Assembly (NCBI RefSeq): GCF_011751745.2
Contig: NZ_CP061170.1
Location: 2,728,001 to 2,792,000, forward strand
Direction of reading: 5' to 3'
Length of the DNA stretch: 64,000 bases
Source of the DNA: Paramicrobacterium fandaimingii
GTDB lineage: Bacteria > Actinomycetota > Actinomycetes > Actinomycetales > Microbacteriaceae
The translations under genes and the position numbers were made by a program. Below, one piece after another: positions 1 through 64,000 of the stretch (position 1 is its first letter; the number at the start of each line of letters is the position of its first letter). The notes beneath the pieces are model-generated. The model searched no databases. It worked only from the letters and a program-made list of their open reading frames with translations, and was not told the origin of the DNA.

Positions 1-44
1 TTCGCCCGTTCCGGGATAGCACTGCCACAACGGAGGATTTTGAC

Positions 45-944
45 ATGAGTTCCGCCCTACCGCCCGTCACGATTGCGATGCCCGTATACAACGGCGAAGA
101 TTACATCGCCCGATCTCTTACCGCGATTCAAAACCAGGAGTATGGCGACTTCGAGCTGCTGATACGGGATAACGCTTCGTCAGATGGCACCGAGGAGATT
201 GCGAGAGAATTCGCCCTGTCAGACAGCAGAATTCGAGTGACTCGAAACGAGCAGAACATCGGAGGAGCACGTAACTCCAATGCGCTTCTCAACGATGCCG
301 CGGCACCGCTCATCATGTGGGCTTACCACGATGACGAGCCACATCCACTTCTCATAAAAGACTCTGTTGATCGACTCTCGGACGCAGGCCCGTCAGCCGT
401 TGTCGCATACCCGCGCGTGAACCTCATCGACGAGAACAGCAACATTGTCGGGCAACACGAAGACGGCGATCTCGATCTTGGTCAATCATCCGCGCACGAG
501 CGGATTCGCGTTTTGTTCCGACGCAAGGTCGCGCAGATTCAGTTCGGTCTAATGCGCACGAACGTCGTGAGAGAGTTCGGCGGCGTCTCAGTGTCCACAG
601 GCGGCGAATTCATCATGCCGGCCTCACTTGCCCTGCGCGGCCGCTGCCTGCTTTCCTCCACTGACGCCAAGCGGCTCTCGATACGGCAACATCTCGACCG
701 CAGCGGGGGGCACCGAAATTCCGAAGCCGCGTGGGTCGATCCAAGCCGCCCGAATGTGCCGTTCCCCTACTCGCGCAGCATCACCCTCATGCTGACAGCC
801 GTTGCGCGCGCGCCCCTGAGCATGTCAGAGCGTCGCCGCTGCTTTCGGGCTGTGCTCCAGAACTGGGTAGCACCGCAGCTCCGCTCTGTCGCTGGCGACG
901 TGGCACGACTCCCCTGGGATGCGGGCTGGATTACGCGGCACTAA
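45..944 (+). CDS. Family 2 glycosyltransferase
   Basis: Predicted cytoplasmic GT-A sugar transferase of the polysaccharide locus. The N-terminus (about residues 7-60) has the GT2 signature MPVYNGEDYIARSL followed by IRDNASSDGTEEI, and an acidic HDDE near residue 95 fits the metal-binding DXD site. The 299-residue length is normal for single-domain GT2 enzymes. The ATG at 45 has a GGAGG ribosome site 9 nt upstream. The donor and acceptor sugars cannot be read from sequence. Its upstream neighbours lie outside the window, so it may be the last gene of an operon or stand alone. Confidence 0.9.
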   Translation: MSSALPPVTIAMPVYNGEDYIARSLTAIQNQEYGDFELLIRDNASSDGTEEIAREFALSDSRIRVTRNEQNIGGARNSNALLNDAAAPLIMWAYHDDEPHPLLIKDSVDRLSDAGPSAVVAYPRVNLIDENSNIVGQHEDGDLDLGQSSAHERIRVLFRRKVAQIQFGLMRTNVVREFGGVSVSTGGEFIMPASLALRGRCLLSSTDAKRLSIRQHLDRSGGHRNSEAAWVDPSRPNVPFPYSRSITLMLTAVARAPLSMSERRRCFRAVLQNWVAPQLRSVAGDVARLPWDAGWITRH

Positions 945-1008
945 CGCTGCATCACAAAACTCGCGCGACAAGTCATATCACGAGCAAACTGCCCTGCCAC
1001 GTCAAAGA

Positions 1009-1021
1009 TGAGGATTCCTCA
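1009..1021. promoter_or_regulatory. TGAG-N5-CTCA palindrome, copy 1
   Basis: TGAG-GATTC-CTCA lies in the 189-nt gap before the GT4 gene at 1134. It is directly followed by CCC-N7-GGGG at 1022-1035. It is one of seven copies of the same spaced palindrome found upstream of EPS and lasso genes. The operator role is inferred from recurrence and position; the regulator is unknown. Confidence 0.5.
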
Positions 1022-1079
1022 CCCTCGTATTGGGGCGTGCGCCGTCGTCTCCTCAAACGTAGTCTCGAATTATCTTACC

Positions 1080-1092
1080 TGAGCTTTCCTCA
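1080..1092. promoter_or_regulatory. TGAG-N5-CTCA palindrome, copy 2
   Basis: TGAG-CTTTC-CTCA, followed by CTTTTAGG, lies 71 bp (about seven helical turns) downstream of the copy at 1009 and 41 bp before the GTG start at 1134. The extended form resembles the site at 11861, with which it shares TGAGCT and CCTCACTT. Confidence 0.5.
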
Positions 1093-1133
1093 CTTTTAGG
1101 ATTCGCTCGGTTCGCGACTTCGAGAGGAACCCC

Positions 1134-2252
1134 GTGGCGGACATCGCTCTTGCCCATGACTACGTGACCCAACGTGGAGGCGCCGAGCGCGTGGCCCTGA
1201 CACTCACACGCGCTTTTCCCAAACTTCCTCTGCACACCACCTTGTACAACCCGAGCGGAACGTTTCCCGAGTTTGGTGCAATTGACGTCAAGCCGATGCC
1301 GATCAATCGATGGAAAATGCTTCGTGCACACCATCGCCTCGCGTTACCTTTTCTTAAGGGCGCCATCTCGCACTGCCGCGTCGACGCGGACGTGCTCGTC
1401 GCAAGCTCCAGCGGATGGGCTCATGGCATCCAGACCACGGGTCGCAAGGTTGTGTACTGTCACGCTCCAGCGCGCTGGCTCTACCAGACCGAACGGTATG
1501 CGGGATCCAATAACAGTCATGGCATACGCTCTCGTGCCATCGAGGCAGTCTCGGGGGTCGTTGGCCCCAATCTGCGCGCGTGGGATCAACAGGCCGCACA
1601 CACGGCTGATCGGTACATCGTGAACTCGACGATCATCAAGCGTGCCGTTGCCGAGGTCTATGGCATCGATGCGGAAGTGCTTCCGCCGCCACCGGCTCTG
1701 TCCGCCCTGACCGCGACTCCTCAACCGATCGCACGAATTGGGCAGCCGTTCGTGCTCTGCGTCGCGCGCCTACTGCCGTACAAGAACGTCGACACCGTCA
1801 TCGAAGCGATAGCGCAGATTCCTGACCTCGATCTTGTTGTGGTGGGAGAGGGGCCCGAGCGCAGGCGCCTCGAGTCGCTCATCTCACACACGGGGCGCAC
1901 CCACCTACTCGGAAGAGTCAGCGACGGCCAACTGCGCTGGCTTTATGAGAACAGCTCCGGGCTCGTCGCCGCGTCGTACGAGGACTTCGGACTCACCCCA
2001 CTCGAGGCCGCCAGTTTCGGGCGCCCCACAGCCGCGTTGCGCGACGGCGGCTACCTCGACACCATCGTCGAGAACGTCACAGGCGTGTTCTTTGAGCATC
2101 CCGATGTCGACTCCGTGGCATCCGCAGTCGAGGAGATGGTTCGACTTCCCTGGTCCACTCGGAGCATCATCAACCACTCCGAGTCATTCTCAGAGAGCCG
2201 GTTCGTTGCCCGCCTCCGTAATATCGTCGAGGAGGAGCTTGCTCACTGCTGA
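1134..2252 (+). CDS. Family 4 glycosyltransferase
   Basis: Retaining GT-B sugar transferase, 372 residues. An N-terminal acceptor domain begins ADIALAHDYVTQRGGAERV. The C-terminal Glycos_transf_1 domain (about 195-350) contains VARLLPYKNVDTVIEA, VVGEGPERRRLE and the E-x7-E region SYEDFGLTPLEAASFG. The start is GTG, with an AGAGGAAC ribosome site. It is preceded by two TGAG-N5-CTCA palindromes and overlaps the PAP2 gene downstream, so the two are probably co-transcribed. Specificity is unknown; the family resembles mannosyltransferases of EPS loci. Confidence 0.9.
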   Translation: MADIALAHDYVTQRGGAERVALTLTRAFPKLPLHTTLYNPSGTFPEFGAIDVKPMPINRWKMLRAHHRLALPFLKGAISHCRVDADVLVASSSGWAHGIQTTGRKVVYCHAPARWLYQTERYAGSNNSHGIRSRAIEAVSGVVGPNLRAWDQQAAHTADRYIVNSTIIKRAVAEVYGIDAEVLPPPPALSALTATPQPIARIGQPFVLCVARLLPYKNVDTVIEAIAQIPDLDLVVVGEGPERRRLESLISHTGRTHLLGRVSDGQLRWLYENSSGLVAASYEDFGLTPLEAASFGRPTAALRDGGYLDTIVENVTGVFFEHPDVDSVASAVEEMVRLPWSTRSIINHSESFSESRFVARLRNIVEEELAHC

Positions 2253-3078
2253 CGCACGATACAAGAGGTACAGTCACCTGCGAAGGGCCGGCGGTTGGAG
2301 CATCGCCTCAACTGTCGCCTTCGTCATGGTCTTCGTTGCCGCCGTACTGACGCCCGTCGGACAGTACACGGATGCATTCAGCTTCGGAGTCTTCGACTGG
2401 CTCCCGCCACTCGCGGACCTTCTCCTCTTACGTACCCGAGCTCTCACACCATACGTTCTCTGCGCTGCCGCCGTGGTTCTGGGCGTGGTCGGAGCCCGTC
2501 GGGGACTTCTGCTCGAAGCCGCGGTCGGCACGTGTGCAATCATCGGCGCGTTCGCCGCCAGCAGCATCCTGAAGTATTCCCTGCTCGAGCGCCCCTACTT
2601 TGGAGACTTCGGTTACACCGTCAATACGTACCCGAGCGGACATGTCGCCGTGAGCACGCTTGCCGCCATCATGATCGTGCGGATGCTGCCAGGCAGCCGT
2701 GTTCGCGCAATAGTTCTCTGCCTGGTCGTGGCCGCTGTCACTGCGATCGGCATTGCATCTGTCACAACCATGGCTCATCGTCCGAGCGACGTGCTCGGCG
2801 GTCTCGCTCTTGCCGGAGTCATCGCACCCTGGGCAGCTCGCATGCGCGTTGCATCGCTGAGTCGATTCGGCTCTGTCGCCCATGGGCCAGGCGGCGCGGT
2901 CGCCGCCATCGCAGTGGCACTTACGGCATTGGCACCGCTCGCCGGAGCTGACGTCGGAACGATTGCCGTGTTTTCGACGGCAACACTGGCCACGACATGG
3001 CTTGTCATCTGGGTCGCGACGGCGAGTCCTGCTACGCCGCTTCGTCCCCAGAGAGGTACGCAGAAGCCTGAAGCGTGA
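2239..3078 (+). CDS. PAP2-family membrane phosphatase
   Basis: Integral membrane phosphatase of the PAP2/undecaprenyl-diphosphate type, probably recycling or dephosphorylating the lipid carrier used in polysaccharide assembly. The three PAP2 motifs are present: KYSLLERP, PSGH, and the late motif TTMAHRPSDVLGG. There are about six hydrophobic segments. No ATG precedes the first membrane segment. The best start is TTG at 2239, overlapping the preceding GT4 by 14 nt, with GGAGG close upstream; CTG at 2278 is an alternative. The 3' end overlaps the convergent ABC transporter by 47 nt. Confidence 0.8.
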   Translation: MLTADARYKRYSHLRRAGGWSIASTVAFVMVFVAAVLTPVGQYTDAFSFGVFDWLPPLADLLLLRTRALTPYVLCAAAVVLGVVGARRGLLLEAAVGTCAIIGAFAASSILKYSLLERPYFGDFGYTVNTYPSGHVAVSTLAAIMIVRMLPGSRVRAIVLCLVVAAVTAIGIASVTTMAHRPSDVLGGLALAGVIAPWAARMRVASLSRFGSVAHGPGGAVAAIAVALTALAPLAGADVGTIAVFSTATLATTWLVIWVATASPATPLRPQRGTQKPEA

Positions 3079-4864
3079 ACAATTCTGCGTAGGTTCCGCG
3101 ACGTCGCATCAGTTCGTCGTGCGTCCCCATTTCAACCACGCTTCCGTTGTCCATTACATAGATGCGGTCAGCGTTGCGCACCGTAGAGAAGCGATGGGAG
3201 ATCACGAGCGCGGAGCGCCCGTCAAGTGTGCGGCGAAGCGATGAGAAGAGTTCATACTCAGCTCTCGGGTCAAGCGCCGACGAAGGTTCGTCGAGCACGA
3301 CGAGTCGTGCATCGCGGTAGAAAGCACGAGCAATTGCCACCCTCTGCCATTGCCCGCCGGAGAGATCGCGTCCTCCCTCGAACAGTCGTGTGAGCGGAGT
3401 GTCGTAGCCCTCGGGAAGCGACTCGAGGAAGCCCTCAGCGCCGGCAGCCTCCGCCGCCTCACGCACACGTTGCTCATCTGCAGCGCTTTCCGGGCGGCCG
3501 AATGCAATGTTCGACGTCCCATCCATTGCATAGCGCACAAAATCCTGAAAGATGACAGCAGTGCTGGCGCGCACAGCGCCTGGTGGCAACAATGTCGTGC
3601 TCGTGCCATCCCATGAGATCACTCCCTGATCGAGCGGATAAAGGCCAGCGATCAACTTTGCCAGGGTTGTCTTTCCTGAGCCGTTCTCGCCGACGATGGC
3701 GACGACCTCCCCTTTTTCAATTCGAAGATCGACATCCTTGACAGCGGCAGCTTCACGGCCTGGATAGGTGAAGCTCGCGCCGTCGACCCGGATTTCCTCG
3801 AAATCGAGTTCTGTACCGACAACGTCCGCCTCTGAGTTGCTTGGGGTCAGATCGATGAACTCCCGAAGGTCATCGATGAACAGTCCTGATTCGAAAATCG
3901 ATTGGATGCTCCCCGAGAGTCCTTGAATCTGCGTCGCGAGCATGCGCACTGCAACAAGCGCTGCCCCAGCGGACGCAATATCCAATCCACCGGTGGAGAT
4001 GAGCCACACGAGCACCAGCAAGGTTGCGCCGAGCACTAGTGCCGCGGTCAGCTGGCCAATCACACTGTACGTCGCTCGTTTACGCAAGTGGGAGCGCAAG
4101 TCTGCGAGATAGGTTCCGTAGAGTCGGTCGAAGCGCTCCCTGAGCGTGCGAGCGAGACCGAACGCCCGAATCTCCTTCGCCTCATCGCGGCCCGTGAGCA
4201 GAATAGATGTATAGGTTCTCTGACGAAGAGGCTGCGTCTGCGCCACGTTGAACGCGAACTCAAGCCGGCTCTCACGTCGGCTCGTTATCACAATAGGAAG
4301 ACCGCTGAGCAGCAGCAGAGGCAGAAGCAGAGGGTTGAACGTCGCAAGGGTAATCGCGAGTCCTGCTCCAGCAGCGGCCGTACCGACGACGCCGATGACC
4401 CCATTCGTGACTTGAAAGGGCCGCGTCAATGCGCTCGAGCGCACACGTTCGAGTCGATCGAAGAACTCCGGTGACTCGAAGCGACGCAGCCCCACGCCCG
4501 TTGACACGTCAAGAAGCCGCTGCCACATGGCCCGCGCGACGGTTTCACCGACGTAGCGACCCAGAGACCCCTGAATGGAGCCATTAACAGCAGTGGCCGC
4601 CGTCAGGAGTGCGAGCGTGACGACGGCGAGCACGAGCGAGGCGATCGATGCCGTCGGCGACCCCAAACCCAGGATGCCGCTAAGGACCCACTGCACGGTG
4701 AGTACCTGCGCAGCCAGGAGTCCTGCACCAGCGAGCTGAAGAACGATCAGCCACACGAATGGACCCCGTGCGGCCGACCACACGAGGGAAAGACTGAAGG
4801 CGATGAGCCTATAAAGTCTGCCGACGCTTTTGCGCGCCCTTGGCTGCTGTATTCCGTTCGCCAC
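3032..4864 (-). CDS. ABC exporter (fused permease-ATPase), lasso D candidate
   Basis: A 610-residue half-transporter with an N-terminal six-helix exporter domain (about 15-330) and a C-terminal ATPase (about 345-600). The ATPase shows Walker A GENGSGKTTL, signature LSGGQWQRVAIARA, Walker B LVVLDEPSSALD and switch His in ISHR. It acts in the membrane, probably as a homodimer. It starts divergently 188 bp from the lasso precursor, which is the usual setting for the lasso exporter/immunity protein (D). A role in EPS export is less likely because flippase and polymerase genes are present. The start is GTG at 4864 without a clear ribosome site. Confidence 0.85.
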   Translation of the reverse strand: MANGIQQPRARKSVGRLYRLIAFSLSLVWSAARGPFVWLIVLQLAGAGLLAAQVLTVQWVLSGILGLGSPTASIASLVLAVVTLALLTAATAVNGSIQGSLGRYVGETVARAMWQRLLDVSTGVGLRRFESPEFFDRLERVRSSALTRPFQVTNGVIGVVGTAAAGAGLAITLATFNPLLLPLLLLSGLPIVITSRRESRLEFAFNVAQTQPLRQRTYTSILLTGRDEAKEIRAFGLARTLRERFDRLYGTYLADLRSHLRKRATYSVIGQLTAALVLGATLLVLVWLISTGGLDIASAGAALVAVRMLATQIQGLSGSIQSIFESGLFIDDLREFIDLTPSNSEADVVGTELDFEEIRVDGASFTYPGREAAAVKDVDLRIEKGEVVAIVGENGSGKTTLAKLIAGLYPLDQGVISWDGTSTTLLPPGAVRASTAVIFQDFVRYAMDGTSNIAFGRPESAADEQRVREAAEAAGAEGFLESLPEGYDTPLTRLFEGGRDLSGGQWQRVAIARAFYRDARLVVLDEPSSALDPRAEYELFSSLRRTLDGRSALVISHRFSTVRNADRIYVMDNGSVVEMGTHDELMRRRGTYAELFTLQASAYLSGDEAA

Positions 4865-4966
4865 ATGGCGAGCATAACCACGTGACGCGCCTTAACCCGA
4901 GGGCCAAGGGCGCATTCACCACCCCCAATTCGAGGGTTCTTCACGTTTTTGTCGTGTTTTTTATTG

Positions 4967-4979
4967 TGAGCGATTCTCA
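4967..4979. promoter_or_regulatory. TGAG-N5-CTCA palindrome in the lasso promoter region
   Basis: TGAG-CGATT-CTCA followed by GCTTTGC lies in the divergent region between the ABC exporter and the lasso precursor, 74 bp before the precursor start. The tail closely matches the copy at 16314 (CTCAGCTTAGC). It implies co-regulation of the lasso genes with the EPS genes. A weaker C-rich/G-rich pair (CCCCC-N7-GGG) lies at 4922-4936. Confidence 0.5.
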
Positions 4980-4985
4980 GCTTTG

Positions 4986-5000
4986 CTACCGTCAGGGTAG
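4986..5000. promoter_or_regulatory. CTACC-N5-GGTAG inverted repeat in the lasso leader
   Basis: A perfect 5-bp inverted repeat (CTACC GTCAG GGTAG) lies 7 bp after the TGAG-N5-CTCA site and 53 bp before the lasso precursor. It could be a second operator half or a small RNA hairpin near the transcript start. I cannot distinguish these. Confidence 0.3.
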
Positions 5001-5052
5001 TCCCGCTGAAAACTTCTTTGCGGGTCGAGATAACCGTAAGGAAGTGATTGAA

Positions 5053-5190
5053 ATGGCATACGAGTCACCACGAATTAGCGAAGTCGGACGTTTCTCCAGT
5101 GTTACCCGCGGCTCATGGAAACCGGGTAGTGAGCGGGACAACAGCAACTGGTGGGACTGGTTCGGCGACCCGCCCAAGGGATCTCGCTAA
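5053..5190 (+). CDS. Lasso peptide precursor (A)
   Basis: A 45-residue precursor. The leader (residues 1-19, MAYESPRISEVGRFSSVTR) carries the actinobacterial lasso recognition pattern Y3-x2-P6-x-I8-x3-G12 and Thr18 at position -2 of the cleavage site. The predicted 26-residue core begins GSWKPGSE and ends DPPKGSR. Gly1 and Glu8 would form an 8-residue macrolactam ring. Trp14, Trp15, Trp17 and Phe18 of the core are bulky candidates for locking the tail. The penultimate core residue is Ser25, a possible target of the kinase encoded at 6856. The ribosome site AAGGAAG (5038-5044) supports this ATG; longer in-frame versions would start inside the promoter region. Confidence 0.88.
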   Translation: MAYESPRISEVGRFSSVTRGSWKPGSERDNSNWWDWFGDPPKGSR

Positions 5191-5250
5191 CACAGCAAGC
5201 GGGCAGCGGGCGGCAGAGTTGCCGTCCGCTGCGCACGTGATTGGTACACA

Positions 5251-6411
5251 ATGGACACTTTCGATCGCCTCACTCGCTCCGAGCAAACTCTCGGCATGCC
5301 TGAAGCGGCAACTCCGCCGCGTTCGGGGATCCCCCGGCGTGAGGGATCGGCCGAATCGCCGGTAGACGCGCTGAAAGCAATTATCGGTCCGCTGGTGTCG
5401 GGGCGAACCACGTACGTGCTCTTCTCTGGAGGTCGCGATTCATCCGCGGTTCTCGCTGTGGCGACGCGCGTCGCGCGAGAACTCGGGGCAGACGACCCGA
5501 TCCCTCTCATTGGTCGGCACAACGACGCTCCCGACTCAAACGAGACTGAATGGCAAGATCTCGTGCTCTCACATCTGAAGCTGACACAGACGATAGTTCG
5601 ACGGTTCACCGGAGAGCAGTCACTGCTCAGTTCGCGGAGCGAAGAGAGCCTCCGGAGCACTGGCCTCCTCTGGCCGCCGAGTTTGCATGTCCAGGCCGCA
5701 TACGTGGACGATCTCCCTCTCGGCAACGTGCTCAGCGGCGAGGGGGGAGACTTCGTCATCGGCCCTCGGCGAATCTCGCGGACCGCAGATGCCATTCGTG
5801 CTCGGCGTCCACGCGAAACTCTGCGCGCAGCCTACGGCGCACTTGCCGTGTCCCGCTGGCGCCGCACAGCGGCCGACAACCTGCAGATAGCCTCGCCGTG
5901 GCTGACGCCAGAGGGCCGGACGATGCTCACTGATGTCATTCAGCGCATGACGCCAGAGCCGCTGAGCTGGTCTGCGGGCCTTCGGTCAATGAGTGAATCG
6001 CGCCCCGCGCGCATGGCAAACACAAACTTTCGCGGAGTCTTCGATGTCGCCGGTTTTCATTGCGAGAATCCGCTTGAGCACCCGAGATTCGTCTCGGCGC
6101 TCTCAGCCACGGCGCATTACTGGGGGCCGGGAAATCGGACTCAGATGATGCGCTCGCTGTTCGGGAATCTGTTGCCGGATCGTGTCTTGTCGCGGCAGAC
6201 GAAGGCCTCATTCAACGACGTGCGCTGGACGCACAGAGAACGGGACTTCGCCCGAGAGTGGAGCGGCAACGGAGTCGATTCGCGGTTCATTGATCATGAC
6301 AAGTTGCGTGACGCGTGGCTCTCGGACATTCCCCCCGTTCTTTCAGATGTGCATCTGCACGCGGCATGGCTCAGCGACAACAACATTCCGAGCGTGCCTC
6401 ATGTCGCTTAG
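5251..6411 (+). CDS. Lasso macrolactam synthetase (C), glutaminase domain absent
   Basis: Asparagine-synthetase-like ATP-dependent enzyme predicted to adenylate the Glu8 side chain and close the ring onto Gly1. The PP-loop LFSGGRDSSAV (about residue 58) and LSGEGGDFVIGPRR (about 165) are clear. The C-terminal LPDRVLSRQTKASFNDV motif is typical of lasso cyclases. It has 386 residues, whereas family members are usually 500-650 with an N-terminal class II glutamine-amidotransferase-like domain; here about 50 unrelated residues precede the PP-loop. The ATG lies 60 nt after the precursor stop, and no upstream frame restores the missing domain. It overlaps the B2 gene by 11 nt. Confidence 0.85.
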   Translation: MDTFDRLTRSEQTLGMPEAATPPRSGIPRREGSAESPVDALKAIIGPLVSGRTTYVLFSGGRDSSAVLAVATRVARELGADDPIPLIGRHNDAPDSNETEWQDLVLSHLKLTQTIVRRFTGEQSLLSSRSEESLRSTGLLWPPSLHVQAAYVDDLPLGNVLSGEGGDFVIGPRRISRTADAIRARRPRETLRAAYGALAVSRWRRTAADNLQIASPWLTPEGRTMLTDVIQRMTPEPLSWSAGLRSMSESRPARMANTNFRGVFDVAGFHCENPLEHPRFVSALSATAHYWGPGNRTQMMRSLFGNLLPDRVLSRQTKASFNDVRWTHRERDFAREWSGNGVDSRFIDHDKLRDAWLSDIPPVLSDVHLHAAWLSDNNIPSVPHVA

Positions 6412-6859
6412 ATATCGCGTGCGCACGGTGCTCGCGTATCCTCCGCGACGATGGGCAGATCTCGTCGAGGCCGTGGCCGTCGCGATTCGCGTCGAGTCCG
6501 CCCTGCGACGGGGCGGCGTCGCCCGGGCGGCCCGTGTCGGTCATGTGCACGTACTCATGGACGGCATTGCGGCACCGACTGCGCCCCTCGCGGAGGTAAA
6601 CCTCACGCCGCGCGAACGGGAGAAGCTCGACACCGCTTGGCGTCTGCTTCGGCAGCCTCCGTTTAATGGCACCTGTCTTCGCCGGGCGATTGTCGGCGGC
6701 CACTTTCTGCGTGACCGCACCCCGATTCTGCGCATCGGAGTATCGAAAGAAAACGGAGTCGTTGCCGCTCACGCGTGGGTTGAAATCGACGGGGTCAGTC
6801 TCGACCCCGACGGCTCCGAGCGCTTTTCTGTGTTGACGGCGCCGACGAAGGGATCATGA
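6401..6859 (+). CDS. Lasso leader peptidase (B2)
   Basis: Stand-alone transglutaminase-like cysteine protease of the lasso B2 family (152 residues), predicted to remove the 19-residue leader with an RRE partner (B1). The catalytic Cys92 (in FNGTCLRRA), His124 and Asp130 (in AHAWVEIDG) form the expected triad. Its N-terminal half is short and contains no RRE domain, so a separate B1 protein is needed; the PqqD-like gene at 11928 is the only candidate here. The ATG at 6401 overlaps the cyclase gene, and the stop overlaps the kinase start (ATGA). Confidence 0.87.
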   Translation: MSLRYRVRTVLAYPPRRWADLVEAVAVAIRVESALRRGGVARAARVGHVHVLMDGIAAPTAPLAEVNLTPREREKLDTAWRLLRQPPFNGTCLRRAIVGGHFLRDRTPILRIGVSKENGVVAAHAWVEIDGVSLDPDGSERFSVLTAPTKGS

Positions 6860-7785
6860 TGAGCCAGACCATGCTCTATGGGCTAGGAATCGAAACTGAC
6901 TTCGACCTCCACGACGCCGGAGCGTCCGATCTCGAGAAGACGGACGTGCGGGTGCGAACCGGACCAGACCTTCAGACGAATGTGCCCCAGCCGTCGGGCG
7001 AACGACTCCTCGATTTCGAAACGAACGAGCCTTGGTACACGCTTGTCAGAACAGCACAGGGGGACTTGCACTTTCGGGTGCACGGCGTCTGCGACTATCT
7101 GATCTCATCCGATTTCAGAGACGTCGAGCTTCGCATGAATGCTGGCGTGGAACGTGGCATGGACGGCGTGATGACTGTGGGTGCTTTAGTGTCGCTCCTG
7201 TTATACCTCAAGGGCACCTCCGTGTTTCACGGCAGCGCCGTCGACGTAGGCGGGCGAGGCATTGCCTTCGTGGGGCACTCCGGGCAGGGCAAGACGACGA
7301 TGGCGACGCTGTTCTGCGCTGAGGGGGCATCCGTCATCACCGACGACGTTCTCGTTGTCGACAGCGCCCAGATGCGCCCGCGCATTCGTCGAGGCTCACG
7401 CGAACTGCGACTCCGCTCAGGGATCGAGGAGCTCGCCGATCGAGCCGCGGGTGGCGCTTTTCGCGTGAGCGCAGATGCCCGTCGGGTGATCGCCCCGCGC
7501 CACTCCGACGCTGCAGACGTGCCGCTCCACGCCATTGTGGTTCCGACTCCGACGCGAGATGGCTCGCCCATGCGCTTCGAGCGACTCGGAGAAAAAGACG
7601 CACTTCTCGCCCTACTTGGCTTTCCGCGGCTCATGGGCTGGCGTGACCAGAGCGTGCTCTCACGCGTTTTCAAGGATGCCTCAGTGCTTGCCGCACGCGT
7701 TCCTGTACTTCTCGGTCATATTCCCTGGGGCCCCCCGTTTCCCGAGGGAATAACAACGGCGTTGCTCACCACGGTGGACGCATGA
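6856..7785 (+). CDS. HPr-kinase-like protein, lasso peptide kinase candidate
   Basis: A 309-residue protein whose C-terminal half resembles HPr serine kinase/phosphorylase. It has HGSAV (125-129), P-loop GHSGQGKTT (140-148) and an acidic DDVLVVD stretch (163-169). Such kinases in lasso clusters (paeninodin type) phosphorylate a serine at the precursor C-terminus. Here the core ends in Ser-Arg, so the target would be the penultimate Ser or would need prior trimming. There is no PTS or HPr gene nearby. It is coupled by ATGA to B2 upstream and to the nucleotidyltransferase downstream. Confidence 0.78.
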   Translation: MMSQTMLYGLGIETDFDLHDAGASDLEKTDVRVRTGPDLQTNVPQPSGERLLDFETNEPWYTLVRTAQGDLHFRVHGVCDYLISSDFRDVELRMNAGVERGMDGVMTVGALVSLLLYLKGTSVFHGSAVDVGGRGIAFVGHSGQGKTTMATLFCAEGASVITDDVLVVDSAQMRPRIRRGSRELRLRSGIEELADRAAGGAFRVSADARRVIAPRHSDAADVPLHAIVVPTPTRDGSPMRFERLGEKDALLALLGFPRLMGWRDQSVLSRVFKDASVLAARVPVLLGHIPWGPPFPEGITTALLTTVDA

Positions 7786-8975
7786 GCGTCAACCGTCTCG
7801 CTCTGGCAGCGTTGCTCGTCGAGAGCGCCGCGGGAACCAACTCCGGAGCGCCGATACGCGCGCACCTCGACGGACGTGAGCTGATGACCGCGGGGCGTAT
7901 GCACCGCATTCTTCCCGCCCTGCGCCGGCGGGTTCTCGGCCTCCCCGAAGCAGCGGACTGGTTGCGCACTCTCGACGCCGTTCGCCACCAGCAGCTGATG
8001 CGGCAGATGCAGGCCGGCAACGACCTGCGGCATGTCGCCCGGGGTTTTGCAGATGCCGGAATTCTCTGGGCCGTGTCGAAGGGGCCCGTTCTCAGCGACG
8101 CAGTTTGGCCGCACGCGGATATGCGCGAGTTCACCGACGTTGACGTATTCGTGCATCCCGCTCACTTCGCTGCCGCACTGACCGTGCTCGAAGCATCCGG
8201 GTTCTCGCTTGTCGATCGCAACTGGCCAGAGATTCGACGGCTCGCTCGCGCCGAGGTCGCACTGGCCGGGCCCTCTGGGCTGCCCCTCGACCTGCACTGG
8301 GACATCTCTGTGACGCCGCGAGCGCGCAGCACCTTCCACATCGATCTGCCGACCATGCTGTCTCGCACACGCCACCTCGCTCTCGGTTCCGGAGTCACCG
8401 TGCCGGTCTTCGATCCGACCGATCTTCTCCTCCACGTCGCGTTCCATGCAGCGCAGAACGGGGCGAACCGGCTGATGTGGATCGCCGATGTCTTTCACTG
8501 CGCGCAGAGTGCGGCAATCGACTGGCCGCGCTTGACTGACGATGCACGGCGCGCACGCGTAGCCACGCCCGTAGCGATGGTCATCGAGCGGGCCGAGCGC
8601 ACGTTCGGCGCCTCATTTGCCCTGACGCAACGACTGCGCCGCTGCGCCTCGGCATCGCCTTCTGGTCTCACCGCGCGGTACCGCGAGACATCGCACCCCT
8701 TTCCTGGTCTGCCCCATGACCGCGCCATCTCAGGGCTCGAGTTCTCGAGCGCACGCGACAGCGCGATTGCCTCTCTTGGGTCTGCCTTCTGGCAGTGGGC
8801 AGACGTGCGACGCATCGAAGCCCGTGAGCGCCGGAAGGGGGCCGGGGGCAACCCTCTCGACGAGAATATTCCGGATGCTGCAGCACGCCGCGGCTATCTG
8901 CACGACGTACTGGTTGCCACTCCCGCCGCATCGCAGAGCTTGTCGCCGCTCAGAGCAACTGGCCCGAGTGCGTAA
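7782..8975 (+). CDS. Family-5 nucleotidyltransferase (lasso tailoring)
   Basis: A 397-residue protein of the NTP_transf_5 group. The diagnostic stretch is SKGPVLSDAVWPHADMREFTDVDVFV (about residues 95-120; Lys, Arg and the Asp pair are the key positions), followed by DLHWDI near residue 170. In some lasso clusters with kinases (pseudomycoidin), a homologous protein has been reported to add sugar to the phosphate. The activity here is therefore inferred, not shown. It is the last gene of the plus-strand lasso operon and converges on the PIG-L gene 18 bp away. Confidence 0.75.
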   Translation: MSVNRLALAALLVESAAGTNSGAPIRAHLDGRELMTAGRMHRILPALRRRVLGLPEAADWLRTLDAVRHQQLMRQMQAGNDLRHVARGFADAGILWAVSKGPVLSDAVWPHADMREFTDVDVFVHPAHFAAALTVLEASGFSLVDRNWPEIRRLARAEVALAGPSGLPLDLHWDISVTPRARSTFHIDLPTMLSRTRHLALGSGVTVPVFDPTDLLLHVAFHAAQNGANRLMWIADVFHCAQSAAIDWPRLTDDARRARVATPVAMVIERAERTFGASFALTQRLRRCASASPSGLTARYRETSHPFPGLPHDRAISGLEFSSARDSAIASLGSAFWQWADVRRIEARERRKGAGGNPLDENIPDAAARRGYLHDVLVATPAASQSLSPLRATGPSA

Positions 8976-8993
8976 CCCACGCTGCTCGCGCTA

Positions 8994-9638
8994 TTACGAC
9001 AACACCTGGAGTGTGAGCTTGGCTGCGGAGAACGCCTCGGCATAGCGCGTGGCGGCCTCGGAGCCTCGGAGCCGCAACATGCTGAAAAAGAATTCGTCAT
9101 CCCACCAGTCACGACCGCTCTGGCTCGGGAACGCCTCATTCAGCCGTGCGACTTTCTCTGCCGCGATGTCATCCGAAAGTGGAAGGTAGACGCTCGGGCG
9201 CCCTCGATCGCCGTCCCACTTGGGAATCTCGTAGTGCAGAAGAAGCGGACCGCGCCACACCGTGGAGGCCAGCGACCCAATCAGAGCATGGTCCTGGTGG
9301 GCGTCGTCTGCTCGAGGCGCAAAAACGATATCTGGAACGGGTGAGCTGTCGCGGAAGTCGTGCAGTGCATCCTTGACCGCTCCCCACATAGAGGGAAGCC
9401 GAGCGTCGACAAGCCCGGGCAGCAGAGGGTCCTGCGAGGCGCCGAAAAGCCGCGCTCCGTGTCGCGCCTCGGCACGGCGCTCTTCGGTTCCCGTCATCAC
9501 AAGCGTGCGCACATCGACGCCCCCGCGTTTGGTCAGGCTTAGAAGCGTCCCACCACATCCGATCTCGATGTCGTCCGGGTGGGCCCCGACGGCGAGTACC
9601 ACCAACGGACCAGTCGGCAACTGCAGGGGTGTGCTCAC
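8994..9638 (-). CDS. PIG-L family deacetylase
   Basis: Zinc-dependent N-deacetylase fold (LmbE/PIG-L), 214 residues. The metal motif AHPDD (19-23) and the HQDH motif (114-117) are intact. Substrates in this family are N-acetylated sugars or sugar conjugates. As the last gene of a run with a cytidylyltransferase and an aminotransferase, it could deacetylate an activated amino sugar or the finished glycoconjugate. The GTG at 9638 lies 10 nt after the preceding stop; an ATG at 9674 would overlap that gene and adds residues not typical of the family. Confidence 0.85.
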   Translation of the reverse strand: MSTPLQLPTGPLVVLAVGAHPDDIEIGCGGTLLSLTKRGGVDVRTLVMTGTEERRAEARHGARLFGASQDPLLPGLVDARLPSMWGAVKDALHDFRDSSPVPDIVFAPRADDAHQDHALIGSLASTVWRGPLLLHYEIPKWDGDRGRPSVYLPLSDDIAAEKVARLNEAFPSQSGRDWWDDEFFFSMLRLRGSEAATRYAEAFSAAKLTLQVLS

Positions 9639-9648
9639 GTCTGCTCGA

Positions 9649-10449
9649 CTACGAGACCAATTGCATGCTGGCAACCGGCTGTTTCCAGACTTCCCACGGG
9701 GCCTCGCCGCTCATGTGGAGTTCTTCGAGATACGCGCGCTCCTTGAGCGTGTCCATGCACGCCCAGAATCCCCGATACCGGTTTGCGGTGAACCGGCCAT
9801 CGGCTGCCGCTCTGATGCACGCGTTCATCACGAGGTCGTCCCCGGGCTCTAAATAGTCGAAGATTCCCTGTCGCAGCACAAAGAAGCCACCGTTGATCCA
9901 CATATCCATATCGGCGACAGCTTCAACTCCGGTCATCTTTCCCCCCGGATCAAAGCCGAGCACATGGAATGAGTCCTGGGGCGGTACGGCGAGAAGGCTG
10001 CCGACGCTCGACTCAGGAAGTGAACGGATAAGTCCGTTCAAGTCAACGTCCGAAAGCCCATCTCCGTAGTTCGCCAAGAACATTTCGTCTGTACCGAGAA
10101 ATGGGCGAACCCGCCGAAGCCTCTCTCCGATCGCCGTTGACTGTCCCGTGTCAACGAATGTGATCGTCCAGTCAGAGATGTCGGTGTCCAACATCTCGAT
10201 GGCCTGACCGCCATCAGACAATCGGAAATCATTCGACGCGGTTTCGCGGTAGGAGAGGAAGAAGTCTTTGATGGCCGTGGCGCCGTACCCGAGACACAGA
10301 ATAAAATCAGTGTGACCGTGCGAGGCGTACCAGCGCATGATGTGCCACAGCATTGGCCGGTCACCGATCATCGTCATCGGCTTCGGCACCGATTGGTTGT
10401 CAGCACGGATGCGCATTCCCATGCCGCCGCAGAACAGCACGACCTTCAT
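9649..10449 (-). CDS. RfbF-type sugar-1-phosphate cytidylyltransferase
   Basis: Predicted to make a CDP-sugar from CTP and a hexose 1-phosphate. The first residues MKVVLFCGGMGMR, then KPMTMIGDRPMLWHIMRWY, LGYGATAIKDFF and NYGDGLSD follow the glucose-1-phosphate cytidylyltransferase pattern closely. It has 266 residues, normal for RfbF. The ATG lies one base after the aminotransferase stop (TGACATG), so translation is coupled. No CDP-glucose dehydratase or other CDP-sugar modifying gene is visible, so the final sugar is unclear. Confidence 0.85.
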   Translation of the reverse strand: MKVVLFCGGMGMRIRADNQSVPKPMTMIGDRPMLWHIMRWYASHGHTDFILCLGYGATAIKDFFLSYRETASNDFRLSDGGQAIEMLDTDISDWTITFVDTGQSTAIGERLRRVRPFLGTDEMFLANYGDGLSDVDLNGLIRSLPESSVGSLLAVPPQDSFHVLGFDPGGKMTGVEAVADMDMWINGGFFVLRQGIFDYLEPGDDLVMNACIRAAADGRFTANRYRGFWACMDTLKERAYLEELHMSGEAPWEVWKQPVASMQLVS

Positions 10450-10450
10450 G

Positions 10451-11821
10451 TCAGACCTCCAGTCTTCGAGGGGCGGCGAACTCGCGGATCGCCGGTGCAA
10501 CCGGGCGTCCTGAGAGATAGCCGTCTGTTGTTCCCGATTCAATCGCGCGTGCATACACTTCTGACGCACGTCGAAATGCCTCAATAGTGACGGCAATGTC
10601 GTCATCGCTGTGCGCTGCTGAGATCACCAGCGATTGGCAGAGCACACCATGGCGAAGAAGCTCCTGCAAAAGCAGAGTGCGGTACGGCTGAGATGGCTTG
10701 CCCGCGGCATCCAGGGTTCCGAATACGAGTGCCGATGGCCGCCCAAAGACACTGAGGTAATCGCTGACGCCGGCCTTTTCGATGACGTCGAGAAGTGCCA
10801 TCTGCAGCTTCTGGCCCGCAGCCTCGATTTCGGCGACCACATCACGCTCGGTGTAAACGTCGGCAACAGCGAGGTAGGCCGCGAGCCCCGTCGTCTCGGC
10901 TCCGTGCGTATTTGAGAGCAGAAACACGCGAGACGCGTCGGTGTTGAGCCCACCGCGTTCCATCAGATCACGCTTACCCGCGAGCGCTGAGATGCTAAAC
11001 CCGTTGCCGAGGGCCTTACCCCAGGTCGACAGGTCAGGGGTGACGCCGTACACGGCTTGCGCGCCAGCCGAAGACCATCGCATGCCGCAGATCATCTCGT
11101 CGAAAATCAGCACAGCTCCGTGGCCATCCGCCAGCTCGCGGACTCCCTCGAGGAACCCAGCCTGAGGCTCACGCGTTCCGGTCGCTGGCTCCAGCATAAT
11201 TCCGGCGATCTGACCGGGGTGCTTCGCCAAAACATCCTTCAGCGAATCGAGATCATTGAAGTCGAACGACACAGTCAGCTCGCGTACGGCGTCAGGAATA
11301 CCAGTGGGCATCGACGTCGTCCCGATGAACCAGTCGTCGACGGAGAAGAATGGCTGCGTGCGGCAGACGGCGATCAGGTCGCGACCCGTGGCCGCCCGGG
11401 CCAGCTTGACCGCTGCGGTCGTCACGTCGGAACCGTTCTTGGCGAACTTGACCATCTCTGCCGTCGGAACCATGTCCAGAAAACGTTCTGCTGCACGCAG
11501 CTCCCAGACGGACGGCCGCGTGAAGTTCACTCCGGAACTGGCGGCCTCGCACACTCGACGCACGATGGGGTCATAGCCGTGCCCAAGCGTGACTGATTTG
11601 AGGCCTGCACCGTATTCGACGAACCAGTTGCCGTCGACATCGAGAACGCGTGCTCCGTCGCCGCGAGCGATGATGGGAGCCATCAGCTCGGGGTATTGGT
11701 CTGAACCGCGAGCGTTCGTGTGAGCGCCTCCGGGAACCATCTCATGCAAGAACGCCTGAGCGCGGTTCGACAGGGCAAAACTCCGTTCCTGCTCGGGCAT
11801 CTCGCCCCCTCTGTTCGTCAA
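10451..11821 (-). CDS. Class III (GSA-type) aminotransferase
   Basis: PLP-dependent aminotransferase resembling glutamate-1-semialdehyde aminomutase. The Schiff-base Lys269 is in TWGKALGNGF, and Asp241 (in LIFDEM) is the pyridine-nitrogen ligand. It is 456 residues long; ATG at 11800 (MPEQERSF) is an alternative start with a better ribosome site (GAGGGGG). It is probably not HemL, because it sits between a PqqD-like gene and a cytidylyltransferase. The likely substrate is a keto-sugar or a small keto compound later linked to CDP. A TGAG-N5-CTCA palindrome lies 40 bp upstream. Confidence 0.8.
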   Translation of the reverse strand: MTNRGGEMPEQERSFALSNRAQAFLHEMVPGGAHTNARGSDQYPELMAPIIARGDGARVLDVDGNWFVEYGAGLKSVTLGHGYDPIVRRVCEAASSGVNFTRPSVWELRAAERFLDMVPTAEMVKFAKNGSDVTTAAVKLARAATGRDLIAVCRTQPFFSVDDWFIGTTSMPTGIPDAVRELTVSFDFNDLDSLKDVLAKHPGQIAGIMLEPATGTREPQAGFLEGVRELADGHGAVLIFDEMICGMRWSSAGAQAVYGVTPDLSTWGKALGNGFSISALAGKRDLMERGGLNTDASRVFLLSNTHGAETTGLAAYLAVADVYTERDVVAEIEAAGQKLQMALLDVIEKAGVSDYLSVFGRPSALVFGTLDAAGKPSQPYRTLLLQELLRHGVLCQSLVISAAHSDDDIAVTIEAFRRASEVYARAIESGTTDGYLSGRPVAPAIREFAAPRRLEV

Positions 11822-11860
11822 ATCTCACGGTATGCGAAACACTACCCGGGCACTCGAACA

Positions 11861-11873
11861 TGAGCTACCCTCA
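11861..11873. promoter_or_regulatory. TGAG-N5-CTCA palindrome upstream of the aminotransferase
   Basis: TGAG-CTACC-CTCA followed by CTTAGGGGG lies in the 106-bp gap between the PqqD-like gene and the aminotransferase. It suggests that the aminotransferase-cytidylyltransferase-deacetylase unit has its own promoter in the same regulon as the other copies. Confidence 0.5.
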
Positions 11874-11927
11874 CTTAGGGGGACAGTGTCGGCCTGGGTT
11901 CAACCAGCCCGCTGCACCGCCAGCGCG

Positions 11928-12185
11928 TCAGTCCTCGAGCAGGAGCTTCTTCTCGCGAAGTCGTTGCACGAACGCCTGCGCATCGCGCTCGGCAATCATG
12001 GCGTCGATCCCATACTCCGCGGAGAGCGCGCTAACGAGATCAGCCATTGTGCGGTCTTCACGTAAAGACTTTGCCAGCAACGCTCCTGAGACGTTGGTGG
12101 TCAGGTACACGGACGACTCCATGTCGAGAATCACCAACTCGCCGTCAACGTCCTGCCAGGTCACTCCGTCAGTTCGCAACTTCAT
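11928..12185 (-). CDS. PqqD-family RRE protein, lasso B1 candidate
   Basis: An 85-residue PqqD-like RiPP recognition element. It begins MKLRTDGVTWQDVDGELVIL and then has VYLTTNVSGALLAKSL and a helical C-terminus. In actinobacterial lasso pathways a separate B1 protein of this size binds the leader Y-x2-P motif and delivers it to B2. No PQQ genes are present. The ATG at 12185 has ribosome site AAGGAG. The gene overlaps the upstream GT4 by 17 nt, an unusual partner for a B1 gene. It could alternatively serve an unrecognised second peptide pathway. Confidence 0.8.
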   Translation of the reverse strand: MKLRTDGVTWQDVDGELVILDMESSVYLTTNVSGALLAKSLREDRTMADLVSALSAEYGIDAMIAERDAQAFVQRLREKKLLLED

Positions 12186-13404
12186 GTTTACTCCTTGTTC
12201 GTTGTGATGGTCTCTGTCGCCGTGCTTCGCTCCACGCCTGAGACACAACATCGGCCGTATGCGAGATCGCGTACCGATCACTCACGTCGGCGCGTGCTCG
12301 CTGAGCCCGCCGTATCGTCGCTTTTGGATCATCGAGAACGGCGACGATCGCCGACGCTAACGCCGCGGCGTTGTCGGGGCGCACGAGCACACCGAGATCT
12401 GTAAATCGCCATCCGACGTCCGGCTCGGCAGTTGTGACCGAGCCGGCATCCAAGATCTCAACGACCCCGCCAGACTCTGTCGCGATGACCGGTACCGAGG
12501 CGGCAATCGCTTCGACGACGATCTGACCGAACGGCTCTGGCATCGGAGAAGCGTGCACAAGGATGCTCAATCGCCCAATTTGGGCTGGCACGTCGCGCAC
12601 CCAGCCGGTGAATTCCATCCGGTCTGCGACTGCCGATTCCCTGGCTCGTTCACGCACCGCAGCCTCGTAGTTTTGCTCGCCAAAGAGCGCTGTGCCGATC
12701 ACGCGGTATGCGACATCGGGATGCGTCTGCGCAACGCGAATTGCTGCTTCGACGAAGATGTGCTGTCCCTTCGTCGGGCTTACGCGGCCGACGATGCCGA
12801 CGACGCGTGGCGAGTCTGGAAGCATGGTGACAAATGCATCATCTGCGATCCCTGGATACGCGATAACGGCCCGGCGCCGTGCCCACCGCGGAATCGTTTC
12901 GAGGGTCGATCGAGAATTCACGATGATCTTGCGAGGCCCGAGGACAGCGATGGTTCGCATCATGATGAGAAGTCCCCTCGGCAGGTAGTCCGACGTGAGC
13001 CTGTCGTGTAGGTTCCACACCCAGGCTCGCCCAGAGATCGGAGCGGCCACTACAGCAAGGGCTGCCGACTTGAGCGAGTTCGCGACGACGAGATCTGCCC
13101 CGCTTTCTCGAATAGCGGAGCGGAGTCGCACGATGAAGTCGGCGGCAGCGGTGAGAAGTGAAAACACGTGCCGCACGTCTGAAAGTTGACCACGGGATGC
13201 TGTCGCCATGCGTGCGGACGCGAGACGAACGGTCGTCGGTACTCCGGCGACAGCGAGAGCATCTTCGAGAGGACCGTGTGCGAAGAGCAAAACGTGAACG
13301 TCGTCACCACGTTCACGGAGTCTCCGCACGAGTCTGACGAGCGCAAGCTCGGCGCCACCTTCCTGCGCAGTGTGACTCAGCACAAGTGTGCGACCCTGGC
13401 CCAT
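12169..13404 (-). CDS. Family 4 glycosyltransferase
   Basis: GT-B glycosyltransferase of 411 residues. It starts MGQGRTLVLSHTAQEGGAEL with a strong AAGGAGG site 6 nt upstream. The C-terminal domain has VGRVSPTKGQHIFVEAA and the acidic PMPEPFGQIVVEAIA region. It is the first gene of a minus-strand set with the PqqD-like protein, aminotransferase, cytidylyltransferase and deacetylase. It may therefore glycosylate the lasso peptide rather than the polysaccharide; this is inference from position only. Confidence 0.87.
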   Translation of the reverse strand: MGQGRTLVLSHTAQEGGAELALVRLVRRLRERGDDVHVLLFAHGPLEDALAVAGVPTTVRLASARMATASRGQLSDVRHVFSLLTAAADFIVRLRSAIRESGADLVVANSLKSAALAVVAAPISGRAWVWNLHDRLTSDYLPRGLLIMMRTIAVLGPRKIIVNSRSTLETIPRWARRRAVIAYPGIADDAFVTMLPDSPRVVGIVGRVSPTKGQHIFVEAAIRVAQTHPDVAYRVIGTALFGEQNYEAAVRERARESAVADRMEFTGWVRDVPAQIGRLSILVHASPMPEPFGQIVVEAIAASVPVIATESGGVVEILDAGSVTTAEPDVGWRFTDLGVLVRPDNAAALASAIVAVLDDPKATIRRAQRARADVSDRYAISHTADVVSQAWSEARRQRPSQRTRSKHEVAN

Positions 13405-13454
13405 GTGCCCTCCTTGTGGGCTCACACTAGCAATCGACTACGCACTATGGTTGT

Positions 13455-13466
13455 CCCCATTCGGGG
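13455..13466. promoter_or_regulatory. CCCC-N4-GGGG palindrome between divergent GT4 genes
   Basis: CCCC-ATTC-GGGG followed by CGCATG lies in the 93-bp gap between the divergent genes at 13404 and 13498. Related C4/G4 palindromes occur at 16297 and 31421, and looser forms at 1022 and 11868. The function is unknown; in this GC-rich genome some will be chance. Confidence 0.3.
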
Positions 13467-13497
13467 CGCATGTCCCACACCAAGAAGGGCATCACCA

Positions 13498-14640
13498 ATG
13501 AGGATCGCACTGGCGACGAGCTCATACGCGCCGCACGTGGGAGGGGTCGAAGAGCACGTACGCAACCTCGCTGATGTCTTGCGCCGAAGAGGTCATGAGA
13601 TCGCTGTCTGGACCGTCGCTCGTGACGGCAAATTCTCTCAGCAGCAGCGCGACGGCGTTCAGGTTTGGAACCTTCCCGCCCCGCTTCCCGCCCGAACCCT
13701 TCGGGACGTTGCGCAGTTCGCCACCGCTGCGCCCCGAGCGTGGAGCCAGTGGAATCGGGCATTCCGAGCGCTGAAACCCGATGTTATTCACGTACATTGC
13801 TTTGGACCAAACGGAACGTATGCGAACGCACTTGCAGCACGACACCAAACGACACTGATGGTCAGTTCGCACGGCGAGACTCTTGCCGACGATGCGGGGG
13901 TCTTCGAGCACTCACGTCTGGCGCAGACGAGCTTGCGCTCGGCCGTCCACCGCTCCGCCATCGTCACCGGCTGTTCACGAGTCGTCCTCGCCGATTTGGA
14001 AGCACGCTTCGGTCTTGATTCTGACAAAGGATTTGTCGTTCCCAACGGCATTGACCTGCACGAAACAACCACCGCCGATACGAGCGCTTCAGTGCTCCCC
14101 GGAGTCACGGGGCGCTACGTCGCGGCCGTCGGACGTCTTCAGCGAGTGAAGGGCTTCGATCTGCTCGTTCACGCGTTTGCGCGCGCCCAGCTTGGCGCCG
14201 ATGTGAGCTTGGTGATCGGCGGCGATGGCCCGGAGAGGACACGATTGCGAGAACTGGCAGTGCAGAACGGTATCGGTCACCAACTCGTGTTGCCCGGGCA
14301 GCTTTCTCGCGGACAGGTTGCGGAACTCCTGCGAAACGCCGCAGCCGTTGCCGTACCAAGTCGGTTCGAAGCATTCGGAATTGCCGCACTCGAGACATGG
14401 CGCGCCGAGACACCGCTCATCGTGACGAACCGGGGCGGGCCGCCTGAATTCGTCACACACGAGGTCGACGGTCTTCTCTGCGACCCGACTGCAATCGACA
14501 CGTTCGCCGCGTTCATTGCCACAGTTCTCGACAACTCGTCATTTGCCAGGACTCTCGCGGAAAACGGCCGGCGCCGGGTTGAATCTTTTACATGGGATCA
14601 CACGGCGAGCGCGTACGAAGCGCTCTACGCCCAATTCTGA
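13498..14640 (+). CDS. Family 4 glycosyltransferase
   Basis: GT-B sugar transferase of 380 residues. The N-terminus is MRIALATSSYAPHVGGVEEH; the C-terminal domain contains VGRLQRVKGFDLLVHA, GGDGPERTRLRELA and RFEAFGIAALETW. The ATG at 13498 (AGAAGGG upstream) is chosen over the in-frame ATG at 13447 because the former starts exactly at the first beta strand. It is single, convergent with the flippase 4 bp downstream and divergent from the GT4 at 13404. Confidence 0.88.
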   Translation: MRIALATSSYAPHVGGVEEHVRNLADVLRRRGHEIAVWTVARDGKFSQQQRDGVQVWNLPAPLPARTLRDVAQFATAAPRAWSQWNRAFRALKPDVIHVHCFGPNGTYANALAARHQTTLMVSSHGETLADDAGVFEHSRLAQTSLRSAVHRSAIVTGCSRVVLADLEARFGLDSDKGFVVPNGIDLHETTTADTSASVLPGVTGRYVAAVGRLQRVKGFDLLVHAFARAQLGADVSLVIGGDGPERTRLRELAVQNGIGHQLVLPGQLSRGQVAELLRNAAAVAVPSRFEAFGIAALETWRAETPLIVTNRGGPPEFVTHEVDGLLCDPTAIDTFAAFIATVLDNSSFARTLAENGRRRVESFTWDHTASAYEALYAQF

Positions 14641-14644
14641 CCGC

Positions 14645-16186
14645 TCAGCGGCGAGTGAGCAGAGCAATGAAAGGGCGTGCGACGGACACGAGCAGGCGGG
14701 GCACACCGTCAAGGATCACGCGGGCGTCGTTCGCATCGATTCCTGTGCGACACAGGCGCAGCAGCGCAAGCACAGCCACCAGTCCAACGGCGCCGCAGAC
14801 GAAGGCGGCGGCAATTGCTGGCAGCGGGGCAAACACGGCGATGCCCCACGAGACCCACGCTGCAGCGATCCCGCACGCGACGGGGGTCAACGTTCGCAAC
14901 ACTGCTCCATAGCGGATATCGAGAGCACGAGCTTCGCCTGCCAGCAGAACTATCATGCGCGTGAGCACACCAGCGATGTTCGCAAGCACCGCACCCCAAA
15001 CCCCCAGGGGCGGTATCAGCAGGAACGCCGCCGCAACGTTGACTACCAGAGCGCCGACATTGACGACCAGAAGATGACGCGCAGATTGCCGAGCCAGAGT
15101 GAACGCCATGACCGGGGTGGACGCGACGGCGACACCACTGGCGCAGCCAAGCACGAGAACGGGTAAAGCCGCGCTGGAGAAGTCGGATCCGTAGAGCACG
15201 GGAACGAGAACGGCGATCGCGGGAATGCCGACGGCAATGAGCATGCTGCTGACTGTGGATGATGCGCGAAGCGTACGTGTGAATGCGCGCCCCATCGTCG
15301 CGCGATCGGTTGTTTCCGCCAGGCTCGACAACGCCGGGATGAGTGGACCGGTGAAGGCTCGAGCTGGTGCGAAGACATTGCCCGCCACTCCGAACGCAAG
15401 GGCGTAGATTCCGACGGCAGCCGGTGTGCTCAGCGCCTGGAGGAGGACAACCTCGGTGCGGGAGATAACCAGTTGGGCAATGAGCAGCGAGATTCCCGTC
15501 GGTATCGCAAATGCCCAGAAGCCTGAAGGGAAGCGCCGCGGAAGCTTGGGTCGAAGTACCGCCCGACGATAGCTTGCTCTCAGAGGAATCAGCGCAAGAC
15601 CAGTAGCGAGGCCGGCGGCAGCTATGCGCGTCGCCCAGACTGCATCCGCCTCTCTCATGATCAGCACGGTGATGACGACGGCGACCTGAATCGCGAGGTT
15701 GCTCACCATAGCAATCTTCGCATCGGACGCCGTCTTGTTCTCGATTGCCAACCCGGAGGATGCCTCACCGAAGTAGCCAGGGAGCAGAACGCCGAACACA
15801 ATGGCAATCACCATGAGCGGCGTTGGAACGTCGACGACGAAAAGCATGGCGATAACGAGCAGTGGTGCAAAGAACACCAATCGGAAACCCTGCGAGATTG
15901 CCAGGAGGTGCTCCACCTCCCCGTAGCGTGATGTGGCATGCCGACGGGCCCCGAACTGCACGAGCGCGGTGCCCAGACCGGCGGTGAGCACTGCCGTCAC
16001 GATCTCCATCACGGTCGTGAGATACGCGAGGCGTCCGAAATCCACGACACCGAGCACTCGCGCGACGATGAGAGTTCCGATGAAGGCCACTGGAATCGAT
16101 ACAACTGTGTGGATGAGAGTCCAGCTCACCCCCTGCACGGCGCGCCTCTGAATATCGCCGCGACCAAGCGAGTTGCTGTCGTCCAC
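14645..16186 (-). CDS. Wzx-type polysaccharide flippase
   Basis: A 513-residue integral membrane protein with about 12-14 hydrophobic segments and the early motif VARVLGVVDFGRLAYLTTV typical of the MATE/MOP flippase superfamily. It is predicted to move lipid-linked repeat units across the membrane for polymerisation by the Wzy-like protein at 18431. GTG start at 16186 with AGGAGA upstream. It has its own divergent promoter region containing two TGAG-N5-CTCA palindromes. Confidence 0.88.
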   Translation of the reverse strand: MDDSNSLGRGDIQRRAVQGVSWTLIHTVVSIPVAFIGTLIVARVLGVVDFGRLAYLTTVMEIVTAVLTAGLGTALVQFGARRHATSRYGEVEHLLAISQGFRLVFFAPLLVIAMLFVVDVPTPLMVIAIVFGVLLPGYFGEASSGLAIENKTASDAKIAMVSNLAIQVAVVITVLIMREADAVWATRIAAAGLATGLALIPLRASYRRAVLRPKLPRRFPSGFWAFAIPTGISLLIAQLVISRTEVVLLQALSTPAAVGIYALAFGVAGNVFAPARAFTGPLIPALSSLAETTDRATMGRAFTRTLRASSTVSSMLIAVGIPAIAVLVPVLYGSDFSSAALPVLVLGCASGVAVASTPVMAFTLARQSARHLLVVNVGALVVNVAAAFLLIPPLGVWGAVLANIAGVLTRMIVLLAGEARALDIRYGAVLRTLTPVACGIAAAWVSWGIAVFAPLPAIAAAFVCGAVGLVAVLALLRLCRTGIDANDARVILDGVPRLLVSVARPFIALLTRR

Positions 16187-16221
16187 CGAATCTCCTGTCC
16201 GCAGGTACTAGAACACACAAC

Positions 16222-16234
16222 TGAGACATGCTCA
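16222..16234. promoter_or_regulatory. TGAG-N5-CTCA palindrome near the flippase gene
   Basis: TGAG-ACATG-CTCA lies 36 bp upstream of the flippase GTG, in the 298-bp divergent region 16187-16484. With the copy at 16314 it brackets the region, which fits control of both directions by one factor. Confidence 0.5.
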
Positions 16235-16296
16235 TGTCATGATGGGCAGTGTCCCACGTTGAGGGCATGCGGCGTCAGTGGGAAGCTCAAAGATAA

Positions 16297-16309
16297 CCCC
16301 GAACTGGGG
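16297..16309. promoter_or_regulatory. CCCC-N5-GGGG palindrome
   Basis: CCCC-GAACT-GGGG followed by CATGTGAGC lies between the two TGAG-N5-CTCA copies of the divergent flippase/GT region, 5 bp before the second copy. Confidence 0.35.
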
Positions 16310-16313
16310 CATG

Positions 16314-16326
16314 TGAGCATTACTCA
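16314..16326. promoter_or_regulatory. TGAG-N5-CTCA palindrome upstream of the long EPS operon
   Basis: TGAG-CATTA-CTCA followed by GCTTAGCC lies 159 bp before the GT4-GT2 gene. Its flanks match the lasso-promoter copy at 4967 (both continue GCTT). It is probably the operator for the seven-gene operon starting at 16485. Confidence 0.5.
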
Positions 16327-16484
16327 GCTTAGCCGTAGCATGTGCATATGCCCGCTCCCGTGACTCGTGAACGCTCTCGCTGCGCTGAGCGCCACATGAT
16401 GGCGGCCAGCAACCCCGACCAGCCGACTCCGAAGACGCGTCGGATGTGCGGCAACACCGCGCACAATCGGATCGGCGAAAAACG

Positions 16485-18434
16485 ATGAAGATCCTCAGAA
16501 TCGCCCATCACGGGGTTGTCCAGGCGTGGCGCGAACGCGAGCGTCAGCTGCGTGATCTCGGCTCCGACGTGACGATGCTCTCGGCACGACGATGGAACGA
16601 AGGCGGCCGTCGGATCACGCTTGATTCCACGCCTGACACGTTCGTGACGGGCGTGCGGACGTTCGGTCGACACCCGAACGCATTTCTCTACGATCCTGTG
16701 CCGCTCTGGCGCGCACTCAGGGAGAACCCCGACGTCATCGACCTGCACGAGGAGCCGTTCTCACTTGCGACAGCCGAGGTTCTGCTGCTTCGGGCAATGC
16801 GGCGAATGACGACGCCATTCGTTTTCTATTCGGCGCAGAACATCGAGAAACGCTACCCTGTCCCGTTCCGATGGTTCGAGTCATACGCTCTGAGGAATGC
16901 TGCCGGCGCCTATGCGTGCAACAGCGATGCGGCCGCGATTTTGAGCCGCAAGGGATTACGGGGGATATCTCGGGTGATTCCGCTCGGCGTCGACACCACG
17001 CGATTCGCCCCAGATGATCGCTCCACGCCGTCGTCGCGCCCCGTCATCGGATATGTTGGACGGCTCGAATCCCACAAAGGGTGCGACGTGCTGCTTCACG
17101 CAGCGAGAGCGAATCCCTCGTGGGATGTCCGAATCACAGGCGAGGGCAGCGCCTACACTGATCTCGTCGCACTGACAGACTCACTGGGCATCGCCGACCG
17201 AGTGTCGTTTCTCGGCTTTGCAGAGGACGCGCAGCTCGCCACACGCTTCCAAGACCTTGACGTGCTCGCTGTCCCTTCGTTAGAGACGCCTCGCTGGCGT
17301 GAGCAGTTCTGCCGTTCCGCCGTCGAGTCGATGGCATCAGGTGTACCGGTCGTCGCCAGTCGGAGCGGTGCTTTACCTGACGTCGTCGGGGACGCCGGAA
17401 TTCTCACTGATCCAGGAGACCCCGATGCGCTGAGCGACGGCATTGCGCGCGCACTCGAGCCGTCGACATGGACCTCTCTGCGGATCCGCGGCCTCGAACG
17501 AGCTCGGACACTTACCTGGCCGCATATCGCCATGCAGCTCCGCGACCTCTATCGCGACGCCGTGAGTGAGAACGACATCGGCAGGGATATCGTCCCCCAC
17601 ATCATCATCGTCGCATATGGGCCGCCCGATCTGCTCGAGGTCGCGCTCCGAAACCTCGGCGGCACGTTCCCCGTCACGATCGTCGACAACTCTTCGTCCT
17701 TAGAGACCCAGCACGTCGCTAACGCGCATCACGCGACGTACCTCGATCCGGGCAAGAATCTCGGCTTCGGCGCGGGTGTCAATGTCGCCCTCCGTTGGCT
17801 CGCTGACAACGGAATGGACTCCAACGACGTCCTCCTGCTGAATCCAGATGCACAGATCAGCGCCAAGGGCATCGCAACGATGCACGCAGATCTGCATGCG
17901 CGCCCTCGGATTGCTGCAGTCGGTGCCACGCAGGTCGACCCGGCAAACGGAAACACGGCTCGAGTATGGTGGCCATTCCCGCATCCAGCCCGAGCGTGGC
18001 TCGAGGCGATCGGTCTCAGCTCGGTCAATCGTGCACGCGGTTTCGCCATTGGATCGATCCTCCTACTGCGCGCCGAAGCAATAAAGGCCGTCGGTCGCTT
18101 TGACGAGCGATTCTTCCTCTATGCCGAAGAAGTTGACTGGCAGAAGCGCGCGGTCGACAGCGGCTGGTCAATTGCTGTCTCCTCTGTCGACGCAATGCAC
18201 ATCGGAGGTGCCACGAGTGAAGATGGGAGCCTCCGCGAGCAGTACTTCCACGCGAGCGCCGAACTGTACATCCGGAAGCACTTCGGAAACGCGGGGTGGC
18301 AGATCTATCGGAGTGCGATGATCGCTGGTGCGTTCGCCCGCTCAATTCTCCTCTCCACATCTCGACGACGTTCGGCTGCTGCACGACTCCTCCTATACCT
18401 GAACGGTCCGGTTCGAGCGTTGGAGCTCTCATGA
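16485..18434 (+). CDS. GT4-GT2 fusion glycosyltransferase
   Basis: A 649-residue protein joining two transferases. Residues 1-370 are a GT-B family 4 enzyme with VGRLESHKGCDVLLHAA and RSAVESMASGVPVVASRSG. Residues about 380-640 are a GT2 of the rhamnosyltransferase/WbbL kind with HIIIVAYGPPDLLEVAL, VDNSSSLE, LLNPDAQI and ERFFLYAEEVDWQKRA. It could add two consecutive sugars in one repeat unit. The ATG at 16485 starts at the first strand; the ribosome site is weak. It is the first gene of a coupled operon; its stop overlaps the Wzy start. Confidence 0.88.
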   Translation: MKILRIAHHGVVQAWRERERQLRDLGSDVTMLSARRWNEGGRRITLDSTPDTFVTGVRTFGRHPNAFLYDPVPLWRALRENPDVIDLHEEPFSLATAEVLLLRAMRRMTTPFVFYSAQNIEKRYPVPFRWFESYALRNAAGAYACNSDAAAILSRKGLRGISRVIPLGVDTTRFAPDDRSTPSSRPVIGYVGRLESHKGCDVLLHAARANPSWDVRITGEGSAYTDLVALTDSLGIADRVSFLGFAEDAQLATRFQDLDVLAVPSLETPRWREQFCRSAVESMASGVPVVASRSGALPDVVGDAGILTDPGDPDALSDGIARALEPSTWTSLRIRGLERARTLTWPHIAMQLRDLYRDAVSENDIGRDIVPHIIIVAYGPPDLLEVALRNLGGTFPVTIVDNSSSLETQHVANAHHATYLDPGKNLGFGAGVNVALRWLADNGMDSNDVLLLNPDAQISAKGIATMHADLHARPRIAAVGATQVDPANGNTARVWWPFPHPARAWLEAIGLSSVNRARGFAIGSILLLRAEAIKAVGRFDERFFLYAEEVDWQKRAVDSGWSIAVSSVDAMHIGGATSEDGSLREQYFHASAELYIRKHFGNAGWQIYRSAMIAGAFARSILLSTSRRRSAAARLLLYLNGPVRALELS

Positions 18435-19804
18435 ACCATAAGACGGTTCCAGAATTGCGATGGCTGAAGCCCCGCGACGTCGCACTCGGGCGCGTTGCGG
18501 CAGTGTCGATTCCGGCGGCGCTCGTCGCAGCGGTCATCGGCGTCCTTGCCACTCAGGACCCAATGTGGGCTCTGATCGCAGCCGGTGTGGTGCTTGCCTG
18601 CGGCATTGTCGTCTACGACCCCATGGTGATCGTGTCCCTCGCCGTTCCGGCGACTCTCGTCCTTGTGCGTGTCGGCGGCGTTCTGAGCGTGTCTGATCTT
18701 GTGCTCGCTGCCGCTACGGCCGTCGCTATCGTAATGATTCGTCCGCGCGGGCTTTCGTCGATGCAGTCGCTGCTCTGGGCGGGGGCAGCGTACAGCGCCG
18801 CATCGATACCCACGCTGATTTTGAATGTCTACTCGGAGAACGCCATTGAGTGGGCTCATGAACTTGTGCTCGTGCTCGGCAGCATCATCGTCGGTTTCGC
18901 CATCGGTCGTACGGGACGCACCGGGTTTGCAATCGGCAGCTACATCGCAGGATGTCTGGTGATCTCTGTCTGGGCAGTGGGTAAGTTCATTGTCTTGTTC
19001 GCCATGACGGGCGAGGCCATGGAGATCTATCTTCCTCAGCTTCACAAAAACACGATCGGAGGCATGGTCAGCGCGGCAATCGTGATCGTCTACGCGCGAC
19101 CACCCTGGCTCCGGCTTAATCCAGTGCCCTATTGGTCGACCCTCACCGTGCTTGCCGCTGGCCTTGCCGTCTCGCAGTCGCGTCAGGGGATGATCGCTGC
19201 CGTCGCTGGGCTCATACTCATCAGCCTGCGACGCCGTCCCGAGACAGGACGACGGCCGAAGCTCATCTGGATCGCCGCCATTCCCGTGCTGGTCTTCGCA
19301 CTCTCAATGCTTGAGACACAGCTGGAAAGCGATAATCAATTCAACTCGGCTTACCAGCGCCTGACGTGGTATCAGGATTCCATCGATATCTGGTTGTCCT
19401 CGCCCATATTCGGCGTCGGACTGCGCTGGTGGTACACGTCCCGTTTCGGCGATGGATTTCAACCGCCCAACGCGGAGCTTGAAGTACTGACATCAGTTGG
19501 CGTCGTCGGCCTTCTCGCCTTTATCGCACTCTTCGCCGTCGCACTCGTTGCGCTTTGGCGTCTCGACCCCGCGTATGGAACCGTGGGCGCTGCCGTTGTT
19601 CTCACCCGCCTCACGCAGTCGCAGCTTGACCTTTACTGGGTCGCTGGCCAGGCCTCGCTGCTCTGGATCATTGCGGGAGTCGCATACGGCACCCTCGTGA
19701 AAGCCCGCGAGCTGCATCCCGATTCAGCCTTGCCAACGACCAGCCCTCGAGCCGTCTCGGCGGCCACAGGACTGCAACGGCACGTGCGAACGGAGTTGGA
19801 ATGA
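18431..19804 (+). CDS. Wzy-like O-antigen/EPS polymerase
   Basis: A 457-residue polytopic membrane protein with about 11 hydrophobic segments and the O-antigen ligase/polymerase pattern. SQSRQGMIAAVAGL is followed by the extracytoplasmic loop with YQRLTWYQDSIDIWLSSPIFGVGL and PNAELEVLTSVGVVG. It is predicted to polymerise lipid-linked units on the outer face of the membrane. ATGA coupling joins it to the genes on both sides. Confidence 0.85.
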   Translation: MNHKTVPELRWLKPRDVALGRVAAVSIPAALVAAVIGVLATQDPMWALIAAGVVLACGIVVYDPMVIVSLAVPATLVLVRVGGVLSVSDLVLAAATAVAIVMIRPRGLSSMQSLLWAGAAYSAASIPTLILNVYSENAIEWAHELVLVLGSIIVGFAIGRTGRTGFAIGSYIAGCLVISVWAVGKFIVLFAMTGEAMEIYLPQLHKNTIGGMVSAAIVIVYARPPWLRLNPVPYWSTLTVLAAGLAVSQSRQGMIAAVAGLILISLRRRPETGRRPKLIWIAAIPVLVFALSMLETQLESDNQFNSAYQRLTWYQDSIDIWLSSPIFGVGLRWWYTSRFGDGFQPPNAELEVLTSVGVVGLLAFIALFAVALVALWRLDPAYGTVGAAVVLTRLTQSQLDLYWVAGQASLLWIIAGVAYGTLVKARELHPDSALPTTSPRAVSAATGLQRHVRTELE

Positions 19805-20829
19805 ATACACGCTACCGGCACGTAGTGCATCTCACCTGCTCGGATGCATTCGCCGGAGTCGAACGCTACGTGAGCATGCTCGGCCTGCATCAGGCGGACC
19901 AAGGCTGGCGTGTGACGGTGATCGGGGGCGCTCCTGCACAAATGCGACAAGCGCTCGATGGTTCTGACGTACGCTTTGTACCCGCCACCACGCTCCGATC
20001 GGGTCGGTCTGCGCTTCGGTCCGTTCCGTCGGCCGACATCGTAAACACGCACATGTCCAACGCTGACTTCGCGGGAATCATGGCATCGACAAACTCGCGT
20101 TCTCGCATTGTGAGCACTCGGCACTTTGCCGCGCCACGTGGTCGCACACCAATCGTGCGTGCTGCTTTTCGCCTTGCTCGGCGCCAATTTGCAGCGCAGA
20201 TCGCCATATCGAACTTCGTCGCCGCAACAATCGGGGAACCAAGCAGCGTCGTACACACAGGGGTAACGGACTCCGCGTTGGGCACCTGCGAACAACGCAC
20301 CGTACTCATCGCGCAGCGTCTCGAACCGGAGAAGGAAACTCACGTGGCCCTTGCTGCCTGGGCTGCCTCTCGCGCATCTCTCAAAGGGTGGGAACTACAC
20401 ATCGCCGGAGAGGGAAGCGAGCGCGAACGACTGGAACAGCTTGCCGGCGACTTGGGCGTCTCCGCTTCCGTGCGCTTTCTCGGCCACCAACACGACGTCC
20501 GGAGACTCATGGCCAAGGCGGGGTTGTTCCTCGCTCCTACTTCCAGAGAGGGCCTCGGATTATCGGTGTTAGAAGCGATGGCATGCGGTCTTCCCGTGAT
20601 CGCTTCAGCGTCCGGTGGTCACGTAGAGACGATCGGGAAAGTCGATGGGGCACTGCTCTTCCCCCCCGGAGATGCGGAGGCCGCCGCCCGTCAGCTCAAC
20701 GTCGCACTGAGCAACGACGATGAGCGACGAAACTATGGCATCAGAGCGCAACGCCTGCAACGTGACAGTTTCACCGTGCGTGCACAGGCGAAAGCCACAC
20801 TTGCAATCTACGAACGGTGCCTGTCATGA
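19801..20829 (+). CDS. Family 4 glycosyltransferase
   Basis: A 342-residue GT-B enzyme. The N-terminal CSDAFAGVERYVSMLGLHQ and the C-terminal AQRLEPEKETHVALAA, IAGEGSERERLEQLA and SREGLGLSVLEAMACGLPV are diagnostic. Third gene of the plus-strand operon, with ATGA overlaps on both sides. The sugar specificity cannot be inferred. Confidence 0.88.
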   Translation: MNTRYRHVVHLTCSDAFAGVERYVSMLGLHQADQGWRVTVIGGAPAQMRQALDGSDVRFVPATTLRSGRSALRSVPSADIVNTHMSNADFAGIMASTNSRSRIVSTRHFAAPRGRTPIVRAAFRLARRQFAAQIAISNFVAATIGEPSSVVHTGVTDSALGTCEQRTVLIAQRLEPEKETHVALAAWAASRASLKGWELHIAGEGSERERLEQLAGDLGVSASVRFLGHQHDVRRLMAKAGLFLAPTSREGLGLSVLEAMACGLPVIASASGGHVETIGKVDGALLFPPGDAEAAARQLNVALSNDDERRNYGIRAQRLQRDSFTVRAQAKATLAIYERCLS

Positions 20830-22115
20830 ACAATCCATTAAGCGCACCACAGTCAACAACGGCACCCCGCGCGCTCGGCGCCCGTCGGAGCTCACGTTCA
20901 ACACCTCGTCACGCGACATCGGCAAGCCTCACTATCCTCATGTTCTCCCTCGAGCCGTGGGACACCGTTTGGCGCCGAAACCAATATGTCGTAGACGGCC
21001 TGCTGCGCGACAACGACAGCATCCGCTTATTCTTCGTTGAACCGCCGTCCGATGTGCTGCACGATGTTCTCTCATGGCGCCGCCCTCGCCGCGGTGCCGG
21101 AGTACGCTCGGCCCCTGGCTACGACGGTCGGCTATCACTCATGCAGCCGACGAAAATGCTCCCGCGGGTGCTCGGTCCGCTCGCCGACTGGATGTTGCGA
21201 CGCAGCGTTCGGCGGGCGCTTCAGCGCATCGGTGACACGCCTGATGTGCTCTGGTTCAACGATCCGAGGTGGGCCGCGGCCCTCACCGAATTCTCTGCCC
21301 CTGCACTTTACGACATGACCGATGACTGGCTGGCAGCCAGTCGCAATGAGCGCGAACACGACAGGCTCATGCGCGGCGAAGCATTACTCATGGACGAGTG
21401 CGCCGCCGTCGTCGTGTGCTCTGTTGGCCTCGCCACGAGCAGGCGCGAAGCACGACCCGACCTTGTAACGATTCCCAATGCCGTCGATGTCGAGCGTTAT
21501 CGCACACCGATGCCGCGGCCGACCGATCTTCCCAACGCACGGTGCGCCGTATATGTGGGCACACTCCACGAGGACCGAATCGACGTTGATCTGGTTGTGC
21601 GTACGGGAGCCGCTGTGAATGCGGTTGGCGGCGCCTGCATTCTCGTCGGCCCCAATGCGCTCTCACCAGATAACACCCAGAGGTTGGCACTCGCACCAGG
21701 AGTGCTGATGCTCGGCGTGCGACCGTACGAGTCAATCCCCGCATACCTGCAACACTCCGACGTTCTCATCGTCCCGCATGTGGTGACGCAATTCACCGAC
21801 AGCCTCGACCCCATCAAGCTGTACGAGTATCAGTCGGTTGCCCGCCCTGTCGTGAGTACCCCTGTCGCGGGCTTCCGAGACAATGAACGCCAAGGCGCGC
21901 TCGACATTGCCTCACCGTTGGACTTCCCTGACGCGGTCACCAGTGCGCTTCTGCACGCGTCGACGCCTGGACACCTCGAAGACGTCCCCGATTGGCGCTG
22001 TCGCATTCGTCAATTCGAAGAAGTGCTCGACATGCTCCTCGAGCAGCGTGCCTCACAGTTCCCTCATACCGCTCCCCACCAGCACGAAAATGCGAGATCG
22101 GAGTACAACCCGTGA
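20826..22115 (+). CDS. GT-B glycosyltransferase, TuaH-like
   Basis: A 429-residue protein with a 35-residue polar N-terminal extension before ILMFSLEPWDTVWRRNQYV. Residues about 125-170 contain DVLWFNDPRW and YDMTDDWLAA, a pattern seen in teichuronic-acid-type and related GTs. The C-terminal half has IPNAVDVERY, YVGTLHEDRIDVDLV and the donor-site region SLDPIKLYEYQSVARPVVST. The ATG at 20826 overlaps the previous stop. Probably cytoplasmic. Confidence 0.82.
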   Translation: MNNPLSAPQSTTAPRALGARRSSRSTPRHATSASLTILMFSLEPWDTVWRRNQYVVDGLLRDNDSIRLFFVEPPSDVLHDVLSWRRPRRGAGVRSAPGYDGRLSLMQPTKMLPRVLGPLADWMLRRSVRRALQRIGDTPDVLWFNDPRWAAALTEFSAPALYDMTDDWLAASRNEREHDRLMRGEALLMDECAAVVVCSVGLATSRREARPDLVTIPNAVDVERYRTPMPRPTDLPNARCAVYVGTLHEDRIDVDLVVRTGAAVNAVGGACILVGPNALSPDNTQRLALAPGVLMLGVRPYESIPAYLQHSDVLIVPHVVTQFTDSLDPIKLYEYQSVARPVVSTPVAGFRDNERQGALDIASPLDFPDAVTSALLHASTPGHLEDVPDWRCRIRQFEEVLDMLLEQRASQFPHTAPHQHENARSEYNP

Positions 22116-24322
22116 CATTCACCGAAATTCTCACTGTCATCTGGCGACGCAAGTGGATCATCATCATCGTGACGGTCCTCGCATCAGCGATCGCCATCAC
22201 CTACCTCCAACGACAGACGCCAAACTTCGAGTCATCAACGACGCTGCGAATCAGCCCGTTAATGACCGAGGCCGTCAACACAGGAATCCTCGCCGGTCAC
22301 CCGGTCGACGTAGACCCCTCAGTTGCGACAACCCCTGTCGTGCTCAGCGAGGCTGAAAAGCAGCTCGGAACTCCGAAGGGATCGTTGGCCGGCACTGTCT
22401 CGCAGGCAGCAGTCGAGACTCCGTCAGACACGACGGCAACGTTCAAGATCACCGCGCAAGCTGGCGACCCGAAGACGTCCCAACAGAGCGCTGCTGCAGC
22501 TGCGGCCGCGTACTCGGCCTACCTCGACACCGTCGTGGCCTCAACGCAGAAGGCGCTTGCGGAACAGCTAGGCGAGGTATCGGACGAAGCAAAGAGCTAC
22601 CAAAACGACGTTGACAAAGACCCTGCCGATCAACTCGCCCAGACCAATCTGACAGCGGCGCTCGCTCAGATAAATGGAATCAATGCTTCGATTACGTCGT
22701 TGCAGACGGCTGGACCATCAGCGACCGTCACTGCACCGGCGGGCACAGGAGCAACGTTGAATCCGAGCACTCTGACCGTCGCAGGTGTTGCGCTTGCGTC
22801 CGGCCTTCTCGCGGGTCTTGGTCTCGCTCTCGCGCGGGACTACCTCGATTCGCGTGTGCGTCGCACAGACGAACTGGAGCGGGCTACAAATTTGCCCGTG
22901 CTCGGGCAGCTCGCAAACGACAGGCGGGCGAAACGTGTGACTGGATTTCTTCCCGCCGAGAACAGCGAGTCTTCCCCGCTGAGTGAAGGTCTTCGGGCGC
23001 TTCGCACGACATTGCAAGTCGCACTTCCGGCCAAAGGGAGCGTCCTCGTTGTCACAAGTGTGGAGCCCGGAGATGGCAAGACGTTTGTCTCGGCGAACCT
23101 CGCGGCGTCATGGGCACGTACGGGACGCTCCGTTGTGCTGGTCGCGGGCGACTTACGTCGCCCGGGTCTTGACACCTATTTTCCTGATAGCTGCACCGGC
23201 CCCGGCCTTGGCGGACTTCTCGCGGCTCCGCGGGACTTGCTCACTTTTCCAGAGGTCAGCGACATCGAGGCCGCACTTCAACCGACATCGATTGACGGCT
23301 TGCGTGTGCTTCCACCGGGCACGCTTATGGACGACCCAGCAGACGCAATTGCCACTCCCCGCATGATGCGCGTACTCAGTGCCCTGAGCGACCGTGCCGA
23401 TATCGTCATCGTCGACACACCACCGTCTCTCGCACTCGCCGATGCCTCCGCCATAGCCTCGCTTGCCGATGGAACGATAGTGATCGCCACGATGAACCAC
23501 ACGCGGTTGCCACTGCTCTCGCACGTCGTCGCGACATTAAGAGCGAACAGCGCGACGGTGATCGGCACTGTTGCGAATAGATCGAAGCACAAGCTCCCCC
23601 GCAGTTACTCCGCGTACTACCTCGCGGAGTCAATACCACAGCCTGCGCTTGAACGCTCGTCGAATCGTTCCGTCGATGGGGGAAAATTATCACGAGTCGA
23701 CCACATTGAGCGTTCGCCCCGCGCTATGACTCCGGGGCGAGATCGGGTGCTCGTCGTCTGCACAGCCAATGAAAGTCGCTCTCCGTTCGCCGCGGCGCTG
23801 CTCCTCGCCACTGCGAACGAGCATGCACTTGAGGTGGACTCTGCCGGAGTTGAGGCGACTACTGGTCGCCCCGCATCACAGTCGGCCATCACGCATGCGT
23901 CAGAGCTGGGACTCGACTTGAGCGACCACGTGAGCGCGCAGGTAGATCCGGCTTCGCTTGACACCTATGATCTGATCTTGACACTCACCCGGGAGCACGC
24001 CCGCATGCTGCTTGCAACGACACCCGATATCGCACCGCGCCTGTTCACCATCAGACAGTTCACGCGTTGGCTCGACGCAAACGAACGCCCCGCTGGCGTA
24101 ACACTCGGCACATGGCTTGATGACGAGTCAGATCAATCGATTCTGGACTTCCTCGGAGATAACCCTGCCGACGACATCGAAGATCCGACCGGACGAACCA
24201 CCGCACGGTGGAAGACGATGATCGCGCACCTCGACGAGGCGATCGCCGGTATCGCGGCGGGCCTGTATCCGAGATACTCATCGCTCCTGCCCGTCCCCGC
24301 GCAGCGCACACGACGGCCGTGA
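22112..24322 (+). CDS. Wzz/BY-kinase fused to LMW protein tyrosine phosphatase
   Basis: A 736-residue three-part regulator of polysaccharide chain length. A Wzz-like membrane domain occupies 1-245 with helices at about 15-31 and 221-241. The BY-kinase domain spans about 285-490, with Walker A EPGDGKT (318-324), A' motif VAGDLRRPGL and Walker B IVIVDTPP (431-438). A short tyrosine cluster (Tyr499, 502, 503) follows. The C-terminus (about 545-720) is a low-molecular-weight phosphatase with C550-x5-R556-S and Asp691-Pro. Kinase and phosphatase are normally separate proteins. The GTG start overlaps the upstream stop, and the frame is continuous through the junction. Confidence 0.9.
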   Translation: MTFTEILTVIWRRKWIIIIVTVLASAIAITYLQRQTPNFESSTTLRISPLMTEAVNTGILAGHPVDVDPSVATTPVVLSEAEKQLGTPKGSLAGTVSQAAVETPSDTTATFKITAQAGDPKTSQQSAAAAAAAYSAYLDTVVASTQKALAEQLGEVSDEAKSYQNDVDKDPADQLAQTNLTAALAQINGINASITSLQTAGPSATVTAPAGTGATLNPSTLTVAGVALASGLLAGLGLALARDYLDSRVRRTDELERATNLPVLGQLANDRRAKRVTGFLPAENSESSPLSEGLRALRTTLQVALPAKGSVLVVTSVEPGDGKTFVSANLAASWARTGRSVVLVAGDLRRPGLDTYFPDSCTGPGLGGLLAAPRDLLTFPEVSDIEAALQPTSIDGLRVLPPGTLMDDPADAIATPRMMRVLSALSDRADIVIVDTPPSLALADASAIASLADGTIVIATMNHTRLPLLSHVVATLRANSATVIGTVANRSKHKLPRSYSAYYLAESIPQPALERSSNRSVDGGKLSRVDHIERSPRAMTPGRDRVLVVCTANESRSPFAAALLLATANEHALEVDSAGVEATTGRPASQSAITHASELGLDLSDHVSAQVDPASLDTYDLILTLTREHARMLLATTPDIAPRLFTIRQFTRWLDANERPAGVTLGTWLDDESDQSILDFLGDNPADDIEDPTGRTTARWKTMIAHLDEAIAGIAAGLYPRYSSLLPVPAQRTRRP

Positions 24323-25323
24323 CCGCCAGAGAGCGCGACCTCCCCCGAGACACGGCGGCAGAACGTCCGGAGCGAAATCGCAAGGAAGCGCGTGTGCGGG
24401 AGTTTATCGACCGCAACTATTCACGCGCATCGTGGCGACGAACGCGAAGCGCACTGTCGATAGCGCAGTCAATGTTCGATCCGCGCCTGTACCCGAACGC
24501 TCCTCTCGTTGAGGCGTACTGGTGGGACGGGCACCCGAACTTCGGCGACGCGCTCACCCCGTGGCTTCTGCGGCATCGCGGAATCATCCCCGTGCACGCA
24601 GAGTTTCAGCGCGCAAAGGTCGTTGGCGTCGGAAGCCTCATTCAGTTCATTCCGCCAGACTTCGCCGGTCTCATCTGGGGCTCCGGGCTGATCTCGGATT
24701 CACCGACCCACCTCCCCGATGTCGAGGTTCTTGCGGTTCGGGGCCCGTTGACCCGCGACGCACTTTCCGCAGGCGGCAGCGTCGCGTTGGGCGACCCCGG
24801 GCTTCTTGCGTCACGCGTGCTGAATCGACCTCCGGTGCAACACCGTCTCGGGATCGTCCCTCACGGCAGCCACTTCGAAAATTCGCCGATCGCTGATTTC
24901 GCTGCCAAACACCCCGGGGAGGTGGCGCTCATCGACGTCACCCGCAGCCCCGCCGCGGTCATACGCGAGATCGCCTCCTGCTCGGCCATCGTGTCGACGT
25001 CACTGCACGGCGTGATCATCGCAGACTCATATGGCATCCCTGCGTGCTGGACGATGATCGAGCCCGTGCTCATTGGCGGCGACTTCAAATTTCGCGATCA
25101 CGAAGCCGTCGTCAACAGCCTTGGTCGCACACGCCGGTTCACCTTCGCACCAGACATGACGCCGGATCAGATCGTGCAGAGGGCAGAATCCGCAGACCCC
25201 GATCGCGTCTCAGCAGCGATTGAAGACCTCGAGAACTCCGTTGCTCAGCTGCGACTGCGATTTGCGCACACGCGCCGAAGCCCCCTGCGGTCGTGGGAAG
25301 CGCTCGTTGCCCGCAAGGTGTAG
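24319..25323 (+). CDS. Polysaccharide pyruvyl transferase
   Basis: A 334-residue transferase predicted to put pyruvate ketals on sugars of the exopolysaccharide, using phosphoenolpyruvate. The domain runs from EAYWWDGHPNFGDALTPWLL through IWGSGLI, AVRGPLTRDAL, VALGDPGLLA and VSTSLHGVIIADSYGIP, all typical of the family. The GTG at 24319 overlaps the phosphatase stop. Last gene of the 16485-25323 operon, convergent with the next GT4. Pyruvylation would make the polymer acidic. Confidence 0.88.
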   Translation: MTARERDLPRDTAAERPERNRKEARVREFIDRNYSRASWRRTRSALSIAQSMFDPRLYPNAPLVEAYWWDGHPNFGDALTPWLLRHRGIIPVHAEFQRAKVVGVGSLIQFIPPDFAGLIWGSGLISDSPTHLPDVEVLAVRGPLTRDALSAGGSVALGDPGLLASRVLNRPPVQHRLGIVPHGSHFENSPIADFAAKHPGEVALIDVTRSPAAVIREIASCSAIVSTSLHGVIIADSYGIPACWTMIEPVLIGGDFKFRDHEAVVNSLGRTRRFTFAPDMTPDQIVQRAESADPDRVSAAIEDLENSVAQLRLRFAHTRRSPLRSWEALVARKV

Positions 25324-25348
25324 CCGATCCGGCCGCCTGCCGTTGACG

Positions 25349-26434
25349 TCACGACGCAGCGTCAGACCACACCTTCGCGAGATTGCGAACGCTCTCGCCC
25401 CACGTAAAGTGCAGCGCCCGTCGAAAGCCCTTCTCACGCAGGTCTGATACCTCGCTGTCCCCGCGAAGCACGCAGTCAATGCCCTCGGCGATCGAGCGTC
25501 CGTCTGTCTCAACGAGCACGGCAGCATCTCCCGCCGCCTCCGGCAGCGAACTCGTGCGAGCAGCAATCACGGGAACACCGGCAGCCATCGCTTCGATGAC
25601 TGGAAGCCCGAATCCCTCGTAGTGCGACGGAACGACCACAGCTTCGGCTGAGGCAAGGAGACCCGGCACAAGCTCGCTCCCGATGCGGCCGAGGCGCACG
25701 ACGCGCGGCAGATCACCGAACAATTCGTCGCGCCGAGCATGCTGGGGGCCCGACATCGCCAGCGACACATCGGGAAACTCGCGGTTCACGAGCCGCCACG
25801 CCTCGGCAAGGCCTTCGAGGTTCTTGCGTGCGCTCGCTCCGCCCGCATGCAAAATGAAACGCTGCGGGAGCCCGAGTTGCGACCGCTCGGCCGCTGAGAG
25901 CGGCCGGGGAGAGAAGAAGCGCTCATCAACGCCGGGGGAAACGACCCGAAGATCGCTCCGCCCCGTGAGAGCGAAGACGTCCTCTGCGGTGTTCCTCGAC
26001 ACGCAGACCACTGCCGTCGCCCGCCTGATCTCATCGACGACCGCCGGGTTGGGGTTTCCCTCATCGGGATACATCCAGGCAACGGTGTCGTGAATGGTGA
26101 GCACCTCGTTCGGCGCCGGAGGAAGCGTGAGATCCATGCGGTGCACGAGGGCGTCCCGAGAGTAAAGCAGACGCCCTGCGACCCGACGACCTGTCGGCCC
26201 GATGTGCGAGAGCGCGCCGACCGGAATTCTCCTGTTGCCGTCGAGCTCCGAACGCAGGGAGCGAGCGATGATCCGTGTGACATCCCACGGCACATCGGAC
26301 ATAGACCCGAGTGCCTCTGCCGCGCGCGACGTGACAGCCTCCTGGTATACCTGGGCTCCCATCGGAACGGATGTCGCGATCGTCGCGATCTCCAACTGCA
26401 TCGTTCGTTGCTGAGAAATCGTCTGTGTCATCAT
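25349..26434 (-). CDS. Family 4 glycosyltransferase
   Basis: A 361-residue GT-B enzyme of the mannosyltransferase-like group (VLTIHDTVAWMYPDE, CVSRNTAEDVFALTG, LHAGGASARKNLEGLAEAW, SHYEGFGLPVIEAMAAGVPV). The frame is open to 26488, but ATG at 26434 has ribosome site AGGGAAAG and avoids overlap with the upstream gene. It is the third gene of the minus-strand operon with the priming transferase and the secreted hydrolase. Confidence 0.87.
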   Translation of the reverse strand: MMTQTISQQRTMQLEIATIATSVPMGAQVYQEAVTSRAAEALGSMSDVPWDVTRIIARSLRSELDGNRRIPVGALSHIGPTGRRVAGRLLYSRDALVHRMDLTLPPAPNEVLTIHDTVAWMYPDEGNPNPAVVDEIRRATAVVCVSRNTAEDVFALTGRSDLRVVSPGVDERFFSPRPLSAAERSQLGLPQRFILHAGGASARKNLEGLAEAWRLVNREFPDVSLAMSGPQHARRDELFGDLPRVVRLGRIGSELVPGLLASAEAVVVPSHYEGFGLPVIEAMAAGVPVIAARTSSLPEAAGDAAVLVETDGRSIAEGIDCVLRGDSEVSDLREKGFRRALHFTWGESVRNLAKVWSDAAS

Positions 26435-26484
26435 TCTTTCCCTCACTGTCCTCATCGGTGTCGTTGTCGTCGCGGCACCCGGCG

Positions 26485-29400
26485 TCACTCAGGCGCCCAC
26501 GCCGATATCGCCGCGACAGAAACGACCTCGTCTGATGCCGTCTGCACGCCCATGAACGGCGGCGGAAGCCCCCCGACGATTCCCGAATAGTTGACGTCGA
26601 GCACCCGGGTGCCGCGCACGGTCGTCCAGGGAATGGTGATGCGCACAGCGGTGACGGAGACCGCGTCGAACTCGACGAAACGCACTCGGTGCCAGAACTG
26701 GTCTTCCACGGACGCCACTGTGTGCCACTCGCCACTCTCTGTGCGCACCGAGACCTCATAGGTGCGCAGTGCGGTCTCGCAGCATTCCATGCTGCCGCTT
26801 GCCACCGCTACGCGGTTGATCGTTGTCGCCTCAGCGAGCGTCACCGTTGCCGACGGCTTCTCATCGAGCTCACCGTCAACGACGCCAGAGCGCCAGGGCA
26901 GAGAGGGGTTTACCGTGCCCGAGGTGATGATCTGCGCGTCGCTACCCTCCGCCGTCGAGGTTGCCGTCACCTCGGCTCCCGCGAGAACGTCACCGCCGAA
27001 CGCCTCCACCGGCGTGATCGACACCGGTTCACCCTCCGATGACGCGAAGAATTGGGGACTTCCCGTGATCGTCACCTCCGAGCGCCCGTCCTCAAGCTCA
27101 ATCACGCTCTGCGCGCCGTACTGATCGGTAACCGTCACAGCGGGAGCCTCGCTTGAGAGATTCGCGCGCACGCGTGCCTCATCGGTCCATGCCGCAGTGA
27201 CGCCGGCATCGTCTGCGAAGCGGAAAGCGTAGGTGAAGGGGATGCCGGTTTCAACGACGCTCGGCTCGCCCAGAGCCGCCAGTTTGTGCGAAACGACGGC
27301 GAACGCCAGGGCCCCGGGCTTCACATGCGACTGATATTGAATGAGCGACCAACTGAGATTGTTCTCGCCCCAGCCGCCCTCGCTGAAGAAGTACGTCCAT
27401 CCGGCAATGTGCTCGTGCTGGTACCAGAGCAGCTTGCGCGCGACTTTGGCCCCCTGCGACCAATACGGCAGAGTCCCGTCCGACGTCCACCCCGTCTCCG
27501 TGTCCCAGATCGGCAGCTCGCCGCATCCATGCCCGACCACGTTTCTGAAGCTGTCGTACCCGGAACCGGAGGCAGCGAAGCCCTCCTCTTCCCACGACCG
27601 GTTCCACCCCGTGTACGGGTGAACGCCGAGGGCGTCGACGGCCTCGCAGAGCTGTGTCGACGCCGAATCCGCCCACCAGTCTTCGGCGAAGCCGAGGGTG
27701 TTTCCGGCAATCACCCGGGCGTGAGAATTTGCCTCATGAGCGGCATGCGCAAAGGGAATATCGACGCGTTTCGAGAAGTCGGCCCCCGAGTCGAAGCTGA
27801 TGTTCGGCTCATTCCACGGCGACCACAGCGTGATCGCCGATGCCTGCTCGGCAAACTCCGCGACGATGAATCGTGCCCATCCGCCCCAGGTCTCCGCCTC
27901 AACTGCAGCGCGCTCGGCGTCGCCGTTCTGGCCCACCTGAACGATCAGATCCACGTCGTGATCGGCCGCGTACTCGGCGGCCGCGCGCACCTGCTCGAAC
28001 GCCTCGGTCGGCGTGGGTTCGCCGTCTGGCGCCCCCGGAAGGCCAGACCAGTCGATTGCGTCGCTGCTCGGTTTTCCGCTCGGGTCGGCGATGAGCCGCG
28101 AAACATCGAGCTGCAGACGGAAGCTGCCGATTCCCAGTCGGTCAGCGAGCTGCACGCCGCGCATTGGCTCCGGCCCGCCCCACCCTGCTCCCGGCTCGAG
28201 GTCATCGAGGTTCAGGTCGGCGCCCTCGGCCCCGACGCTGTACCGAAAGCATGTCGCAGAGAGAGTCTCGCCGCTGCTGCTGTCGACAAGTCTGACGCTC
28301 ACTTCGTACGGTCCGGGGACGCTCGTCGGAACCTCCAACGGCGTCTCGCCTCCCCCGATCTTCGGTTCGACCGAGCGCTCGGTCTGCCGAATGGGGTCGG
28401 CGAGAAGAGGATCTCCCCGAACGCTGTAGCGCACGCTAACATCCTCTGCCGCCTGTTCGCCGTCAAGCATCCCCCACCCGGATTCAAAGCGCAGGTGCAC
28501 GCCAAGAGTCTCGCCCCAGTCAGCGTGATTGAACACGGCATCACTGACAACGCCAACGCCGATGCCGAGCCGGGCGATGACGGGATCGTTCAGCGCCTTG
28601 TAGCTGATCGGCATTGCCAGCATCGCGGCCATATCGTCGTCCGTGAGCTTCCTCACATGCTCCTCACCATCAACGGAGACAGAGAGCCAGTAGCTGCCGT
28701 CGTCATGGACGATCGCGCCGGTCATGCTTGGCGACGCCTGACTGTCGCCGAGCCAGACTCCCCGTTGAACCCCGATCTGATCGATCCAGGTGAGCCCCTC
28801 GCCCGCCTCATACACGAGATAGCCATCGCCGCCTGGCGCGGGAACCACGGTGCTCGGTCGGGTGAGCGCCGGTGTCTGCGCCGCGCTGTCGCCGTCGCTC
28901 TCGGCCATGGCATACGGCACGCTCATCACCGTCTTCTGCGACGCGAGGTCGTCGACCGTCAGCCGAACAGTTGCATCGTCAATCGGCTCCAACCCCGTCA
29001 CCAGGCTTCCGGATGCTCCGAAGATCACGCTCGGCAGATCGCGATTCACCCCGAGCGACGTGCCGTCCTCTCGAAAGACGTGCACCACCGACCCACGCTC
29101 GCCAACCAGCAGAGCGGGCTCACCATCGAGATCGGGAACCCAGGTGACTCCGTGAAGGTCGAGTGGATGCCCTTGCGTCACTGAGCTCTCGGGCACGGGA
29201 AAGCTCGAGATCTGCGTGCCCTCTGCGTCGAATACCGCAATGTCCCGTCGGTGCTTGTACGAGTCAATCGCGTAGATCAGCCCGTCGGGCGACACAGCGA
29301 CAGAGCCGTTGTTGTGCGGTTCGCGCGTCGCGCGGTCGACGTCAACGACAAACTCGCCGCTCGTGTCGCCGCTGTCGTTCAATCGTGTGAAAACACGTGT

Positions 29401-29748
29401 GCCATCCTGCTTCTGCGACTCGACGAGCAGTCCGCCATCGATTGCATGCAGGCCGACGAGATACGTCGACTCCGGTGACGGCGCCCGCACGTCGACTCCG
29501 ATCGAAACGGGATCATCCGATTTCGGACGATCGGCGACGACGGCGGCCAGCTTGTCGCCGGGCATGCCGCAGACCTCGACGGCGGGATCAAGGTCAAGCG
29601 ATGCGACAGCGCGCGAGCCGGGCTGCTCGTCGTCGACGAAGGCGACAGCGACCGCGCCCGTCACGGCAAGTGTCAGAACGATCGCGCCGACAATGTATGC
29701 CGCACGTCTGCGTGACGGCTTTCGCTGGCGTCTCGTCGTACCGTTCAT
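26485..29748 (-). CDS. Large exported glycoside-hydrolase-like protein
   Basis: A 1087-residue protein anchored or exported by an N-terminal hydrophobic helix (about 19-38) after a basic stretch. Residues about 60-400 look like a beta-propeller/NHL-type repeat region (SPDGLIYAID and similar). About 520-850 is a TIM-barrel of GH clan A type with acid/base Glu in WSPWNEPNISF and candidate nucleophile Glu in IWDTETGW. The C-terminal about 150 residues look like a discoidin-type carbohydrate-binding domain. It may trim or release the exopolysaccharide outside the cell. The exact GH family (GH39 or GH5-like) is uncertain. Twelve nt separate it from the upstream priming transferase. Confidence 0.75.
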   Translation of the reverse strand: MNGTTRRQRKPSRRRAAYIVGAIVLTLAVTGAVAVAFVDDEQPGSRAVASLDLDPAVEVCGMPGDKLAAVVADRPKSDDPVSIGVDVRAPSPESTYLVGLHAIDGGLLVESQKQDGTRVFTRLNDSGDTSGEFVVDVDRATREPHNNGSVAVSPDGLIYAIDSYKHRRDIAVFDAEGTQISSFPVPESSVTQGHPLDLHGVTWVPDLDGEPALLVGERGSVVHVFREDGTSLGVNRDLPSVIFGASGSLVTGLEPIDDATVRLTVDDLASQKTVMSVPYAMAESDGDSAAQTPALTRPSTVVPAPGGDGYLVYEAGEGLTWIDQIGVQRGVWLGDSQASPSMTGAIVHDDGSYWLSVSVDGEEHVRKLTDDDMAAMLAMPISYKALNDPVIARLGIGVGVVSDAVFNHADWGETLGVHLRFESGWGMLDGEQAAEDVSVRYSVRGDPLLADPIRQTERSVEPKIGGGETPLEVPTSVPGPYEVSVRLVDSSSGETLSATCFRYSVGAEGADLNLDDLEPGAGWGGPEPMRGVQLADRLGIGSFRLQLDVSRLIADPSGKPSSDAIDWSGLPGAPDGEPTPTEAFEQVRAAAEYAADHDVDLIVQVGQNGDAERAAVEAETWGGWARFIVAEFAEQASAITLWSPWNEPNISFDSGADFSKRVDIPFAHAAHEANSHARVIAGNTLGFAEDWWADSASTQLCEAVDALGVHPYTGWNRSWEEEGFAASGSGYDSFRNVVGHGCGELPIWDTETGWTSDGTLPYWSQGAKVARKLLWYQHEHIAGWTYFFSEGGWGENNLSWSLIQYQSHVKPGALAFAVVSHKLAALGEPSVVETGIPFTYAFRFADDAGVTAAWTDEARVRANLSSEAPAVTVTDQYGAQSVIELEDGRSEVTITGSPQFFASSEGEPVSITPVEAFGGDVLAGAEVTATSTAEGSDAQIITSGTVNPSLPWRSGVVDGELDEKPSATVTLAEATTINRVAVASGSMECCETALRTYEVSVRTESGEWHTVASVEDQFWHRVRFVEFDAVSVTAVRITIPWTTVRGTRVLDVNYSGIVGGLPPPFMGVQTASDEVVSVAAISAWAPE

Positions 29749-29760
29749 CAGGCTGTCGGC

Positions 29761-31266
29761 TCAGTAGGCGCCGACGGGCCGGAACAGCACTCGAATCGTT
29801 CGCCAGACAATCGACAGGTCTGTGTACAGCGTCCAGTTCTCGACGTAATAGAGGTCGAGGCGAACGCTCTCGTCCCAGTCCAGATCGGAGCGACCGTTCA
29901 CTTGCCACATCCCGGTGATTCCCGGCCGAATGTACAGTCGACGGTGAACGTGCCGCTCGTACTTCTGCACCTCGCGCTGCAGCGGCGGTCGTGGCCCGAC
30001 AACGCTCATCTCGCCGCGCAAGACGTTGATGAACTGAGGAAGCTCGTCGAGAGAGTGCGCGCGAAGGAACGCGCCGACGCGCGTCACCCGCGGGTCTTGT
30101 TTCAGCTTGAACAGCACGCCGTTTCCCTCGCTGTGTGCGAGCAGATTCTCGAGGTCTTCCTCTGCTGTGTTCACCATCGAGCGAAACTTGAGCATTGAGA
30201 AGGTCTGCCCGTCTTTGCCGACGCGTTCTTGTTTGAAGAACGCCGGGCCGGCGCTGTCCATGCGAACGGCGAGCGCGATGACGAGCATCACCGGTGCGAG
30301 CACAGCAACGGCACCTGCGGACACCACGATGTCGAATGCCCGCTTCATGACGAAGCGCACACCCGCGTACCGGGCGAGATCGACGTGAAGAAGGGGCAGC
30401 CCGTCGACGGGGCGAAATTGGATGCGGCTGCCGGCGACGTTCGTCAATCTCGGGGCGACGACAAGCGATGTGCCCTGCGCCTCCAGCTTCCAGCTCAGAT
30501 CTCGCATGTAATCGGTGTTGTCTCTGCTCGTGCTCGCCACGATGACCGAGTCGGCATCAAGGCGCCCGACCGCATCGGCAACGCGATCGGGGTGCGACAC
30601 GATCGGCACGGTTCCGCTGAGTCCGGAAACAGGGACCTCGGCATCATCGAACACCGCGGCGCCGACCACGCTGAACGCTGCGCTGCTCGACCGTTCAAGC
30701 TCGCGAGCGACGTAGGAGACATCGGCGCGATCCCCCACAACGATCGTGCGAGAGAGGTAGTTTCCGTATGTGCGCTGATGGTTGAGCCAGCGTCGCCAAC
30801 TCCACCGGCTGGCGAGCAGTCCGACGGTTCCGGCGGGCAGGGCCACGAGGAACATGGCGCGCGGTGGGGCGACCGGAACCAGAACGAAGGCCGTTGCGGC
30901 GGCGCCGAAGTACATCACCGATGCGTTCAGAACTCGCTTGTACTCGCGCGTGCCGATTCCCAGGAGCGGTGTGCTTCGCGTGCGGAAGGCCGCGAGCGCG
31001 AGGAGCCAGCCAACGCTCATGAGCACCGGGCCTGCGACGCGACTTTCGACGAGTGCCGCTGCGCTGAAGCTTGCTTCTGTCGCCACAGCCACGGCCACCG
31101 CCATCGCGAGGGCGATGACGAGTGCGTCGGTCACGAGCAGTCGAATCTTGAGTCGCCGCGTCCAGGAGACAGCGGGCGCGACGGCGCGGGCAATCTCGGA
31201 GCCGACATCGAACGCCGGACGAAATACTGACGCTGGGGCGGTGAACCTGGCATCGATTCGACTCAT
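29761..31266 (-). CDS. Priming polyprenyl-phosphate glycosylphosphotransferase
   Basis: A 501-residue initiating enzyme that transfers sugar 1-phosphate to undecaprenyl phosphate in the membrane. Four N-terminal membrane helices and a CoA-binding-like middle region precede the C-terminal catalytic domain (about 300-501). That domain has FKQERVGKDGQTFSMLKFRSM, LRAHSLDELPQFINVLRGEM, VGPRPPL and YIRPGITGMWQVNGRSD. ATG at 31266 with GGAGGGC upstream. First gene of the 31266-25349 operon; its promoter region holds a TGAG-N5-CTCA copy. Confidence 0.93.
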   Translation of the reverse strand: MSRIDARFTAPASVFRPAFDVGSEIARAVAPAVSWTRRLKIRLLVTDALVIALAMAVAVAVATEASFSAAALVESRVAGPVLMSVGWLLALAAFRTRSTPLLGIGTREYKRVLNASVMYFGAAATAFVLVPVAPPRAMFLVALPAGTVGLLASRWSWRRWLNHQRTYGNYLSRTIVVGDRADVSYVARELERSSSAAFSVVGAAVFDDAEVPVSGLSGTVPIVSHPDRVADAVGRLDADSVIVASTSRDNTDYMRDLSWKLEAQGTSLVVAPRLTNVAGSRIQFRPVDGLPLLHVDLARYAGVRFVMKRAFDIVVSAGAVAVLAPVMLVIALAVRMDSAGPAFFKQERVGKDGQTFSMLKFRSMVNTAEEDLENLLAHSEGNGVLFKLKQDPRVTRVGAFLRAHSLDELPQFINVLRGEMSVVGPRPPLQREVQKYERHVHRRLYIRPGITGMWQVNGRSDLDWDESVRLDLYYVENWTLYTDLSIVWRTIRVLFRPVGAY

Positions 31267-31367
31267 CGCCTGCCCTCCGTCTCGTCAGAATTCCGGAGCT
31301 CAGCGCTGTGCCGTCATACGCGCCGTCAGCACCCGCGTGAACGAGCTTCAGCACGCATCGTTAAATC

Positions 31368-31407
31368 TGAGCATCCCTCAAGTTCTCTAATACTAGAGGG
31401 ATCCTCA
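31368..31407. promoter_or_regulatory. TGAG-N5-CTCA palindrome with nested inverted repeats
   Basis: TGAG-CATCC-CTCA (31368-31380) lies 101 bp upstream of the priming transferase. It overlaps an ATCCCTC/GAGGGAT inverted repeat (31373-31379 and 31396-31402). A degenerate second copy, AGAG-GGATC-CTCA, ends at 31407. The tandem arrangement 27 bp apart would suit cooperative binding. Confidence 0.5.
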
Positions 31408-31420
31408 TGTTTTGCCTTCA

Positions 31421-31434
31421 CCCCAGTTTAGGGG
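31421..31434. promoter_or_regulatory. CCCC-N6-GGGG palindrome
   Basis: CCCC-AGTTTA-GGGG followed by CGATG lies at the distal end of the gap upstream of the priming transferase. It is similar to the sites at 13455 and 16297. Confidence 0.3.
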
Positions 31435-31452
31435 CGATGCACGACGTCGTGG

Positions 31453-32409
31453 CTACCGGGCGAAGCGGTCTGTCGCTTCGATCAGCGCCGAGAGAATGCC
31501 CGGCTCGTCGAACGCGTGCCCGGCATCCGGAATGATCTGCAGGTCGGCCTCCGGCCATGCCCTATGCAGATCCCACGCCGTCATGGGCGGCGTGCAGACA
31601 TCGTAGCGACCCTGCACGATGACGCCGGGGATATCGCGCAGTCTGACGGCATCCCGAATCAGCTGCCCCTCCTCGAGCCAGCCTCGGTTCACGAAGTAAT
31701 GGTTCTCGATCCGTGCGAAGGCCGTCGCGAAGGCCGGCTCGGTGAACAAGGCGATCGTGCTCTCGTCGCGCGTCAGCGTAATTGTTGACGACTCCCACTC
31801 TGACCACGCCTGCGCTGCCGGAACGTGCACTTCGGGGTCGGGGTCGGCGAGCAGCTCGGCATACGCCTGCACCATGTGGTTGCGATCCTGCTGGGCAACC
31901 GGCTCGACGAACTGCTCCCACAGGTCGGGGAAGATCGCCGCAGCCCCTCCTTCATAGAACCAATCGATCTCCTGCCGCCGCAGCGTGAAGATGCCGCGCA
32001 GAACGAGCTCGCTGACGCGGTCCGGATGCGTCTCGGCATACGCGAGCGCAAGGGTGCTCCCCCACGAGCCGCCGAAGACCTGCCATTTCTCGATCTCGAG
32101 CGTGTCTCGCAGCGCTTCCATGTCAGAGACGAGCTTCCACGTGGTGTTGTGGGTGAGATCGGCTTCGGGCTCACTCATGTGCGGCGTGCTCTTGCCGCAG
32201 CCGCGCTGATCGAACAGCACGATGCGGTACTTCTCCGGATCGAAGACGCGGCGCTGCTCGGGGTTCGTCGCGCCGCCTGGGCCGCCGTGCACAAAGACGA
32301 CGGGCTTGCCGTCTGGATTGCCGCTCGTCTCCCAGAAGACGCGCTGGCCGTCCCCCACGTCAAGCAGGCCCGTCATGTACGGTTCGATGTTCGGGTACAT
32401 CTCTCGCAT
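31453..32409 (-). CDS. pip: Proline iminopeptidase
   Basis: Cytoplasmic alpha/beta-hydrolase (318 residues) that releases N-terminal proline from peptides. HGGPGG forms the oxyanion region, DQRGCGKSTPH is characteristic of the family, the nucleophile elbow is GGSWGSTLALAYAE, and the late Asp/His are in RYDVCTPP and PDAGHAFDEP. The frame extends upstream, but family members start at about MREMYPNIEPY; ATG at 32409 is chosen (32400 also possible). Not obviously linked to the EPS genes. Confidence 0.9.
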   Translation of the reverse strand: MREMYPNIEPYMTGLLDVGDGQRVFWETSGNPDGKPVVFVHGGPGGATNPEQRRVFDPEKYRIVLFDQRGCGKSTPHMSEPEADLTHNTTWKLVSDMEALRDTLEIEKWQVFGGSWGSTLALAYAETHPDRVSELVLRGIFTLRRQEIDWFYEGGAAAIFPDLWEQFVEPVAQQDRNHMVQAYAELLADPDPEVHVPAAQAWSEWESSTITLTRDESTIALFTEPAFATAFARIENHYFVNRGWLEEGQLIRDAVRLRDIPGVIVQGRYDVCTPPMTAWDLHRAWPEADLQIIPDAGHAFDEPGILSALIEATDRFAR

Positions 32410-32515
32410 GTACCGACGATAGCGTGAAACTGACGCCGGATCGGCAGGAACAACTCTGCATCGGAGTTTTCGCCCTTCAGGTTGAATGGCGGCGCGCATC
32501 CCGTAGCGTTGGTCT

Positions 32516-33517
32516 ATGGCATATCGATATCTTGGACGCAGCGGACTGAAAATCTCTGACATCACGTACGGCAACTGGCTGACGCATGGTGGTCAGATTG
32601 AGAACGACACGGCGACGAAATGCGTTCACGCCGCGCTTGATCACGGAATCACAACGTTTGACACGGCAGATGTCTACGCGAACACCGTTGCCGAGCAGGT
32701 GCTGGGCGATGCCCTCGCCGGGCAGCGGCGCGAATCGCTCGAGATCTTCACGAAGGTGTGGGGGCCGACTGGCCCGAAAGGGCCCAATGACTCGGGGCTC
32801 AGCCGCAAGCACATCATGGAGTCCATCAACGGCTCGCTGCAGCGACTCGGCACCGACTACGTCGATCTCTATCAGGCGCACAGGTACGACCCCGAGACGC
32901 CCCTCGAAGAGACAATGCTCGCCTTCGCCGACGTCGTGCGCCAGGGAAAGGCGCTGTACATCGGTGTGAGCGAATGGACGGCAGACCAGCTGCGCGCGGG
33001 CCACGCGCTCGCGAGCGAACTCGGCATTCACCTCGTGTCGAACCAGCCGCAGTACAACATGCTGTGGCGTGTGATCGAAGAAGAGGTCGTTCCAGCGTCC
33101 GAGGATCTCGGTGTCTCGCAGATCGTCTGGTCGCCGATCGCGCAGGGGGTGCTGACCGGCAAGTACGAGCCGGGAAAGGATGCTCCCGCGGGAAGCCGCG
33201 CGACGGACGAGACCGGTTCGAAGACCGTTGCCCGTTACCTGCGCGACGACGTGCTGACCGCCGTGCAGGGCCTCAAGCCCATTGCCGACGAGGCAGGTCT
33301 CACCATGCCGCAGCTGGCGATCGCGTGGGTTCTGAGCAACCCCAACATCGCCTCGGCGATCATCGGAGCCTCACGCCCCGAACAGATCGCTGATAACGTC
33401 GTGGCGTCGGGAACCACACTCGACCAGGACGTGCTCGATCGCATCGACGCCGTCGTCGGCGACATCGCCGAGCGCGACCCCTCCAAGACGGACACCCCGA
33501 CCGAACGTCCCGCGTGA
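32516..33517 (+). CDS. Aldo/keto reductase (Kv-beta/YghZ-like)
   Basis: A 333-residue NADPH-dependent TIM-barrel oxidoreductase. The tetrad can be placed as Asp and Tyr in FDTADVYANTVAE, Lys in FTKVWGP and His in LYQAHRYDPETPLEE. Cofactor residues occur near IAWVLSNPNIASAIIGASRPEQI. It is a single gene followed by a strong terminator. The physiological substrate is unknown; relatives detoxify methylglyoxal or reduce general aldehydes. Confidence 0.9.
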   Translation: MAYRYLGRSGLKISDITYGNWLTHGGQIENDTATKCVHAALDHGITTFDTADVYANTVAEQVLGDALAGQRRESLEIFTKVWGPTGPKGPNDSGLSRKHIMESINGSLQRLGTDYVDLYQAHRYDPETPLEETMLAFADVVRQGKALYIGVSEWTADQLRAGHALASELGIHLVSNQPQYNMLWRVIEEEVVPASEDLGVSQIVWSPIAQGVLTGKYEPGKDAPAGSRATDETGSKTVARYLRDDVLTAVQGLKPIADEAGLTMPQLAIAWVLSNPNIASAIIGASRPEQIADNVVASGTTLDQDVLDRIDAVVGDIAERDPSKTDTPTERPA

Positions 33518-33541
33518 CGAGCTGACCCCACTCACGCAGAA

Positions 33542-33578
33542 ACACGGCGGATGCTGCCCGTCGCAGCATCCGCCGTGT
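33542..33578. terminator. Bidirectional hairpin terminator
   Basis: Perfect 16-bp stem (33542-33557 with 33563-33578) and a 5-nt loop between the convergent aldo/keto reductase and acyl-CoA oxidase genes. There is no long T tract, as is common in high-GC actinobacteria. Confidence 0.8.
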
Positions 33579-33596
33579 CAGTTCGTCTCTCGGGCG

Positions 33597-35741
33597 TCAG
33601 CGCTTCTGCTTCTGCGCGGCCTTCTCTCGGGCACGAAGCACTTTCTCATCGATCGGCGCGTCGCCTGATTCACGCAGCGCCGCGTAGTACGCGCGCGCTT
33701 CGTCCTGCCGCGTCCGCTCGCCGTCCGTGGCGATTGGTGCCCGCAGGTGAGCCTCCTCGAAGCCGAACGCATCGACAAGCTGCACGGCATAGGGACGCAG
33801 CCGCGCCACGAGCCGGTTGATGTAGGCGCTCACTGCCTCCGCGCGCTGCGTCGACAGCCGCCCGTTCATGAGGTACCAGGCGAGATGCTTCTCGATGAGG
33901 CTGAGCCCGAACAGGTCGCGCAGCCAGGTGAGAACGGTGCGTGTCGAGGCATCCTGAATCTTCTCGATGCCGGCGGTGAATGCCTCCCACTGCAGCAGCT
34001 CGCCGTGTGCCCGTGCCGCCTCGATCAGCGCGGTCTGCTGCGAATTGAACAGATCGGCCGCCTCTTTCTTCGACCGCTTCGACGCGGGCCGCAGCTCCCC
34101 CGCAATGTTCTCGATCATCGTCTCGACACGGTCTGTGAGCAGCTCGCGTTGAACCGCCGTCTCGCGCAGCTGGCCGACGGAGCGCGCCGTCGAACCGAAG
34201 TCACCGAGGGTCTGCCCGAGGGTGCGCAGCCCGCTGCCGTGGTAGGCGCGATCGGCGGCCTGAGCGACGACGTAGCGGGCGAGAGCTCCCGAATCGGCCT
34301 TGCGGAACTTGCTCGAGAAGTCCGTGAGCAGCCGCTTGGCAACCAGCTGAAGCAGCACGTTGTTGTCGCCCTCGAACGTGACGTAGACGTCGAGGTCGGC
34401 ATACAGGCTCGTGAAGCGGTTTGCATTCATGAAGCCCGCGCCACCGCATGCTTCGCGGCTCTCTTGCAGCGTGTCGAGCGCGTGCCAGGTCGACAGCGGC
34501 TTGAGTGCTGCGGCGAGGGTCTCGAGATCTTGCCTGTCGTCATCTGTGTCGGCGCGGCCGCTGAATACCTCGTCAAACTTGGTAAGCAGCGTTTCGTGCG
34601 CGAAGGTGTGCGCGTAGGTCTCGGCCAAGCGCGGCAGCAGCCGTCTCTGGTGCTTCTGGTAGTCAAGCAGCACCTCTTCGTTCGTGTCCGAGGCTGCGTT
34701 GAACTGGCGGCGCTGGTCGCCGTAGCGTATGGCGATGGTGAGAGCGAGGGCGGATGCCGTCGTCGCGGCGCCGTCGAGCGAGACCCTTCCTTGAACGAGC
34801 GTTCCGAGCATCGTGAAGAAACGACGCCCCGGGCTCGCGATCGACGACGTGTAGCTGCCGTCTTCGGCGACGTCGCCGTACCGGTTGAGCAGGTTGTCGC
34901 GCGGAATGCGCACGTTCGTGAAGTGAAGGCGACCGTTGTCGATGCCGTTGAGCCCGCCCTTGAGCCCGTCATCTTCGCCCCCGACGCCGGGAAGAAACTC
35001 ACCGTTCTCATCGCGGATGGGCACGTAGAAGCAGTGCACGCCGTGGTTCACACCCTTGGTGATGAGCTGGGCGAACACGGTGGCGGCGACGCCGTCGCGC
35101 GCGGCGTTGCCGAGAAATTCCTTCCACGCACCCTTAAACGGCGTGTGGATCACAAACTCCTGCGTGCTCTCGTCGTATGTCGCCGTCGTGCCGATCGACG
35201 CGACATCAGAACCATGGCCGATCTCCGTCATCGCGAATGCGCCAGGCACGTCGAGCGTCATGATGTCGGGAAGAAAGCGATCGTGGTGCTTCTGCGTGCC
35301 GAGGTGCAGCACGGCAGAGCCGAACAGCCCCCACTGCACTCCCGATTTGATCTGCAGCGACGGGTCGGCGAGCACGAGCTCTTCGAAGCCGGCGATGTTG
35401 CCGCCCGCATCGTTGTCTCCTCCGAGACGTTCGGGGAACGCGCGCAGCACTTGGCCGTCTTCTACGAGCAGATGCATCTGCTCGAGCACGCGGGCGCGGT
35501 GCTCCTCCATCGGCTGCCCCTCGATGCGCTGCATCTCGGGTCGCGCGGCGAGCGCACGTGACCTCCGGCGAATCTCACTCCAGCGGCCCAAAAGCGCGCG
35601 CTGCACCTCATCCGTGTTCAGAGACGCAGAGCCCGCAATCCCCACAGGCCCCGTGTCAACGGTCTCGTGCACGTTTGCGACCTCTGCCACGTCGTCGGGA
35701 GTTTCCACATCTTGCGCCACTTCTCGCCCCTCACCCTTCAC
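33597..35741 (-). CDS. Acyl-CoA oxidase/dehydrogenase
   Basis: A 714-residue FAD enzyme of the acyl-CoA oxidase type, longer than the about 380-residue dehydrogenases because of an added C-terminal ACOX domain. FAD/substrate motifs are FAMTEIGHGSDVASI and the NVRIPRDNLLNRYGDV region; the catalytic Glu is in VTFEGDNNVLLQ. Predicted to catalyse the first step of fatty acyl-CoA beta-oxidation in the cytoplasm. No electron-transfer flavoprotein or thiolase genes are near. Divergent from the NmrA-like gene. Confidence 0.9.
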   Translation of the reverse strand: MKGEGREVAQDVETPDDVAEVANVHETVDTGPVGIAGSASLNTDEVQRALLGRWSEIRRRSRALAARPEMQRIEGQPMEEHRARVLEQMHLLVEDGQVLRAFPERLGGDNDAGGNIAGFEELVLADPSLQIKSGVQWGLFGSAVLHLGTQKHHDRFLPDIMTLDVPGAFAMTEIGHGSDVASIGTTATYDESTQEFVIHTPFKGAWKEFLGNAARDGVAATVFAQLITKGVNHGVHCFYVPIRDENGEFLPGVGGEDDGLKGGLNGIDNGRLHFTNVRIPRDNLLNRYGDVAEDGSYTSSIASPGRRFFTMLGTLVQGRVSLDGAATTASALALTIAIRYGDQRRQFNAASDTNEEVLLDYQKHQRRLLPRLAETYAHTFAHETLLTKFDEVFSGRADTDDDRQDLETLAAALKPLSTWHALDTLQESREACGGAGFMNANRFTSLYADLDVYVTFEGDNNVLLQLVAKRLLTDFSSKFRKADSGALARYVVAQAADRAYHGSGLRTLGQTLGDFGSTARSVGQLRETAVQRELLTDRVETMIENIAGELRPASKRSKKEAADLFNSQQTALIEAARAHGELLQWEAFTAGIEKIQDASTRTVLTWLRDLFGLSLIEKHLAWYLMNGRLSTQRAEAVSAYINRLVARLRPYAVQLVDAFGFEEAHLRAPIATDGERTRQDEARAYYAALRESGDAPIDEKVLRAREKAAQKQKR

Positions 35742-36004
35742 GATCGTTCACTCGTTCTTTCGTTATGCTCACCATAGGTCGATGCCACAGCCAGGCAGAA
35801 AGCTCCCGTCACCCGGCTACAAAGCGGAGGGCAGGTGCGTGCCTGCAGTTGTGGCTGCTCCACAGCATCCTCGGGAATTCACTGCAGTTTCACACAGAAA
35901 TCTCCCCCGGATGGGGACCTATCGCCCGCAGGGGAAACAGGGTCAACTGTTGTGTGGGGAATCTTTTGTCGCCAGAGCGGTTCTCAAAAAAGGAAGTCAC
36001 GGGC

Positions 36005-36856
36005 ATGGACACCATTCTCGTCGTCGGGGGGACGGGGCTCGTCGGAAGCGCCGTTGCCGCTGCCGCGCGCGCTCGCGGGCACGCCGTGCGTTCGCTCTCG
36101 CGCGAGATTCCGGCACCTGATGCCGCGAACTTCGTCATCGGAGTCGATTACCGCGTCTGCAATCTCTACCATTCGACTCAGGCAGAGCTCGACGAGCATC
36201 TGCGGGGCGCCGATGTTGTGATCGACTGCCTCAATGGCGTTTCGCACGTTGCTCAGGCGGTGTTTCGCGTTGGTGCCGTGCAGATCACGGATGCTGCCGC
36301 CCGCGTCGGCATCACTCGCATCGTCGTCGTGTCTGACGTCGGCTGCGACCAGAGCGACTTCGCGTACTACGAGGCGAAGACCGACCAAGAGGGGGTCTAC
36401 CTCGACTCGCCTGTCGCCACAACCGTCGTGCGATTCACCGTCGTGTTCGAGCAGATGCTGCAGATCATCGAGAAGGCCTCCCGATTTCGCGTTGTGCCGA
36501 CGTCTAGTCGAGCCCAGATTCAGCCCATCGACGTCGCCGATATGGCCGAGGTGATTGTCGACACGACAGCCGATACCGGCCCTGACGAGATTAAATCGTA
36601 CGGTGGGCCAGAGATCGCCTCCGTCCGCTCGTTTTCGCAGCAATGGCTGACGCACACCGGACGCCGAGCCGCTCTTGTGCCCGTTCCGCTCATTACGGCA
36701 ATCGGACGGTACTTGCGCTCGGGGGCAAACATCGTTGCCGATTCGAGACGCGGCTCGACGACGTGGCAAGACTGGCTGAATCGGTCACTGCCGCCTGCCG
36801 AGTCGACCGCGTGCGAGAGCGGGCCGCAGACGAACGGCACGCCGAGCCACGCCTAG
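36005..36856 (+). CDS. NAD(P)-binding NmrA/SDR-like protein
   Basis: An atypical short-chain dehydrogenase-like protein of 283 residues. The Rossmann motif is [12 protein letters not shown] near the N-terminus, followed by RSLSRE. There is no classical YxxxK. Length and fold suit NmrA-like redox sensors or NADH-ubiquinone oxidoreductase-type epimerase relatives. ATG at 36005 with AAGGAAG upstream. The 263-bp region 35742-36004 before it shows no gene and no riboswitch I recognise. The 3' end overlaps recQ by 4 nt, tail to tail. Confidence 0.82.
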
Positions 36857-38667
36857 CCGCGAACGACCTCGATCACAGCGGCGCCATAGCGTGCGAGCTT
36901 CTTGTCGCCAACGCCGCTGATCGCTCCCAGTGCCGCTTCGTCTGTCGGCTTCGCCGCCGCAATGTCGCGCAGCGTCGCGTCGGCGAACACGATGTAGGCC
37001 GGCGCTCCCTGTTCCCTCGCTACGCTCGCACGCCACTCGCGCAGCTTCTCGAAGAGCTCGGCTGCTGCCGGCTCAAGCTGCTGCGCCGCAGATCGGCGTG
37101 CCGACCGGGAGCGCTGTGCCTTCTCGGGCTCGTCGCGCAGCTGCACCGCACGGTCACCGCGCAGCACCTCGCCGCTCGACTCGGTCAGCCCGAGCACGCC
37201 GTACTCACCACGTGTGGCGAGCAGCCCCTGCGCGAGAAGCTGCCGCACGACGCCCCGCCAGCGCTGGTCAGAGAGATCGGCGCCGATGCCCCATGTGCTC
37301 AGTGCCTCGTGCCCATGCTGCCGCGTGCGCGGTGTCTCTTTGCCTCGCAGAATGTCGATCACCTGGCCGGCGCCGAAGCGCTGATTGCGTTCCCTGTCGA
37401 GGCGAACGACTGTCGAGAGCAGCTTCTGCGCCGCAAGGGTGCCGTCGACGACAGCCGGCGGGTTCAGGCAAGTGTCGCAGTTGCCGCACGGCGAGCTCTC
37501 TTGGCCGAAGTACCGCAGCAGATTGACGCGTCGACACTGCACTGTCTCGCACAGCGCGAGCATGGCGTCGAGGTGCTGCATCGAACGTCGCTTATGGGCG
37601 ATGTCGGCCGCGCCGTCGTCGATCATGCGTCTCTGCTGCACGACGTCCTGCAGCCCATAGGCGAGCCAGGCAACAGCGGGCTCACCATCACGCCCTGCTC
37701 GCCCGGTCTCTTGGTAGTAGCCCTCAACGGACTTGGGAAGATCAATGTGGGCGACGAATCGCACGTCTGGCTTGTCGATGCCCATGCCAAAAGCGATCGT
37801 CGCCACAATGACGACGCCGTCTTCGCGCAGAAACCGCGACTGGGCGTCGGCACGCACGTCTGCATCGAGCCCCGCATGGTAGGCAAGCGCCGTGATGCCG
37901 CGCTGGCGCAGGTAGTCGGCCGTTCGCTCGACGCTCACTCGGCTCAGGGCATACACGATGCCCGCGGCATCCTGCCCTTCGGCACGAATGAACTCGACAA
38001 GCTGCGCCCGGGGATCCCGCTTCGGCACGATGCGGTACTGGATGTTGGGGCGATCGAAGCTCGCAACGAAATGCCGGGCGTTGCCAAGGCTCAGTCGCTG
38101 CGTGATCTCGGCGTGCGTCGCCTCGGTCGCTGTGGCCGTGAGGGCGATGCGCGGCACGTTGGGCCACAGCTCGGCAAGCTCGGACAGCGCGAGGTAGTCG
38201 GGCCGAAAGTCGTGCCCCCACTGCGACACGCAGTGGGCTTCGTCGATCGCGAAGAGGGCGATGGTGCCCTCCGCGAGCAGTGACCGCGTCGCCTGGTTGC
38301 TCAAGCGCTCGGGAGCGACATAGAGAATGTCGAGGTCTCCCGCGCGATAGTCGCGTTCGACGCGAGAGCGTTCGGCAGCAGACTGCGTCGAATTGAGAAA
38401 CTCTGCCCGCACGCCAACGGCCTGGAGCGCCTGCACCTGGTCGTGCATGAGGGCGATCAACGGAGACACGACGACGCCCGTTCCCTCGCGCAGCAGAGCC
38501 GGAATCTGGTAGCACAGGCTCTTTCCGCCGCCCGTCGGCATGAGCACGACGGCGTCTCCGCCCGCGGTGACCTGGTCGACGATCTCTCCCTGGTCGCCGC
38601 GGAAGGCGTCGTATCCGAAGACGTGGCTCAGAACCTCGAGTGCGGTGCCACCGGCAGGAGAAGTCAT
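36853..38667 (-). CDS. recQ: ATP-dependent DNA helicase RecQ
   Basis: 3'-5' DNA helicase for repair and fork processing, 604 residues. Motif 0/I is [17 protein letters not shown] followed by [12 protein letters not shown]; motif II is [18 protein letters not shown]. The RecQ zinc site uses the cysteines of CETVQCRR and CGNCDTC; a winged-helix domain and a C-terminal HRDC domain follow. The frame opens at a GTG at 38697, but ATG at 38667 (MTSPAGG) has a GGAG site. Confidence 0.93.
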
Positions 38668-38714
38668 CGACTCCACCGTAGTCGGTGGCACCGTCACGCG
38701 CGTTGAGGCCGGCG

Positions 38715-39581
38715 TCAGGACGAGGTCGACGGCCCGTCGCCAGCCGAACCGCCAGACGAGCCAGACGACTCAGACGCGTCAGACGAGCTGTCCGTGTTGC
38801 CGTGGTTGCCGTGGTTGCCCTGGGCGCCCTGGGCGTCGCTTGCGGCGGCATCCTCATCTTCGGCATCATCGGCCAGCATGCGGCGCCGCACCAGAATCAT
38901 CACAACGGCGGCGGCCGCGATGAACACGATTCCGCCCGCGGCAATCAGCCAGCCGATGTCAGAGCTGTCGGGCTCGCTCGCCGGCGCATCCGCTGCCTGG
39001 TTGTCCTGACCATTCTGACTGCCCTGACTGCCCTGACTGCTCGACTCGGAGGGCTCGTCGCTTGAGCTGCCGCTGTCGTCTGGTGCCTCAGCGGGAAGTT
39101 CCTCCCCGCAGGTCGGAACCGATGACGCTCCCTCGGCGGCCTGCTGCCCTTCCTCGGGCTGCCATGTGAAGGTGAACGGCTCAAAGTCGTCAGAGCTCTG
39201 CGTGTGCCCATCTTCGGCAACGAGCGTCCAGATCACCGTGTACTCGCCCGGCTCTCCGAGCGTCACGTCGGCGCTGAGGGTCATGCCGTTCGAGACCGTG
39301 GCGCAGCCATCACCGAAGTAGCGCTCCTCGTCGCCCGGCCCTCTCACGACAATGCTCTTCTGCCCGCTCTCGAGCACCGGCTCCGTTGTGTTCAGCGCGA
39401 CGGTCACGGGGCCCGTCGTCACCGTCGATCCGGGTTCAGGTGAGGCCGGCGCCACCTGCGTGTGCGCCGAGGCGGGAGCTCCGACAGCGAGGGCCGCGGC
39501 GAGCCCGACGGCAAACGCGACAGCCACCGCTCGAGGGGCTCGCGCTCCTGTGATCGATGTGCGAGTCCCTCTGCGTGTCAC
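38715..39581 (-). CDS. CopC-domain copper-binding membrane protein
   Basis: A 288-residue exported protein. The signal peptide (1-39) ends ASA, so the mature protein starts with His40 ([12 protein letters not shown]), the N-terminal copper ligand of CopC proteins. The second ligand region is [13 protein letters not shown] low-complexity Ser/Asp/Gln linker (about 160-200), one membrane helix (about 205-230) and a second low-complexity Gly/Asn/Ser tail follow. GTGA coupling to the YcnI gene upstream supports a copper handling unit. Confidence 0.87.
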
Positions 39582-40306
39582 TTTCTCTCCTTCGCGCGAG
39601 GCCGACGGGCCGTGATCGCGAGGACGATTCCGGCGGCACCGACAGCGAGCCCTGCAATTCCGATTATACGTGCGATCAGGTCATTGTCGTTATCAGTCTG
39701 CGACGAGGCCTGTGCGTCTGCCGTGCCGTGCTCGGCAGCATCCTCTCCCCCTCCATGGCCGTGGCCCGAGACGTCGACAGCTCCGACGGCAATCGTCGGA
39801 GCCGGATGCTCGGGCTCATCGCCCTCGGACTCGGCAACCTGATCCCACGAGGTCGATCCCTCTTCGCACGTCTGCTCGACGGGGAACGCAAGGGTCTCGC
39901 CCGCGGTTTCTTCGGGGAGCGAAACCTGCACAGAGAGCGTGTCGATCTGGGAGTCGGCAAGTGGCGTCTTCGCCGTAAACTCCACGGCGCTCGTGCGCTC
40001 GCTCACGGGGTCGCCGTTCTGATCGCTGACGCCGTCGACGGGCTCCGTCTGCGTCTTCGCCGTCCATCCGGCGTTGACGACGGGTTTCGCCGAGATGACC
40101 TCGTCTGGCATCAGAATGCTGACCGCCGTCGTTGACGAGCCGTCACAGCCGTGCCCGATGGTGAACGTGAGCACGGTGCTTGACCCTGCCGCCGCCTCGT
40201 CTGGCACGACGTGCACGTGGGCGCTGGCCGCGACGGGCAGGGCGAGGGCGAGCGCAGCTCCCGCCACTACTCCGATACCGGCACGTCGTCGTGTTGTTCT
40301 CTTCAT
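39578..40306 (-). CDS. YcnI-like copper chaperone (DUF1775)
   Basis: A 242-residue membrane-anchored extracellular protein. The signal peptide ends ASA before HVHVVPDEAAAGSS, so the mature N-terminal His can form the mono-histidine brace known for YcnI. The conserved core includes FTIGHGCDGSSTTAVSILMPD and VNAGWTAKT. A C-terminal helix and basic tail anchor it. It may deliver copper together with the CopC protein. The 136-bp upstream gap has a TGCCTC/GAGGCA hairpin at 40376-40390. Confidence 0.88.
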   Translation of the reverse strand: MKRTTRRRAGIGVVAGAALALALPVAASAHVHVVPDEAAAGSSTVLTFTIGHGCDGSSTTAVSILMPDEVISAKPVVNAGWTAKTQTEPVDGVSDQNGDPVSERTSAVEFTAKTPLADSQIDTLSVQVSLPEETAGETLAFPVEQTCEEGSTSWDQVAESEGDEPEHPAPTIAVGAVDVSGHGHGGGEDAAEHGTADAQASSQTDNDNDLIARIIGIAGLAVGAAGIVLAITARRPRAKERK

Positions 40307-40442
40307 ATCTCTTCTGTCTTTCTGTCGTTGTGTTCGGGCACAGCGGAGAACCCGCAGACGGGCGCCCGTTTCACATGCCTCACCGAGGCAGGAAAATCAC
40401 GTGGTCGTCATGGCAGCTCGACCGCGCAGAGGCGACAGCGAG

Positions 40443-41036
40443 CTAGCCGAGGGAAAGCGCGGGTGGTCCGCGCTGAGAGCGTGACGAGTCGACGACGGGC
40501 GCCCGACGTGGCGCGACGGCATCCGGCAACAGCGATTGCAACCTCGGAATCGGCACGGGCTCCGGATGCGTGAACAGCGTGGAGACGGCAAGTCGCACCG
40601 TGACGAAGAGGCCGTGCACGACGTTCTCGCCCGTGGCAAGCAGAATCGTAGTGACCACGCCGGCGAGAATGTGCGCACACCACATCGCGGGGCTGTGGCC
40701 GTGCGCGACGGCGCCCGCGTGAACGTCTATCGATCCCAGCGTGTGCTGGGCGTGGGCCCCGAGCGATGTCGACGAGACGCTGCCGCCCGACGGCGCGAAC
40801 GCGAACATGCCGTGGTAGGCAAGCTGGCTGAATGCCACGGCGACGGCGAGACGTGCGCGAGACACCGTCTTTCCGGCGAGCGCAATGCAGACGAATACGG
40901 ATGCCGTGAGCGCGACGCTCACAGCGACGACGCTCGGCGCGCGACCATCGGCGAGACCGTGCGATGTCGCAGCGATGACCGTGGAGATGACAGCGGCTGC
41001 CGTGCCGCGCAATGCGCGGCTCGCGCGTTGATTCAT
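40443..41036 (-). CDS. Small membrane protein next to copper genes
   Basis: A 197-residue protein with about five hydrophobic segments and a His-containing loop (HAQHTLGSIDVHAGAVAHGHSP) that could bind metal. The C-terminal tail is Arg/Pro-rich. I do not recognise a family. ATG at 41036 with GGAGG 8 nt upstream. It is upstream of, and on the same strand as, the YcnI-CopC pair, so a role in copper import or sensing is possible but is only inference. Confidence 0.65.
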   Translation of the reverse strand: MNQRASRALRGTAAAVISTVIAATSHGLADGRAPSVVAVSVALTASVFVCIALAGKTVSRARLAVAVAFSQLAYHGMFAFAPSGGSVSSTSLGAHAQHTLGSIDVHAGAVAHGHSPAMWCAHILAGVVTTILLATGENVVHGLFVTVRLAVSTLFTHPEPVPIPRLQSLLPDAVAPRRAPVVDSSRSQRGPPALSLG

Positions 41037-41126
41037 ACCGTCACCCTCCGGTTCAAGCATAGGCGGTGCCTGGCCACTCGTGAGAGTCGCGGGTACGGTT
41101 ATGGCAAACGACGCAAGGGGGACGAC

Positions 41127-41441
41127 ATGGCAGACATCACACCGCACGTCACGCGCAATGACGCGGAGAACCGCTATGAGCTGTGGATCGATGACACCCT
41201 CGTCGGGCACGCCCAATTCGCGTACGAAGAGAGCGGAACCGCGTTCGTGCACACCGTCGTCGACACGGCGTACGAGGGCCGCGGGTTCGGTAGCGTACTC
41301 GCCAAGTTCGCCCTCGACGACACCGTTGAGCGTGACGAGATCATTGTGCCGTATTGCCCGTTCATTCAGGCATATCTGAAGCGACACCACGAATACGACG
41401 CGCACGTGGCCTGGCCGACGCCCAAACACGAGAAGAAGTGA
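41127..41441 (+). CDS. YidJ-type GNAT acetyltransferase
   Basis: A small one-domain GNAT fold (104 residues, PF14542-like). The acetyl-CoA site is YEGRGFGSVLAKFALDD and the C-terminal strand carries VPYCPFIQAYLKRH. The substrate is unknown. ATG at 41127 after GGGG-rich spacing. It lies 7 nt before the pirin gene, so the two are probably co-transcribed. Confidence 0.87.
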   Translation: MADITPHVTRNDAENRYELWIDDTLVGHAQFAYEESGTAFVHTVVDTAYEGRGFGSVLAKFALDDTVERDEIIVPYCPFIQAYLKRHHEYDAHVAWPTPKHEKK

Positions 41442-41448
41442 GCGCGCC

Positions 41449-42411
41449 ATGACGCGATTCGATGCCCCAACCGAGGAACTGCTTGTTCGGGAGGTCGCCT
41501 CGCCCGGGCCGATGACACTGCTGCTCGAGTCCCGCGAGGTTCCGCTCGGCGGAATCCGCGGAATCACGGTGCACCGCTCACTTCCGCAGCGCGGGCTGCC
41601 GACCGTCGGCGCGTGGTGCTTTCTCGACTACTTTGACGAGGCTGGCGTTCCGATGCGGGTTCTGCCGCACCCGCACATCGGGCTGCAAACCGTCACGTGG
41701 CCCCTCAATGGCGAGATCAGACACCGCGACACCGTGCTGAGCGACGTCATGATTCAGCCGGGCCAGCTGAACATCATGACGAGCGGCTACGGCATCGCTC
41801 ACTCAGAGTTCTCGACGGAGCCAGACGCCGCGTCTGCCGCGCTGCGCGGTGTGCAGCTCTGGGTAGCGCTTCCCTCTGGCGCGGCCGATCACGAGCCGTT
41901 CTTCGAGCAGCATTCCGACCTTCCGGTCTGGCAGCAGGGCGGCGTGAGCGCCCGCGTGTTCGTCGGAACGCTCGGTTCTGCGACATCCCCCGCCACGACC
42001 TTCACACCCCTGCTCGGCGCCGAGATGAGGCTCGCGGCAGGCACAGCCGAATCGATCCCCGTCGACCGCACGTTTGAGCATGCCGTCTTCGTTCTCGACG
42101 GCGAGGTCACCGTCGACGATGTGCGGGTGACGGAGCGACAGCTTCTCTACATCGGCGACGGGTGCCCGTCCGTCGAGATCGTTGCGGATGCCGCGGCGCA
42201 CGTGATCTTCATTGGAGGCGAGCCCTTTGGTGAAGATCTCGTGATGTGGTGGAACTTCGTCGGCAGAGCGCACGACGACATCGTGAGAGCGCGCGAGGAC
42301 TGGGAGGCCCGAGCATCCCGCTTTGGGAACGTTCCGGGCCATGGGGCCGAGCGCATTCCCGCACCACCGCTGCCGACGGTCACCCTCACCCCGCGACGGC
42401 GCCGCCGCTGA
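41449..42411 (+). CDS. Pirin family protein
   Basis: Bicupin of 320 residues. The N-terminal cupin has the metal ligands in HPHIGLQTVTW and SGYGIAHSE, with the family motif GEIRHRD. Bacterial pirins act as quercetinases or redox-linked regulators; which applies here cannot be said. It follows the GNAT gene and precedes the ECF transporter with a 100-bp gap. Confidence 0.9.
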   Translation: MTRFDAPTEELLVREVASPGPMTLLLESREVPLGGIRGITVHRSLPQRGLPTVGAWCFLDYFDEAGVPMRVLPHPHIGLQTVTWPLNGEIRHRDTVLSDVMIQPGQLNIMTSGYGIAHSEFSTEPDAASAALRGVQLWVALPSGAADHEPFFEQHSDLPVWQQGGVSARVFVGTLGSATSPATTFTPLLGAEMRLAAGTAESIPVDRTFEHAVFVLDGEVTVDDVRVTERQLLYIGDGCPSVEIVADAAAHVIFIGGEPFGEDLVMWWNFVGRAHDDIVRAREDWEARASRFGNVPGHGAERIPAPPLPTVTLTPRRRRR

Positions 42412-42443
42412 GCGCATTTGTCACGGTTCCCGTGATTGCCTAT

Positions 42444-42462
42444 ATAGGCAAGCCTCAGCTAA
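42444..42462. promoter_or_regulatory. Possible DtxR/IdeR-type iron box
   Basis: ATAGGCAAGCCTCAGCTAA matches 13 of 19 positions of the classical iron box TTAGGTTAGGCTAACCTAA by hand alignment. It lies 50 bp upstream of the ECF S-component gene and overlaps a TATATA that could be a -10 element. No TPP-riboswitch core is visible here. Confidence 0.4.
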
Positions 42463-42511
42463 GTTTGAGAGAGTGGAGTTCTCCACACACCCGAGTCCCC
42501 AAGGGATACGC

Positions 42512-43114
42512 ATGTTCAGCACCCGCCTCCTCATGACCTGCGCCGCGATCGGCGTTGGCAGCGGGATCATCTTCACCGTTGCGGGGTTCGTCAACGGCAT
42601 CGTCGCTGCCGCAGCGCCCATCGTCTACGGCCTCGCGATCGGCGTGTATTTTCTTCCCGGCGTCATCGCCCAGTCGCTTCTGCGGCTCCCCGGCGTCGCG
42701 CTCATCACGAGCCTGATCGCCGGCCTCGTCGGCTCGGCTGTGAACCCCGCATTCATCATGCGCTACCTCGCGACAGGGCTCGCCGTCGGCCTGTTGCAGG
42801 AGATTCCCTTCGCTCTTCGTCGGTACCACTACTGGAAGCCGTGGGTGTTCTACGTCGCGGCGGCGATCATGGGAACGATTTTCGGCGGCGCGGTTTTCAT
42901 CGCCGTCGGCATGGAGCACTTCGTCGGCTGGGCGAACCTCGTCTACTTCGGCCTCTTCGCCGTGAGCCCCGTGCTCTTCACCTGGCTCGGTCGGGTCATC
43001 GCCGCGGGAATCAACAAGACGGGTGTCGCGCGAGGCATCCAACACGAGATCGACAGCAGACCGCGCAGTTCGGCGACGAAGCACGCGCATACGCAGCCGA
43101 TGTCGGCAGCCTGA
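42512..43114 (+). CDS. ECF transporter substrate-binding (S) component, YkoE-like
   Basis: A 200-residue membrane protein with about six hydrophobic segments and a short polar C-terminus, resembling the YkoE group (MFSTRLLMTCAAIGVGSGI, then EIPFALRRYHYWKPW). YkoE proteins usually take up thiamine precursors. The upstream element here looks like an iron box instead, so an iron-related ligand should be considered. First gene of a three-gene S-A-T operon. Confidence 0.83.
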   Translation: MFSTRLLMTCAAIGVGSGIIFTVAGFVNGIVAAAAPIVYGLAIGVYFLPGVIAQSLLRLPGVALITSLIAGLVGSAVNPAFIMRYLATGLAVGLLQEIPFALRRYHYWKPWVFYVAAAIMGTIFGGAVFIAVGMEHFVGWANLVYFGLFAVSPVLFTWLGRVIAAGINKTGVARGIQHEIDSRPRSSATKHAHTQPMSAA

Positions 43115-43121
43115 CGCCGCG

Positions 43122-44834
43122 ATGCCGGCGCGAGCGCTCACACTCGACGACGTCCGAGTCCGCCACGCGGATCGAGCCACTCATGTTCCCGCGGGGGTGA
43201 CCCTCAGCGTCGACACGGGGGAAGTCGTTCTGCTTCTGGGGCCAAGCGGATGTGGAAAGTCGACGGCGGCGCTCGCCATCAACGGCCTGGTGCCGCAGTC
43301 CATTCCCGCCGAGCTCGAGGGTACCGTCACCGCCTGCGGCATCGACGTCTCGACGTCGACAACGGCCCGGCTCTCGGAGCACGTGGCGATGGTCTTTCAA
43401 GATCCCGACGCGCAGATCGTCACCGCATCTGTGCTCGATGAGGTGTGCTTCGCGCTCGAGAACATGCTGCTCCCCGTCGCCGAGATTCTGCGCCGCGCCA
43501 AGGATGCTCTGCGCACGGTGGGACTGTGGGAGCGCCGACATGACTCTCCCGACATCCTCTCTGGAGGTGCGCTGCAGAGGTTGGCAATCGCGAGCGCGCT
43601 GGCCATGCACACCCCCATTCTCGTTCTCGACGAACCAACGGCAAATCTCGATCCGAGCGGAAGCGACGACGTCTATGCCGTGCTGCGCCGGGTCACTGCA
43701 GAGGGCGACCGGTCTGTCGTTCTCATTGAGCATGACGTGGATGCCGCTCTGCCCATCGTCGACCGCGTTGTCGTTCTCGATCGCGACGGTCGCACGGCGT
43801 TCACGGGCACTCCCCGCGAGGTGATCGCCGGCCATGCACGGGAGATCGCCTCACTCGGCATCTGGCTGCCGACGGCGACGATGGTCGCGCAGCATCTCGC
43901 GTCGGTCGGCGTCGAGCTCGACCCGACTCCCCTCTCAACGAGAGATCTCAGCGAAGCGCTCACGAACGTTCAGCTTCCTGCCCTGCACCTGCCGGTCACA
44001 GAGCAGCCCCGTGGCGAGCCGCTCATTCGTGTGCGTGATCTCACCATCGCCAGCGGAGACGCTGTTCTTCTCGATCGCGTGAGTCTCGACGTGCACGAGG
44101 GCGATTTTCTCGCCATCGTCGGCGCGAACGGGGCGGGCAAGACAACGCTCATTCAGGCGATGACGGGGGTTGCACGGCCGCCGAAACGGCACGTCACCCT
44201 CGCCGGAATGGATGCCGCAACGCGCGACGCCCACGCACTCGCCCAGCGTGTGGGCTTTGTCTTTCAGAACCCCGAGCATCAGTTCGTTGCAAACTCGGTG
44301 GCAGACGAGCTCGCCTCTGGACTGCGTGTGCACGGCGATTCATCGGGCAGGCGTCTCGAACCAGACGAGATCAGCGACCGCGTCGACCGCATGCTCGCGC
44401 GGCTCGGGCTCTCGGCACACCGAGACGTGCACCCGTTTCTTCTGTCCGGAGGGCAGAAGCGCCGGTTGTCTGTGGGAACAGCGCTCATCGTCGGAGCACC
44501 AATCCTCGCTCTCGACGAGCCCACATTCGGGCAAGATCGCGAACGCGCCGACGAGCTGATGGCCATGCTTCAGCTGCTGCGTGCCGAGGGAACGACGATC
44601 ATCGTCGTTTCGCACGACATGCAGCTTGTCGCCGAGTACGCGTCACGTGTCGTCGTGCTCTCCGACGGCACCGTCGCTGCAGACGGCTCTGCCGCCAGCA
44701 TCCTCTCTGATGACGCCCTTCTGCGACGCAACAGTCTGCGCCAGCCGCCGCTCGCCCGCGTCATGAGAGGCCTTGACGACCCGTCGTGGAACGGCGTCAC
44801 ACGGTTCGCCGATCTGCCGGGGGTTCGCGCATGA
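43122..44834 (+). CDS. ECF transporter duplicated ATPase (YkoD-like)
   Basis: A 570-residue protein with two ABC ATPase domains in tandem. Domain 1 (about 5-235) has LLGPSGCGKSTAA, the weak signature LSGGALQRLAIASAL and VLDEPTANLDP. Domain 2 (about 295-520) has IVGANGAGKTTLIQ, LSGGQKRRLSVGTAL and ALDEPTFGQD. It energises the S component through the EcfT protein. ATG 7 nt after the S gene; its stop overlaps the next ATG. Confidence 0.92.
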   Translation: MPARALTLDDVRVRHADRATHVPAGVTLSVDTGEVVLLLGPSGCGKSTAALAINGLVPQSIPAELEGTVTACGIDVSTSTTARLSEHVAMVFQDPDAQIVTASVLDEVCFALENMLLPVAEILRRAKDALRTVGLWERRHDSPDILSGGALQRLAIASALAMHTPILVLDEPTANLDPSGSDDVYAVLRRVTAEGDRSVVLIEHDVDAALPIVDRVVVLDRDGRTAFTGTPREVIAGHAREIASLGIWLPTATMVAQHLASVGVELDPTPLSTRDLSEALTNVQLPALHLPVTEQPRGEPLIRVRDLTIASGDAVLLDRVSLDVHEGDFLAIVGANGAGKTTLIQAMTGVARPPKRHVTLAGMDAATRDAHALAQRVGFVFQNPEHQFVANSVADELASGLRVHGDSSGRRLEPDEISDRVDRMLARLGLSAHRDVHPFLLSGGQKRRLSVGTALIVGAPILALDEPTFGQDRERADELMAMLQLLRAEGTTIIVVSHDMQLVAEYASRVVVLSDGTVAADGSAASILSDDALLRRNSLRQPPLARVMRGLDDPSWNGVTRFADLPGVRA

Positions 44835-45622
44835 CGGCGACTGCCGACGCGAGCGCTGCGTCGCCCCACTTTCTGCACGCGCTCAATCCGCTGGCGACGA
44901 TCGCCGGGCCGATCCCCGCGATTCTCGTTCTCGTTTTCACCCGCGACATCGCGACACCCGCCGCGTTCATCGCCCTCGCGTACCTGCTTCTGCTGACGGG
45001 CGCCCGTTTGACTGCCCGTCGCCTCATCTTGCTTCTTCTCGCTCTGCCGCTCGCCGCCGTCGTTCTCGGGCTCGGGTTCAGCCTGTGGACCGACGCCAGC
45101 GCCCTCGATCACAGTTCCGTGCTGCTGACCATCGGCGACTACAGTCTGTATCTCAGTGCGGTCGAGGTGGGCGCCGCAACGGCGCTGCGTCTCATGAGCA
45201 TCGTCGCCCTTGCCCTGCTCACCGGGCTCGCCTCGACGGGGCCAGACATGGTTCGCTCCGCGGTCGCGCACCTGCGCGTGCCGTATCGAGTGGGTTATGC
45301 CGCCCTCGCGTCGTACCGTTTCGTTCCGCGCTTTCGCTATGAGCTCGACGTGATCCGCAAGGCGCACCGCGTGCGCGGCACACGGGGCGGCCGCGGCCCG
45401 ATCGTCGCTGTGCGACGCACCGTCGGCTACATTGTGCCGCTGCTCGCGAGCGCAATCAGGCACGCCGAGCGCGTCTCGCTCTCGATGGACGCCCGCGCTT
45501 TCGGTGCGCACCCCTCCCGAACCGAGCGCCACGATGTGCCGTTCCGCGCGCGCGACACGGTGTTCATCATCGCGTTCTGGCTGCTCTCAGCGATCATCAT
45601 CGTGAGTATTCGAATCTTCTGA
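44831..45622 (+). CDS. ECF transporter transmembrane (T) component
   Basis: EcfT/YkoC-like membrane scaffold of 263 residues with about five hydrophobic helices. The cytoplasmic coupling region has AYLRV-like VAHLRVPYRVGYAALASYRFVP and the later SMDARAFGAHPSRTER, which is the conserved Ala-Arg-Ala/Gly coupling helix type. ATGA coupling with the ATPase gene. Confidence 0.9.
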   Translation: MTATADASAASPHFLHALNPLATIAGPIPAILVLVFTRDIATPAAFIALAYLLLLTGARLTARRLILLLLALPLAAVVLGLGFSLWTDASALDHSSVLLTIGDYSLYLSAVEVGAATALRLMSIVALALLTGLASTGPDMVRSAVAHLRVPYRVGYAALASYRFVPRFRYELDVIRKAHRVRGTRGGRGPIVAVRRTVGYIVPLLASAIRHAERVSLSMDARAFGAHPSRTERHDVPFRARDTVFIIAFWLLSAIIIVSIRIF

Positions 45623-45665
45623 GTATGCTGTTCAGAAACATGCGCATCTATGTTCTACTTAACGG

Positions 45666-46697
45666 ATGCGATGGGATGCTCAGAAGCTGACGGCGGGCGA
45701 CGGCAACGCGCTGCCAGGGCTCGCCAAGCCCGCCGGGCTCGTGCGCTCGGTGCAGACTCCCGAGTTTGCGGGAATGACGTTTCACGAAGTGCTCGCCAAA
45801 TCGGCGCTCAATCACGTTCATGCCAGCTCGGACATGCCGTTCACCTGGACGATCAACCCGTATCGCGGGTGTTCACACGCGTGCACCTATTGCTTCGCAC
45901 GGCCGACGCACGCGTACCTCGAGCTGAATGCCGGGGAGGACTTTGATAAGCAGGTCGTTGTGAAGACGAACGTTGCCGAGGTTCTCGCACGTGAGCTGGC
46001 GCGGCCGTCGTGGGAACACGAGCTCGTTGCCCTCGGCACGAACACCGATCCATACCAGCGGGCCGAGGGACGCTATCAGCTCATGCCCGGCATCATCGAG
46101 GCGCTCGCGGCGTCACGCACTCCGTTCTCGGTGCTCACGAAGGGCACCCTGCTGCGGCGGGACATTCCGAAGCTGGCGGATGCCGCACGACACGTGAGCG
46201 TCGATGTCGCGATGTCCATCGCGGTCTACGACGACGAGCTGCAGGCATCCGTCGAGCCGGGAACTCCGACGGCGACGGCGCGCCTTGCCACGGTGAAGGC
46301 CGTTCGCGAGGCGGGGCTCGAGTGCGGCGTCTTCCTCATGCCGATCCTCCCCTACCTCACCGACTCCACAGAACAGCTCGACGACGCGCTTCGTCGCGTG
46401 AAGGCGTCGGGCGCGAGCTATGCGCTGTTCTCCTCCCTGCACCTCAAGCCAGGAGTGAAGCCCTGGTTCATGATGTGGCTTCAGCGCGAGCGTCCCGAGC
46501 TGCTGAGCGTCTACAACAGGCTGTATGCGCGCGGCACGTATGCATCAGCCGAGTACCGGGCCGATCTCGCCGAGCGGGTGCGACCTCTGCTGCGCGCATA
46601 CGGGCTCGAGCGTCGCCGCGCCGTGCGCTTCGAGCCGGAGCCCCGCGCGACCTCGCAGCCGGCGTCGTCCGCAACCGCCGCGCTGCCGCTCTTCTAG
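45666..46697 (+). CDS. Rv2578c-family radical SAM protein
   Basis: A 343-residue radical SAM enzyme. The 4Fe-4S site is Cys-x3-Cys-x2-Cys in NPYRGCSHACTYCFARPTHAY, which fits the SplB-like/Rv2578c group. VKTNVAEVLARELARP and LGTNTDPYQRAEGRYQLM follow. The activity is unknown; a spore-lyase-like or nucleic-acid role is often suggested for relatives. It is followed by a long inverted repeat before the convergent AraC gene. Confidence 0.9.
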   Translation: MRWDAQKLTAGDGNALPGLAKPAGLVRSVQTPEFAGMTFHEVLAKSALNHVHASSDMPFTWTINPYRGCSHACTYCFARPTHAYLELNAGEDFDKQVVVKTNVAEVLARELARPSWEHELVALGTNTDPYQRAEGRYQLMPGIIEALAASRTPFSVLTKGTLLRRDIPKLADAARHVSVDVAMSIAVYDDELQASVEPGTPTATARLATVKAVREAGLECGVFLMPILPYLTDSTEQLDDALRRVKASGASYALFSSLHLKPGVKPWFMMWLQRERPELLSVYNRLYARGTYASAEYRADLAERVRPLLRAYGLERRRAVRFEPEPRATSQPASSATAALPLF

Positions 46698-46732
46698 CAG
46701 GGGCCCGCCGCCCTGCCCACTCAGCCCGCCGC

Positions 46733-46794
46733 AAATGTGTGCCACTTTGTGCTGCTTTGCCCTGGGCAGAAATAGCACAAAGTGACACACGTTT
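46733..46794. terminator. Long imperfect inverted repeat between convergent genes
   Basis: Two 21-nt arms (46733-46753 and 46774-46794) match at 19 of 21 positions around a 20-nt loop that itself contains TGCCCTGGGCA. It sits exactly between the radical SAM and AraC stop codons. A bidirectional terminator is the simple reading, but the AT-rich arms without U-tracts also suit a small dispersed repeat. Confidence 0.6.
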
Positions 46795-47611
46795 AGACCG
46801 CGGAGGCAGCCGCTCGCGCCCGCTCGCCCGCGCGGCGCGTCTGGTCTGGGGTCTCGTGCAGAATGCTCACGTACCGGCGCGACAGGTGCGCGTAGTCGAC
46901 GAAACCCAGTTCTGCGGCGAGCGCAGACAGCTCGACGTCGCTCTCCGAATACAGCCGCGTTGCCGCGTTCTGCATGCGCCGGCATTCGATGAGCCACTTG
47001 GGTGAGACACCGAGTCGCGAATGCACGAGACGCTCGAGCGTTCGAACAGACACGCCAACGGATGCCGCGAGCTCGTCGACCCGCAGCATCGCCTCGTCGC
47101 CCTCGGCGATCGCGCACACGCGGTTCAGCAGCAGCCCGCTCTCGTCGATGCCGTCGGCGGCCGGGGTGAGCCACGACCGCAGCGTGCCCACGAGACGCGA
47201 ACTGTCGCTTTCGGCAAGCTGCGCCCGCACGGCGTCGCGAGGGGCACAGGCGACGGACTCGCCGTCAGGTGCCATTCTCGCAAGGTCGCTCGGCGTCGTT
47301 TGAGTAAGAAGCACCCCGGCCGCGGGTCGAAACAGAATGCCGACAGCCCACGACTCACCCTGGAGCACCCGTGTGTCAACGCGCGAGTCGGGGCCGTACA
47401 GTGCGACGCCGTGCGGCTCAAACACGATGTTCACGGCGGGGTAGCTGAGCACCCGCTGCGGCACAACAACGCCGTCGGCAAGCGACCACGTGACGAGCCA
47501 GACGTGGCGTACGAGCTGGCTCAGCCCGGGCCCCAGTTCAAACCTGTCGAAGCGCACTCCGACGGCTCCGGGAGTGAGATGACCGCGAGAGCGCGGCGCA
47601 GCATCGGTCAT
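46793..47611 (-). CDS. AraC-family transcriptional regulator
   Basis: A 272-residue regulator with an N-terminal DUF6597-like sensing region (SYPAVNIVFEPHGVALYG) and a C-terminal AraC helix-turn-helix pair (about 180-265: LRVDELAASVGVSVRTLERL, then AALAAELGFVDYAHLSRRY). The open frame extends upstream, but ATG at 47611 starts at MTDAAPRSRGH, near the VOC promoter. Divergent from the VOC gene by 49 bp, so it probably controls that gene. Confidence 0.88.
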   Translation of the reverse strand: MTDAAPRSRGHLTPGAVGVRFDRFELGPGLSQLVRHVWLVTWSLADGVVVPQRVLSYPAVNIVFEPHGVALYGPDSRVDTRVLQGESWAVGILFRPAAGVLLTQTTPSDLARMAPDGESVACAPRDAVRAQLAESDSSRLVGTLRSWLTPAADGIDESGLLLNRVCAIAEGDEAMLRVDELAASVGVSVRTLERLVHSRLGVSPKWLIECRRMQNAATRLYSESDVELSALAAELGFVDYAHLSRRYVSILHETPDQTRRAGERARAAASAV

Positions 47612-47660
47612 GTCGCAAAAATACAAGACGCCGCAGACATTCGCTTCATATTCTGGCCCC

Positions 47661-48164
47661 ATGAGCTCAACGACACAGACGCAGGCCGCACACGGAACAC
47701 ACACGACAAACGGCATTCCGCACGGAAGCACCTCGCTGACCCCGCACATCGTCGTCTCACCAGCAGAGCAGGCAGTGAACTTCTATGCGTCCGTCTTCGG
47801 CGCGCACATCGTCGACGTCACACGATTTGGCGACATCGTCGCGCACGCGGTCGTCGACTTCGGCAACGGGATGCTGACATTCAGCGATCCCATGGAGGCG
47901 AACGCACTCGTGGCGCCCGAGCCGCAACGCGGCCACGATTACTCCATGGCGCTGTACTGCCCGAACGTCGATGCGGTGACCGCTGCGGCGAAGGCGGCCG
48001 GAGCGACGATTCGCGAAGAGCCGACATCGTTCGTCTCCGGCGACCGCTTCAGCTCGATTCTTGATCCGTTCGGCGTTCGCTGGACGATCATGACGCGCGT
48101 CGAAGACCTCTCACCCGCAGAGTCGGCGGAGCGCGTTGCCGAGTGGGCGAAAAGTCAGAGCTAG
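47661..48164 (+). CDS. VOC-family glyoxalase/PhnB-like protein
   Basis: A 167-residue one-subunit VOC fold with a paired beta-alpha-beta3 arrangement. TPHIVVSPAEQAVNFYASVFGA begins the first module; DYSMALYCPNVDAVTAAAKAAGA and SSILDPFGVRWTIM are in the second. PhnB-like proteins of this type often lack proven activity. It pairs with the divergent AraC regulator, and a regulator with a palindromic operator follows 32 bp later. Confidence 0.87.
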   Translation: MSSTTQTQAAHGTHTTNGIPHGSTSLTPHIVVSPAEQAVNFYASVFGAHIVDVTRFGDIVAHAVVDFGNGMLTFSDPMEANALVAPEPQRGHDYSMALYCPNVDAVTAAAKAAGATIREEPTSFVSGDRFSSILDPFGVRWTIMTRVEDLSPAESAERVAEWAKSQS

Positions 48165-48185
48165 AGTTCTACATACTGTAGAACT
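48165..48185. promoter_or_regulatory. Perfect 9-3-9 palindromic operator
   Basis: AGTTCTACA-TAC-TGTAGAACT is a perfect inverted repeat, ending 11 bp before the regulator ATG at 48197 and starting right after the VOC stop. Its position over the start region suggests autorepression by the HTH protein it precedes. Confidence 0.7.
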
Positions 48186-48196
48186 ATGATGATTCC

Positions 48197-48835
48197 ATGG
48201 GACGTACGCTGCCGGAGCAGTACCGAGTTCTTGCCTCGCCGAGCCGCATCGAGCTGCTCTATGCGCTGCAGACGCGAGGCTCGCAGAGCATTGAGCAACT
48301 CGCTGAAATCTGTGACCTGCACACGAACACCACGCGAGAGCACCTGCATCGTCTGATCGACGCGGGGTTCGTGCGTTCGGAGTCGATCCGACGCGCGTCG
48401 CGCGGGCGGCCTCGCATGCTGTACAGCATCGCCGACACCCTGGCCGACAGCGCGACGGCGCAGCGCGTGCGCGACGCCTACGAACGTGCCGATCTTGTGC
48501 GCAGCATCGTCGCCCCGAAGAGCGTGAGCCCGCAGCCCTCAACAAGCGACCGTCAGCTCGATGTTTTGGAAGACCAGCTTGACACCTGCGGATTCGATGC
48601 GATTGTCGAGCGAGACGACGACCCGGACGCGACGCGCATCACCGTGCACCATTGCCCGTACTACGATCTCGCTGGCAGGCATCCCCACGTGTGCGACGTG
48701 CACTTCGGCATGCTGGGAACGGCGCTCACCCTCACCGACGGCCCCCTCGAAGCATCCGATCTGCACGCTCGAGATCCAGAAAAGGGATGCTGGGTGACGC
48801 TCACCCGCAGGGAGCACGCGCGCCGCATCGCCTGA
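48197..48835 (+). CDS. ArsR/SufR-like winged-helix regulator with Cys/His motif
   Basis: A 212-residue regulator. The N-terminal winged helix (about 5-85: LASPSRIELLYALQTRG, IEQLAEICDLHTNTTREHLHRL, GRPRMLYSI) is of the ArsR/MarR style. The C-terminal half has HHCPYYDLAGRHPHVCDVHFGML, a Cys/His cluster like those in SufR-type Fe-S-binding repressors. It may sense Fe-S status or a metal; this is inferred from the cluster. The 21-bp palindrome just upstream is the likely binding site. Confidence 0.85.
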   Translation: MGRTLPEQYRVLASPSRIELLYALQTRGSQSIEQLAEICDLHTNTTREHLHRLIDAGFVRSESIRRASRGRPRMLYSIADTLADSATAQRVRDAYERADLVRSIVAPKSVSPQPSTSDRQLDVLEDQLDTCGFDAIVERDDDPDATRITVHHCPYYDLAGRHPHVCDVHFGMLGTALTLTDGPLEASDLHARDPEKGCWVTLTRREHARRIA

Positions 48836-48894
48836 CACGCCGTCCGTGCCCGGCGCCGCAGCCGCGGAACGCGCGAGGACTCAGCGACCCTGTC

Positions 48895-49971
48895 TCAGAA
48901 CCATGTGGCGAGCGGACCGAGCATGCGCACGGCGACCGACTGCACGACGTCTGGCCACCGATTTGTCACGGGAGACGCGACCACCCACAGCACGGCGATC
49001 ACCACGACACCGATCGCGAAGAGAACGATCCCGGCCGGCCCCGTTCCCGTGTGGCCGAGCGTGATGTGGTTGAGGTTCTCTGCCGCTCCGGTCGTGAGAA
49101 CCAGCGCAACATGCACGATCGTGAAGACGATGAACCAACCGAGAACAATCGCGTGCACACTCCGCGCTGCTTCCGCACCGAACACTGTCGATCGCGCGGC
49201 GCCGACGGCTTTGCTGATGCGTGGCGACTGCAGCATCCCCGTGATGACGGCAAGCGGCGCGGCAATGAACACGGTGACAAAGTAGGTGAGCAGTTGAATT
49301 CCGTTGTACGCCACCCATGAGCGCTGATCCGGAAAGTCGAGCGATGCATACTGCAGCACAGCGCTCAGCGCGTTCGGAAAGACGTCGAGGCTCGTGGGGA
49401 TGACGCGCGCCCACTGCCCCGTCGCGAACAGCACGATGTAGAAGACGACGCCGTTCAGCAGCCACAGCATCGTGACGGTGAGATGCCACCAGCGAGCGGA
49501 TGCTGTTGAGCGTCGCGTTCCCGGCAGACCGAGCTGCGTCGGCAGGCCGACGGCATCGTGCCGCGGCGAAACCCGGGCGCCTGGCTCGACAGTCTCGTTG
49601 AGTCGCAGCCACTCGCCGCCTGGGCGCTGCCCGACCTTCCAGAACAGCCGGGGTCGACCGGCCAGAATCTGCAGCCCCGAACGCATGATCGGCAGCAGGA
49701 AGATGATGTTGAGAAAGTGCTGCCAGCGGAGCCACCAGGGAAACCCCTGAGGCTCCGCGCGGTCGACAGTGCCCGGGTAACGCGCGATGAAAGCGTCAAC
49801 GCCCGGAAGCTGCCGCACGGCGATGCCGATCGCCACGAGAGCCAGCAGCACGACGATCGCGGCGGGAATCGTCCAGATGAGGTTGAGCCAGCGTCGCCCG
49901 ACTCGCAGGCGCGGGAAATGCGCGCGCTTCTCATCGGCTCCGGGCGTGCCGGCGGTCTCACGGGTCGTCAC
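48895..49971 (-). CDS. Cytochrome b561/Ni-Fe hydrogenase-type membrane protein
   Basis: A 358-residue membrane protein with about six hydrophobic helices. Paired histidines occur in WLRWQHFLNIIF, WWHLTVTMLW, VHAIVLGWFIVFTIVHVALV and LNHITLGHTG. This is the pattern of haem-b-binding cytochrome b/b6-like proteins that pass electrons to oxidoreductases. It may partner the luciferase-like flavoenzyme encoded divergently, but that is only proximity. GTG start with GGAGA upstream. Confidence 0.75.
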   Translation of the reverse strand: MTTRETAGTPGADEKRAHFPRLRVGRRWLNLIWTIPAAIVVLLALVAIGIAVRQLPGVDAFIARYPGTVDRAEPQGFPWWLRWQHFLNIIFLLPIMRSGLQILAGRPRLFWKVGQRPGGEWLRLNETVEPGARVSPRHDAVGLPTQLGLPGTRRSTASARWWHLTVTMLWLLNGVVFYIVLFATGQWARVIPTSLDVFPNALSAVLQYASLDFPDQRSWVAYNGIQLLTYFVTVFIAAPLAVITGMLQSPRISKAVGAARSTVFGAEAARSVHAIVLGWFIVFTIVHVALVLTTGAAENLNHITLGHTGTGPAGIVLFAIGVVVIAVLWVVASPVTNRWPDVVQSVAVRMLGPLATWF

Positions 49972-50045
49972 AGTGTCTCCACTGTATCGGCCACAGCTAG
50001 GCTCGTTGCTGACTCTCCCCTACAAACGTGAGGAACCCACGAACT

Positions 50046-51047
50046 GTGTCTGTGCCACTGAGGTCTGTGCCGCTGAGCATCCTTGATCTGGTCTCCATCC
50101 CCGAAAGGTCCACTGTGCGAGACAGCATCGCTGCCTCAATGGAGTCGGCCCGTCTCGCAGATCGGCTGGGGTACCGTCGGCTGTGGTTCGCAGAACATCA
50201 CAACACACCCAACTTCGCGGCGAGTGCCACCGCGCTTCTCATCTCGCAGGCTGCCTCGGTCACCGAGCGAATCCGAGTGGGCGCCGGTGGCGTGATGCTT
50301 CCCAATCACGCCCCGCTTATGGTGGCCGAGCAGTACGGAACCCTCGCCAACATCCATGGTGACCGCATCGATCTTGGCCTTGGTCGCGCGCCAGGCACCG
50401 ATGGATTGACGGCGCAGGCGCTGAACCGCTCCTCTGCGGAACCCCAGGCATTTGCCCGCAGCATCTTCGACATGCAGGGCTGGTTCAGCGATGCCGGCAC
50501 CGCACACAGTGCGCCGATTCTCTCGGCGGTATCGGCGGGAACCCACGTGCCGATCTGGGTGCTCGGGTCGACGGTGAACGGCGCCTCGATCGCGGGCCAG
50601 CTGGGATTGCCGTTCTCTGTCGCGTCGCACTTCGCACCGGAGCAGCTCGATGACGCCATCCGCGTGTACCGGGACTCCTTCACCCCCGACGCGCCCACCG
50701 CTCAGATCGCCGAACCCTACGTGATGGCGGGCGTCAACGTCATGATCGCCCACACCGACGACGAAGCGGCGCGCCAGTTCACCGTCGTCGAGCAGATGTT
50801 TCTCGACGTGCTGAAGGGCGAGCGCCGCATGCTCCAGCCGCCTGTCGATCCGGCCGAGCTCGAAACGCACGGTGGGCGCAACCCCATGCTGAGGATCAAA
50901 GCCGTCGGGGCCCCAGAGACAGCGATTGCGCAGCTCCGAGAGTTTGTGGAGCGTACCGATGCCGATGAACTCATCACCGCCACGTACGCGTATGATCCGG
51001 CGGTTCGCAACCGGTCGATGCAGCTGCTTGCTGACCACTGGTTCTAA
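50046..51047 (+). CDS. Luciferase-like (LLM) flavin-dependent oxidoreductase
   Basis: A 333-residue TIM-barrel flavoenzyme of the bacterial-luciferase superfamily. YRRLWFAEHHNTPNFAASA, RVGAGGVMLPNHAPLMVAEQYGTL and IDLGLGRAPGTD are the core motifs of the MsnO8-like LLM group. It likely uses FMNH2. The start is uncertain: GTG at 50046 is chosen with an AGGA site 11 nt upstream; GTG at 50028 and at 50052 are alternatives. Confidence 0.87.
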   Translation: MSVPLRSVPLSILDLVSIPERSTVRDSIAASMESARLADRLGYRRLWFAEHHNTPNFAASATALLISQAASVTERIRVGAGGVMLPNHAPLMVAEQYGTLANIHGDRIDLGLGRAPGTDGLTAQALNRSSAEPQAFARSIFDMQGWFSDAGTAHSAPILSAVSAGTHVPIWVLGSTVNGASIAGQLGLPFSVASHFAPEQLDDAIRVYRDSFTPDAPTAQIAEPYVMAGVNVMIAHTDDEAARQFTVVEQMFLDVLKGERRMLQPPVDPAELETHGGRNPMLRIKAVGAPETAIAQLREFVERTDADELITATYAYDPAVRNRSMQLLADHWF

Positions 51048-51114
51048 GCGCATCTGGCTCTCGCGGGCGAACCGTTCCAACGTGTTCCCGCGGTCCGCGT
51101 GCTTCAATGGGGCA

Positions 51115-51879
51115 ATGACACCGGAGATGGCACCGGATGCTCTCGCACACTCGGCAGTGATGATCGTGGGAGCCGGAAGAATGGGAACGGCGCTTGCCGC
51201 TGCGCTGCGCGCCGAGGGCATCGATGTGCGCGGTCCGCTCACTCATGGTCAGGCGGATGCCGCCGACGACGGTGCCCTCGGAATCGATGCCGACATCGTG
51301 CTTCTCGCTGTGTCGGATGCCGCCATCGCCGACGTCGCGGGGCGCGTGCAACCTGGGCGTCTCGTCGGGCACCTCTCGGGTGCGACGACTCTCGCTGCGC
51401 TGGCCCCGCACGAGTCGTTCAGCCTGCACCCGCTGCTCACCGTGACCGGCGCGGGCGACAGCTTCGCTGGGGCACACGCCGCAATAGCGGGAACGACGGA
51501 GCGAGCGCTCGATGGTGCTCAAGAGCTGGCGGTCACACTCGGAATGGCACCGATCACCGTCGACGATGCCGACCGCGCCGCGTACCACGCCGCGGCATCC
51601 ATCGCCTCGAACTTCGCCGTGACGATTGAAGGGTTCGCAGAAGAGCTCGCCGAGACAGTCGGGCTGGATCGCCGTGCACTCACCCCGCTCGTTCGTGCCA
51701 CGATCGAGAACTGGGCGCAGCACGGCGCTGAAGCCGCGCTCACTGGACCGATCGCGCGCGGAGACAACACGACGGTGCAGCGGCAGCGCGCCGCGGTTGC
51801 CGACGCGCTTCCACACCGACTCCCGCTCTTCGACGCCCTCGTCGAGGCAACGCGCGAACTCGCCGCGAAGGCACGCTAG
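51115..51879 (+). CDS. Rossmann/DUF2520 protein, PanG-type ketopantoate reductase candidate
   Basis: A 254-residue dinucleotide-binding protein. The N-terminal Rossmann motif is VMIVGAGRMGTALAAALRAEG; the C-terminal DUF2520 domain includes FSLHPLLTV and AYHAAASIASNFAVTI. DUF2520 proteins called PanG replace PanE as ketopantoate reductase in some bacteria. Here the gene stands beside coaBC and panD-B-C, and no panE is visible, which favours that role. The 3' end is 22 bp from coaBC, convergent. Confidence 0.75.
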   Translation: MTPEMAPDALAHSAVMIVGAGRMGTALAAALRAEGIDVRGPLTHGQADAADDGALGIDADIVLLAVSDAAIADVAGRVQPGRLVGHLSGATTLAALAPHESFSLHPLLTVTGAGDSFAGAHAAIAGTTERALDGAQELAVTLGMAPITVDDADRAAYHAAASIASNFAVTIEGFAEELAETVGLDRRALTPLVRATIENWAQHGAEAALTGPIARGDNTTVQRQRAAVADALPHRLPLFDALVEATRELAAKAR

Positions 51880-51900
51880 GGGCACGCAGCACGCGAGTCG

Positions 51901-53091
51901 TCAGCGCTGCACCTCGAGTGCCGCATCGAGAATCGCATCGGCGACGACGCGCTTCGAGCCGTCGACCGTGGCGACGATTCGCCCGCCGGAGGCAACGATG
52001 AGCGCCTCATTGTCGGCGGCGCCGAACCCGCGCCCCTCATCCACGCGGTTCACGGCGATGAGGTCGGCATTCTTTCGTTCGAGTTTGCCCGCTCCGAGGG
52101 CGGCGAGCGCGTCAGCATCCGCCTCGGTCTCGGCGGCGAAGCCCACGAGAACGGGTCTCGGATGCTGCTGCGCACCCAGTTCCGCGAGAATGTCGGGGTT
52201 GGCCGTGAGGTCGATCGACACGGCGTCGCCGACGGCGTCCTTCTTCATCTTCGTCTCGGCAACGTTCACGGGCCGATAGTCAGACACCGCTGCGGCCATC
52301 ACGATGATGTCGGCGCCTGTCGCGCGCGAAACCACAGCATCACGAAGTTCGGCCACCGTCGACACCGGCGCAAACTCAATGCCAATCGGGGGCGGCACCT
52401 CGAGGTTCGCCCCGATGAGCACGACATCTGCTCCGCGGTCGCGAGCTGCTTCGGCGAGCGCGACGCCCTGCCTGCCGCTCGAGCGGTTTCCGATAAAGCG
52501 CACGGGATCGATCGGCTCGCGTGTTCCACCCGCCGTCACGACGACGGTCTTCCCCGCGAGGTCCTTGGGCCCCGTTGCCGCGGTGACCGCGTCGACGATG
52601 ACCTCGGGTTCGGCGAGCCGGCCAACGCCGACGTCGCTTCCCGTCAGCTGACCCGATTCGGGCCAGACGATGTGTGCACCACGATCAACGAGGGTGGCAA
52701 CGTTGTGCTGCGTTGCGGGGTTCTGCCACATCTCGGTGTGCATCGCAGGAGCGATCACGAGCGGCGCCGTCGAGGCGAGCACACTGTTTGTCAGCAGGTT
52801 GTCGCTCAGGCCCGTCGCGAGCTTGGCGATGGTGTTTGCCGTGGCGGGGGCGATGAGAATCACGTCGGCGCTCTGGCCGAGGGCAACATGCTTCACCTCG
52901 GCGACGCCGTCGAACAGGTCTGTGGCGATCGGATTGCGGCTGATCGCTTCGAGCGTCGGGGCGCCGATGAATCTCAGCGCCTCGTCCGTGGGGATCACGT
53001 GCACATCGTGCCCCTGCAGCACGAGTGTGCGGATGACTCCGACGACCTTGTACGCGGCGATGCCACCGCAGACTCCCACGACGATTCTCAT
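51901..53091 (-). CDS. coaBC: Phosphopantothenoylcysteine decarboxylase/synthase
   Basis: Bifunctional coenzyme A enzyme of 396 residues. The N-terminal CoaC flavoprotein part (1-180) has [35 protein letters not shown] and [13 protein letters not shown]. The C-terminal CoaB part (about 195-396) has [22 protein letters not shown] and [10 protein letters not shown]. The ATG at 53091 begins the first strand; ATG at 53100 is also possible. Divergent from panD, which provides beta-alanine for the same pathway. Confidence 0.95.
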
Positions 53092-53154
53092 GTGGTTCAT
53101 CCTACGCACGTCACTCTCGGCAGCATCCCGGTTTGCATCGGTACCATGGCAATC

Positions 53155-53568
53155 ATGCTTCGAACCATGCTTACCTCGAAGATCCATCGCGCCACCATCA
53201 CCGCGGCCGACCTCGACTATGTGGGGTCGATCACGATCGACAGCGAGCTCATGGATGCGGCGGGACTCGTCGACGGCGAAAAGGTAGCCGTTCTCGACAT
53301 CACCAATGGTGCTCGCCTCGAGACCTACGTCATCACCGGGCGCCCGGGCGGAGGCGACATCGAGATCAACGGAGCCGCCGCCCACCTCGTGAAGCCAGGC
53401 GATCTCGTGATCATCGTCGCGTACGGCCTCGTCAACGATACCGAGCTGCAGAGCCACCGCCCGAAGATCGTGCACGTCGACGAGCTCAACCGCATCACGG
53501 GGCTCGGATCGGATGCGTCTGAACCCGCGCCGGGCAGTGTGCGCTCAGAAGCAGCAGCGCATGTCTGA
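53155..53568 (+). CDS. panD: Aspartate 1-decarboxylase
   Basis: Pyruvoyl enzyme (137 residues) that makes beta-alanine from aspartate. It has the family start [20 protein letters not shown], the self-cleavage site Gly-Ser in YVGSITID, and the catalytic Arg/Tyr region [10 protein letters not shown]. Family members begin at this ATG; ATG at 53146 is in frame nearby. The 8-nt overlap with panB supports one operon. Confidence 0.95.
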
Positions 53569-54406
53569 GCGCACAGAGACACCGGATGCTCCCGCCGCAC
53601 GTCCTGCACGCCGCGTTCGCACGCTCGACCTGCAGAAGGCGAAGAGCGAGGGCCGCCGTTGGGCGATGCTCACGAGCTACGACCAGTACACGGCCGCGCT
53701 CTTCGAACGGTCCGGTGTCGAGGCGCTGCTCGTTGGAGACTCTGCCGCCAACAACGTGTACGGGCACGAGACCACCCTTCCGGTCACCGTCGACGAGCTG
53801 ATTCCGCTCGCCCGCGCTGTGTCATCGGCGACGTCGCACGCTCTCGTCATCGCCGACCTTCCGTTTGGCAGTTACGAGGTGTCTGCCGAGCAGGCGGCGA
53901 CAACGGCGATCCGCTTCATGAAAGAGGCCGGGGTTCACGCTGTCAAACTCGAAGGCGGAGTACGTATGGCAGACCGCGTGCGGGCCGTCGTCGACGCCGG
54001 CATCCCCGTGATGGCACACATCGGCTTCACCCCGCAGAGCGAGCACGCTTTGGGCGGCTACAAGGTGCAGGGCAGAGGCGATGCGGCGCAGCAGCTGCTG
54101 CTCGATGATGCCCGCGCCGTCGCCGAGGCCGGCGCGTTCGCTGTCGTGCTCGAGATGGTTCCAGCCGAGCTGGCCGCCGAGGTCACACGCGAGCTGCAGA
54201 TTCCCACAGTCGGCATCGGCGCGGGCTCCGGCTGCGACGCGCAGGTGCTCGTGTGGCAAGACATGGCGGGGCTGCGCACGGGGCCTGTGCCGCGATTCGT
54301 CAAGCGCTACGCGAACCTCGACGAGGTGCTCGGCGGTGCCGTGCGCGCCTACGTCGACGACGTGGCATCCGGATCCTTCCCCGAGCCCGAGCGCGACTTT
54401 TCGTGA
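53561..54406 (+). CDS. panB: 3-methyl-2-oxobutanoate hydroxymethyltransferase
   Basis: A 281-residue TIM-barrel enzyme that makes ketopantoate from ketoisovalerate and methylene-tetrahydrofolate. Key motifs are [57 protein letters not shown] and LEMVPAELA. The ATG at 53561 (MSERTE) is preceded by a short overlap with panD. It is coupled by GTGA to panC. Confidence 0.95.
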
Positions 54407-55242
54407 CCGAGGTTCTCGATTCGCGCGGCATCGACGCGTGGCGGGCAGCCGAGCGTGGAACCGTCGCGCTCGTTCCGACAATGGGCGCGCTGCACGACGG
54501 GCATCGTCGGCTCATCGCCCGCGCGCATGAGATGGCGGATGCTGTCGCGGTAAGCATCTTCGTCAACCCGCTGCAGTTCGGGCCGGGCGAGGACTTCGAG
54601 CGCTACCCGCGCGATCTCGAGGCGGATCGTGCGATCTGTCGTGCAGACGGCGTCGACGCCATTTTCGCGCCCGAGCTGCACGAAATGTACCCGCGAGAGC
54701 CCGAGGTGACGGTCAGCGCAGGGCGCATGGGCGCCGTCTTCGAGGGCGCTGCCCGCCCCGGGCACTTCGACGGCGTGCTCACCGTCGTCGCCAAGCTGTT
54801 TCAGCGCGTGCAGCCAGACGTAGCGGTCTTCGGGCAGAAAGATGTTCAGCAGCTCGCCCTCGTCGAGCGACTCGTCGCCGACCTCGACCTCGGGGTGCGC
54901 ATCGAGAGCGTCCCCATCGTGCGCGATGACGACGGCCTCGCCCTGTCGAGCCGCAATCGCTACCTCAGCACCACCGAACGCGAGATCGCCCTCCTGCTCC
55001 CCCGTGCCCTCGACGCCGCTCGGGCAGAGCCCACAGCGCAGCAGGCTCAGGATGCTGCGCGGCGAACCCTCACGGACGCCGAGCACCGGCATCCGGAGTT
55101 CTCGCTCGATTACGCGACGCTCGTCGAGCGGGCGACGTTCACCGAGTGCCCACCCGACTTTCGCGGCGAGGCCGTTCTCGTGCTCGCTGCCCGCGTGGGC
55201 GCGACGCGCCTCATCGACAACGCGACGCTGGCCTTCGTGTGA
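54403..55242 (+). CDS. panC: Pantoate-beta-alanine ligase
   Basis: A 279-residue ATP-dependent ligase that joins pantoate and beta-alanine into pantothenate. The adenylate-forming fold shows [48 protein letters not shown] and the KMSKS-like [12 protein letters not shown] start at 54403. The run panD-panB-panC with divergent coaBC covers most of the route from aspartate to CoA. Confidence 0.95.
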
Positions 55243-55286
55243 CACGAGAGCGGCACCCGTCGCGGTGACGGGTGCCGCTGTCGTGT
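55242..55286. terminator. Bidirectional hairpin terminator
   Basis: A perfect 13-bp stem (55249-55261 with 55267-55279), extended after one mismatch by ACACGA/TCGTGT, lies between the convergent panC and DEAD-box helicase genes. There is no T tract. Confidence 0.75.
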
Positions 55287-55291
55287 CCGTC

Positions 55292-57031
55292 CTACGAGGT
55301 CAGGTCGGCGATCGTCGGGCGTCCGGCGATCTCGTCGATCACGTCGTCTCCGGGGAATGCATCGACGATCGGGGCGTCGATCTCAGCCCGGCTCAGCAGG
55401 TCTTCCATACGACGACGACGGTTACGCGGGATCACTGTGACCACGCGTCCGGTCTTGCCCGCGCGCCCCGTGCGGCCCGAGCGGTGCAGGTACGTCTTGT
55501 ACTCATCGGGCATGTCTGCCTGAATCACGAGGGTGATGTCGTCGACATGGATGCCGCGTGCGGCAACGTCCGTGGCGACGAGCACCTTCACCCGACCAGA
55601 GGTGAGTCGTTCGAGGTTGCGCTGACGGCGACCCTGGCTGAGGTCACCGTGAAGGGCGACGGCTCGCACTCCCGTGTCTTCGAGCTCGTCGACGAGCTGC
55701 TCGGCATAGGCGCGGGTGCGTGTGAAGATCAGTGTCTTCTCGTCGCGGTTCGCGAGTTCTGAGAGCAGCTGCACCTTGTCTTCGCGCAAGGCAACGAGCA
55801 CGCGGTGGTCGATGCTGCCTGAGTCCTGGTCTTCGCCGGCGACTTCGTGCACTACCGGGTTGACGAGAAATTCGGTCACGAGCGCGGCGACGCCGGTGTC
55901 GAGCGTTGCCGAGAACAGCAGCTTCTGCCCCTTGGGCGCCGTGCGCCGCAGAATGCGCTGCACGGGCTCGAGGAACCCGAGGTCGCACATGTGGTCGGCC
56001 TCATCAAGAACGGAGACCTTCACATCAGAGAGGTCAAGGCGACCCTGCTCGATAAGGTCTTCGATGCGACCCGGTGTGCCGATCACAATGTCGACGCCGC
56101 GCTTCAGCGCGCCGACCTGCCGGCCCTGGGGAACGCCGCCGTAGATCTGCGTGGTGAACAGGCCGACGCTGCGAGCGATCGGCTGCACCGTGCGATCGAG
56201 CTGCAGAGCAAGCTCTCGCGTCGGGGCGAGAATGAGCGCGCGGGGCTTACGGCCCATGTCACGCTTTGTTCCACCACGGTTCTCGAGCAGCCGCTCGACA
56301 AGGGGGGCGCCGAACGCGATTGTCTTGCCGCTGCCTGTGCGTCCACGGCCGAGAACGTCTTTGCCCGCGAGAACGTCGGGGATCGTTGCTGCTTGAATCG
56401 GGAACGGGGATGCTGCGCCCAGCTCGCCGAGCGTGCGAACAATGTTCTGGCCGAGACCGAGATCGCCGAAGCTCACGCCCTCAACGTCTGACGCTTGGAT
56501 CGCGTCAGCCTCGAGGCGCTCGAGCACGACGTCATCCTGCGGGGTGAAGTGCTGCTGTGCCTTGTGCGAGTCGAATGAATCGCGGCGCTGCGGCCGCTCG
56601 TCACGGTTGTGGTTGCGACGCTGCGGGCGATCGTCACGCGCGACGTTGCGACGCTGGGTCCGGTCATCCCGCTCGAACCGACGCTGCGGCCGGTCATCAC
56701 GGCGGGGGCGGTCGTCTCTGTCGAACTGACGCTTCTGCGGCCGATCGTCTCGATCGAAGCGACGCTGCGGGCGGTCGTCGCGCTCGGATGAGCGACGCTC
56801 GTCACGACGGTCACCAGCTCGACGCTGTTCGGCGCGCTCGGCGCGCTCGGCGGCATCCCAACGATTTTTCTTCGGGGCTTCTTCCGGCGCACGGTATCCG
56901 CGATGCCCCGGGCTGCGGCTGCCCGGTCTCGGGCCGCCCTTCTTCGCCTGGTGCGCGCGGCGGTTTGCCATGTAGTCAGGGTCGAAATTGCGGGCGGGGC
57001 GACCGCCTGCGGGCTTCTTGTTCTTCGGCAT
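55292..57031 (-). CDS. DEAD-box RNA helicase with RDDRPQRR repeat arm
   Basis: A 579-residue RNA helicase. The N-terminal about 165 residues are a basic, low-complexity arm of DDRPQRR/RFERDDR repeats, probably RNA-binding. The helicase core has GRGRTGSGKT (motif I), PTRELALQL, DEADHMCDLGF (motif II), SAT, and HRSGRTGRAGKTG (motif VI). Cold-shock or rRNA remodelling roles are usual for such proteins. Its 5' region 57032-57384 is long and could carry cold-responsive leader RNA. Some of the N-terminal repeat may be unstable by slippage. Confidence 0.92.
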   Translation of the reverse strand: MPKNKKPAGGRPARNFDPDYMANRRAHQAKKGGPRPGSRSPGHRGYRAPEEAPKKNRWDAAERAERAEQRRAGDRRDERRSSERDDRPQRRFDRDDRPQKRQFDRDDRPRRDDRPQRRFERDDRTQRRNVARDDRPQRRNHNRDERPQRRDSFDSHKAQQHFTPQDDVVLERLEADAIQASDVEGVSFGDLGLGQNIVRTLGELGAASPFPIQAATIPDVLAGKDVLGRGRTGSGKTIAFGAPLVERLLENRGGTKRDMGRKPRALILAPTRELALQLDRTVQPIARSVGLFTTQIYGGVPQGRQVGALKRGVDIVIGTPGRIEDLIEQGRLDLSDVKVSVLDEADHMCDLGFLEPVQRILRRTAPKGQKLLFSATLDTGVAALVTEFLVNPVVHEVAGEDQDSGSIDHRVLVALREDKVQLLSELANRDEKTLIFTRTRAYAEQLVDELEDTGVRAVALHGDLSQGRRQRNLERLTSGRVKVLVATDVAARGIHVDDITLVIQADMPDEYKTYLHRSGRTGRAGKTGRVVTVIPRNRRRRMEDLLSRAEIDAPIVDAFPGDDVIDEIAGRPTIADLTS

Positions 57032-57384
57032 CGTGTGCTTTCCGGGTTGTTCTCATGCATGAAACGTACAGAACCGCGCGCTGCATAGGCGCGGCATTCA
57101 TAACCCGGGCGTTCAGTGGCCGGGACCGTTCACATCGTGTGTGTTCGCATCTCGTTCTCGAGAGCAATCCGGCCCAACAGACTTACAAACCCATCCGCAC
57201 ACAGCGCGGTGTCCAGAGCCGACCTTTCAACATTAGAGGGAAAGACCTGAGAACGGGCACAAAAAACAAAAATCGAACGCGCCTACTACCTCCGCGCCGA
57301 ATGTACGCGTATGGTGACTCGCAACCGGTCCTTATAGACAGGTTGGGCGGGTCACAAGTCTGCCCCTGAGAGAAGGGCGTCACC
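57032..57384. other. 353-bp gene-free region between divergent genes
   Basis: No gene fits here. The helicase side holds a CCGCGC/GCGCGG hairpin (57074-57079 and 57089-57094) that would sit in its leader. An AT-richer patch (57244-57275, with runs of A) lies near the middle. I see no known riboswitch, tRNA or repeat. The region must contain the promoters of both the helicase and the GlsB-like gene. Confidence 0.4.
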
Positions 57385-57654
57385 ATGAATTTCATTGCAT
57401 TTCTCATTCTCGGACTCATCGCCGGTGCCATCGCAAAGATGATCCTGCCCGGCAAGCAGGGCGGCGGCTGGATCGTCACCCTCCTCCTCGGGGTTGTTGG
57501 TGCCTTCCTCGGAGGCTGGCTCGGCAACGTGATCTTCGGGGTCGGCGTTGACGAGTTCTGGAGCATCTCGAGCTGGCTGCTCGCCATCGGCGGCGCCATT
57601 ATCGTGCTGCTGATCTGGGGCCTCATCTTCGGCCGAAAGAGCAAAACCGCATAA
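57385..57654 (+). CDS. GlsB/YeaQ/YmgE-family small membrane protein
   Basis: An 89-residue protein with three hydrophobic helices and Gly-rich turns (ILGLIAGAIAKMILPGKQGG, VVGAFLGGWLGNVIFG, GAIIVLLIWGLIFG), the transglycosylase-associated/GlsB pattern linked to stress. ATG at 57385 with GAAGGG upstream. It is monocistronic, followed by a strong terminator. Confidence 0.92.
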   Translation: MNFIAFLILGLIAGAIAKMILPGKQGGGWIVTLLLGVVGAFLGGWLGNVIFGVGVDEFWSISSWLLAIGGAIIVLLIWGLIFGRKSKTA

Positions 57655-57676
57655 TCCCCGCTCACCCACGCTGATT

Positions 57677-57710
57677 GCGACCCCCGGGCTCACACCCGGG
57701 GGTCGCTTTA
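57677..57710 (+). terminator. Intrinsic terminator after the GlsB-like gene
   Basis: Perfect 12-bp stem GCGACCCCCGGG/CCCGGGGGTCGC with a 6-nt loop, then TTTA. Confidence 0.88.
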
Positions 57711-57772
57711 TGTCGTCACGTTCATACCACCGGGCGATGTCGAGCGAACACGCCGCGTGACAGGATGCTTGC

Positions 57773-58993
57773 ATGGTTCAGCAGCGCACTTTCCCCCTCT
57801 GGCTGTGGATAACAGTTGGCAGCGTCTCCGTTGCGCTGTATTCCATTGCCGTTCCCGTCAGCTCCGCTCTCTATCAGGTGCCCGTTGCCGTCGCTTTCGC
57901 CTTCTCGGCACTCATTTGCGGCGCGCTCCCTCTTGCGCTGCTCAAGCCGCGCCTGGCGATCGGACTCTTCCTCGTCGGTTTGCTTGGCAACGGAATTCTC
58001 GCCGGGAGCGGGCGCGACCCCTTCTGGCCGTGGCCGATCCCTGTCACCGAGATCATCACGCTTGCTCTTCTGATTGCCCTCGTCGTCTATCGACAAGGAT
58101 GGATGCTCGGTGTGGTCACCTGGTCGCTTGCGCTTGCCGTCGCCCTCGCCATCCCCCCGCTCTCCGGCGGCACTCCGGCCGTGTCATTCGGAGCGATTCT
58201 TGCCGACCTGATCGTGACGTTCTCGATTGCCGCCGCCGCACTGGGGTTCGCTTTTCTTGTCGTCGGCCGAAACCAGATCAGAGACGAACTTGCTCGCGAA
58301 AAGGAGGTGTCCGCCGAGGAGCAAGCGCGCCGACAGCTCATCGAGGAGCGTTCGCGCATCGCCAGAGAGCTGCACGACGTCGTCGCTCACAGCATGTCGG
58401 TCATTCAGGTGCAGGCGTCGACGGCAAAGTACCGCGTGAGCGACCTCGGCGACCCCGCCATCGCGGAGTTCGACGACATCGCCGCATCCGCCCGCTCTGC
58501 CCTTGCCGAAATGCGTCGATTGCTCGGCACGCTCCGCCCGGACGGCGAGGAGGCCGAGAGAATGCCGCAGCGAACGATCGGCGATGTTCCCGGTCTCATC
58601 GAAAGCGCCAGACGCGCGGGAGTTCCCATCGATCTCAGCATCGATGATGACCTGCGCGGAGCTCCGCTTTCGGCTCAGGTAGCTGTCTTCCGCATCGTGC
58701 AGGAGGCGATCAGCAATGCATTGCGGCACGCCCCCGGCTCTCGTGTGAGCGTCGGGATCGCCCAGAGCAACACGTCTGGCGTCGTCGTCTCCGTCATCAA
58801 TTCCGCACCACAATCGACCCCCGTCGATGCCGCGGGAGGCGGTCACGGGATCATCGGGATGCGCGAACGCACGTCGATGCTCGGCGGTCAGCTCGAAACT
58901 CACGCGACGCCTGAGGGAGGATGGATCGTGCACGCCGTGCTACCGTTCGACGCGGATGCAGGTGCTTCTGTCCGTGCTGAAGGGAACGCATGA
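57773..58993 (+). CDS. Sensor histidine kinase (NarL/LiaS type)
   Basis: A 406-residue membrane kinase. About five hydrophobic helices (10-165) with no large extracellular domain precede HisKA_3 with phospho-acceptor His201 in RSRIARELHDVVAHSMSV. The ATPase domain contains RIVQEAISNALRHA and GHGIIGMRERTSMLGG. It pairs with the response regulator downstream by a 4-nt overlap. The signal is unknown; the short sensor fits an intramembrane-sensing type. Confidence 0.92.
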   Translation: MVQQRTFPLWLWITVGSVSVALYSIAVPVSSALYQVPVAVAFAFSALICGALPLALLKPRLAIGLFLVGLLGNGILAGSGRDPFWPWPIPVTEIITLALLIALVVYRQGWMLGVVTWSLALAVALAIPPLSGGTPAVSFGAILADLIVTFSIAAAALGFAFLVVGRNQIRDELAREKEVSAEEQARRQLIEERSRIARELHDVVAHSMSVIQVQASTAKYRVSDLGDPAIAEFDDIAASARSALAEMRRLLGTLRPDGEEAERMPQRTIGDVPGLIESARRAGVPIDLSIDDDLRGAPLSAQVAVFRIVQEAISNALRHAPGSRVSVGIAQSNTSGVVVSVINSAPQSTPVDAAGGGHGIIGMRERTSMLGGQLETHATPEGGWIVHAVLPFDADAGASVRAEGNA

Positions 58994-59661
58994 CCATCTC
59001 CGTTGTCATCGCTGATGACCAGACAATGGTGCGCGCAGGATTTGCCGCGCTTCTCGACGCGCAAAACGGCATTCAGGTCGTCGGCCAGGCAGCAGACGGC
59101 GCGGAGGCCGTCGACCTTGTCCGCCGCGAGAAGCCGGATGTCGTCCTCATGGACGTCAGGATGCCCGAGCTCGACGGCCTCGAGGCGACCCGGCGCATTC
59201 TCTCCCCTGCGCATCCTCTGCCCCACGTGCCGCGTGTGATCATGCTCACGACCTTCGACATCGATGACTACGTCTACGAGGCTCTCCAGTCGGGAGCGAG
59301 CGGCTTTCTGCTGAAAGACTCGCTGCCAGACGAGCTGGTGCAGGCCGTGCGCGTCGTCGCCGCAGGTGACGCCTTGCTCGCGCCGAGCATCACCAGGCGG
59401 CTCATCGAGCAGTTCGGGCAGAGTCGACCGACGACGCCGCGAGCGAACCTCGAGTTGAATGCCCTCACGGCGCGCGAACGCGAGGTGCTCACGCTCATCG
59501 GATCCGGGCGGTCAAACGGCGAGATTTCCGCCGATCTGTTCATCTCAGAGCAGACGGTGAAAACCCACGTCGGAAAGATTCTGCAGAAGCTCCAGCTGCG
59601 TGATCGCGTGCACGCGGTGATCTTCGCGTACGACGCCGGATTGGTCGCGCCCGCAAGCTGA
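58990..59661 (+). CDS. NarL/LuxR-type response regulator
   Basis: A 223-residue regulator with receiver phospho-acceptor Asp55 (VVLMDVRMPELDGLEA), acidic pair Asp9/Asp10 and Lys in LLKDS. The C-terminal LuxR helix-turn-helix is LTAREREVLTLIGSGRSNGEI. It partners the kinase just upstream. The target genes are not evident in the window. Confidence 0.93.
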   Translation: MTISVVIADDQTMVRAGFAALLDAQNGIQVVGQAADGAEAVDLVRREKPDVVLMDVRMPELDGLEATRRILSPAHPLPHVPRVIMLTTFDIDDYVYEALQSGASGFLLKDSLPDELVQAVRVVAAGDALLAPSITRRLIEQFGQSRPTTPRANLELNALTAREREVLTLIGSGRSNGEISADLFISEQTVKTHVGKILQKLQLRDRVHAVIFAYDAGLVAPAS

Positions 59662-59756
59662 GTGTGAATGGCCTGACAATGGCTGGGCATGGCTTGAACT
59701 GCGGCGCTCGCTGAGGAATCGTGGCACGGACATACCCGCAACCGGAAGGAGAGCTT

Positions 59757-60050
59757 GTGCTCACCCTCACCGACAATGCAAGCACCATCGTCAAGACGAT
59801 TGCCTCTCAGGCGACAGGCGAAGACGATGCAGGACTGCGAATCAGCAGCCAGACGGAGCCAGGCAGCGGCGATTTCGCCGTCGACGTGGCCGCGTCTCCG
59901 GAAACCGACGATCAGGTGGTTGAGGCCGCTGGCGCGAGGGTCTTCCTCGAGGAGGGCGCAGCCGTCGCCCTTGATGACAAGGTACTCGACGCCGAAGTCA
60001 ACGCCGAAGGTGCCGTGAGCTTCTCGATCGGCAACCAGCAGACCGTCTGA
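59757..60050 (+). CDS. HesB/IscA-like protein lacking cysteines
   Basis: A 97-residue protein with the HesB/IscA fold pattern (LTLTDNASTIVKTIA, AGLRISSQTEPGSGDFAVDVA, VFLEEGAAVALDDKVLDAE). No Cys is present, so the three ligands of true IscA are missing and it cannot bind an Fe-S cluster in the usual way. The GTG at 59757 has AAGGAG 5 nt upstream. Such Cys-less versions occur in actinobacteria; the function is unknown. Confidence 0.8.
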   Translation: MLTLTDNASTIVKTIASQATGEDDAGLRISSQTEPGSGDFAVDVAASPETDDQVVEAAGARVFLEEGAAVALDDKVLDAEVNAEGAVSFSIGNQQTV

Positions 60051-60065
60051 GTCTCTCGAACTTCT

Positions 60066-60107
60066 CGCTGCCTCATCCCCTCGTAGGGGTGAGGCAGCGT
60101 TGTTTTT
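60066..60107 (+). terminator. Intrinsic terminator
   Basis: Stem CGCTGCCTCA/TGAGGCAGCG with inner CCCC/GGGG and one bulged T, loop TCGTA, followed by TTGTTTTT. It ends the HesB-like transcript. Confidence 0.9.
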
Positions 60108-60181
60108 CACCCCGCCGTCCGATGCCCTCGTGGGCATCTGCTCCATAGTCTCCTCAGTAGCTCATCTACGAGGAGGCTCTC

Positions 60182-61504
60182 ATGACCACGCTTGCACCGC
60201 TCCAGGCCATCAGCACCGGACGCCAGCGATCGTCTCGCGATGCCGGAATCGACCTGGTGCGTGCCGCGAGCCTCGCCGTCGTTGTTGCGCTGCATTCTCT
60301 GATGGTCGGCATCAGCCTCGGGCCGAACGGTGCCGTCTTCGAGAACGCCGCCGAAGGGCACGCGTGGTTCGTTCCCGTGTCCTTCTTCGTGCAGGTGATG
60401 CCCCTCTTCTTCATCGTTGGGGGCTTCTCAACGCGTCTCGCCTACCGCTCGGCACGGTCGCGTGGCACGGGACCCGCGGCATTCATCGCCGGTCGCGTAC
60501 AACGTCTGCTCGGACCCGCCATCGTCATGATAGCCGTCGTCGGCGCCTCTCTCCTCGTCATGACGATCGCCGGCATTCCCTCAGACATGGTCGCCGAAGC
60601 CGGCTTCCGCATCAGCCAGCCCCTGTGGTTCCTCGGCGTGTACCTGGGCATCCAGGCGCTCGCTCCGGCGATGATCGCCGGGCACGAGCGGGCACCGCGC
60701 CTGATGCTCGGCCTCCTTGCGCTCTCCGTCGTCGGCGTGGACGTCGCAGCGGCGACGACGGGCATCGGCGGGATTGCTCTTCTGAACCTGGGCTTCGTCT
60801 GGCTTCTCGTACAGCAGCTCGGCTTCTGGCTCGCCGACGGCAGCATCGATTCGCTGAGCGTTGGCGCTCGAGCATTCATCGGCATCGGCGCTCTCGCCGT
60901 GCTGCTCGCCGTCACCGCGGCCGGAATCTACCCGGCCAACATGTACGCCGGCCTGAACCCGCCGTCTGCGGCACTCGTGCTGCTCGGCATCACGCAGCTT
61001 GCCGCCCTGTCGCTTGCACGGCCATGGCTGCGACGCGTCGCCGAGCGCGAGCTCGTACGCGAGGTGGCGTCGTGGATCAACGGGCGCTCGATGACGATCT
61101 ATCTCTGGCACATGCCCGTGCTCATCGTGCTCGCCGCGATCGGACTCGTTGGAGCTATCAATGGAGTGCTCCCCCTCCCAGACCCGGGTACGGGCGCCTG
61201 GTGGGCCACGCGACCGCTCTGGATCGCGATTGCCTTCGCGGTCACGGCCATCGTCTCGCAGCTCACCGGGCGCTGGGAGCGACGAGCAATGCCGACTCCA
61301 ACAGCATCCACTCGTCGTGCCGTCGTCGCAAGCATCGCCGGGGTTCTCGGCGCTGTTGTTCTGCTGGTCAGCGGCATCACCGTTGTGACGGCGATCGTCA
61401 GCGTGCTGCTGATGCGCGTCGCGCTGAGCAACGCCACAAACCCTCCTCTGGGTGGACGCGAGCGATACCAGAGGGTGATGCCCGCACACCTGCCAACCGC
61501 ATAG
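60182..61504 (+). CDS. Acyltransferase-3 family membrane protein
   Basis: A 440-residue membrane acyltransferase with about ten hydrophobic helices. The early catalytic region is GIDLVRAASLAVVVALHSLM, with the conserved His, and FFVQVMPLFFIVGGFSTRLA follows. These enzymes O-acylate sugars or lipids at the membrane. The ATG at 60182 follows GAGGAGG. It could modify surface glycans, but it is 29 kb from the EPS genes. Confidence 0.88.
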   Translation: MTTLAPLQAISTGRQRSSRDAGIDLVRAASLAVVVALHSLMVGISLGPNGAVFENAAEGHAWFVPVSFFVQVMPLFFIVGGFSTRLAYRSARSRGTGPAAFIAGRVQRLLGPAIVMIAVVGASLLVMTIAGIPSDMVAEAGFRISQPLWFLGVYLGIQALAPAMIAGHERAPRLMLGLLALSVVGVDVAAATTGIGGIALLNLGFVWLLVQQLGFWLADGSIDSLSVGARAFIGIGALAVLLAVTAAGIYPANMYAGLNPPSAALVLLGITQLAALSLARPWLRRVAERELVREVASWINGRSMTIYLWHMPVLIVLAAIGLVGAINGVLPLPDPGTGAWWATRPLWIAIAFAVTAIVSQLTGRWERRAMPTPTASTRRAVVASIAGVLGAVVLLVSGITVVTAIVSVLLMRVALSNATNPPLGGRERYQRVMPAHLPTA

Positions 61505-61513
61505 CTTTCAAGA

Positions 61514-62179
61514 GTGGACATCGTGAACGACTTCATCATGCAGGCAATCTCCTCGCCATGGCTGTATGCAGTGATGTTTGCTGTAGCCGTTATCGACGGC
61601 TTCTTCCCGCCGATTCCAAGCGAGACAGTGCTTGTCGCTGCGGCTGCCGTCGCGGCGTCGACGGGCGGGACGAATCTCGTATTGCTCTGTGCCGTTGCCG
61701 CCATCGGCGCAGCGATCGGCGACAATATCGCGTTCGCGATCGGCCGGAGCCTCGGCACTCGTCGCTTCAGGTGGATGCGCCGCCCACGGATCGCTGCCTC
61801 GTTCGACTGGGCAAGCCGCACGCTCGATCGGTCGGGAGCCGGGCTGATCCTCGGCGCGCGCTACATTCCGGTCGGCCGGGTTGCGGTCAACATGACCGCG
61901 GGAGCGCTGCGCTACCCGCGTCGCCGCTTCATTCCCGTGAGCGTTGTCGCCGGAGCGATGTGGGCCGCGTACTCCGCGTGCATCGGACTGATCGCCGGCA
62001 ATCTCGTGAAGGACAATCCGCTGCTCGGTGCGCTGATCGGCATTGTGCTTGCCCTGCTGATCGGCTTCGTGATCGACCGCGTCGCCTCTGCTCGACGCAA
62101 GCGCCGTGAGCTGCGAGGGCTCTCACCCGAGCTCGACGCCGCGCGGGAGCCCGCCCGGGTTCCCGCGGATGCGCCGTGA
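61514..62179 (+). CDS. DedA/VTT-family membrane protein
   Basis: A 221-residue VTT-domain protein. The hallmark FFPPIPSETVL is followed by GDNIAFAIGRSLGTR and the re-entrant region GARYIPVGRVAVNMTAGALR. Some DedA proteins flip undecaprenyl phosphate or phosphatidylethanolamine. GTG at 61514 (or 61523). The last 57 nt overlap the convergent iclR-like gene. Confidence 0.92.
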   Translation: MDIVNDFIMQAISSPWLYAVMFAVAVIDGFFPPIPSETVLVAAAAVAASTGGTNLVLLCAVAAIGAAIGDNIAFAIGRSLGTRRFRWMRRPRIAASFDWASRTLDRSGAGLILGARYIPVGRVAVNMTAGALRYPRRRFIPVSVVAGAMWAAYSACIGLIAGNLVKDNPLLGALIGIVLALLIGFVIDRVASARRKRRELRGLSPELDAAREPARVPADAP

Positions 62180-62905
62180 CAGCTCTCGCGCAACAGCTGC
62201 GATTCGCTCGACGTGGTCTCGCGGTTCGACCCTGCCTCGCTCGACGGTAACGGCGATGGATGCCGCTGGCCAGCCGACGTGGTCTGTGACAACCACTCCG
62301 ATCGAGGCAAGGCCGCGCGTGATCTCACCGTCTTCGGAGGCAAAGCCGCTGCGCTGCGTCTCGTCGAGCAGCCGCCGCAGCTCCGAATAGCGGCGCGGGC
62401 CGAGCCCGGTGCGATCGACAAACGCCGCCGCGTCGGGAAAGAGAGCGCGCACCTGGTGCTTGGGCAGCTGAGCGAGCATGGCACGACCCGTTGCCGCGAG
62501 ATGAGCGGGAAGACGCACACCGACATCGCTCACGAGGTGCGGCCGGCGCGGCGCGCGCTCTTCCACGATGTACAGCACGTCACGGCCGTGCAGCACGGCG
62601 AGGTGTGCGTTCTCGCCGATGTCATCGACGAGCGCCGCAAGCAAGGGCCGGCCGAGCCGACTTAGCGGCTCGTGCCGTGCGTAGCCGCTCGACAACTCGA
62701 ATGCCGCGACGCCGAGGCCCCAGCGACGCTCTTCAGGAAGGTGCACGACGTAACCCTGCCTCTGCATCTCGGCGAGCAGCTGGTAGACGCTGGAGCGCGG
62801 CAGCCCCACACTCGACGCGATGCGGGCCGCGGCGACGGGCCCACGCTGCCTCGCAAGGTAGGTCAGAATGCGCAGCGTCTGGTCGGCTGCGGGAGCTTTG
62901 CTCAT
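62123..62905 (-). CDS. IclR-family regulator
   Basis: A 260-residue regulator with an N-terminal winged helix (DQTLRILTYLARQRGPVAAARIASSVGLPRSSVYQLL) and a C-terminal effector domain (HLVSDVGVRLPAHLAATGRAML). ATG at 62905 with GGAGG 5-6 nt upstream. Divergent from hutH, so it probably controls histidine use through the palindrome at 62949. Confidence 0.92.
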   Translation of the reverse strand: MSKAPAADQTLRILTYLARQRGPVAAARIASSVGLPRSSVYQLLAEMQRQGYVVHLPEERRWGLGVAAFELSSGYARHEPLSRLGRPLLAALVDDIGENAHLAVLHGRDVLYIVEERAPRRPHLVSDVGVRLPAHLAATGRAMLAQLPKHQVRALFPDAAAFVDRTGLGPRRYSELRRLLDETQRSGFASEDGEITRGLASIGVVVTDHVGWPAASIAVTVERGRVEPRDHVERIAAVARELSRRIRGNPGGLPRGVELG

Positions 62906-62948
62906 GCGGCATCCTCCACTCCGTGCGCTAACCACGATACAGGGAACG

Positions 62949-62966
62949 TGTCCGGCATACCGGACA
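62949..62966. promoter_or_regulatory. TGTCCGG-N4-CCGGACA operator
   Basis: A perfect 7-4-7 inverted repeat in the 114-bp region between the divergent iclR-like and hutH genes, 44 bp and 54 bp from the two starts. It is the probable IclR-type binding site. Confidence 0.7.
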
Positions 62967-63019
62967 GTGCCGCAATGATTCCTGTTCTCGCGTGCCCCGC
63001 CGTGATGTGGAATCGAGAT

Positions 63020-64000
63020 ATGAGCACAACTCTCACCCGCGATGGCGCCGTCACGCTCGGCGCCGACCCTGACATCTCCGCCCTACTCGCTCCCGAACAG
63101 GTGGTGCGGGTCGCCCGCGACGGTGCTCGCGTCGAACTCTCGCCCGACGCCGCAGAGGCCATCGCCAGCTCACGTCGCACCATCGAGAATCTCGCGCAGA
63201 CCGGCGAGCCCCACTATGGAATCTCCACGGGCTTCGGCGCCCTGGCTACCACGTTCATCGACCCGGAACAGCGCACACAGCTGCAGCAGGGCCTCATCCG
63301 CTCGCACGCCGCGGGTTCCGGCCCCGAGGTGGAGCGCGAGGTGATTCGTGCGCTCATGCTTCTGCGGCTGAAGACCCTCGCCACCGGCCGCACCGGCGTT
63401 CGCCTCGAGACCGCGCAGGCCTACGCCAACGTTCTGAACGCCGGCATCACACCCGTTGTGCGCGAATACGGCTCACTCGGATGTTCGGGCGATCTTGCGC
63501 CGCTGTCGCACTGCGCCCTCGCCGTGATGGGCGAAGGGCGTGTGCGCGATGCCGAGGGACGGCTTCGCGACGCTGCTGACGCACTCAAAGATGCTGGGCT
63601 CGAGCCCGTCGTTCTCGCCGAGAAGGAGGGCCTCGCGCTCATCAACGGCACGGACGGCATGCTCGGGATGCTGCTGCTCGCACTTCATGACATCCGGATG
63701 CTGCTGCGCACCGCAGACATCGCGGCGGCGCTCAGCGTCGAGTCGCTGCTGGGCACGGATCGCGTGTTCGCCGACGACCTGCAGCGGCTGCGCCCTCAGG
63801 AGGGGCAGGGGCGCTCTGCCGCAAATCTGCGCGCGCTGCTGGGCGGCTCACCCATCGTCGCCTCGCACCGCGGCCCAGACGACCCCAGTGTGCAAGACGC
63901 GTACTCGCTGCGCTGCGCGCCGCAGGTGCACGGCGCCGCCCGAGACACCGCCACCCACGCAGCATCCGTCGCCGAGGCCGAGCTCGCGAGCGCCGTCGAC
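63020..64000 (+). CDS. hutH: Histidine ammonia-lyase (3' end outside window)
   Basis: Removes ammonia from histidine to give urocanate. The first 327 residues are present; the gene runs off the right edge. YGISTGFGALA and the prosthetic-group region GSLGCSGDLAPLSH are clear. The MIO triad reads Cys-Ser-Gly instead of the more common Ala-Ser-Gly, a variant I recall from actinobacterial enzymes. EGLALINGTDGMLG follows. ATG at 63020. Confidence 0.93.
   Translation, partial: MSTTLTRDGAVTLGADPDISALLAPEQVVRVARDGARVELSPDAAEAIASSRRTIENLAQTGEPHYGISTGFGALATTFIDPEQRTQLQQGLIRSHAAGSGPEVEREVIRALMLLRLKTLATGRTGVRLETAQAYANVLNAGITPVVREYGSLGCSGDLAPLSHCALAVMGEGRVRDAEGRLRDAADALKDAGLEPVVLAEKEGLALINGTDGMLGMLLLALHDIRMLLRTADIAAALSVESLLGTDRVFADDLQRLRPQEGQGRSAANLRALLGGSPIVASHRGPDDPSVQDAYSLRCAPQVHGAARDTATHAASVAEAELASAVD

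Follow-up and report, generated by a model that had tools for sequence, protein, structure and literature searches.

A gene set for a lasso peptide that lies among EPS genes raises the questions of which residue would close the ring of its product and whether that product is made together with the matrix. Such a set was found in a 64,000-nt stretch of Paramicrobacterium fandaimingii (GCF_011751745.2, contig NZ_CP061170.1, positions 2,728,001-2,792,000), the whole of which is called the window here. From sequence comparison with relatives, we consider it likely that the cluster is functional and represents an actinobacterial, capsule-associated family, with its ring formed via Asp10 and an operator shared with the EPS genes.

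Gene set and its conservation in relatives

By its sequence, the region at 5053-8975 is a lasso-peptide cluster with A, C, B2, K and N. These genes and their neighbours are as follows.

3032-4864, minus strand: MsbA-like ABC exporter, candidate lasso D, divergent from A
4922-4938: CCCCCAATTCGAGGGTT, a second element conserved in the promoter region and unchanged in G085 and G148
5053-5190, plus strand: A, 45-residue lasso precursor (NF033521, 28.8 bits, cut-off 19; homologues in relatives)
5053-5109: leader of A
5110-5187: core of A, with the Glu8 codon at 5131-5133 and the Asp10 codon at 5137-5139
5251-6411, plus strand: C, asparagine-synthetase-like lasso cyclase (PF00733, 38.4 bits, cut-off 21)
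6401-6859, plus strand: B2, leader peptidase (NF033537, 48.5 bits, cut-off 33; PF13471, 44.9 bits)
6856-7785, plus strand: K, HprK-like kinase (TIGR04355, 29.7 bits, and PF07475, 27 bits, both below cut-off)
7782-8975, plus strand: N, PF14907 nucleotidyltransferase (130.9 bits, cut-off 31.2)
11928-12185, minus strand: B1, discrete RRE/PqqD leader-binding protein (PF05402, 54.8 bits, cut-off 23.4)
12169-13425, minus strand: GT4 glycosyltransferase (PF00534) overlapping B1

The order A-C-B2-kinase-nucleotidyltransferase, with its reading frames and coordinates, all on the plus strand, is as the preliminary description gave it, and family profiles match. The lasso gene set listed there was incomplete, as B1 and the ABC exporter had been overlooked. 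Absence of B1 was ruled out by the PqqD/RRE gene at 11928-12185, the only PqqD match in the window genome, whose product scores 49.6 bits against NF033530, below the cut-off of 70, and matches the solved lasso RRE structures TbiB1 and TfuB1. It lies within a sugar operon on the opposite strand, 5.5 kb past C, and overlaps the end of the preceding glycosyltransferase gene. The catalytic motifs of the cyclase and B2 are intact, as had been claimed. In cyclase comparisons, made with alignments of 7 and 25 sequences and a tree of 44, the motif SGGRDSS (residues 59-65 of C) was invariant in the 25 aligned sequences, and NF033561, the sole cyclase-specific NCBIfam match of C, scored far below its cut-off. 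Among 30 aligned B2 proteins, Cys92 and His124 are present in all 30 and Asp135 in 27.

A search of genome contigs with the single cyclase as query returned no relatives, and a search with the cyclase alignment returned 38 loci, one labelled Acidobacteriota and the others with actinobacterial names. Of 299 genomes of the family that were searched, seven encode the cyclase, counting that of the window, and in all seven the set lies in an EPS locus, bearing out the embedding first proposed from the window. K, N and B2 are present in every one of these genomes, as is the ABC transporter beside the cluster, and in each a single PqqD and a single PF13471 protein score above cut-off, both encoded in the EPS locus; a member of the genus without the cyclase (G199) has neither protein above cut-off. 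B1 and C are on opposite strands in six of the seven (both are on the plus strand in G126), and a GT4-type gene adjoins B1 in five. In the window, glycosyltransferase, flippase, chain-length and sugar-transferase genes flank the cluster on both sides, as originally described. Their presence had also been called unusual, but the setting is not new in kind: lasso clusters of the paeninodin type that include a kinase and a nucleotidyltransferase like these were reported in capsule loci of Bacilli in 2026 (PMC13381572); with those clusters published, the window extends a known kind of setting to Actinomycetota.

The precursor and its predicted ring

The leader of A carries the expected Y-x2-P pattern as Y3-x2-P6 (YESP), with Thr at -2, and the core has the Gly1 and Glu8 already described together with Asp10, which had gone unmentioned, and ends in Gly-Ser-Arg. 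The 45-residue A alone as query matched only itself, and precursors of relatives were reached with alignments, producing 114 distinct cores that include a few spurious open reading frames from the core-picking pattern. Fifty-eight end in Ser-Arg (the SR group) and 47 in Ser. The Trp-rich tail (WWDWF), thought to be distinctive, is common to the window's own class of 15 cores, which rules out a tail unique to the window.

Within the SR group, Gly1 is present in 58/58 cores and Asp10 in 56/58, the exceptions being one with Asp9 and one without an acid at 7-10, although the group is a biased sample because the profiles that gathered it came mostly from precursors carrying Asp10. An acid occurs somewhere at positions 7-9 in 25 of these cores and at position 8 in five; 33 have none at 7-9, and 32 of the 58 combine Asp10 with the lack of Asp or Glu there. 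In the window's class, Asp10 is found in 15/15 and an acid at 8 in only 3/15. Outside the SR group, 13 of the 47 cores ending in Ser have Asp10.

The ring had been proposed to close at Glu8, giving eight residues. Glu8 is present in the window, its spacing from Gly1 matches known lassos, and it is what the window offers for a ring of 7-9 residues, whereas conservation across the family favours Asp10. Because relatives keep Asp10 and not an acid at 8, closure at Glu8 is unsupported; as the ring residue it is probably wrong, and we regard an eight-residue ring as very unlikely. The conservation of Asp10 predicts either a ten-residue ring or a cut after Gly followed by a nine-residue ring. Natural lasso rings comprise 7-9 residues according to reviews, and no description of a ten-residue natural ring was found in the literature searched; the ring predicted here may be one residue larger than in the natural lasso peptides described.

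If B2 were to cut after the conserved Gly, placing Thr at -3 and starting the core at residue 2, the same Asp would close a nine-residue ring, which stays inside the known range, and metanodin, whose first residue is reported to be Asn, indicates that starts other than Gly, Ala, Ser or Cys occur. However, Gly1 is found in 58/58 SR cores, and a core beginning at residue 2 would start with Lys in 11, Arg in 9, Gln in 8, Asp in 7 and Ser in 5 of the 58, while the literature consulted names Gly, Cys, Ser and Ala, and most recently Asn, as the first residues observed in lasso peptides. Moreover, the Ser-ending cores, whose leader spacing is the same, have Gly as first residue in 30 and Ala in 15 cases, together 45 of the 47. 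A cut after Gly therefore appears rather unlikely, and a ten-residue ring from Gly1 to Asp10 is preferred. The calculated monoisotopic mass of the cyclised core is 3029.359 Da for residues 1-26, 2873.258 Da once the terminal Arg is removed and 2972.338 Da for residues 2-26, to which a phosphate would add 79.966 and a hexose 162.053.

The cyclases of Asp10 precursors form one clade in the tree of 44 (10/10, support 99/94), and only two cyclase columns, Leu57 and Trp326, separate the Asp10 from the Asp9 types. An Acidimicrobiaceae locus (L046) has an Asp10 precursor and a cyclase outside this clade, and Georgenia satyanarayanai (L025) has two cyclases, one of each type, each adjoining its matching precursor. 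A split B1/B2 and an actinobacterial RRE, as in the window (TfuB1 match), are also found for fusilassin/fuscanodin of Thermobifida fusca. Its natural ring has nine residues, and we know of no kinase or nucleotidyltransferase in that system. An engineered analogue with a ten-residue ring has been obtained in vitro, according to a review.

Tailoring enzymes and related systems

K is only weakly HprK-like, as its 27 bits against PF07475 fall short of the cut-off of 33.3 and its match to the solved HPr kinase 1ko7 is weak (E 0.045). Despite family scores below cut-off, it has the His-Lys-Asp-Asp residues of HprK-like enzymes, with His125, Lys146 and Asp164 each present in 34 of 36 aligned kinases and Asp163 in all 36. 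In N, the residues Asp119, Asp121 and Asp170, which we take to be the catalytic acidic triad, are invariant in an alignment of 17 sequences; sequence searches gave no relative of N with a solved structure. Kinases studied so far modify a C-terminal Ser, as described in the literature consulted, unlike the Ser of the window core, which precedes Arg, so that this core does not offer a C-terminal Ser as kinase target.

Together, these genes suggest a pathway in which B1, supplied from the neighbouring sugar operon, would present the YxxP leader and B2 would cleave two residues past the leader Thr. C would then activate the Asp side chain and link it to the new N-terminal Gly, closing the ring on Asp10 rather than Glu8, with ten residues if the B2 cut precedes Gly1, and the product would be threaded. 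K may phosphorylate the conserved Ser near the C-terminus, N may add a hexose or nucleotide onto the Ser phosphate, by analogy with pseudomycoidin, and the divergent ABC transporter would export the product. The shared palindromic operator would allow A to be transcribed together with the EPS genes.

Paeninodin-like lasso systems of Bacillota (paeninodin, pseudomycoidin) share A, C, B1, B2, the HprK-like kinase, the ABC exporter and, in some, the nucleotidyltransferase, and they have also been reported in capsule loci. The window differs in its Actinomycetota host, in Asp10 and in the position of B1, which is encoded apart from the operon and on the opposite strand, and whereas paeninodin-like cores end in Ser, the ending is Ser-Arg in the window core and in 57 further distinct ones. 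Paeninodin-like RREs favour a leader Trp (PMC13381572), whereas the window leader, YESP, has Tyr; neither the Trp-containing leader motif nor the Bacillota host of paeninodin proper was found here.

A linear phosphopeptide like the LPPs of Bacilli, with the cyclase as a relic, was also considered. LPP clusters share a YxxP leader, a discrete RRE, an HprK-like kinase, an NTP transferase, an MsbA-like exporter and a capsule setting with the window (PMC13381572), and a few relatives' cores have no acid at all at 7-10. However, C is intact, with its motif invariant among aligned cyclases, and B2 is present, whereas LPPs are described in PMC13381572 as having no cyclase and a signal-peptidase-like protease. 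We consider a linear product extremely unlikely and a lasso peptide closed at Asp10 the better reading.

The shared palindrome and the EPS association

The palindrome TGAG-N5-CTCA occurs in the window at the following positions.

1009-1021: between two glycosyltransferase genes
1080-1092: upstream of the glycosyltransferase gene at 1134-2252
4967-4979: promoter region of A
11861-11873: between B1 and an aminotransferase gene
16222-16234: between flippase and glycosyltransferase genes
16314-16326: second copy in the flippase-glycosyltransferase gap
31368-31380: upstream of the sugar transferase gene (PF02397) at 29761-31266, minus strand

The preliminary description had the same palindrome at A and the EPS genes, and the genome-wide count agrees, with 7 of 37 genomic copies inside the locus's 32 kb, a span picked after the sites were seen, where 0.3 were expected (P = 3e-8). 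It is enriched at the locus in all six relatives as well (P 1.6e-3 to 7.5e-12, five genome sizes being rounded). An exact copy precedes A in five of the seven genomes, and G053 and G069 have degenerate copies only. The 20 kb to the left of the window contain no copy. The palindrome is operator-like and common to A and the EPS genes.

The EPS setting could also reflect hitch-hiking through shared mobility or a shared genome niche, the peptide being an ordinary antibacterial unrelated to the matrix. Related clusters in Bacilli show extensive horizontal transfer (PMC13381572), and in G199 the palindrome is missing from a second sugar-transferase locus, which also has Wzz and was scanned over 40 kb. 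Against this, the palindrome is enriched in all seven loci, and in a phylum control EPS markers accompanied 19 of 29 K/N-bearing B2 loci but only 1 of the 11 K/N-negative ones (P = 0.003, Fisher test), a contrast that EPS profiles built partly from K/N-bearing loci bias toward the association. Of the 51 B2 loci besides the window's that scored above cut-off, this control covered the 40 highest-listed apart from G344, and L075, scored as K/N-negative, has a weak K match of 56 bits. We consider hitch-hiking unlikely, and peptide and matrix may be produced together.

Closure at Asp10, if true, would require the accepted range of 7-9 residues for natural lasso rings to be widened, and mining rules that search positions 7-9 for an acid would overlook the SR group or assign it wrongly, because 33 of its 58 cores have none there. 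The shared operator would provide a direct handle on the role of capsule-associated phosphorylated lasso peptides, since peptide and matrix genes could be tracked and removed jointly.

Genes of the lasso cluster

A lasso peptide cluster had been proposed at 5053-8975, and comparison with family models upheld this, as the precursor (A) scores over the cut-off of the NCBI lasso-leader model, the leader peptidase (B2) over that of the lasso B2 model, the cyclase (C) over that of PF00733 and the nucleotidyltransferase (N) over that of PF14907. The existence of such a cluster is ordinary, and all of its functional steps are predicted. The five genes of the preliminary description (A-C-B2-K-N) are present, but the leader-binding protein B1 and the adjoining ABC transporter had been overlooked. 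The genes lie in a genome consisting of a single 3.62-Mb contig, of which the window covers 2,728,001-2,792,000:

5053-8975, + strand: A, C, B2, K (HprK-like kinase) and N, with stops and starts overlapping from C onwards
11928-12185, - strand: B1, a PqqD/RRE protein over the PF05402 cut-off, whose gene overlaps that of a GT4 glycosyltransferase at the latter's end
start divergent from A: MsbA-like ABC transporter

Asp119, Asp121 and Asp170 of N are kept in 17/17 aligned members, the arrangement of active pol-beta-kind nucleotidyltransferases. K is HprK-like, yet scores below the family cut-offs; its His125, Lys146 and Asp164 (each 34/36) and Asp163 (36/36) are kept among 36 aligned kinases, and we read these four as the motif His-Lys-Asp-Asp that a review gives for lasso kinases (PMC9266682). 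B1, the sole PqqD match in the genome, does not reach the cut-offs set for lasso PqqD models; among solved lasso RREs it matches TbiB1 and TfuB1.

Core sequences, ring residue and cyclase clade

The window's core, numbered from the second residue after the leader Thr, carries Gly1, Glu8 and Asp10; the preliminary description had named Gly1 and Glu8, which implies ring closure at Glu8. Cores were compared in a set of 114 distinct sequences from two profile searches and the loci, which includes a few spurious ORFs and 58 cores with an Arg after the Ser. Among these 58 Ser-Arg-ending cores, Gly1 is invariant (58/58) and Asp10 nearly so (56/58), with an acid at position 9 in 16, at 8 in 5 and at 7 in 11; in 33 there is no acid at 7-9, and 32 of those 33 have Asp10. 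The 15 cores sharing the window's W-x-D...GDP tail all have Asp10, while only three have an acid at 8, a result that argues against Glu8 and for Asp10 as the predicted ring residue, a correction made here for the first time. The 47 Ser-ending cores differ, with Asp or Glu at 9 in 33 and Asp10 in 13; their first residue is Gly in 30 and Ala in 15. According to a review, the kinase of pseudomycoidin acts on the C-terminal Ser, which it phosphorylates, while the addition of hexose requires N; the Arg after the Ser in the present cores would, unlike that case, have to be trimmed or tolerated.

In a tree of 44 cyclases, for which no precursor letters were used, all ten cyclases of the window's clade (support 99/94) serve Asp10 precursors; one more Asp10 precursor, at locus L046, lies outside this clade. 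In Georgenia satyanarayanai the two kinds of cyclase occur together, ~8.6 kb apart and each beside a matching precursor. A group of Asp10 precursors served by a separate clade of cyclases is new here. Leu57 and Trp326 of C, fixed in 10/10 Asp10-type cyclases and each found in 2/25 of the Asp9 type, are candidate ring-size determinants.

Given the conservation of Asp10 and the separate cyclase clade, cores lacking an acid at 7-9 would either form a ten-residue ring or be cut by B2 after the Gly, so that the first residue would frequently be Lys, Arg, Gln or Asp. Each breaks a stated rule. Characterised lasso rings have 7, 8 or 9 residues in a 2026 review (PMC13352647), as in two older ones (PMC7549694, PMC8498205), and the literature searched, with most subscription journals beyond reach, yielded no natural ten-residue ring. 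Such a ring is feasible, since the fusilassin/fuscanodin enzymes produced a ten-residue-ring analogue in vitro (PMC8498205). Because Gly1 is invariant in the Ser-Arg-ending cores and the residue after it is free to vary, we prefer the ten-residue ring to a cut after Gly.

Three other precursors (P0041, P0047 and P0084) combine lasso-type leaders with Gly/Asn/Arg/His-repeat cores that lack any acid at 7-10. Formation of a lasso ring seems impossible for these three, which may instead be linear phosphopeptides.

Locus conservation, exopolysaccharide setting and promoter palindrome

The cyclase is present in 7/299 family genomes searched, the window's included, among them 4/5 of the genus. C, B2, K, N and the ABC transporter are grouped in all seven, surrounded by glycosyltransferase and other exopolysaccharide (EPS) genes, with sugar-nucleotidyltransferase-like and PIG-L neighbours in 6/7 within the stretches covered. 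Each of the seven has a single PqqD match, B1, which belongs to this locus; its distance from C is about 2.6 to 20.5 kb, and it is on the opposite strand in six (the same strand in G126). In the window's clade, five of seven named loci have B1, always opposite to C, and in the other two it was not found within 10 kb; for the 23 named loci whose cores have Asp9, B1 lies on the same strand as C in 19, opposite in three and on both in L044. The detached B1 is likewise new. In G199, the genus member that lacks the cyclase, PqqD and PF13471 are both without a match, though PF14907 is matched in part (41.6 bits) next to a gene of the Wzz type.

A cyclase-alignment scan of genome contigs gave 38 loci, several of them contig fragments, with actinobacterial names but for one labelled Acidobacteriota; K or N lies within the covered flank in 35 and an EPS marker in 23. 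A B2 match occurs in 54/396 genomes of a phylum-wide sample. Over 40 fetched loci, EPS markers accompany 19/29 with K or N vs 1/11 without (Fisher P = 0.003), a comparison subject to EPS-profile bias, short contigs and one borderline locus. Several distant actinobacterial B2 loci among L064-L098 have K, N, B1 or B2 without a cyclase-profile match, possibly reflecting other cyclases or cyclase-free pathways.

Other genes in or beside the window include:

22118-24322, + strand: Wzz chain-length protein and ATPase part in one chain with a C-terminal low-molecular-weight phosphotyrosine phosphatase domain (PF01451)
26485-29748, - strand: predicted 1087-aa protein that contains an F5/8 type C domain and has relatives near two distant lasso loci, L043 and L044
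L099 15640-18501, left of the window: PF08484 C-methyltransferase, PF00908 3,5-epimerase and PF16363 4,6-dehydratase-like sugar-nucleotide genes, with which the EPS locus runs on past the window edge

The lasso promoter had been said to carry the palindrome of the EPS promoters, and an exact copy of TGAG-N5-CTCA does end 73 bases before A. With 37 genomic copies vs 43 for the reversed control, the palindrome is not frequent in general; the window's first 32 kb holds seven vs 0.33 expected (P = 3e-8), all intergenic between the ORFs taken as genes. In the six relatives, the ~40 kb around the cyclase holds 10/38, 8/30, 3/20, 3/21, 3/11 and 3/20 of the copies. An exact copy precedes A in five of the seven genomes (the window's, G085, G148, G001 and G126), and only degenerate copies do in G053 and G069. 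G199 has no lasso genes, yet four copies occur there in the 20 kb surrounding one Wzz-type gene; a second locus of this sort has none within 40 kb around it. We read the palindrome as a putative EPS operator that also serves the lasso promoter, a sharing first described here. A second promoter element, CCCCCAATTCGAGGGTT, is identical across three species of the genus. This C-rich/G-rich palindrome, at 4922-4938 and with weaker matches near 1022 and 16296, adjoins some TGAG-N5-CTCA sites in the window and in related EPS loci.

Relation to known capsule-locus clusters

The capsule setting of such clusters has been ordinary since 2026, when paeninodin-type lasso clusters and linear relatives were reported inside Bacilli capsule loci, in roles called unknown, with paeninodins and LPPs described as restricted to Bacillota (Nature Communications, May 2026; PMC13381572). 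Among the titles and abstracts listed for lasso peptides together with EPS, capsule or Microbacteriaceae, none dealt with such actinobacterial clusters. The present set has Tyr leaders, Ser-Arg-ending cores, a B1 apart from the operon and a shared operator-like palindrome. It too lies in EPS loci, but in Actinomycetota rather than Bacillota, and thus extends the capsule association to that phylum.
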